This document shows positions 1 through 26,027 of a stretch of DNA of 26,027 bases, one piece after another. The position numbers and the translations under genes were made by a program. Within the stretch, counting starts at the first letter, position 1. Every line of letters begins with the position of its first letter. Source of the DNA: a virus; the IMG/VR virus record IMGVR_UViG_3300031241_000146, positions 1 to 26,027 of that record. One strand, written 5' to 3'. The notes beneath the pieces are model-generated. The model searched no databases and was not told the origin of the DNA. It saw only the letters and a program-made list of their open reading frames with translations.

Positions 1-1380
1 TCACGCTTCACCGATCACCTCCTCTGGCGCTTCGCCGGACCGCTCCAGCGAGCGGCAGCCTGATGCCTCTGCATTCACCGCCTGAGAGACCGGAACCAGG
101 TCACTCGTCTCCTCCGGCAACTCGCCCAGCCGCCCCGCCACCAGGTCCTCGAACAATTTTCGCCAGACACTGGCTTGTGTCCGCCACGAATGCGCTTCGG
201 CCCAGTCACGCGACTCCCGGCTCGCGCTGCTCAGGTCAGCTCCAAAGGCCCGGTCGACGGCCTGGGCGATCGCGCGCGGTGTGGTCTCGTGCGACGTGAC
301 CCGCCGGAACACCGTCCACGGCCGCCGCGACGTCACCTCGATCGCTAGCGCCTGGCTCGACGCGGGCAGCCAGCCGAGGCGAAGGTCACAGGGGACAGCG
401 AACAGACGACAGTCAGCGGAAGTCGACGGTTTCATTGCCGGCTGTAACCTGTAACCCGTTTCCTGTTCCCTCTCATCGCAGAACGGCCACCAGCGCGTCG
501 TCATCACCGGCATCCCGGCTGCCAGGGCCTCGTAGATCGGCAGCCCGCAGCCTTCCCAGCGGTGCGGGTGCAGGTACACGTCACCCCTCCCGAAAGACGG
601 TCCTCCCATCTCCTCCGTATCCCCACATCCCCTCGGTGAGGTCCCATTCCACAGCTCCCAGTAGTTGGCGGGCGATCCACGCACAACGCTGATTCGCGAA
701 TCGTCCGGCAGCGGCGGCAATTCGTGCTGGCTGCGCAGCACCAGCCGGGCAGGCGTCGTGACATACTGCCAGGCGGCGATCACCTTCGACGTGCTGTTAC
801 GGTCGCTCGAGCCCGCATGGCCCACGTGGTGTACGAAGACACGCGCCTTGTCGCGCGCGTGGAACTCGATCCGCTCCACGTCGCACGGCGGCGCAAGCAA
901 GGTCTTGACGGCGCGCGACAAGCCCGGCGTGTTGTCGCGCATTTCCTCCAGGCACATCGCGTGCGGGCAAATCGCCAGGTCTGTGTCCGAGAGTCCAAAT
1001 CCGTCGTGCGGGCAGCACTCGACCATCGGCACGAGCGCGGACTTGACGCCCAGCGCATGGGCCATCGCGGGCACGCTGTCGCCGTACCAGGTCTCGAAGC
1101 TCAAGAGCACGTCGGCGCCGCGACAGACCCACTCGATCAGCTCCGGCGTAATCTGCCCGTCGCCGGCGTGCCGGTTGGAGGGAATGGAAGAATGCGGCAT
1201 TCCTGATTCATCCTTCATCCCTCCGCCTTCATCATTTCCGTCAAACCGCTCCGGATGGTGCTCGCCGGCGATCCGCGAGAGGCTGATCGTGCGATGGAAA
1301 CCCAGCCCATGAGCGAAAAGCGACGAGAGCGAACCCAGGCCGCCGTTGTCGGCGCGGACGATTGCGGAGATTTTGGTCAT
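1..1380 (-). CDS. Group 1 (GT-B) glycosyltransferase with in-frame repeat insertions
   Basis: Predicted to transfer a sugar from a nucleotide-sugar donor; the substrate is unknown. At residues 271-292 it carries the C-terminal GT-B donor-site signature HPHRWEGCGLPIYEALAAG followed by MPV, typical of group 1 enzymes. I start it at the ATG at 1380 (MTKISAIVRADNGG, 459 residues). The frame stays open to 1764, but that extension only translates the hairpin repeat at 1422-1578. Residues 49-69 (GNDEGGGMKDESGMPHSS...) are encoded by a palindromic repeat. Residues 304-337 (REQETGYRLQP...) also look like translated repeat and fall just after the donor motif, where the family normally continues directly. 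Last gene of the minus-strand glycosyltransferase block; the TGA is at the window edge, so the C-terminus is complete. Family confidence is high. Activity is uncertain because of the insertions. Confidence 0.85.
   Translation of the reverse strand: MTKISAIVRADNGGLGSLSSLFAHGLGFHRTISLSRIAGEHHPERFDGNDEGGGMKDESGMPHSSIPSNRHAGDGQITPELIEWVCRGADVLLSFETWYGDSVPAMAHALGVKSALVPMVECCPHDGFGLSDTDLAICPHAMCLEEMRDNTPGLSRAVKTLLAPPCDVERIEFHARDKARVFVHHVGHAGSSDRNSTSKVIAAWQYVTTPARLVLRSQHELPPLPDDSRISVVRGSPANYWELWNGTSPRGCGDTEEMGGPSFGRGDVYLHPHRWEGCGLPIYEALAAGMPVMTTRWWPFCDEREQETGYRLQPAMKPSTSADCRLFAVPCDLRLGWLPASSQALAIEVTSRRPWTVFRRVTSHETTPRAIAQAVDRAFGADLSSASRESRDWAEAHSWRTQASVWRKLFEDLVAGRLGELPEETSDLVPVSQAVNAEASGCRSLERSGEAPEEVIGEA
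1177..1238. repeat. GGATGA-word palindromic repeat inside a glycosyltransferase gene
   Basis: The left part has GGAGGGAATGGA and the right part TTCATCCTTCATCCCTCC, an imperfect inverted pair. Read on the minus strand it gives an in-frame peptide with DEGGGMKDE. The same word family recurs in frame at 4193-4265 in a different gene, which supports an inserted element rather than ancestral coding sequence. Confidence 0.7.
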
Positions 1381-1421
1381 TAGTCGGACGAAGTGGGAAT
1401 TAGGAAGTCGGAAGCAATTAT

Positions 1422-1578
1422 GAAACCACGAAACACACGAAACACACGAAAAAAGAAGATCAGACTGACCACGGATAGTACGGATAACGCGGATGTTCGC
1501 AACGTCGGCGATATCCGTGGTTCTGTCTCCATTTTTCGTGTGTTTCGTTTGTTTCGTGGTCAAGTGCTTCGTGGTTTC
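1422..1578. repeat. Nested hairpin element of CACGAAA words
   Basis: The outer arms are GAAACCACGAAACACACGAA at 1422 and its near-complement TTTTCGTGTGTTTCGTTTG, then TTCGTGG, from 1533. Inside them is a second inverted pair: ACCACGGATA near 1468 and ATATCCGTGGT near 1511. It fills essentially all of the space between the group 1 glycosyltransferase and the oxygenase, and its right edge reaches the oxygenase stop codon. Related elements lie at 3526-3592 and 8468-8535. Confidence 0.85.
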
Positions 1579-1579
1579 G

Positions 1580-2356
1580 TCATTTGCTCCGCTCGACCCT
1601 GGCCGCTTCGCGCCCGGCGTCGAACGCCTCGTCGGCCCGCCGGACGAACCTTGCCCGCGGCCGCGGCTCGCTCCAGTAATAGATGGCGATACTCTTTCGC
1701 TCGATGCCCGCCGGCACGCGTACCGGCTGCGGATGCCCGTGGTAGTCGCGCGGCCCGGTTTCAAACAGCACCGCCCGATTGAACAAGGGCTCGATCACCC
1801 GCACCGGGCGGGTGCAGGCCCGGTCCCAAAGTTCGAGTGGCGAGAGATGGGTGGCGACAAGGGAATGAGGAGATAATGGGATCAGGAGATGAGGAGTGTT
1901 TCTCTCATCATCTCTTGACCTCATCACCTCATCATCCTTTCCGAGTTCCGTGCAATAGAGGATCAGATTCAACCTTCGCGCCAGCCCTGTCGCCGGGTGC
2001 CGCTCGTTATCGGCGTGAATGCCCAGCCAGCCGCCCGGCTCGGTCACGTGCAACCCGCCTCCGTACAGGGTCGCGTCGGCTTGCAGGTCGTCGAGCCCGG
2101 TCAACCAGCCGGCGATCTTGGCGGCGGTGGGGTCCGTCAGGCCGGCGAGAATCTGCCGGCACGCCGGGCCCATCGCGTCGAGGCGGTGGCAAGTTCGCTT
2201 GCCCTGTTCGTCGGCCGAGTCGTAGCGCACCCACGCCGTCGCCGGCACCTCATCGAATTCGGCCGCCGCCGCGCGCAGCAAATCGGCCGGTAGAACATCA
2301 TCGATCACCAGGTGCGGAAACGGCTCAGCGTTGAGAAACTGTTCGCGGAAATTCAT
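1580..2356 (-). CDS. 2-oxoglutarate/Fe(II)-dependent oxygenase family protein
   Basis: Predicted non-haem iron dioxygenase of the prolyl-4-hydroxylase-like type, 258 residues. The iron-binding HxD is visible as GIHADNE (H114, D116). The distal histidine is in DYHGHPQPV (H206 or H208), and R220 in ERKSIAIYYW is the likely 2-oxoglutarate ligand. Residues 139-171 (KDDEVMRSRDDERNTPH...) are a translated palindromic repeat. They sit between LNLILY and LELWD, in the loop that normally joins these two strands, so all core motifs survive. The ATG at 2356 lies 11 bases after the stop of the upstream GT2/methyltransferase gene and is preceded by AAGGGA, which suggests translational coupling. Such oxygenases often sit among glycosyltransferases in phage and surface-polymer clusters. 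The substrate is unknown. Confidence 0.85.
   Translation of the reverse strand: MNFREQFLNAEPFPHLVIDDVLPADLLRAAAAEFDEVPATAWVRYDSADEQGKRTCHRLDAMGPACRQILAGLTDPTAAKIAGWLTGLDDLQADATLYGGGLHVTEPGGWLGIHADNERHPATGLARRLNLILYCTELGKDDEVMRSRDDERNTPHLLIPLSPHSLVATHLSPLELWDRACTRPVRVIEPLFNRAVLFETGPRDYHGHPQPVRVPAGIERKSIAIYYWSEPRPRARFVRRADEAFDAGREAARVERSK
1864..1937. repeat. GATGAG-word palindromic repeat inside the oxygenase gene
   Basis: The left arm AATGAGGAGATAATGGGATC pairs approximately with the right arm ACCTCATCACCTCATCATCC. It is translated in frame in the oxygenase without introducing a stop. Sister copies lie at 5925-6000 (in frame in a GT2 gene) and at 18466-18542 (intergenic). Confidence 0.8.
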
Positions 2357-2367
2357 GGAGTCCCTTC

Positions 2368-4806
2368 TTACGCGCCGTCATTCGCAACGACGTTGAACAA
2401 GAAACGGTATTCGTGGCACGTGTCCGGCACGTGCTCCATGATCTCGTCATCGGTCCAGCCCGGATGCCGCGCTTTCATCCGCTTGAAATTTCGGCTCGGA
2501 ATTCGAGCCGTCGAATGGTGCTTCAGCCGCTTCGCGCAGCCGCCGAACCAGAACCCAACGGCCGTCTCGCACCAGTGCTCGACCTGTTCGTAAGTGATCG
2601 TGTGTTGGTGCGTGTAGCACATCGCCATGTTGTGGCCCCAGTGCGGCACGCGAATCTCGACCCGGCAGCCGATGGCGCCGATGCGGACGATTTCACGCAA
2701 GAGCGGGCGATAGTCGGCGACGTGCTCCAGGCAGTGGCTCGAATAAACGTGCAGCGCCGAATCGTCGTCGAACGGAAGTTTCCTGGTCGGCAGGTCGTCG
2801 AAGTCGAATCGCACGTCGGCGCAGTCGAGCACATCGACGTTGACAGACCCAAGGCCGCGCGGTGTGCGGCCTCCGCCCAATTCGATTGCCAGCGCGGCCG
2901 ACTTGCCGGGGCCGTCGTCGTCAGCGAAACGCAGCTCGGCCGGGTACGTCGCCGGATCGTAGGCGTTCACCGGCTCGTCCATCGCCAGGCAGCATGCTTC
3001 TTCAAGATCGAACATCGCGGCCGGGTACGCCTCGACGCCCCAGCCATGCGGCGGAACGTCGCGCCAGGTCGCTGCGCTCCCGTCATTGGTCATTGGTCCT
3101 TTGTCATTTGTTACGCGCGATACTGGAGCTTGCATGCCTTCAACCAATGACGAAGGACCAATGACTAATGACCGCCTCCCAAACAGGGCGTCGTTGCGAA
3201 ACCAGAAAAACGAGCCGGCGAAGTGCCAGGGCGACTTCGCGCCGCAAGGATATTCGGCGGTAGTCGTCTTGCGATGCGTGCCGACGATCGCGTAGCGCGT
3301 GAGCGCGTCTTTGATCGCTTCCGGGTCATCCAAGAGCGCGTGATACATCAGGTTCCGCCAATACATGACCCCCTCCACATCGCCAATCGTCGTGACCCCC
3401 TTGGCGTGGGCGTAGAATGTCGCTTCGCCGGGGTCGGTCGATTGCACCGCCTCCAAGAGCGGCAGGAAGCTCGCGTTCTCGCGCAGCACGCGGTCGTTAG
3501 CGACTTCGATGAAGACCGGAGAATTGCCACCAAAAACACGAAAAGCATCCGCCATATCCTTTTCGTGATTCTCGTGTTTTTCGTGGCCATGGTCCCGACG
3601 AAAAAGACGTTTGACCTCATCAACCGCGTCCATACCATCACCGGTCGCTATCGCAATGATCCGCTGTCCATTGAACACGTCCCATCGCTTGAGGAGTTGT
3701 CGGATGTTCTTTTTCCAAACGTCGGACTTGGCGAACGGGGCGACATGGTAAATAAGGTTCAGCCTGATCGGCCGCGAGAATCGTGGCTTCGCGGAATTCC
3801 GGCAATCCGAAGTCCGAAATCCGCAATCCGTCCCGGCGCGCCGGGATTGCTCCGGCAGGACGTCGCCGTCGTCCGCAAGCAGCTTCTCCAGTCGGCCCAC
3901 GATTTCAGAGTCATCCCGCCCGTTGGCCAGATACATACCCCGCGCCGTTGCCGCGCGCAGGTGAACCCGGTTGGCGTCGATCTCAATTTCGTCCAGCATT
4001 TCCGGGCCCAGGATGATCGGCCTCACACCGCGGTCGTGCAGACGGTAGTTGATCGCCATTTCGGTATCGACGAGGACCCCGCGGCCTGACTTCGCCGCCT
4101 GCCGCTTCAACCGCCGCATCGACCAGGTGACATCGAGCTCGTCGAGCGTCGGCACGTGCAGCAGCGTGCAGGTGTGCGAGACGAAGTGCGACAAAGGATG
4201 AGAGTACAACGATGAATTCGCAATGCTGGGCTCATCCTTCATCCTTCCGCCTTCAACCTTTTCTCTCGGCATCGTCCTGTATCCGATGCACGGGTTCTTG
4301 CCGCCGTCGGCCAGCGCCAGCAACTCGGCCAACATGCTGCGACGTGTCACGAAGCAATCGGAGTGGACGCACCACAGGTGCTCGGTCCGGCAGACGGCCA
4401 TTCCCAGGTCCATCGCGTAGCTGACGGCCGCGACGGCATGGTCTGTGCCATGGCAGTTGACTTGATGCACCTCGACGCGCTCGCTGCGCAGTGCCAGCAC
4501 GTTCGGCAGTTCGGCTTCAGACGTGCCGGTATCGACGATGACCACGTAGACCGGGATCGTCTGACGCATCAGGAATCCCAGGCAGAGCTTGAGCAGCTTC
4601 GGTGTACCGCAGTGCGGGATAAGTGCCGTTACGGCATAGTCTCGCGGCTGTTTCACGAACGGGCTCTCCCACGGCATACGTTGCAGGCCGCGGTGTGGGA
4701 GCTTTGCCCGACCCAAGAGCTGATCGCGGGTCGGCTTCGGCACGACGGTCATCAGCCCCTGGGCCTGCAGGTCGGAATGGATTTGTTGCGTGAGCGATTT
4801 GGGCAT
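2368..4806 (-). CDS. GT2-like glycosyltransferase / SAM methyltransferase fusion carrying four in-frame repeat inserts
   Basis: An 812-residue multidomain protein. Residues 55-260 look like a GT2 fold (YAVTALIPHCGTPKLL, VYVVIVDTG, LWCVHSDCF). Residues 345-545 form a second domain with FYAHAKGV and WHFAGSFFWFR, resembling a second glycosyltransferase-like unit. Residues 637-812 look like a class I methyltransferase (AIELGGGRTPRG as motif I, HCLEHV downstream). Four stretches appear to be translated repeats: residues 182-208 (KVEGGRMKDE...), 325-340 (GTDCGFRTSDCRNSA), 404-426 (DHGHEKHENHEKD...) and 545-577 (SLVIGPSSLVEGM...TNDKGPMTND). They lie between conserved blocks. I prefer the ATG at 4806; the frame also opens from a TTG at 4833 within a repeat. 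It probably builds or decorates a surface glycan. The acceptor is unknown. Confidence 0.8.
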   Translation of the reverse strand: MPKSLTQQIHSDLQAQGLMTVVPKPTRDQLLGRAKLPHRGLQRMPWESPFVKQPRDYAVTALIPHCGTPKLLKLCLGFLMRQTIPVYVVIVDTGTSEAELPNVLALRSERVEVHQVNCHGTDHAVAAVSYAMDLGMAVCRTEHLWCVHSDCFVTRRSMLAELLALADGGKNPCIGYRTMPREKVEGGRMKDEPSIANSSLYSHPLSHFVSHTCTLLHVPTLDELDVTWSMRRLKRQAAKSGRGVLVDTEMAINYRLHDRGVRPIILGPEMLDEIEIDANRVHLRAATARGMYLANGRDDSEIVGRLEKLLADDGDVLPEQSRRAGTDCGFRTSDCRNSAKPRFSRPIRLNLIYHVAPFAKSDVWKKNIRQLLKRWDVFNGQRIIAIATGDGMDAVDEVKRLFRRDHGHEKHENHEKDMADAFRVFGGNSPVFIEVANDRVLRENASFLPLLEAVQSTDPGEATFYAHAKGVTTIGDVEGVMYWRNLMYHALLDDPEAIKDALTRYAIVGTHRKTTTAEYPCGAKSPWHFAGSFFWFRNDALFGRRSLVIGPSSLVEGMQAPVSRVTNDKGPMTNDGSAATWRDVPPHGWGVEAYPAAMFDLEEACCLAMDEPVNAYDPATYPAELRFADDDGPGKSAALAIELGGGRTPRGLGSVNVDVLDCADVRFDFDDLPTRKLPFDDDSALHVYSSHCLEHVADYRPLLREIVRIGAIGCRVEIRVPHWGHNMAMCYTHQHTITYEQVEHWCETAVGFWFGGCAKRLKHHSTARIPSRNFKRMKARHPGWTDDEIMEHVPDTCHEYRFLFNVVANDGA
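3082..3172. repeat. CCAATGAC-word palindromic repeat in frame in the GT2/methyltransferase gene
   Basis: GTCATTGGTCATTGGTCC at 3082 pairs with GGACCAATGACTAATGAC ending at 3172, with a spacer of about 40 bases. It encodes the peptide with LVIGPSSLVEG and TNDKGPMTND. The intergenic relative at 25113-25289 uses the same words. Confidence 0.8.
3526..3592. repeat. CACGAAA-word palindromic repeat in frame in the GT2/methyltransferase gene
   Basis: GCCACCAAAAACACGAAAAG is followed by CTTTTCGTGATTCTCGTG and TTTTTCGTGGC, an imperfect inverted pair. It encodes HEKHENHEKD on the minus strand. Same family as 1422-1578. Confidence 0.75.
3804..3831. repeat. CAATCCG-word repeat in frame in the GT2/methyltransferase gene
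   Basis: The words CAATCCG, AAGTCCG, AAATCCG and CAATCCG follow one another. They encode DCGFRTSDC in frame. A convincing second arm is not visible (only a weak GGGATTGCTCCGG nearby), so this may be a half element. Confidence 0.5.
4193..4265. repeat. GGATGA-word palindromic repeat in frame in the GT2/methyltransferase gene
   Basis: AAAGGATGAGAG on the left, and CTCATCCTTCATCCTTCC with CCTTTTCTC on the right, form an imperfect palindrome. It encodes EKVEGGRMKDE...HPLSHF in frame. Same family as 1177-1238, which also yields GGGMKDE. Confidence 0.7.
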
Positions 4807-4828
4807 GGGAGTTAGATTTGTGGCGTAG

Positions 4829-4884
4829 ACCAAAGCTCAAAGACCCAAGTCCCAAGACCATGTCGGGGTCTTAGGTCTTTGGTT
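4829..4884. repeat. CCAAGACC-word palindrome
   Basis: ACCAAAGCTCAAAGACCC at 4829 pairs with GGGTCTTAGGTCTTTGGT ending near 4883, with CCCAAGTCCCAAGACC between. It lies just upstream of the GT2/methyltransferase start. It accounts for the TTG-initiated extension of that frame. Confidence 0.7.
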
Positions 4885-4947
4885 CCTTGTCATCGGCACT
4901 GGCTGGCTGGTCGCCATCCGGCGGAAGGCAACGCCAGTGGGTAAAAA

Positions 4948-5160
4948 GATGCCATCGGCTTGCCCGATGGAGATTCACGCTGGCCGCTAAAAAAAGCCCG
5001 CACCTCCTGATCTTTTTCAATTCCACCGAGACCGCCGTCCCGCTTGCTGCCTTCGGCGGCAAGCGGGACGGCGGAGAAAGGCAGGTCGAGGGTGCGGCAC
5101 GTCCCACTTAGCCGCAAACGTCACGGACCACCGGGCAAGCTGGCAAGCCGGTGGCATGAC
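4948..5160. repeat. Composite palindrome, copy 1 of 3
   Basis: The outer arms are GATGCCATCGGCTTGCCCGA followed by TGGAGATTCACG on the left, and CAAGCCGGTGGCAT on the right. A strong inner hairpin at 5031-5074 has CCGCCGTCCCGCTTG paired with CAAGCGGGACGGCGG. With 4829-4884 it fills most of the 429-base gap between the two glycosyltransferase genes; I see no gene there. The same architecture recurs at 14159-14371 and 15656-15840, with unrelated inner hairpin sequence here. Confidence 0.8.
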
Positions 5161-5235
5161 AGCTTCCACGCTGTGGCGGAACAACACCGAATTAAAGTCA
5201 AACACAACCGGCCGTCTGCGCACGCCATGCACACC

Positions 5236-6789
5236 CTATGACCTCTCCGCCAACCTGATCGCCTCATCGACCAGCGATCCGAACGGGTTGGCCAACGACA
5301 GCCGCAATGCCAGCCCGCTGGTGACTGCCCTCGCCGCGGCGGCCACCTTTTCTTTCCAATTCCAACGATCCTGGCCTTTTTTCAGCCATGCCACGATCGT
5401 CTCGCGGTTTTTCGCGCAGCCTTCAACCCCCCAGCGGTCCATTTGCTCCATCCGCGCGACGCAGTCACACGTCGGATCTTGCTCGATTCCGATCGACTCC
5501 AACAACCCTTTCAACTCCGTGCCGGGACCAAATCCTGGCGGCGGACGGTAATTCGGGTCGCGGCGCAAGAGCGTGATCCCCGGCTCGACGGGCCGATGGA
5601 GGATCGTGTTCCATTCGCGGTGCTCGCCGCACCAGCGGTTGACGGCATCCGCCAGGCCCGGCCGATGTGTGCCGTCGAGCGCGATAAACTGCCGCGGAGG
5701 ATAGGCCGCATTTGGACCGGCAACCGTGTCTAACAGATCAGCAAGCACTTCCGGTACCGTTGGCGTGAACTCGACGAACAGGAAATCGGTTTCGTTCGTT
5801 AACGGCTCCGCGCGTCCGCCATCGTCGCCGCGCCGGTGGTTCATTTCGGTCACGGTGTGGCAGGTGTCAAGGAAACCCTGGAGGTGAGGGATGCGTTGCT
5901 TGTGACCCGAAAGCGACGAGGCGCGGTGATGATGGGGTGATGAGTTGATGGGATGATGAGTGCTTCGCTCATCATCTCCTGATCTCCTCACCTCATCACC
6001 CTTTCGCTGCACCCCGCCGCGGTTCTTCACCGGGTCGGCCACGATCTGCTTCCACCCGGCCTCGCTGAGCTTGCCAGGCCTCACGAAGGCGTCATGCACC
6101 GGGGCCAAGTCCCAACCCAGCGAACAGAACCAGAGCACAAAGTTGGCCGCCTTGTCCTCGAGCGTGGGCGTGTACGCCGGCTTCTCGAACCGCGGGTCGG
6201 TGAACTTGTGCCACCAGCGCAGGAACGGCAAGCAGAGCGTCTTGTGGCCGGCCCGGCGCACCTTTTCGTGGTAACACATTTCCTCCCCGCCAAAGCCGCG
6301 CGCGTCGGGGTGAAAGCCCAGCCACGCCTCCTTGCGGCAGGCGAACAGGCCCAGTCCCATACCGGGTATCTCGAACGGTTCGGCATCGAAGTTCTCACCG
6401 CGCGGGTCAAGCGCCCACTGGCCCAACATCGCGTCGTCGCCCCATTTCGGCTCCCAGTGCGTCGCGCCGACCTGGAGGTGGTCCCAAAGAATTGGCCCGC
6501 TCACCAGGTCCATCGAGCCGCGATGCGCGTCGAACCATGCCAACATCCGCTTGAGCGCGCCGGGGACGACGTGCACGTGCGCGTCCATGCAGAGCACGAT
6601 TTCGCCTTGGGCATCGGCGAACACGCGGTTACGCGGCTGGCTGGTGCCGGTTGGTTCGTGCATCGGCACGTAGCGGATCATCCCATCGCCCCAACCCTCG
6701 CAGAAGTTCTTCAGCATCACGCTCTGGCCGTGTGGGCCGGGGTGGTTGTCGATCACCACGATCTCGGCGTCGAGCTTAGGTACGGCCAC
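5236..6789 (-). CDS. GT2 glycosyltransferase with C-terminal cysteine motif domain, probably N-terminally truncated
   Basis: GT2-type core: DAEIVVIDNHPGPHGQS, then a DxD-like EIVLCMDAHVHV and, further on, GLGLFACRKEAWLGF and FGGEEMCYHEK. The C-terminal region (GTELKGLLESIGIEQDPTCDC, then RMEQMDRWGVEGC) is a cysteine-bearing domain I recognise from phage-cluster proteins, with no firm function. The family's usual first strand and donor-binding start are missing. The frame is open to a TTG at 6906, but it overlaps the preceding gene out of frame by 154 bases. I use the GTG at 6789 (MAVPKLDAE) as a compromise. A GATGAG-word repeat at 5925-6000 is translated in frame between the two domains. The start is uncertain and the gene may be a deletion product. 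Confidence 0.75.
   Translation of the reverse strand: MAVPKLDAEIVVIDNHPGPHGQSVMLKNFCEGWGDGMIRYVPMHEPTGTSQPRNRVFADAQGEIVLCMDAHVHVVPGALKRMLAWFDAHRGSMDLVSGPILWDHLQVGATHWEPKWGDDAMLGQWALDPRGENFDAEPFEIPGMGLGLFACRKEAWLGFHPDARGFGGEEMCYHEKVRRAGHKTLCLPFLRWWHKFTDPRFEKPAYTPTLEDKAANFVLWFCSLGWDLAPVHDAFVRPGKLSEAGWKQIVADPVKNRGGVQRKGDEVRRSGDDERSTHHPINSSPHHHRASSLSGHKQRIPHLQGFLDTCHTVTEMNHRRGDDGGRAEPLTNETDFLFVEFTPTVPEVLADLLDTVAGPNAAYPPRQFIALDGTHRPGLADAVNRWCGEHREWNTILHRPVEPGITLLRRDPNYRPPPGFGPGTELKGLLESIGIEQDPTCDCVARMEQMDRWGVEGCAKNRETIVAWLKKGQDRWNWKEKVAAAARAVTSGLALRLSLANPFGSLVDEAIRLAERS
5925..6000. repeat. GATGAG-word palindromic repeat in frame in the GT2 gene
   Basis: GGTGATGATGGGGTGATGAG pairs with CTCCTCACCTCATCACC, separated by a second pair GGGATGATGAG/CTCATCATCTCC around GCTTCG. 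It encodes GDEVRRSGDDERSTHHP. It separates the GT domain from the C-terminal domain. Confidence 0.8.
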
Positions 6790-7604
6790 GATGCCGTAAC
6801 CACCGCCGGCGCCGCCCTGGTTAATTCGGCGAGACTCATCTCTTTGCGGTAAACCGCGGCGTCGATGCGCGCGAGGTAACAGGCGCCCATCCCGCCGGCC
6901 AGCCAACTGCGGTCGCTCGTGTAGCCCGGCACGTCGGTCGCGTAATCGACCCCCAGTACCACCGCCGCTCGACTCGCCAGCGCCGGCAACTCATCGATCG
7001 GGTGAACCCACGGATGCCAGGCCACACCCGGCGGCAAACCGTCGCCGCCATTGCCGACCCAAAGCACGCGGCGGCCGGCGGCGGCCAGCGCCCGCGCGTC
7101 GAGGTACCGCTGCCGGTAGGCGCCCGATGCCGAACCGACGACGAGCACCTCCCACTCGGGCCGCTCGACATGTTTGCACGCCGGCATATCGGCCGGACAT
7201 GCCTGGTCGAGGTATTCGGCCTTGATCCCCAACTCGGCGTACACGGGCAACTGGCTCCGCTCCTTGACGAACAACCGGTCGATCGCGCGCAGGAACCGTC
7301 CGAACGTGCGGATGTGGTCCTGTTTGGCCAACGGCATTTTGCGCTCGAACGAAAACAAGTCGCGCCACCACTGCACCCAAATTGCCTTTCGGCCGGCCGC
7401 CAGCTCGGCGAGCGAGCCCACGTTGCAGCCCGCCCCGTGCTGGTCGAACACGAGCAGTTCGCACTCGGCGTCGGCCGCGGCCACTTCGCGCGCCGTGTGG
7501 CAGCGGCGCACGTCGTGGCCGGCCTGGCGGAAGCCGTCGGCCATCCAGCCGGGCTTATCGACCAGCATGTCGGCCGGCGCGGCGGATACGATGGCAACGT
7601 GCAT
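6753..7604 (-). CDS. GT-B-like glycosyltransferase (CgeB/YkvP-like), probably C-terminally truncated
   Basis: A 283-residue protein starting at the ATG at 7604 (MHVAIVSAAPADML). The upstream extension to 7748 is only translated repeat. It has a Rossmann-like N-terminal half (CELLVFDQHGAG, KAIWVQWWRDLFSFE) and a second half with WEVLVVGSASGAYRQRYL and SWLAGGMGACYLAR, resembling the donor-side motif of CgeB-type glycosyltransferases. The protein ends soon after that motif with LTRAAPAVVTASW. The next 35-50 residues expected of the fold are absent, and the GT2 sequence starts in another frame at the same place. I infer a deletion that removed the 3' end of this gene and the 5' end of the next. 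The family assignment is moderate. Confidence 0.7.
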   Translation of the reverse strand: MHVAIVSAAPADMLVDKPGWMADGFRQAGHDVRRCHTAREVAAADAECELLVFDQHGAGCNVGSLAELAAGRKAIWVQWWRDLFSFERKMPLAKQDHIRTFGRFLRAIDRLFVKERSQLPVYAELGIKAEYLDQACPADMPACKHVERPEWEVLVVGSASGAYRQRYLDARALAAAGRRVLWVGNGGDGLPPGVAWHPWVHPIDELPALASRAAVVLGVDYATDVPGYTSDRSWLAGGMGACYLARIDAAVYRKEMSLAELTRAAPAVVTASWPYLSSTPRSW

Positions 7605-7669
7605 GGGAGGGTCACAGAACTGGTCGGTAGTCGGGACGCTTACACCACAACCCACGTGCGGCGGAAGAA

Positions 7670-7750
7670 AAATGCAAAATGCAAAATGAGAAATGAGAAA
7701 TGAGAAATTGGCAGACAAATTCCCGGTTGCCCATTTTCCATTTCCCATTG
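7670..7750. repeat. GCAAAATG-word palindromic repeat
   Basis: AAAATGCAAAATGCAAAATG and three GAGAAAT words are followed by CCCATTTTCCATTTCCCATT as complementary right arm. It lies upstream of the GT-B-like gene. A left-half relative lies at 21533-21590. The gap at 7605-7858 holds this element and a GCCTATCGCC word; no gene is seen. Confidence 0.75.
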
Positions 7751-7858
7751 CTCCCGCGAACTAGGAGCGAACCCCAAGACCGCCAGGTAGGCAGGACGCT
7801 AGAACCGGGGGGCTTACGCCCGGCCTGACGGCCTTCCCCGCTCGCCTATCGCCTTTTT

Positions 7859-8407
7859 CTAGGCTGGCAACGGATTGGGCTCGCCCTCCCAATGCTTGTT
7901 GCCGGTCTGCAAGTCGGTTTTCAGGTCCCAAGAGCGCTCCTGCTTCAGCCGCTCTTCGACACACTTGGGAAACTCGCCTGCGATCTGGCGCGCGTCGTTG
8001 TCATGCACGGCGCGAAACATCCACTTGGCCCAACGCCACAGTTGCTGAGGCTGGAGGTTCTCATAGACCAAGGGCCGCTCGATGTCGAGCCGCCGGCCAA
8101 GCTGGTCGCGGAAAACGCGGGCGATCGCTTCCCCCGCGTCGTCCTTAAAGAGCGGGTCGAACACGCGCACGCTGCGGGCCTTGATATCGAGCGACACGCG
8201 ATAGCCGGGCAGTTCCTCCGGAGCGTGCGCGATCTTCGGATCGGTCCGCGCCTCGGGCGGCATGTGCTGGTTCTTCCGCCAGCGGCCGCGGCGCGTCTCT
8301 TCCATCGGCTCGATCAACACGTTGGCGTTGCCCGGCCGGGTGATCTGCGAAGTTTCCTTGTCGCGAATTTCGTCGCGATCCAGTTCGATGACAATGGGGT
8401 TGGCCAT
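7859..8407 (-). CDS. Unknown protein downstream of the major capsid gene
   Basis: A 182-residue soluble, charged protein (MANPIVIELDRDEIRDKETS...). No signal peptide, membrane segment or known catalytic motif is visible. The only tryptophan-rich patch is QLWRWAKWMF, near the centre. The ATG at 8407 has GGAG at 8416-8419 (minus strand), so the start is well supported. It directly follows the capsid gene, where phages encode head decoration or head-tail joining proteins, but I see no family signature and would not name it so. The stop TAG is followed at once by a GGCGATAGGCGAG repeat word. Confidence 0.75.
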   Translation of the reverse strand: MANPIVIELDRDEIRDKETSQITRPGNANVLIEPMEETRRGRWRKNQHMPPEARTDPKIAHAPEELPGYRVSLDIKARSVRVFDPLFKDDAGEAIARVFRDQLGRRLDIERPLVYENLQPQQLWRWAKWMFRAVHDNDARQIAGEFPKCVEERLKQERSWDLKTDLQTGNKHWEGEPNPLPA

Positions 8408-8467
8408 GGTTGTAGCTCCGGGATTGATGGGGTTCTAGGTTTTGGGCTTTAGGCAAGAACAGGAAAT

Positions 8468-8535
8468 CGCCACGAAAAACACGAAAAAGCGCGAAGAGAT
8501 GCAGAGTTTTTGTGCTCTTGGTGTTTTTTGCGGCC
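8468..8535. repeat. CACGAAA-word palindromic repeat between capsid and following gene
   Basis: CGCCACGAAAAACACGAAAA pairs imperfectly with TTTTTGTGCTCTTGGTGTTT and GCGGCC. Third copy of the family at 1422-1578 and 3526-3592. The 8602-8618 segment just before the capsid stop holds ACGCCTATCGCC of another word family. Confidence 0.75.
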
Positions 8536-8618
8536 AACGAATTGAATCGCGGTGGCCTTTGGCGAGCGGACAACTGGGACGATGAGAATATGCCCCGCGT
8601 CCGAACGCCTATCGCCTT

Positions 8619-10253
8619 CTAGTGCAAAGGCGCGTTGGTCATCAGCACCCAGGCGTTGGGGTCGATCACCTGGCCGGCCCAGCGGCTGCGGGCGGTGATC
8701 AACAGCTCGTTGGCCAGCCGCAGCGTCTTGCCGTCGTCGGTCACCGCCAGCTCCATCCCCTTGCGGCGCCACATGCGGTACTTGTCGATGCGGCCATAGC
8801 CGAAGCTCGCGGCGGCGATGCCGTTTTGCACCTTGAACGGCCGGTTGTAGAACATGTAGGCGTCGAGATCGTAGCCGAAGATCCGCCGTTGGTCGGTCGT
8901 GCTCACCGGAATCCCGCGCAACCGGAAATACTGTGAGTCGGCCGAGAGGAAAACCACCTTGTCGTTCTTGCCGCGGTACTGCTTGGGCAGCGCCTTGACC
9001 ATGTTCTCGATGTCACCCACCGTCCACGGCCCGGCCGTCGAGTTCTTGGCGCTGGCGGTGTTCGTGCCGGTCGTGTTCATGATGCCCAGCGGGTAGGTCG
9101 TGCCGTCGCCGATGGCCACGGCCTGGTCGAGCCATTGCAAAAGGGCCACCTGGTAGAGCTGAATGAAGGCGTCTTGCAGGCCGATCGGCGTGTCGGCCAG
9201 CATGTCACGCCCGATCGTCAGCGCGCCGGTCGCGTTAAAGACGTTCGACGTGATCACCGTCGACAGGCCGGCGGTGGTCTGCAAGCTGATCCCCGGCGAG
9301 TCGCCCTCGGCCGGGCCGGCCGCGATCGTCAGGTTGGCCAGGGTCGGCGTTTTCACCTGGTTGCTCGTGCCCAGTTCGCGCAGGTCGACCAGCGGAAACA
9401 ACTCGCCAAACAACAGCGGGTAAGTCACCAGGTCGACGTCGAAGAAGTAGGGCACCAGGTACGTGCCGCCGGAGGTCGAGTCGTCGAGGTAGGTCTTGCG
9501 CTGCGCCTCGCTGAGCGTTCTGGGCTGCGAGAAATACTGGGCGCCGTTGCCATCCTGGTAATCGCCCACCCACTGCCCCTTCTCGACCAGCTCCTGCAAC
9601 AAGTCGCGGTCGTGGTCTGAGAGCATGTGCTTCAGGCCGAGCTGGCCGAGCAGCTTGTGCTTGAGCCAAACGCCGCTCAAGGCCCTCTCGAGTTGACTCT
9701 GCTCGTAGGCCGGGCGGCCGTCGAACGTGACGTCCTGCCCGGCCAAGGGATGGTTGGTGGGCCGGCCGTCGAGTCCCTTGGCCGGGTAGACCTTGCGCCC
9801 CTTGGTCGAGTCGTACTGTTCGCTGGCATGCTTCACTCGCGGCTCGCCTGTGGCGGCCGCCGCGGCCGGGCCAAAAATCGCCGCCGGCTGCGTCGCCGAG
9901 TTCGCGCGCGTCCCCGCCGACGTTGCGGCGGCAACCAGTTCCGTCGCGGATTTCGCGGGCATTCCCGCCGCCGCCGAGCCCGTGACCTGGGCCGAATTCG
10001 TGACGATTTCGTCCGGCCGCGTGGCGCTGATTTCGAGCGCGGCGAGCCGTTTATCGAGCGCGGCGTCGATGAGGCCGGCCAGTTTGTCGAACGGGCTTTT
10101 CTTATCGGCCTTGGCGGTGGTGAGTTTGAGGTACTTCTTGCGCGAGAGCTCGCCTGAGGCCAGCTTTTCAGCCGCCAATTGCCGCAGCGCCTTTTTGTCG
10201 GCGCCGGAATCGAGGCCGAACTTTTCGATCAGAAACGCTTTCAGAGCGTTCAT
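8619..10253 (-). CDS. HK97-fold phage major capsid protein with N-terminal scaffold-like region
   Basis: A 544-residue protein and the main shell subunit of the phage head. The first 200 or so residues are charged and low in complexity (KKALRQLAAEKLASGELSRK), like the delta/scaffold domain that the prohead protease removes. The capsid domain follows: GGTYLVPYFFDVDL, LFPLVDLRELGTSN, LTIGRDMLADTPIG, LDQAVAIGDGTTYPLGIMN, VFLSADSQYFRLRG and the C-terminal ELLITARSRWAGQVIDPNAW. These are recognisable P-domain and E-loop blocks of the Phage_capsid family. The ATG at 10253 (MNALKAFLIEKFGL) has AAGGA at 10262-10266; the frame upstream is an extension. The protease gene lies just upstream, the standard order. 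No repeat insertion interrupts this gene. Confidence 0.93.
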   Translation of the reverse strand: MNALKAFLIEKFGLDSGADKKALRQLAAEKLASGELSRKKYLKLTTAKADKKSPFDKLAGLIDAALDKRLAALEISATRPDEIVTNSAQVTGSAAAGMPAKSATELVAAATSAGTRANSATQPAAIFGPAAAAATGEPRVKHASEQYDSTKGRKVYPAKGLDGRPTNHPLAGQDVTFDGRPAYEQSQLERALSGVWLKHKLLGQLGLKHMLSDHDRDLLQELVEKGQWVGDYQDGNGAQYFSQPRTLSEAQRKTYLDDSTSGGTYLVPYFFDVDLVTYPLLFGELFPLVDLRELGTSNQVKTPTLANLTIAAGPAEGDSPGISLQTTAGLSTVITSNVFNATGALTIGRDMLADTPIGLQDAFIQLYQVALLQWLDQAVAIGDGTTYPLGIMNTTGTNTASAKNSTAGPWTVGDIENMVKALPKQYRGKNDKVVFLSADSQYFRLRGIPVSTTDQRRIFGYDLDAYMFYNRPFKVQNGIAAASFGYGRIDKYRMWRRKGMELAVTDDGKTLRLANELLITARSRWAGQVIDPNAWVLMTNAPLH

Positions 10254-10298
10254 GGGTGGAATCCTTGTGGGGTTAAAAGCAGGGTGTGACAAGATCCG

Positions 10299-10322
10299 GA
10301 ATACCCGCGTAGCGGGTCGGCG
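10299..10322. repeat. ACCCGC-GCGGGT short palindrome
   Basis: TACCCGCGTAGCGGGTCGGC is one of at least five related hairpins in the window, with others near 16020-16048, 17770-17800, 21640-21665 and 23404-23439. It lies upstream of the capsid gene. Confidence 0.6.
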
Positions 10323-10371
10323 ATCGCCGATCCACCATTGCCGTACCCGACGATTGGTGCGCCGTTCGAGT

Positions 10372-10471
10372 GTGGCGAGCGGGGGGCGTGAGCCCCCTGT
10401 TGTCCAGTGTGTTCACCAAGGTGTGTCGTGTCCGCGGCGCAAACAGGAGGCTTACGCCCCCCGCTCGCCTG
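10372..10471. repeat. Inverted GGGGGGCGTAAGCCCCC element
   Basis: GGCGAGCGGGGGGCGTGAGC then CCCCTGTT on the left is inverted as AAACAGGAGGCTTACGCCCC then CCGCTCGCC on the right, with about 40 bases between. Each arm is also a local hairpin. It lies between the protease stop (10483) and the capsid start and fills that 229-base gap. Half copies lie at 17693-17722, 22280-22312 and 24489-24522. Confidence 0.85.
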
Positions 10472-10482
10472 AAGCTGCATGC

Positions 10483-12171
10483 TTACCGCCCGAACTCTGA
10501 AACGATCTCGGCCAGTGCGGCCGATTCGTCGTCGTGCTCGCGCTGCCGTTCGATCCGCGAAATGGCGCCGCGTACTTGCCGGCGGGTCTTGCCGAGCGCT
10601 CGCTCAAGCGCTTTGAGATCGTGCAGCTCGTTCGTGGCGGCGAACCGGCTCATGGCCATCGCAAATAGACCCGTCAAGCGGCCCTTGCAATTCGCCGCGA
10701 ACGACGTGGCCTCTTCAGTTCCTGGATCGGGCGCCATGCCGTTGGGCGCGCCGCTGCCGCCGTGGTTCATGTCGTCGTCGGGGTCGGCCGGCGGCTCCTG
10801 GTTCGCGCCGAGCACCGACTTGAGTTTCTTGATGGCCGTCTTGGCCATCGACTTGTGGCCCGGCGTCGATTGCTCGTGCGATTTGATCGCCCGGCCATGC
10901 GCGATCGCCTCCTGGATCACCGCCGCGTTTTCGGCCGATACCGCCCGGCCCGATTTGCCGCCCCGTTCATTGGCACGTCGATCGCTTTGCCGGCTTCCTT
11001 CGTTACTGCCACCGCTGGCGCCGTCGACGGTATAGGCGCTCATATCGTCCTGGCCGCCGCTATCGCCCCCGCTGTCGCCGGCACTGTCGAACAGTCCCTG
11101 GACACACCGGTAGCCTTTGTCGGCCAGGAGTACCACGTCGGGGTGCGCCTCGTCGTCGTTGGCGATGGCCTTAAAATTGGCGCCCGCCGCTTGCAGCCTT
11201 TTTTCGTTGGCCGCCGAGAACACGCGGCCGCTCTTGTAGGTTAGGCTTTCCAGCCTGACGGAGCCGCGGGTCGCGCATTCCAGCATCTCGTCCGAATGGA
11301 CGGCCTGGCGATGCAACGTCTTGTTTCTGGGTTTCATGGTTTCCATCAGATCCTGGTTGTGACCGTGCTCCTGGGTTACGTCGCCACTGCCGAGCTCACC
11401 ACTCACCACTCCACCACTCACCAAGATGGGCCTTGCCCTGAACATCGCCCCGGCCCAGGCCCTGACCAGCGGGTGATGCAGCTTTTCGCGGCTGAACTGG
11501 GTGATGACGGCGTCGGGGTTCGAGGGCACACTCACCAGCGAGACTTCGAGGATTTTGAACGCCGTGATGTGGAATCCGCTGAAAGCGTCCTTGGCGTCGA
11601 GCGGCTCGAACTCGTCGGGCAGAAAGCCGTGCGAGATGCGCAAGGCCCCATGCTCGGCCAACAGCGCCGCGTCTTGCCCCAGCGCCGTCGCGGCGATGGC
11701 GAAACTGCCCGCCAGGCTGGTCTTGGTTCGTTTCCCTTCCTTCAGCAGCCGGCCGATCGGCTCGGTGGTCAAGTGTTGCCACAACAGGGGCGCGGCCGGG
11801 TCGAGCTCGGCCCCCTTGGTTTCGAGCACGTCGCCGTCGCGGTCCTGCCGCGTGGTCGTGATCACGGCGGGAAACGTCGCGATGGTATGCGGCGGCAGTT
11901 GTGGCGTGGGCGTCCCGCCTGCCCGTTCCGAAGCAGGCGGGACGCCTGCGCCACAATCGCCGATCGTCATATCATCGGCGTGGTACACCAGGCGGCTCTC
12001 CGCCTCTTTAAGCATCGTGTTCCAGGCGTCGGTCGAGACATCGCCAAGGACCTTCGACGGGCAGACACCGCCCAGGCACGTGGTCAATTCGCGCAAAAAG
12101 GGCGCCGCGGTCGAGATACCCCGGTACGTCGTGCGCCCTCGGACGTTATTCAGGAGGTCTTGATAATTCAT
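10483..12171 (-). CDS. HK97-family prohead protease with long C-terminal extension
   Basis: A 562-residue predicted capsid-maturation serine protease. The S78-like core is at residues 98-225: FPAVITTTRQDRDGDVL, LLWQH (H133, candidate catalytic histidine), ISHGFLPDEFEPL, and EVSLVSVPSNPDA, where S214 is the candidate nucleophile. It is encoded just upstream of the capsid gene, as expected. Residues 72-92 (CGAGVPPASERAGGTP...) are a translated palindrome at 11899-11956, inserted before the catalytic core. Residues 250-263 (LVSGGVVSGELGSG) also look repeat-derived. The C-terminal half has an unusual KGYRCVQGLFD block, then an acidic Ser/Gly-rich linker and a helical end; it may act as scaffold. 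The ATG at 12171 has no clear ribosome site. Confidence 0.88.
   Translation of the reverse strand: MNYQDLLNNVRGRTTYRGISTAAPFLRELTTCLGGVCPSKVLGDVSTDAWNTMLKEAESRLVYHADDMTIGDCGAGVPPASERAGGTPTPQLPPHTIATFPAVITTTRQDRDGDVLETKGAELDPAAPLLWQHLTTEPIGRLLKEGKRTKTSLAGSFAIAATALGQDAALLAEHGALRISHGFLPDEFEPLDAKDAFSGFHITAFKILEVSLVSVPSNPDAVITQFSREKLHHPLVRAWAGAMFRARPILVSGGVVSGELGSGDVTQEHGHNQDLMETMKPRNKTLHRQAVHSDEMLECATRGSVRLESLTYKSGRVFSAANEKRLQAAGANFKAIANDDEAHPDVVLLADKGYRCVQGLFDSAGDSGGDSGGQDDMSAYTVDGASGGSNEGSRQSDRRANERGGKSGRAVSAENAAVIQEAIAHGRAIKSHEQSTPGHKSMAKTAIKKLKSVLGANQEPPADPDDDMNHGGSGAPNGMAPDPGTEEATSFAANCKGRLTGLFAMAMSRFAATNELHDLKALERALGKTRRQVRGAISRIERQREHDDESAALAEIVSEFGR
11899..11956. repeat. Near-perfect 58-bp palindrome in frame in the prohead protease
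   Basis: TTGTGGCGTGGGCGTCCCGC at the left is mirrored by GCGGGACGCCTGCGCCACAA at the right around GTTCCG. The arms differ at only a few positions. Read in frame it gives GAGVPPASERAGGTPTP. I recall similar GVPPA...AGGTP peptides in planctomycete proteins, which marks it as a mobile or dispersed repeat. Confidence 0.9.
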
Positions 12172-12183
12172 GTTTCGTCAGGA

Positions 12184-12437
12184 TTGTAGGGTGGGACAAG
12201 ACCGCCTTGGGCGGGCGACGGCCCACCAACAGTCGATGCGAGGTGTTCCTGCGTCTTTCCTCAATCTAGCGGCTCGTTGGCTTGGGACGGCGCGAGTTCA
12301 TTTCTCAGATTTGTACGGTGGGACGAGACCGCCTTGGGCGGGCGACGGCCCACCAATAGTCGATGCGAGATGTTTCAGCATCTTTCCGCAATCTAGCGGA
12401 TCGTTGGCTTGGAGCGGCGCGAGTCGTTCTCTCAACT
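12184..12437. repeat. Two tandem copies of a 127-bp unit plus a partial third
   Basis: TTGTAGGGTGGGACAAGACC at 12184 recurs as TTGTACGGTGGGACGAGACC at 12311, and the similarity runs through GTCGATGCGAG, CAATCTAGCGG and GTTGGCTTGG. A partial third copy at 12527-12570 keeps TCTTTCCGCAATCTAGCGGA and TGGCTTGGGACG. Each unit holds a GGTGGG...CCCACC hairpin. Upstream of the protease gene, in an 875-base non-coding gap (12172-13046). Confidence 0.85.
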
Positions 12438-12639
12438 GTCGCGGAAAAAAGGGGACACGCGGTGAGGGGGAGAACGAAGCAGTCAATGTCACTCCTCTTC
12501 TTCCCTGTCTTTCCGCTGGCTCGATCGTCTTTCCGCAATCTAGCGGACGCCTGGCTTGGGACGATGAGGACGCGGTGTTCGCGCCCGGTTGGCTCGGACG
12601 TCGCACGCGATCGCGCACATGCGTAGCACCGAAGGTGTG

Positions 12640-12945
12640 TCATTCGAAAGCCCAGGGCGAAACCCTGGGAACCGTCGCGATTAGACCCGTCGTCAGCCAC
12701 AATGGGGTGCAACTCGCAAACACCGTAACAAGTTTCGCCCCGTTGGGGCTGACGACATGATGGAGGGGACATCGTCCCAGGGTTTTACCCTGGGCTGTCG
12801 AATTCGGCCCCTTCGGGGCCGTCTGCGACATGGCCGCCGGCATCCTCGACCCCAACGGGGTCAAATTCCACAGCCTAGGGCGCAGCCCTAGGTTCGCGCC
12901 CAATCCAATGACAATTCACCCCAACGGGGTGACACCGTCGATTGT
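12640..12945. repeat. Array of short hairpin modules
   Basis: Consecutive small palindromes: CCCAGGGCGAAACCCTGGG, CCCCGTTGGGG, CCCAGGGTTTTACCCTGGG, CCCCTTCGGGG, ACCCCAACGGGGT, CCTAGGGCGCAGCCCTAGG and CACCCCAACGGGGTG. They are separated by 20-40 base spacers. The same modules are rearranged at 21718-22117 and 23709-24240. No gene is seen between 12172 and 13046. Confidence 0.85.
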
Positions 12946-13046
12946 CCCCGGCGCGCGGACACGATGTCGGTGGCGACTTCCGGTAATCCGTCCTTAACAT
13001 CGATGGGGCGCAACGCAAATCGACTCGAGACTCGCCGGCAGCCCAC

Positions 13047-14111
13047 TTACTGGTAGATATCGCAATTAGGCAATGCCCGCTGCAACTCGGCGATGCCAGC
13101 TTGCGTGACCTTGGTGTGGTAGATGCCGAGCCGTTCGAGCTTCTTCAAAAGCCGGAGATGTGCCAGGCCGGAGTCGGTGACTTGGGCCTCATCGACGTAG
13201 AGCACGCGCAGCTCAGTCAATTCACGAAGATGTGCCAAACCCGCGTCGGTGACCTCGTTGCAAAGGAGATGAAGCTCCCGCAATGATTTCAATCGCGCGA
13301 TTGGCGCCAAACCCGCGCCGGTGATTTCGCTTCCTTCGAGACTGAGCATCTCCAGTGACTTCAAGCGCTCCAGTTGCACGAGGCCGGTGTCGGTAACGCC
13401 TGGCCCAATTAGGTTCAGCTCAACGAGGGACTCTAGCCCCGCGATATCCGCCAATCCGCGGTCTCCAACCTCGCTGGCCATTATTCTGAGACGTCGGAGG
13501 TTCGTCATCCGGCCGATATGTCGAAGTCCGTTTGCACCGACCTCGCAAAGCAGGAGGTCAAGACCTTCGAGATTGGGCAAGCGCTCGATTGTCTCGACGA
13601 GGGCATCGGTTTTTTTGTCCGGCATGAACTCTATGCATCGTACGCCTGTCAGCGATGCGAGCAGTTCGACCTCAGTCGGTGTCAGCCGTTTGGCCTGGTC
13701 GATCTGCATCCAGAGACTTCGCAGGCTGCCGAGTTTCTTCACGTCGGTCAGAGCGAGGGAAAGAGAGTTCGGGTCTCGATGTTCCGGTGCCCACAGTTCC
13801 ACTCGATCAACGTTGGCGAAGTGATCGATATCCAGCCGGTCGAGCAGCCACTTGGGGACTGGGGGTTCATTGCGATTGTAGTTGATTCCATTATCGCCAA
13901 GCTGGTAGTCGTAAAACCATCGCCCACCCAGCTCCTTAATCGCAGCCAGCGCCGCCCGTTGCCGGTTGGTTGCCCGCACGTGCGCGGCCAACCAAACGCA
14001 CAGCACCGTCACGATCACAAACATCGTGGCGAGCGAAAACTGCGCCCAACTCCGCTTGGGTGTGAGCGCGGTCACGATCTTGGTGATGAGGTTGGCCATG
14101 AGCATCAGCAT
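13047..14111 (-). CDS. Membrane-anchored leucine-rich-repeat protein
   Basis: A 354-residue protein of planctomycete type. Residues 22-46 (WAQFSLATMFVIVTVLCVWL) form one membrane segment that recurs at the start of many planctomycete LRR proteins. Residues 190-350 hold about six LRR units of 24 residues with the pattern VTDAGLAHLRxLxxLRxLxL (for example TDTGLVQLERLKSLEMLSL). Predicted protein-binding, outside or at the membrane. It is not a phage head protein and appears to be host-type cargo between portal and protease. The start could be the ATG at 14111 or at 14099. The end (AGIAELQRALPNCDI) closely matches the broken copy at 24276-24413. Confidence 0.88.
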   Translation of the reverse strand: MLMLMANLITKIVTALTPKRSWAQFSLATMFVIVTVLCVWLAAHVRATNRQRAALAAIKELGGRWFYDYQLGDNGINYNRNEPPVPKWLLDRLDIDHFANVDRVELWAPEHRDPNSLSLALTDVKKLGSLRSLWMQIDQAKRLTPTEVELLASLTGVRCIEFMPDKKTDALVETIERLPNLEGLDLLLCEVGANGLRHIGRMTNLRRLRIMASEVGDRGLADIAGLESLVELNLIGPGVTDTGLVQLERLKSLEMLSLEGSEITGAGLAPIARLKSLRELHLLCNEVTDAGLAHLRELTELRVLYVDEAQVTDSGLAHLRLLKKLERLGIYHTKVTQAGIAELQRALPNCDIYQ

Positions 14112-14158
14112 CCCGCGCGGGCAGTTGTCGGGCAAGAGCGGATGTACGATGCCGGCAT

Positions 14159-14371
14159 GATGCCAGGGGCTCGCCCCCTGGAGATTCACGCTCGTTTCTA
14201 GACACGCACGCTCCCCGGATTTATTTGTTTACGTCGGTGTCGCCTCGCAGGCCGCCGGAGGCGGCCTGCGAGGCGACTCCCTCGACGGGCGACGCGAAAA
14301 AGAAAGGGAGGGCACCCGGCGTTGTTTCTAGCGGCCAACGTGAAACCTCCACCGGGCAAGCCGGTGGCATC
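14159..14371. repeat. Composite palindrome, copy 2 of 3
   Basis: The left arm GATGCCAGGGGCTCGCCCCC then TGGAGATTCACGCTCG pairs with the right CAACGTGAAACCTCC then ACCGGGCAAGCCGGTGGCATC. The inner hairpin at 14239-14277 has a perfect 18-base stem (GTCGCCTCGCAGGCCGCC) around a 3-base loop. Internal TTTCTAG marks lie at both sides. It fills the 351-base gap between the LRR and zinc-ribbon genes; nothing else is seen there. Confidence 0.88.
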
Positions 14372-14462
14372 TTGCAACCGCTCGCTGAATGGGTCGTTTG
14401 GCCGTAAATTAACAGCGCATGGCGTGTGCCTGCTACTTTGCGCTATCGGCGGGACGAGCGTC

Positions 14463-15026
14463 TCACTTTCGATCGGGCTTGGGTCGCCGCATTCCGCGGT
14501 CGCTGCCATTGTCCTCGAGCGAACGTGTGCCCAGCTTCTTGCCGCTACGCAGGTCGAATCCGCAGCCGACGCAAAGCACCGCGTTCTCCGCCAGCGTGTT
14601 GCCGCACTCGGGGCAGGTGTTCGCCGCGCTCTCGGCGGCGGCCGGGGTGAACGGCGTCACCACGGCCCTTGGCGCCGCGGCCTGCAAACCGTACTCCTCT
14701 TTGGGTGGAGGCGGAGCAGGCGCGGCAGCCGGCGCGACCCAGACGGCGCTCGACAGCGCGTACTCCGTTTCCGGCGCCGGCGGCACTGTCTCGCTTGGCA
14801 CTGTCTTACTCTTCACTGCCTCGCTTGGCGCCGCCGGTTGTGGGTTCGGCGGCCCGGACGCCACTATCGCCGCGGCCATCTCTTCGGCCGTCTGGGGCTT
14901 GTCTGTTGTTGCTTCGGCGGGGATCGTGAGCACGGCGCCGCAATGCGGGCATTTCGTGCGTTTTCCCGCCAGGTGATCGCCCGCGACAAGCTTTTTGCCG
15001 CACGCGCAGGTGACTTTCAAGGGCAT
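14463..15026 (-). CDS. Double zinc-ribbon protein with Ala/Pro-rich linker
   Basis: A 187-residue protein starting at the ATG at 15026 (MPLKVTCACGKKL). The N-terminal ribbon uses C7, C9, C26 and C29 (CAC, then CPHCGAVL). A long Ala/Pro-rich linker follows, and a second ribbon lies near the end (CPECGNTL, then CVGCGFDLRSGKK). This layout is common in planctomycete hypothetical proteins; the role is unknown. Longer upstream starts have no support. No ribosome site is evident. Like the LRR gene beside it, it looks like host-type sequence lodged in the head module. Confidence 0.82.
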   Translation of the reverse strand: MPLKVTCACGKKLVAGDHLAGKRTKCPHCGAVLTIPAEATTDKPQTAEEMAAAIVASGPPNPQPAAPSEAVKSKTVPSETVPPAPETEYALSSAVWVAPAAAPAPPPPKEEYGLQAAAPRAVVTPFTPAAAESAANTCPECGNTLAENAVLCVGCGFDLRSGKKLGTRSLEDNGSDRGMRRPKPDRK

Positions 15027-15154
15027 CGTGCTATCGCGAAAAAAAGACCGATCGATTCGGCAACCTTCTTGTCTGACTGTAACCCCGCATGACGTAAACC
15101 GCAATGGTTTTGAGCCCACGCTACATCATCGCCACTCGGAACGCTGACGACGAT

Positions 15155-15234
15155 TAGCCACAGAGGTCACCGAGAGTATTCGGCCCATTCGTCCTGTACG
15201 TTTTTCTCCGTATCCTCTGGGTTCTCTGTGGCTA
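15155..15234. repeat. CACAGAG-word palindromic repeat
   Basis: TAGCCACAGAGGTCACCGAG at 15155 pairs with CTCTGGGTTCTCTGTGGCTA ending at 15234. It lies 3' of the small coiled-coil gene that ends at 15266. Confidence 0.8.
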
Positions 15235-15265
15235 TGTTCCTGATGACCTTCAATTGGGATCAACC

Positions 15266-15631
15266 CTAACAGACCGAGCGCGCGGCGGCCTCGATGCGCG
15301 CTCTTTGGTCGTCTGGCGGCTCGCCGGCAGCGGACTGCCCGGCCATTTCGTGAAGGCGCAGCCGCAAGACTTCTAATTGCTGCTTGAGCCGCTCGTTCTC
15401 ATCGGCCCGGTCCTGGCACTCGCTGATCAATGCCGCGATCTCGTGCTGCCGCGCGCCATATTCTGCCAGGAGCCAGAATACCGCCTCGGGCGGCAGCACG
15501 CCGCCCCTCTCGCGGGCAAGCGCGCCGAGCTCGGCCAGGTCCCACAGCTCGTTGTGCAGTTGGCTGGCCGCGGTCGCGGCCAGCGGGCAGTGTCTTGGTA
15601 TATCGTGCGGTCGGTGCATCACGTTGGTCAT
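15266..15631 (-). CDS. Small coiled-coil protein of unknown function
   Basis: A 121-residue protein. Residues 50-105 form a predicted amphipathic helix or coiled coil (ENERLKQQLEVLRLRLHEMAG). No membrane segment or catalytic motif is seen. The ATG at 15631 has AAGGA at 15640-15644 on the minus strand, a good ribosome site. It is the first complete gene after the portal and may be a head-morphogenesis factor by position only. Its sequence does not identify it. Confidence 0.75.
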   Translation of the reverse strand: MTNVMHRPHDIPRHCPLAATAASQLHNELWDLAELGALARERGGVLPPEAVFWLLAEYGARQHEIAALISECQDRADENERLKQQLEVLRLRLHEMAGQSAAGEPPDDQRARIEAAARSVC

Positions 15632-15655
15632 GTCAGCGGTCCTTGATAGAGTTTC

Positions 15656-15840
15656 GATGCCAGGGGCTTGATCCCTGGAGATTCACGCTCGTTTCTAGAC
15701 AAAGGCCATCCAATTGACCTGTGTCGTCCGTGTCGCCTCGCAGGCCGCCGAAGGCAGTCTGCGAGGCGACACGGACGAAGGGAGTGCGGCCGGGCTCGAT
15801 CTAGATGCCAACGTGAAACTCCAGGGGGCAAGCCCCTGGC
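15656..15840. repeat. Composite palindrome, copy 3 of 3
   Basis: GATGCCAGGGGCTTGATCCC then TGGAGATTCACGCTCGTTTC on the left, and CAACGTGAAACTCCAGGGGG then CAAGCCCCTGGC on the right. The inner hairpin at 15726-15776 (GTCCGTGTCGCCTCGCAGGC...) shares its stem sequence with copy 2. The final GGCATC of the arm is replaced by the start of a 42-bp tandem repeat. Confidence 0.88.
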
Positions 15841-15957
15841 CTCTACGAAGAAGCCCGTGATTACCCGAACACTGCCCCTGGCCTCTACGAAGAAGCCCGT
15901 GATTACCCGAACACTGCCCCTGGCCTCTACGAAGAAGCCCGTGATTACCCGAACACT
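15832..15957. repeat. Three identical 42-bp tandem repeats
   Basis: The unit starts GCCCCTGGCCTCTACGAAGA and ends GTGATTACCCGAACACT. It is present three times without a visible mismatch (15832, 15874, 15916). The first unit overlaps the right arm of the composite palindrome. The identity suggests recent expansion. There is no unique spacer, so it is not CRISPR. The 445-base gap at 15632-16076 is entirely repeat sequence. Confidence 0.95.
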
Positions 15958-16003
15958 GCCACTTCACCGGCGGCAAACAATTGCAAACACAACCGGGGGG
16001 CTC

Positions 16004-16048
16004 ACGCCGGGGTACCTCGGGGTACCCACGAAGTGGGTCGGCGGGTCG
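16004..16048. repeat. GGGGTACCC / ACCCACGAAGTGGGT hairpins
   Basis: GGGGTACCTCGGGGTACCC is followed by ACCCACGAAGTGGGTCGGCG. Same family as the element near 17770, which has GGGGTACCCGCGCAGTGGGTC. It sits about 30 bases 3' of the portal stop codon. Confidence 0.6.
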
Positions 16049-16076
16049 GCGCGCCATGGCAAGCGGAATTCACCCC

Positions 16077-17627
16077 TCACTCCTTACTCCTCCTTTCCCC
16101 CTGCACCGCTTCTTCCTCATCGTCCGCCAGCGGGTCGGCCGGCGGCTCGCGGTCGGGTGGAACGGTGATCGGTGGCGCGTCGGTCTTGGCGCTAGTCACC
16201 ATCAACAATCGCTGGCCGCCCCAGGCGACCGGCGGCAGCCGCAGGCACTGAGCGCGGAATTCGTCGATCGTCACCCCGCCCGTCTGCGCCGCCAGCTTCC
16301 AATACTCCTGGTCGATCTCCACGTCTTGTGGATGGCACGGCTCGATGAACAAGACATACCGCTCGCCGGCTTCGAATCCCGGCGCGCCATGTTGCGGCAC
16401 AGTGTTGTTTTGCTGCACGGTGTTGAATTGGGGTACGACGCAGATGGTGAACACGCGCGAGAGGAGCTCGATCTTGGGGTTCACCACTTCGGCGGCGAAC
16501 TGGTAGCGCGCTTCGGAGGCTTCGGCCCTGCTCCCCAGGCTGGCCGCGCCGGCGATATAGGGGTTCGTGCCGAACGTCTGCTCGACCCGCGCCTGAGTCT
16601 TGTCCATGTTCCCGCCAAAGTCCATCTGCTTGGGCGTGTTGCCGAAGGGCGCGATGTCGTCGACCATCGAGTCGGCGATGAACGGCTCGCCGAAGTGCGT
16701 CAGGCCGCGGTACTGGGCTTTGATCGCGCTTTGGAGCTGTTCGAGCTGGTACTGCGTCAGCCGCGGACGGATCGGCTTGCCCTCCGCCGTGAGCGTCGAA
16801 CCGACCTTGATGACCGTACCGGGATGAATGCCCTGTTGAAATGCCCGCTTCTGTGCCTCTAGTACGAACTCGTCGACCAGCACGGCCCGCGCGCCCGCCT
16901 CCATCGGCCCCAGGCCCCGGAGTGGGTTCGAGGGGTCGGGGTACCAGAACGGCGCGATCGAATCGGCCGGCAGCTCCGTGTCGCCCGCCACCCCCGGCGG
17001 ACGCACGAGCCAGGCCTGGAACAAGCCTTGCTCGGTCGAGCGGGCACGCACCCAATGGCTCGGCAAGTGCCAGATTTCCTTGGTCCCTTGCACGACCGGA
17101 AACCACAAGTAGGCGTGGCCCGTCAATTCGAGGCTGGCCACGATGACGTATTTCAGCGACCAGTCGTTCCAGCCGGGGATGCTGGGCGAAGGGCGCTCCA
17201 GCGCGTCCAAGAGCGGGTGCTGGTCGATGACCTCGATCTGTTCGTTGGCCTTGATCGAGAGGCCCAGCCGGTTCGTGACAAACTCGTCGAGCGCCCGCCG
17301 GTCGTACTGCCGCGGCTCGACCGCGCGGCGGGCGCGTCCCTTGACGGCCCTGGCCACGCGCGCCAGGCGGATGGGCTGGCCGGCGATCCGCTGGCAGATG
17401 GGCCGCACCGAGCTGAAGACCTGGCCGCGGAAATGCGAGTATTGCTCGGCCGCGTCGAACGCCCGTTGGCGGCCCTGCGATTGAATACCAAAGAGGTCCT
17501 ACCCGCCGCCGGTGAAAACCGCCAGCGGCTGTGCCGAGTGCGCCGCCACGGCCGCCCGCCGGCAGCGTTGGTAGCTCGCGTCGGCATCGCTTCGAGCGCG
17601 CTGGCGATAGCTTTGGAAGGAGGGCAT
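16077..17627 (-). CDS. HK97-family phage portal protein, interrupted by an in-frame TAG
   Basis: The portal forms the ring at the capsid vertex through which DNA enters. The long open part (16077-17498) holds QVFSSVRPICQRIAGQP, DWSLKYVIVASLELTGHAYLW, WHLPSHWVRA, IAPFWYPDPSNPLRGLGPM, IHPGTVIKVGSTL, FGNTPKQMDFGGNMD and an acidic C-terminus, matching HK97-type portals. In the same frame, upstream of a TAG at 17499-17501, lies MPSFQSYRQRARSD...PLAVFTGGG from an ATG at 17627, then DLFGIQSQGRQRAFDAAEQYSH directly after the TAG. Without the TAG the protein would be about 516 residues, normal for the family. Downstream initiation at GTG 17408 would lack 73 residues. The TAG may be a mutation, an assembly error or a readthrough site. 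Neighbouring genes end in TAG, so general TAG recoding is unlikely. Confidence 0.9.
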
Positions 17628-17642
17628 GGGGGAAGCAAGGCG

Positions 17643-17800
17643 TTAGGGATTGGGCGTTAGGCGTTAGGTTTTGAATTCCGCTTGCCGCCAGGCGAGCGGG
17701 GGGCGTCAGCCCCCTGTTTGCGCCACGGAACACGCTTGGTCACACAGAACGGGTTTCAGGCGCGCCGACCCCGGGGTACCCGCGCAGTGGGTCCGCTCGC
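17643..17800. repeat. Mixed repeat block upstream of the portal
   Basis: It contains GCGTTAGGGATTGGGCGTTA then GGCGTTAGG (17643-17672), a half element GGCGAGCGGGGGGCGTCAGC then CCCCTGTTTGCG (17693-17722), and GGGGTACCCGCGCAGTGGGT (17770-17790). No gene is seen between 17628 and 17824. Confidence 0.7.
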
Positions 17801-17824
17801 CGTTGTCTGTCTGAATTGTCTGCT

Positions 17825-18226
17825 CTACGCCTGCGTCGCCGGGTTCTCGAACTCCGCGCGGCGGCGGTCGTGCTTGGCGCGCTCGCGTTCGACGCGGGCC
17901 TGGTCGCGCTGGGCCAGCGCCCAGAGGCGGCGGTTCTCTTCCTCGGCCACGGCCAAGGCATGGTTCGCCTTGTCGAGCTCGAGCCGAACGTCCGCCAGCT
18001 CTTGCTTGACCTCGGTAGCATCTTTCAGGGCCCTGTCGCGCTGGGCCGTGATGGTTGCGCACTTCGCGTGCCATCGTTCGACGACCTGCTCCGCCCGGGT
18101 GCGGTAGAATGCGTATTGCCGCCGCAGCGCCTCATTTTCGCCCCGCATCTCGCCCACCTTTCGCGCGTGCTCGGCCACGGTGTCGTCAGTCAAGAGTGTG
18201 ATAAAACGGCGAAGGGGTGCGAACAT
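17825..18226 (-). CDS. Coiled-coil protein between terminase and portal
   Basis: A 133-residue, highly charged, almost wholly helical protein. Residues 15-125 show heptad-like spacing (VKQELADVRLELDKANHALA, EEENRRLWALAQRDQ). It starts at the ATG at 18226, 2 bases past the stop of the upstream zinc peptide gene, so the two are probably translationally coupled. Its position between terminase and portal suggests a packaging or head-assembly accessory, but there is no family signature. One cysteine (C56) and no membrane segment. Confidence 0.75.
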   Translation of the reverse strand: MFAPLRRFITLLTDDTVAEHARKVGEMRGENEALRRQYAFYRTRAEQVVERWHAKCATITAQRDRALKDATEVKQELADVRLELDKANHALAVAEEENRRLWALAQRDQARVERERAKHDRRRAEFENPATQA

Positions 18227-18228
18227 GG

Positions 18229-18423
18229 TCAGTCGTCGGTTTGGTCGGAGGTTTTGCGCTTCAAGTCACGTTGCTCCGCCATCTGTCGCTTGGCGGAGCG
18301 GTCGATCGGCCAGGGGTCGAAGTAACCGGCCTCGCGCAATTCGGCCAGCACTTGCTTGCGGCAATGCTTGCAATACCGCTCGCCTCGAACCGCGGGGAAT
18401 GAGCAACGCTCACAGGTCTTCAT
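18229..18423 (-). CDS. Small C4 zinc-binding peptide
   Basis: A 64-residue protein (MKTCERCSFPAVRGERYCKH) with CxxC at residues 4-7 and CKHC at 18-21, a single zinc-knuckle type fold, followed by a charged helix. Similar small CxxC peptides occur next to phage terminase genes and may bind DNA or stabilise packaging complexes; that role is inferred. Start at the ATG at 18423. The longer frame to 18492 is translated repeat. The gene ends 2 bases before the coiled-coil gene. Confidence 0.72.
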   Translation of the reverse strand: MKTCERCSFPAVRGERYCKHCRKQVLAELREAGYFDPWPIDRSAKRQMAEQRDLKRKTSDQTDD

Positions 18424-18465
18424 ATAAGTTGATTGTCGCAAAAGGTGGCTTGGAGTTGGCGGAGT

Positions 18466-18542
18466 GAAGAGGTGATGGGATGATGAGATCATGAGATGAT
18501 GAGCGCTTTTCTCCTCATCTCCTTATCCCCTCCCCTCATCAC
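18466..18542. repeat. GATGAG-word palindromic repeat, intergenic copy
   Basis: GAAGAGGTGATGGGATGATG and GAGATGATGAG pair with CTCCTCATCTCC and CCCCTCATCAC. Third member of the family at 1864-1937 and 5925-6000, here outside a gene. Confidence 0.8.
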
Positions 18543-18870
18543 GTTCTCGGCGCCTTCCCCGCGTCCTAATGCCTATCGCCTATGCCTCGCCGTCACGCCC
18601 TGTATGAAACTCGGCCTTTACCCGACGAGCCTTCGACATAAGGGGCACATGAAGCGCTGCAGGGGGTCAACCAGGGTGGGGATTAGAAGACGACGCTCCG
18701 GCCGCGGCGGCGCTTGTTGGCCGGCGCAATTTCAACTTGCGCGGCCTGCGCGTTGTCGGGACAGGCCCGAGTTTCGTCCGGGCGGTTTTCTTCTCTCTAC
18801 TTTCTGCTTTTGCTTTTTTCCTCTGCTTCGTCCCAACGCCTAACGCCTAGCGCCTTTCCCTAACGCCTCC
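18543..18870. other. Gap with GCCTAACGCC words and possible coding remnants
   Basis: GCCTATCGCC/GCCTAACGCC words lie at 18555-18590 and 18834-18868. On the minus strand two short open stretches overlap: RACPDNAQAAQVEIAPANKR, ending at a TAA at 18683, and LQRFMCPLCRRLVG, ending near 18634. Neither has a credible start. They may be the ends of small phage genes broken by frameshifts, or chance. No confident gene. Confidence 0.35.
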
Positions 18871-20468
18871 TCACCACACCAACGGCCGATCGATCGTCTC
18901 CAACGATTCAATCTCCCTCAGGTTATTCCACGCGTAAAACGCCAAGGCCAAGGCGTCGCCGCGGTCGGGCGAGCGGCCGTCGAGCAGTTCGCGCACGCAG
19001 GGCTCGCGCCGGCCGCTGGTCTTGCGGCCGGCGTCCTTCGGCGGCAAGCGCAGCCGCCCTTCGCAGTCGCGCAGTAGCGGCAACACCGCCAGGTCCTGCC
19101 GCAAAAGCGAATCGTCGGGCGGCAGCGAAAGACAGTGCAGGTTTTTCGCTCGCCAGGCGGCGGGCTCAAGGTCCACCAGCCGCCGCAGGGCCGCCGTCGG
19201 CTCCAACGCCTTGCGCAGCTCGCCGTAGAGCTCGGCCCGCTTGTTCTTGTATTCCTCCGGCGCACGCGCGGCGCCGCCGAATTCGACGTCGGCAATCGCG
19301 ATGTACCCGCGGTCGCGCAACATGTCGGCGATCTGCTTGCCCCCGCCGCCGGCGTCGAAAGCCACGGCCGAGTTGCGGATGCTGAATTTGCGCATCAGCC
19401 GCAGCGTTTGTCCGGCGATCTCGGCCGTGTTGGGGGTCGGTTTGGCCAGCACGTGGCACACGCCGAAGCGGCCGACGACGCACCACACCGTCAAGTCGCC
19501 GCCCCCCTGGGCGACGTCGATCCCCAGCGCAAACGATTCGCCGGACAGGTCCGCCGTGTCGATCGTTCGCAGTTTGGCGCCCAGCCGCTGCGCGAGGTCG
19601 AGCCATTCGGGCGGAAAGAGCTTCTGGTCGACCTCGTCGGGAAACAGGCCAAAGAGCCGCGAGCGGACCTTGTCGGGCGGCCAGTTGTCGAGCCGCTCGA
19701 GGTACTGTTCAAACGACAAAATGCCCGACACAGGCTGGGGGGCCGTCCCAGCCCGCCCTTCTTTTTCCACTCGCGCCCCGCGATCACGTTGGGCGAATCG
19801 TCGCCGGAGACGTGGATCACCTTGCGGAACAGGCGTCCGGAGCCGTCGGGGTGCGTCTGGTCGCCGACGCGGCATTTTTCGTAGAAGATTCCATTGGCCG
19901 AGAGGGGGTTGCCGATCAGCAGAATGGAGTGTGCCTGCGAGGTGGCGGCCTCGTAGAATTCGCGGTCCAAGCCGCTGGCCTCTTCGAAGATGAACAGCAC
20001 CGTGCCCCTCCCGTCTTCCGTCCGTTTCAAGTGGTGACCTTGGAACGATTCGACCTTTTCCGTCACCTGTCCGATCAGGTAGAACTTCTTCTCCGGTATG
20101 TCGCCGTCGGCATATTCGACGCGCAGGTGCGTGTCGCGGAAGGGCAAGGCGATGTCTTGCGCGGTCCGCAGTAGATGGTCGATTTCGCCCCACAAGATGT
20201 TGCGGAGCTGCATCTGGGTGGTCGAGCTGGCGACCACTTTGGACTTACGGGTGAAAAACCACCAGAGGGCGGCCAGCGCCGCGACGAAGCTCTTGCCCAT
20301 TTCGTTGGCCGAATAGACCCAGGTTTCCGGGTTGTCGCGAACGCTTTCGAGGATCGCGCGCTGGTAGGGCGCCAGAATGACGTGGGGCCAGAAACGCTCG
20401 ACGAACGTCGTGGGTTCGCTGACGAATTCGGTCCAGATGCGTATGTGCTGAGGGTTTGTATGCGGCAT
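18871..20468 (-). pseudogene. Phage terminase large subunit, split by a -1 frameshift
   Basis: The DNA-packaging motor. The N-terminal ATPase half is read from the ATG at 20468 (MPHTNPQHIRIWTEF): adenine-type LAPYQRAIL, Walker A-like SANEMGKS (residues 53-60) and Walker B VLFIFEE (157-163). Its frame is true to GREWKKKGGLGRPP, then drifts and stops at 19491. The nuclease half continues in the -1 frame: QPVSGILSFEQYLERLD, ALGIDVAQGGGD, AVAFDAGGGGKQ and DRGDALALAFYAWNN, with the three acidic positions expected of the RNase H-like nuclease, ending at 18871. The frames join exactly at a run of six C (19737-19742, minus strand). A single missing base or a -1 slip restores a protein of about 532 residues, normal for the family. 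The start overlaps nothing and the small subunit is 22 bases upstream. Confidence 0.92.
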
Positions 20469-20490
20469 GGTCGTATGGACGTTTCGGGTA

Positions 20491-21072
20491 TCAGGTTTCC
20501 GCCGCGTCTTCGTGAGCTCGGTCTTCTTTCGCCGTGTCCTGGTTCCCGGCGTCTTGGTTTTCAGTTGCTTGGTTCGCCGTGCGCGCCATGTCCTCGGCGA
20601 CCTCGTCCAAGAATTTGGTGAAACGCGAATCGCCTTTCTCGGTATCGCCAGCTGTTTTCGACTTCTTCGATCCGATAAAGCCGAAGATGACCAAGCGCAT
20701 TTCGATCGCGCGCTGGGCGGCGGCCATAAACTTGGGGTCGCCGTCGCGCGTTTCGGTGATGGTCTCGCAACTCTCGCCTTCTTTCTTCTCTGTCTTCTTG
20801 GTCCGCGAGAAGTCTTTCTGTGATCGCTCCCATGCCCGCCAGGCCTCCGATTCCGTGTGGTCGAGCTTGGTGAGCTCGCGCGCCTTGGCCTCGGTGCCGC
20901 CGCAGAGCGCCGACGCGACCCATTGCTTGCGGATTTCCGCAAGCTCGCGCTCAACGACTTTCTCGCTGAGTCCCAACTCTTCGACAATGTCCGGCAACGA
21001 ATGGCCGCAGACGTAGAGTCTGGTCACATTCATGCGCCTTCGGCGATTGGAATCGTAAATGGGAGACATCAT
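20491..21072 (-). CDS. Putative phage terminase small subunit
   Basis: A 193-residue protein directly upstream of the large subunit, the usual place for the DNA-recognition subunit. Residues 14-50 contain a helix-turn-helix-like segment (RLYVCGHSLPDIVEELGLSE, then KVVERELAEIRKQW). A charged central helix follows, then a region with AAAQRAIEMRLVIFGFIGSKK. The last 30 residues (ANQATENQDAGNQDT...) are low in complexity and may be repeat-derived. The start is at tandem ATG codons (21072/21069), without a strong ribosome site. The call rests on the HTH and position, so it is moderate to good. Confidence 0.75.
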   Translation of the reverse strand: MMSPIYDSNRRRRMNVTRLYVCGHSLPDIVEELGLSEKVVERELAEIRKQWVASALCGGTEAKARELTKLDHTESEAWRAWERSQKDFSRTKKTEKKEGESCETITETRDGDPKFMAAAQRAIEMRLVIFGFIGSKKSKTAGDTEKGDSRFTKFLDEVAEDMARTANQATENQDAGNQDTAKEDRAHEDAAET

Positions 21073-21099
21073 GTGGTTTGCTCGTTTTGGAACCGGATT

Positions 21100-21450
21100 T
21101 CATCGTGCCGAACCGCTGCGAGGACGCTGGCGAAAGCCCCCTTCCTCATGAGGCACCGCATTCGGCGCCAATCGCGGCGGGAACGCGCGCGGCGGGCGTG
21201 AAGCGCCCGGCCGGTCGACAAACCGATTGCGGTATCCTTTGCCGTGGCATACAGGGCATTCGAACTTTCCCGCGCTGCCCGCTCCGTCGCAGCCGCGGCA
21301 GGTTTCGCGCACGGTCGGGCGTGGTGGCGTGAATTCGCCGAAGCGGTCCAGCAGCTCGCGGCTCGCGTCGTACCGCTCGTGCTGGGTCTCGTGCTCGCGG
21401 AAATCTTCCGGCTCAAAAAGCCGCGGCGTGCGAAGCCATGCGCTCGACAT
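21100..21450 (-). CDS. Zinc protein with DnaJ-like CxxCxG motifs
   Basis: A 116-residue protein (MSSAWLRTPRLFEPEDFREH). The centre carries CRGCDGAGSAGKFECPVCHG then KG, two CxxCxG motifs like one DnaJ-type zinc module. The C-terminal part is Arg/Pro-rich. No J domain is present, so it is not a chaperone on this evidence. The start at 21450 is fixed by a strong AAGGAG 6 bases upstream. The longer frame to 21744 only translates repeats. First gene of the terminase cluster; role unknown. Confidence 0.78.
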   Translation of the reverse strand: MSSAWLRTPRLFEPEDFREHETQHERYDASRELLDRFGEFTPPRPTVRETCRGCDGAGSAGKFECPVCHGKGYRNRFVDRPGASRPPRAFPPRLAPNAVPHEEGGFRQRPRSGSAR

Positions 21451-21456
21451 CACTTG

Positions 21457-21462
21457 CTCCTT
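21457..21462 (-). promoter_or_regulatory. Strong ribosome binding site (AAGGAG)
   Basis: AAGGAG on the minus strand, 6 bases before the ATG at 21450. It decides the start of the zinc protein against the longer upstream frame, which runs through repeats. Confidence 0.8.
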
Positions 21463-21532
21463 AATTGCAATTGCCCAGATCGTTGCCCCGCGTCTCTTAC
21501 GATATGCGGCGTCTGGCTTGTCGCGAGGAGGG

Positions 21533-21590
21533 GAGAATGCAAAATGCAAAATGGGAAATGCAAAATGGGAAATGAGAAACTGGGAAATTG
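21533..21590. repeat. GCAAAATG-word repeat, left half only
   Basis: GAATGCAAAATGCAAAATGG and GAAATGCAAAATGGGAAATG with GAGAAAC follow one another. The words match 7670-7750, but no full complementary arm follows, so this is a half element upstream of the zinc protein gene. Confidence 0.7.
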
Positions 21591-21717
21591 GATTCCGCCG
21601 GTTTTGCAATTGACCCCAACGGGCCGTAGGGTGGGACCCGGGGCAGCCGCGCAGCGGATCGGCGGGCGCCGGCGTGAGCGGTTTATTGCGGCGTGACGCG
21701 TGGACGGCAACGCCGTC

Positions 21718-22117
21718 CTCGACCCCAACGGGGTCATATTCCACAGCCTAGGGCGCAGCCCTCGTTGTTCTACATATCTTTGGCGCCACTGGATGCTGTC
21801 TTGCCCCGTTCACGGGGCTTCGGCGCAGCCGTATTCGGCCCGGCGTTTACGCCGGGTTCGCAAACCGCGCAACTTGATTCTCTTCCAGCCCCGTTCACGG
21901 GGCTTCCGGAATGGCTTAAGCCGGACGATTGGTAAGCCCCGTGAACGGGGCTAAATATCCAATAATCCGCTCCTGTTTTCCCCGGCATGAATGCCGGGTC
22001 TGTGACCGCTTCGCGGAAGGCCCCGTGAACGGGGCGATAGGACTCTCGCGACTTGTGTCGAACAACGAGGGCGTAGCCCTAGGTTCGCGCCAACCAAGGG
22101 CAATTCACCCCAACGGG
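21718..22117. repeat. Hairpin-array module A, inverted partner of module B
   Basis: Flank CGACCCCAACGGGGTCATAT, then CCTAGGGCGCAGCCCT. The core of about 310 bp at 21761-22070 contains three CCCCGTTCACGGGG/CCCCGTGAACGGGG hairpins and GGCGTTTACGCC; the end is TTCACCCCAACGGGGTGACA. The core matches the reverse complement of 23751-24060 at roughly nine bases in ten by eye. The 819-base gap 21451-22269 otherwise holds short repeats and no gene. Confidence 0.9.
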
Positions 22118-22260
22118 GTGACACCGTTCGAATCGCCCGACGCGCGGACGTGCGCCACGCTGTCGTGGAATAAAACTTGGATAAAGACCAAACGGTCGTG
22201 TCCCGACATTTTGCACAGGGCAGTCCCACCTTGCTCCTTCGCGCCTTTGCGTGAGTCGTT

Positions 22261-22312
22261 TCCGGCATGTCATGCCGGACAGCAAACAGGGGGCTTACGC
22301 CCCCCGCTCGCC
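22261..22312. repeat. Perfect 9-bp hairpin and GGGGGCTTACGCCCCC half element at a stop codon
   Basis: TCCGGCATGTCATGCCGGA (22261-22279) is a perfect stem that contains the stop codon of the ABC-ATPase/acetyltransferase gene. Next to it is AACAGGGGGCTTACGCCCCC then CGCTCGCC, which is translated as the last residues (ASGGRKPPVC) of that protein. A terminator is possible but there is no T-run. Confidence 0.75.
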
Positions 22313-23376
22313 TGGAACTCGGCCGAGACGACGGGCCGGCCGAACGATGTGCGATAGTTGGCCCGGCCGGTCATGCGGCTGCGCTCTCGCCCGGCCGGCG
22401 ATACGCGGCTAATTCGCCACGCGGCCGAATGGGCCAGGTGGGCGATCATCGAGGGATGACTGCTGGTGATCGTCACGCGCCGGCCTTGCTCGCGAACCAG
22501 CTTGCAAACCATGTCGAGAAACCGGCCCCCGACGCCAATGCCTTGAAAGTCGGGCAAGACCACGATCCGCGTCACGCGCCGCACGCCGGCGTGACCGATC
22601 GCCGCCAGGAATGCGCAAAACGCGGCCGGCGCGCCATCGAGCGTGGCCAGGTAACATTCGGCGGCCCGGTTCAGCTCGGCGCTCAAATAGTGGTGCCGCG
22701 CAAATAGCCGCCACGCCGCACGCTCGCAACGAACGATTTCGAGCCGCATCGCCGGCCGCCGAAGCCGCCCTCTGGAAAGCGAAAGCGTCGACATATCGAC
22801 CACCCAATCAGGCTCGAGCCACTCGACCACGTCGTAATGGCAGGTCACGGCCACGAACCGCTGCGCGAACCGGCCCGCGCGCAGCGCCTTGGCGACCGCC
22901 GCCGCACCAACCTTCGCCACCGTGCGGTCGACGACGCTGGTGAACTCGTCGAACGCCACCACCGCTCGCCCGCTCAACAAGGCCCGCGCCATGTCGCAGC
23001 GAAATTTCTCGCCGTTCGAAAGCACCTGGTACGGCTTGACCCACGCCGGCGGGCTGCCAAAGCCCACCGCGGTCAGGGCCAGCGTGAGCTGCTTGATCGG
23101 CAGCGCACCGAAGCAATCGATCACCGCCCGGTCGCTGGGCCATTCGCCGGTGGAGTAAAGTTGCCCGCCGAACGCCCGCCGGGCGATCGTCGTCTTGCCG
23201 CTCGCTGAGGGGCCGACGATCACGCCGATCTGCCACGCTTCGTCCAGACCCGGCACCTCGACCGCGAACGACTCGCGGCACTTGTCGGCCAGCGTGAGTT
23301 CGAACATGCCCGCAACTTGCGCCACGCGGAACGACTCGAACACCGGGCATTCGACAGTGGCGGAGACGAGGGGCAT
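22270..23376 (-). CDS. ABC-type ATPase fused to a GNAT acetyltransferase-like domain (COG2401 type)
   Basis: A 368-residue two-domain protein. Residues 20-205 form an ABC ATPase: Walker A GPSASGKT (55-62), signature-like LSNGEKFRCDMARALL (119-134), Walker B VVAFDEF (139-145) and H-loop TCHYD (H180). Residues 210-345 are GNAT-like, with ARHHYLSAELNRAAECYLA, AFCAFLAAI and the acetyl-CoA loop RIVVLPDFQGIGVGGRFLDM (motif A). There is no transmembrane part, so it is not a transporter. The substrate is unknown. The fusion occurs in archaea and in phage-like clusters. The C-terminal ASGGRKPPVCCPA is a translated repeat that also supplies the stop. It lies with the 61-residue gene between the two inverted hairpin modules A and B. 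Confidence 0.9.
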   Translation of the reverse strand: MPLVSATVECPVFESFRVAQVAGMFELTLADKCRESFAVEVPGLDEAWQIGVIVGPSASGKTTIARRAFGGQLYSTGEWPSDRAVIDCFGALPIKQLTLALTAVGFGSPPAWVKPYQVLSNGEKFRCDMARALLSGRAVVAFDEFTSVVDRTVAKVGAAAVAKALRAGRFAQRFVAVTCHYDVVEWLEPDWVVDMSTLSLSRGRLRRPAMRLEIVRCERAAWRLFARHHYLSAELNRAAECYLATLDGAPAAFCAFLAAIGHAGVRRVTRIVVLPDFQGIGVGGRFLDMVCKLVREQGRRVTITSSHPSMIAHLAHSAAWRISRVSPAGRERSRMTGRANYRTSFGRPVVSAEFQASGGRKPPVCCPA

Positions 23377-23403
23377 GGGAAAGGATGAGGGATGAACCGA
23401 ATG

Positions 23404-23439
23404 GCGAGCCGACCCGCTTCGCGGGTGCCCCGGGCTCGC
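23404..23439. repeat. Nested hairpin abutting a stop codon
   Basis: GCGAGCC...GGCTCGC encloses ACCCGCTTCGCGGGT. It ends one base from the TAG of the 61-residue gene at 23440. Member of the ACCCGC-GCGGGT family. Confidence 0.75.
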
Positions 23440-23625
23440 CTACAGCACGAGCACGCGGCACTTGAATCCTTCGGCGGTCATCCGCGCGTACACTTCGCGC
23501 TGCTGATCCTCGTCGCGGCACTGGACGAGCACCTGCCAACATTCGGGAATCTCGGGCGCGGCTTTCCGTCCATCTTGCGGAGTCGATTTGCGCGGTGCCT
23601 TATCGGTTCGTTGGGATGTTCGCAT
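23440..23625 (-). CDS. 61-residue protein paired with the ABC-ATPase/acetyltransferase
   Basis: A small protein with a basic N-terminus and a conserved-looking C-terminal core: ECWQVLVQCRDEDQQREVYA followed by RMTAEGFKCRVLVL. This beta-alpha-beta-like block resembles small proteins found beside ABC-GNAT genes in phage-like clusters, from memory only. The ATG at 23625 has no strong ribosome site. It is encoded just upstream of the ABC-GNAT gene on the same strand, 63 bases away, so probably the same transcript. Function unknown. Confidence 0.7.
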   Translation of the reverse strand: MRTSQRTDKAPRKSTPQDGRKAAPEIPECWQVLVQCRDEDQQREVYARMTAEGFKCRVLVL

Positions 23626-23708
23626 GCCCGGAGATTAGCCGCCGGCTGGCTTGGGGAGTGCAGAGAGTGTGAGCCACGTATCAAGGGCAGATGCCGCGCC
23701 TGTAGCCT

Positions 23709-24240
23709 TCGACCCCAACGGGGTCATATTCCACAGCCTAGGGCAACGCCCTCGTTGTTCTACACAAGTCGCGAGAGACATATCGCCCCGTTCACGGGGC
23801 CTTCCGCGAAGCGGTCATAGACCCGGCATTCATGTCGGGAAAAATAGGAGCGGATTATTCTATATTTAGCCCCGTTCACGGGGCTTACCAATCGTCCGGC
23901 TTAAGCCACTCCGGTAGCCCCGTGAACGTGGCTGGAAGAGAATTAAGTTGCGCGGTTTGCGAACCCGGCGTAAACGCCGGGCCGAATACGGCTGCGCCGA
24001 AGCCCCGTGAACGGGGCAAAACAGCATCCCGTCGCGGCCAAAGATGTGTAGAACAACCAGGGCAACGCCCTAGGAACGCGATGAGCCCGAACAATTTCAC
24101 CCCAACGGGGTGACACCCGACATGAGTACGTTGCACGCCATTGGTCGCGCCCCGTTGGGGCTTCGGTGGGTTGATTGCGTGTGGTTCCTAGGGCTGCGCC
24201 CTAGGCTGTGGAATCGTGCCCCTTTGGGGCTGAAAACGAG
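23709..24240. repeat. Hairpin-array module B and adjoining hairpins
   Basis: It opens with the same flank as module A (CGACCCCAACGGGGTCATAT, CCTAGGG) and in the same orientation, and ends with TTCACCCCAACGGGGTGACA near 24116. The core 23751-24060 is inverted relative to module A. CCCCGTTGGGG, CCTAGGGCTGCGCCCTAGG and CCCCTTTGGGG hairpins continue to 24240. No gene is seen between 23626 and 24275. Confidence 0.9.
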
Positions 24241-24275
24241 ACGACCCGTGCAGGATATGATTCAACGCACCTGGT

Positions 24276-24413
24276 TCACGACCCTCTCGTGATCGTGCAA
24301 TTGGGCAAGAGCTTTTGAAGCCTGGCGATGCCGTCATCAGTGATTTTGGGGCAGCCAAGTAACCCAACAAACCGCAATTTCGAAACACCGCCCAGTTGAA
24401 TTAGGCCGGCATC
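24276..24413 (-). pseudogene. C-terminal remnant of a leucine-rich-repeat gene
   Basis: Read from 24413 to the TGA at 24276, the frame gives DAGLIQLGGVSKLRFVGLLG followed by CPKITDDGIARLQKLLPNCT. This is one and a half LRR units plus the family C-terminus. The LRR gene at 13047 ends with the parallel AGIAELQRALPNCDI. Upstream, the frame loses all LRR pattern (RDRRP) and there is no start. It is therefore the tail of a deleted or transposed LRR gene, too short for normal gene finding. The 24414-24488 stretch shows nothing. Confidence 0.8.
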
Positions 24414-24488
24414 GGGGCGCCGATCTCGACAAGGCGCGTTGGGGAATGCGGGAAGGCACCGCCGGCACCGCCACAGATGATGTAAAAA

Positions 24489-24541
24489 ACAGGGGGCTTA
24501 CGCCCCCCGCTCGCCTGACGCCTATCGCCTAATGCCTATCT
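24489..24541. repeat. GGGGGCTTACGCCCCC half element plus GCCTATCGCC words
   Basis: AACAGGGGGCTTACGCCCCC then CGCTCGCC runs directly into TGACGCCTATCGCCTAATGC then CTATC. The pair ends 7 bases from the stop codon at 24549. Two different repeat families are therefore joined 3' of this gene. Confidence 0.8.
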
Positions 24542-24548
24542 CCCGGCC

Positions 24549-25106
24549 TCACGCCTTCGCCGTGCCGCTGGTGGCTGCGGCGCCGGCCGCGGCCTCGGTC
24601 GGCGTGGGTACGTTGTGAATGTGTACCGTTACAGGGCTCGGCGCGCCGGGCGTGTCGGTAAGCAGCGAATCGTCGGGCGTGCCGCCCAACGCCGACGCGC
24701 TGGGAGCGTAGCCCAGCAGCTTGGCCTCGGCCACCACGTCGTCAAGAAACACTTGCGCCGTGCGCTTGTCGCCGAACTGGTCGTTGACCAGCCCCTTCAG
24801 CAGCTTGGCGAACTCGACCGCTCGCAGCTTGGGGTCGGAAAGCACGCGCGCCGCGTTGCGGAAGTCGTTCGAGAGCTGGGCGAAATCCAAGAGCGCCACG
24901 TCGTTCAAAATAGGCGGCAACAATTGGAAGCCAAGGTGGGCCAGCAACTGCGAGAGGTCCTGGCACTCGCGCTGGAATTGCCGCAGCTTGCGGTCGTCTT
25001 GCCAGAGCAGCTTGCCGATCGCCAGACCGCCGCCGACCAACAGCACACAGCCGATTCCCGCCACCACCGGGGAAACTTCGAACGCGAAACCAAAAATGGG
25101 TGTCAT
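24549..25106 (-). CDS. Single-span membrane protein of unknown function
   Basis: A 185-residue protein (MTPIFGFAFEVSPVVAGIGC). Residues 10-35 form one membrane helix (VVAGIGCVLLVGGGLAIGKL). A cytoplasmic-type helical region follows (DDRKLRQFQRECQDLSQLLA, DFRNAARVLSDPKLRAVEF), then an Ala/Thr/Pro-rich tail. The start is the ATG at 25106 with AAAGGA at 25116-25121; a TTG two codons earlier is less likely. Size and single span would allow a holin or spanin-like role, but nothing specific supports that. It precedes the terminase cluster and follows the Pro-rich membrane protein. Confidence 0.78.
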   Translation of the reverse strand: MTPIFGFAFEVSPVVAGIGCVLLVGGGLAIGKLLWQDDRKLRQFQRECQDLSQLLAHLGFQLLPPILNDVALLDFAQLSNDFRNAARVLSDPKLRAVEFAKLLKGLVNDQFGDKRTAQVFLDDVVAEAKLLGYAPSASALGGTPDDSLLTDTPGAPSPVTVHIHNVPTPTEAAAGAAATSGTAKA

Positions 25107-25112
25107 GGTCAA

Positions 25113-25289
25113 TTGTCCTTTGTCATGGGTTGGTTGTTGGGGAAGTCATTTGTCATTTGTTACGGAAGTCATTTGTCATTGGTCCTTCGTCATTTGTTAA
25201 GGCAAGCGCCCCGCCGCGCGTAACCAATGACCAATGACCAATGACCAATGACCAATGACAAGTGACCTGTGACCAGTGACCAATGACTA
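25113..25289. repeat. Large CCAATGAC-word inverted repeat
   Basis: The left side has repeated GTCATTTGTCATT, TTGTCATTGGTCCTTCGTCA and TTTGTTA. The right side starts GTAACCAATGACCAATGACC and repeats CAATGAC at least five times, then AAGTGACCTGTGACCAGTGA. The hairpin loop is near 25200-25218. It fills the whole gap between the two membrane protein genes. Confidence 0.9.
25116..25121 (-). promoter_or_regulatory. Ribosome binding site inside a repeat (AAAGGA)
   Basis: AAAGGA, then CAATTGACC, then the ATG at 25106 on the minus strand. The Shine-Dalgarno-like motif is part of the TGACAAAGGAC word of the repeat, so the repeat appears to supply the ribosome site of this gene. Confidence 0.55.
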
Positions 25290-26027
25290 CTAAAACAGCT
25301 TCTTCGCGTCTCTCTTCCAGGAGAGCAGGAACCCGACGACGATCGCACCGACGAACAACAGCACGATGGCTAATGTCTCGTCTTTGGCGTCGATCGGCGG
25401 CGTGCCGTCCGGCGGGCCGACGTCGGGAATCGGGTTCGGACCAGGCAGTGGTGAAGGGGGCAGTGGTGAAGGCGATGGCGGCGGCGTGGGGCACGGGCAA
25501 GGCCGTAAGTGTGGACAGTGCGCCAAAACGCACTCTTTGATCCCCTTGAACAGCGGCCACGGCTCCTTCGGTGTCGCCGCGCCGCTCACCTTATAGACCA
25601 CCGCCCCCGAGGCGTCCTGTACCATCACCGCCGTCTGGCCCCCCGACACCACGTTCGCATAGCGCGGGTACACCGAGCTGGCGGGCGTGTAATGGTGAAA
25701 ATGGGTCGACGACTTGAGTTTCGTCAGCCGCGGGTCGCTGGCGAACCACGACAGAAGCTGCCGCTCGTGCGGCGTCGGCTCCTTGGCCGTGAAGACGGTC
25801 GTGTGCCAGTGGGCGCCGTCCTCGGGCAGCTCGATCACGCGGTCGGCATACTCGGCCAACTCGGTGGCGTATTTCGCCTGCGCTTCGACCCTGGCCATCT
25901 TCGCGGCCATTTCCCTGGCCAGCAGCCCGTCGTTCTTCTTGGCGCTTGCGATAACGCACCACGCCATGCCGGCGACGAGCGCCGCGAAGGCGACGGCGGC
26001 CGGTGTTTTTCCTTTGAGTGAGTTCAT
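25290..26027 (-). CDS. Bitopic membrane protein with Cys/Pro-rich linker
   Basis: A 245-residue protein starting at the ATG at the window edge (MNSLKGKTPAAVAFAALVAG). The N-terminal helix (9-28) is a signal anchor. Residues 30-165 form a soluble domain with HWHTTVFTAKEPTPHERQLL, LKSSTHFHHYTPASSVYPRY and GGQTAVMVQDASGAVVYKVS, possibly thioredoxin-like in its VMVQDASG strand pattern but without a CxxC active site there. Next come HCPHLRPCPCPTPPPSPSPL with a long Pro-rich linker and a C-terminal membrane helix (TLAIVLLFVGAIVVGFLLSW). Its stop codon touches the CCAATGAC repeat. Function unknown. It may be the first gene of the cluster, but the window ends here. Confidence 0.75.
   Translation of the reverse strand: MNSLKGKTPAAVAFAALVAGMAWCVIASAKKNDGLLAREMAAKMARVEAQAKYATELAEYADRVIELPEDGAHWHTTVFTAKEPTPHERQLLSWFASDPRLTKLKSSTHFHHYTPASSVYPRYANVVSGGQTAVMVQDASGAVVYKVSGAATPKEPWPLFKGIKECVLAHCPHLRPCPCPTPPPSPSPLPPSPLPGPNPIPDVGPPDGTPPIDAKDETLAIVLLFVGAIVVGFLLSWKRDAKKLF

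Follow-up and report, generated by a model that had tools for sequence, protein, structure and literature searches.

Word-periodic palindromes lying in frame in the cargo genes of a phage resemble mobile hairpin repeats

Introduction

How palindromic repeats come to lie in frame inside the working genes of a phage is the question raised by the IMG/VR record IMGVR_UViG_3300031241_000146, which was analysed in its entirety (26,027 nt; hereafter the window) and comes from a phage with a probable planctomycete host. Descriptions of mobile palindromes lying in frame come mainly from Rickettsia and Wolbachia. Here we ask whether the repeats of the window behave like these elements, how they are built, and which process could have brought them into genes.

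Results

Word-built hairpins in the cargo genes

A hairpin scan of the window found 14 long inverted repeats, where each of five Markov shuffles gave 0-1, and the arms of seven of the 14 are formed by ordered degenerate words of 7, 8 or 9 nt. The periodic hairpins within genes lie at 1865-1935 (8-mer), 3082-3172 (7-mer), 3523-3590 (9-mer) and 5930-5998 (8-mer). Every in-gene element keeps the reading frame and every carrier gene is intact although only one to three of the six frames are open in five of the elements listed, which is more than chance would give; the scan, the shuffles and the kept frames together confirm the claim of the initial annotation that palindromic word repeats are translated within genes. 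The features are as follows.

388-475, minus strand: 7-mer (ACAGGNN) palindromic element in glycosyltransferase GT1 (1-1380), encoding ..EREQETGYRLQPAMKPSTSADCRLFAVP..
1177-1238, minus strand: TTCATCC-family element in GT1, encoding DEGGGMKDESGMPHSSIPS
1425-1560, intergenic: 9-mer (CACGAAACA) hairpin forming a nested pair with an inner hairpin; arms 35 nt, score 27.5
About 1468-1524, intergenic: second 9-mer (CACGGATAG) hairpin, in the loop of the 1425-1560 hairpin
1860-1940, minus strand: 8-mer (TGATGAGG) element of 81 nt, AAGG..CCTT, in a 2OG-Fe(II) oxygenase (1580-2356; PF13640); RNA fold z -5.5
3078-3179, minus strand: 7-mer (GTCATTG, with a GTCCTT unit) element in an 812-aa transferase (2368-4806), encoding SLVIGPSSLVEG..VTNDKGPMTNDG; RNA fold z -7.4
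3523-3592, minus strand: 9-mer (CACGAAAAA) element in the transferase, encoding HGHEKHENHEKDMADAFRVF; RNA fold z -4.8
3804-3831, minus strand: AAATCCG 7-mer half element in the interdomain linker of the transferase
4190-4265, minus strand: TTCATCC-family element in the transferase, encoding EKVEGGRMKDEPSIANSSLYSHPLS
4828-4885, intergenic: hairpin built of GTCCCAA 7-mers, at the transferase gene's 5' end, read from the sequence
5925-6006, minus strand: 8-mer element, from the hairpin scan, in a glycosyltransferase-2 protein (5236-6795; PF00535), in the linker after the GT2 domain
7670-7750, intergenic: 7-mer (AAAATGC/AAATGAG) words
8466-8536, intergenic: 9-mer (CACGAAAAA) words, read from the sequence
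11893-11962, minus strand: near-perfect GC-rich palindrome in the prohead protease gene (10483-12171), encoding AGVPPASERAGGTPTP; RNA fold z -8.3
18457-18549, intergenic: third copy of the 8-mer element, with zero open frames
21534-21596, intergenic: AAAATGC words
25101-25290, intergenic: GTCATTG/CAATGAC cluster with ordered units as in 3082-3172; RNA fold z -6.4 for 25168-25252

The presence of the same words in intergenic copies, reported initially, is confirmed at 1425-1560, 18457-18549 and 25101-25290. RNA folds far exceed those of shuffles in seven of the nine hairpins tested (z -3.8 to -8.3); the elements at 1177-1238 and 4193-4265 are more decayed, with clear words and weak RNA folds (z -1.9 and -1.2).

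All word elements in genes fall within the cargo block, which makes up 35% of the coding bases, and the chance of seven in-gene word elements all falling there is about 7e-4. The capsid, portal and terminase genes of the window contain zero word elements, in agreement with the initial observation that the capsid, portal and small terminase genes are free of repeats. The protease palindrome, by contrast, had been counted as a member of the class; it lacks word periodicity and is of a different class, and the homology of the protease to its PF04586 relatives begins just past it. In the viral contigs searched, the oxygenase, transferase, GT2 and capsid proteins had no relatives, GT2 had none in the phage and plasmid records searched, and a search of solved structures with the oxygenase and terminase gave no match.

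In-gene elements are missing from homologous proteins

In the oxygenase, a segment of 27 aa (81 nt) is absent from 17/17 aligned homologues, and the HxD..H..R residues are retained. In the transferase, about 34 aa (102 nt) at 3078-3179 and 22 aa (66 nt) at 3523-3592 are missing from the homologues L257 and L258, and at 4190-4265 L292 and L291 are shorter by 18 and 19 aa, respectively (54-57 nt). These net lengths are all multiples of three, as the initial annotation had anticipated; this is expected from selection on genes and does not in itself reveal a property of the elements. The interdomain linker holding 3804-3831 is variable in L257 and L258, and this feature, with its AAATCCG words, is indeed a half element. 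For GT2 the net insert length is not cleanly measurable, because the length of the linker naturally varies among homologues.

The two GT1 elements are less certain as net in-frame inserts, which by alignment would amount to about 87 nt at 388-475 and 57-69 nt at 1177-1238. At the former, 29 aa are missing from L355 and L358, the clearest homologues, and at least 20 aa from others; this element had been taken for a half element and is in fact whole, with arms of ACAGGNN 7-mers and their complement. At the latter, six distant homologues are shorter by 19-30 aa. The alignments with planctomycete homologues thus support the proposal that the inserts lie in loops or linkers and are absent from homologues; distant homologues with a matching peptide in the same position were looked for, and none was found.

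Word families share unit order and a recurring peptide

Genic and intergenic copies have their unit order in common (D1 61-82%; I22 94%), which supports the earlier suggestion that families span both settings. Within the window, unit order and loop are common to all three 8-mer copies, and likewise to both TTCATCC copies. The exact ordered 21-mer TTCATCC-TTCCGCC-TTCATCC is present in 24 viral stretches, with 10 of its 29 contexts inside ORFs, and the CCGCC unit of 1177-1238 is shared by 4190-4265 and these 24 stretches. The TTCATCC arm has all frames open when read on its pyrimidine strand. Read on the purine strand, one frame stays open through a variant unit, GGCGGAA or, for CAATGAC elements, GAAGGAC; a family therefore has a recurring peptide. 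The peptide KDEGGRMKDE is found in L363, L370 and L385 (twice) and in slightly altered form twice in the window; its carriers include a phage transposase (phrog_310) with two copies and a terminase (PF17289).

The words occur in planctomycetes, cyanobacteria, Bacteroidetes, Verrucomicrobia and others. Arrays of AATGACC were found in at least seven phyla, most commonly in cyanobacterial loci, and lie in frame within genes for RecG (1gm5, E 2e-162) and for an O-antigen ligase. A search for the exact 9-mer array GAACACACGAAACACACGAAA gave zero viral matches, and a literature search found neither the words nor the peptides.

Two candidate copies were rejected. The supposed 8-mer copy in L211 is a chance resemblance within a conserved glycogen-synthase-like segment, as judged from its sequence, and the L370 terminase holds half an element rather than a clean insert, in a loop that its homologue has at nearly equal length (net 4 aa).

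Hairpins next to tRNA genes of related planctomycetes

In a planctomycete genus used for comparison such hairpins are nearly all intergenic and often adjoin tRNA genes, starting within 15 bp of them. Occupied and nearly empty tRNA spacers were found between congeners (97 vs 7 bp and 99 vs 10 bp), and many congener spacers are only 5-17 bp and hairpin-free; the divergence of the species compared (about 70-82% nt) is too great for exact empty sites. Unrelated sequence, with no clean gap, stands in the congeners at L234 2152-2260. The number of families per 26 kb had seemed unusual; a related planctomycete genome is equally mixed.

One tRNA array holds six hairpins with very different loops, and a copy change of one unit separates contigs that are 99.6% identical (one case). 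Arms resemble one another more within a locus (0.87) than between loci (0.80; permutation p 0.014, 5 loci), in a small test that is biased because the loci were picked by hairpin score. At three old intergenic sites the words change and the hairpin is retained. Instead of transposition, this could also point to turnover of words on the spot or to selection for the hairpin itself.

Discussion

We consider it probable, with real room for doubt, that these elements are non-autonomous, hairpin-forming mobile repeats that act like Rickettsia palindromic elements (RPEs) and carry words like those of STRRs. Each family would be a palindrome of ~60-100 nt in which each arm repeats a 7-, 8- or 9-nt word in ordered, degenerate form. 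The homologues and related tRNA spacers without them indicate that copies may arrive as whole units, and those in genes would survive if the frame is kept and the site is a loop or linker. Insertion would thereby lengthen an otherwise normal protein by 18-34 residues, as the alignments show for the oxygenase and three transferase sites and as is likely for GT1. Word number would shift through slippage of single units, in line with the one case seen, and the matching of arms within a locus might be due to template switching inside the hairpin. The most likely mover would be the uptake or copying of single-stranded hairpins during replication or recombination. The single shared insertion mechanism raised as a possibility in the initial annotation gained no support: no fixed or common ends were found among the copies compared, no transposase was found, and visual inspection of 19 aligned TTCATCC elements showed no obvious target-site duplication.

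The hairpins could instead have been made in place, polymerase slippage expanding word arrays and template switching at quasi-palindromes inverting the arms, so that biased mutation would suffice and nothing would move. Word turnover at orthologous sites, one-unit slippage between near-identical contigs, the differing loops of the six hairpins in one tRNA array and the greater similarity of arms within than between loci all fit this account, as does the naming of slippage as the cause of heptamer repeats (PMC4679880). We nonetheless regard it as rather unlikely: it does not readily explain the unit order and loop common to the three 8-mer copies and to both TTCATCC copies, the recurrence of an exact ordered 21-mer in 24 viral stretches, or whole palindromes where 17/17 oxygenase homologues have none. 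Selection for function, whether as spacer RNA hairpins in processing or termination or as useful protein loops, would account for the strong RNA folds in 7/9 hairpins and for hairpins that start no more than 15 bp from tRNA genes and are retained at orthologous sites despite word change. The many hairpin-free congener spacers of 5-17 bp, the decayed folds of two window copies, and in-gene copies that are missing from all homologues examined and found in unrelated proteins make this very unlikely. Mobilisation of REP-type elements by Y1 (RAYT) transposases is highly improbable; such transposases are present in 12/13 genomes examined and REPs sometimes lie inside genes (PMC3733652), but word-periodic inverted repeats flank 0/30 Y1 loci examined, several of which are flanked instead by non-periodic CCCCAACGGGG / AGCCCAGGGT elements of the type of the window's other intergenic repeats, and no GTAG end occurs in the copies aligned.

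Among known systems, mobile hairpins of the kind we favour come closest to RPEs (PMC10969869, PMC3767692), as the initial annotation had recognised. By description, RPEs are likewise palindromic, of several families per genome, in frame in unrelated genes and with a recurring peptide per family, which has its counterpart here in KDEGGRMKDE and its recurrence in unrelated proteins. The 81- and 102-nt palindromes fall within the RPE size range (about 80-150 nt), some copies having 54-66 nt. The elements differ from RPEs in arms of ordered 7-9-nt words and in their presence in phages and many phyla, not Rickettsiales or Wolbachia. Orthologous sites with different families are reported for RPE-4/6/7 (PMC10969869, PMC3767692), which are also reported to be ATGAC-rich; ATGAC lies within the CAATGAC word, and we treat this as a lead only. 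The STRR or heptamer repeats (PMC4692102, PMC4679880) share 7-nt words, a mostly intergenic location and a patchy spread over phyla, and 70-75 inverted pairs of GGGAATC repeats per genome are described in Xanthomonas. Only the 7-mer families fit a head-to-tail 7-nt pattern, and the 8- and 9-mer families do not; rather than direct intergenic arrays, the window copies are inverted pairs with ordered arms, eight of them in genes, and whole units lie there in frame. REP/RAYT elements (PMC3733652) are also small multi-copy palindromes, reported in Planctomycetes and in some genes, whereas those described here are longer, word-periodic and away from Y1 genes in the loci examined. MITEs (PMC10969869) are small non-autonomous inverted-repeat units able to fuse in frame with genes; here no parent transposon was found, and no target-site duplication was visible by eye in the 19 TTCATCC elements aligned.

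More tentatively, there may be one phylum-spanning class of word-periodic mobile hairpins, partly phage-carried, with one insertion mechanism and one open consensus frame seeding peptide loops, of which RPE-4/6/7 and the cyanobacterial STRRs would be branches. Here phages and several phyla show the same behaviour as Rickettsia and Wolbachia, the arms being built of words and a peptide recurring. This connects the puzzle of heptamer repeats with the separate one of in-frame palindromes, and the old question of selfish repeats as a source of new protein segments can now be tested outside obligate parasites. With their words found also in other phages and in several bacterial phyla, the elements look like tiny mobile units that add peptide loops to working proteins.

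Results

The window (26,027 bases) is the complete IMG/VR record and contains capsid, portal and prohead protease genes together with a block of cargo genes. Its host is likely a planctomycete, since the closest homologues examined come from planctomycetes. The features that concern us here are:

1-7.6 kb, minus strand: cargo block (glycosyltransferases, 2OG-Fe(II) oxygenase)
1-1380, minus strand: glycosyltransferase GT1
1580-2356, minus strand: 2OG-Fe(II) oxygenase
2368-4806, minus strand: 812-aa transferase
5236-6795, minus strand: GT2 protein
10483-12171: prohead protease
18.9-21.1 kb: terminase genes (assigned by reading only)

An inverted-repeat scan found 14 long hairpins, against 0-1 after shuffling. 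Seven have periodic arms built of 7-, 8- or 9-nt units, four genic and three intergenic; two TTCATCC-word elements, at 1177 and 4193, are also genic and have decayed below the reach of the detector. The initial annotation placed word repeats in cargo and protease genes. All genic word elements do fall within the cargo block, the protease-gene palindrome is non-periodic, and 388-475, described as a half element, proved to be whole. At 1425-1560 families are nested, with a CACGAAACA hairpin enclosing a CACGGATAG hairpin in its loop. At 18425-18549 the 8-mer element provides an in-frame ATG upstream of an 87-aa ORF, so that this start prediction may be wrong.

The proposal that these elements are in-frame inserts without counterpart in homologues was upheld for the oxygenase and the transferase and, approximately, for GT1. 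The oxygenase carries a single 27-aa (81-nt) block absent from 17 of 17 aligned planctomycete homologues; the active-site HxD, distal H and R are retained. Homologues of the transferase lack 18-19 aa at 4193-4265, 22 aa at 3523-3592 and about 34 aa at 3082-3172. GT1 homologues are distant and the figures therefore approximate: they are 19-30 aa shorter at 1177-1238, and at 388-475 a stretch of 29 aa is missing from the two clearest. The GT2-protein copy lies in a linker of variable length. Selection on the gene would be expected to give insert lengths in multiples of three.

Words also recur in intergenic copies, as had been claimed. In the GTCATTG family the unit order is GTCATTG-GTCATTG-GTCCTTT-GTCATTT-GTTA for the copy at 3082, and GTCATTT-GTCATTG-GTCCTTC-GTCATTT-GTTA for the intergenic one at 25168; all three 8-mer copies of the window share units and loop, and both TTCATCC copies have a YTCCGCC unit at the equivalent position. 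This shared order indicates that each word family is a defined element rather than a free slippage array.

A 7-nt unit is not a whole number of codons, and an array of pure CAATGAC or GGATGAA units therefore brings TGA into each of the three frames within three units. With the variant unit GAAGGAC or GGCGGAA, one of these TGAs is lost and one frame stays open; intergenic copies carry this unit too, and it thus belongs to the element. The pyrimidine-rich opposite strand of these words reads as open. Just 1-3 of six frames are open in five listed elements, and none in an intergenic 8-mer copy. In several words a stop codon overlaps a start codon (ATGA, TGATG), and at about 2831-2860 of viral contig L006 a CAATGAC array forms the stop of one phage gene and the start (MTNDQ) of the next.

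The ordered 21-mer TTCATCCTTCCGCCTTCATCC is present in 24 viral stretches, in 29 distinct contexts (19 intergenic, 10 in ORFs, some of which may be spurious). Its purine strand is read as KDEGGRMKDE in three loci: L363, L370, a terminase (PF17289, 4.5e-7) in which a half element replaces a loop of similar length, and L385, a phage transposase (phrog_310, 7e-21) with two copies. In the window KDEGGRMKDE recurs in slightly altered form, as VEGGRMKDE and as DEGGGMKDE. A 17-kb viral contig, L014, is dense in many palindrome families, several within ORFs.

Exact AATGACC triples occur, among the matches listed, in Cyanobacteria, Planctomycetota, Verrucomicrobiota, Bacteroidota, a deltaproteobacterium, a gemmatimonadete, Salinispora and others. 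Six of 100 arrays away from contig edges lie within ORFs, all in the stop-free orientation, and two in clear genes: RecG of locus L089 (1gm5, 2e-162) and an O-antigen ligase (L109, 1930-4998). In the ligase, a single loop contains several word peptides that differ from one another (LVIGHWSLVIG, SEVGGRNSEDGG, HRDTEDTEK, SDFGSRTSG); several families appear to have inserted there in a stack.

In a related planctomycete genus, the spacer of a given tRNA pair is either short (mostly 5-17 bp) or hairpin-bearing: Leu-Val measures 97 bp in genome G316 and 7 bp in its congener G404, and for Pro-Asn a 99-bp spacer with 7-mer arms in G404 compares with one of 10 bp in G227. At three further sites the hairpin is retained between species with altered words. 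In one tRNA array (loci L218, 2324-3546, of G316, and L319, L317 and L316) almost every spacer is a word-built hairpin, where congeners mostly have 5-17 bp at the equivalent positions. Another hairpin repeat (L218 of G316, 3629-3708) is present dozens of times per genome, arranged as inverted pairs.

Two 99.6% identical contigs differ by exactly one 7-nt unit. Arm similarity is somewhat higher within loci (0.87) than between them (0.80; p 0.014, on five loci chosen with some bias). Inspection by eye of 19 aligned TTCATCC elements showed no target duplication. Y1 transposases were found in 12 of 13 genomes, and none of 30 such loci had word-periodic flanks; several are flanked by non-periodic CCCCAACGGGG / CCCAGGGT, resembling the window's other intergenic repeats. 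These CCCCAACGGGG..CAGCCTAGGG repeats (12846-12938, 21719-21774, 22086-22127, 23709-23764 and 24190-24238) are similar to Y1-transposase flanks of related planctomycetes (L328, L347, L348) and form a separate, REP-like class. Inverted repeats of 305 nt at 21779-22083 and 23737-24041, 94% complementary, are packed with AGCCCCGTGAACGGGGCT palindromes; the ORF between them (22270-23376) looks from its sequence like a fusion of an ABC-type ATPase with an acetyltransferase.

Discussion

Published heptamer repeats form direct arrays, and in Xanthomonas inverted pairs as well (PMC4692102); horizontal transfer has been suspected (PMC4679880). No mention of the words or of the peptides described here was found in the literature searched. 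Rickettsia palindromic elements (RPEs) are palindromes read in frame, with a peptide typical of each family (PMC10969869); RPE-4/6/7 are ATGAC-rich, and orthologous sites are occupied by different families (PMC3767692). The likeness to RPEs drawn in the initial annotation holds for behaviour, that is, in-frame palindromes with a family peptide; the window system works alike, and we claim no RPE membership for it.

In 482 kb of G316, 10% of it non-coding, 14 of 18 periodic hairpins are intergenic, 2 partial and 2 genic, and eight have a tRNA gene no more than 15 bp away. Since hairpins in G316 are thus largely intergenic, the proportion of genic copies in the window is unusually high (Fisher p 0.03, 25 elements).
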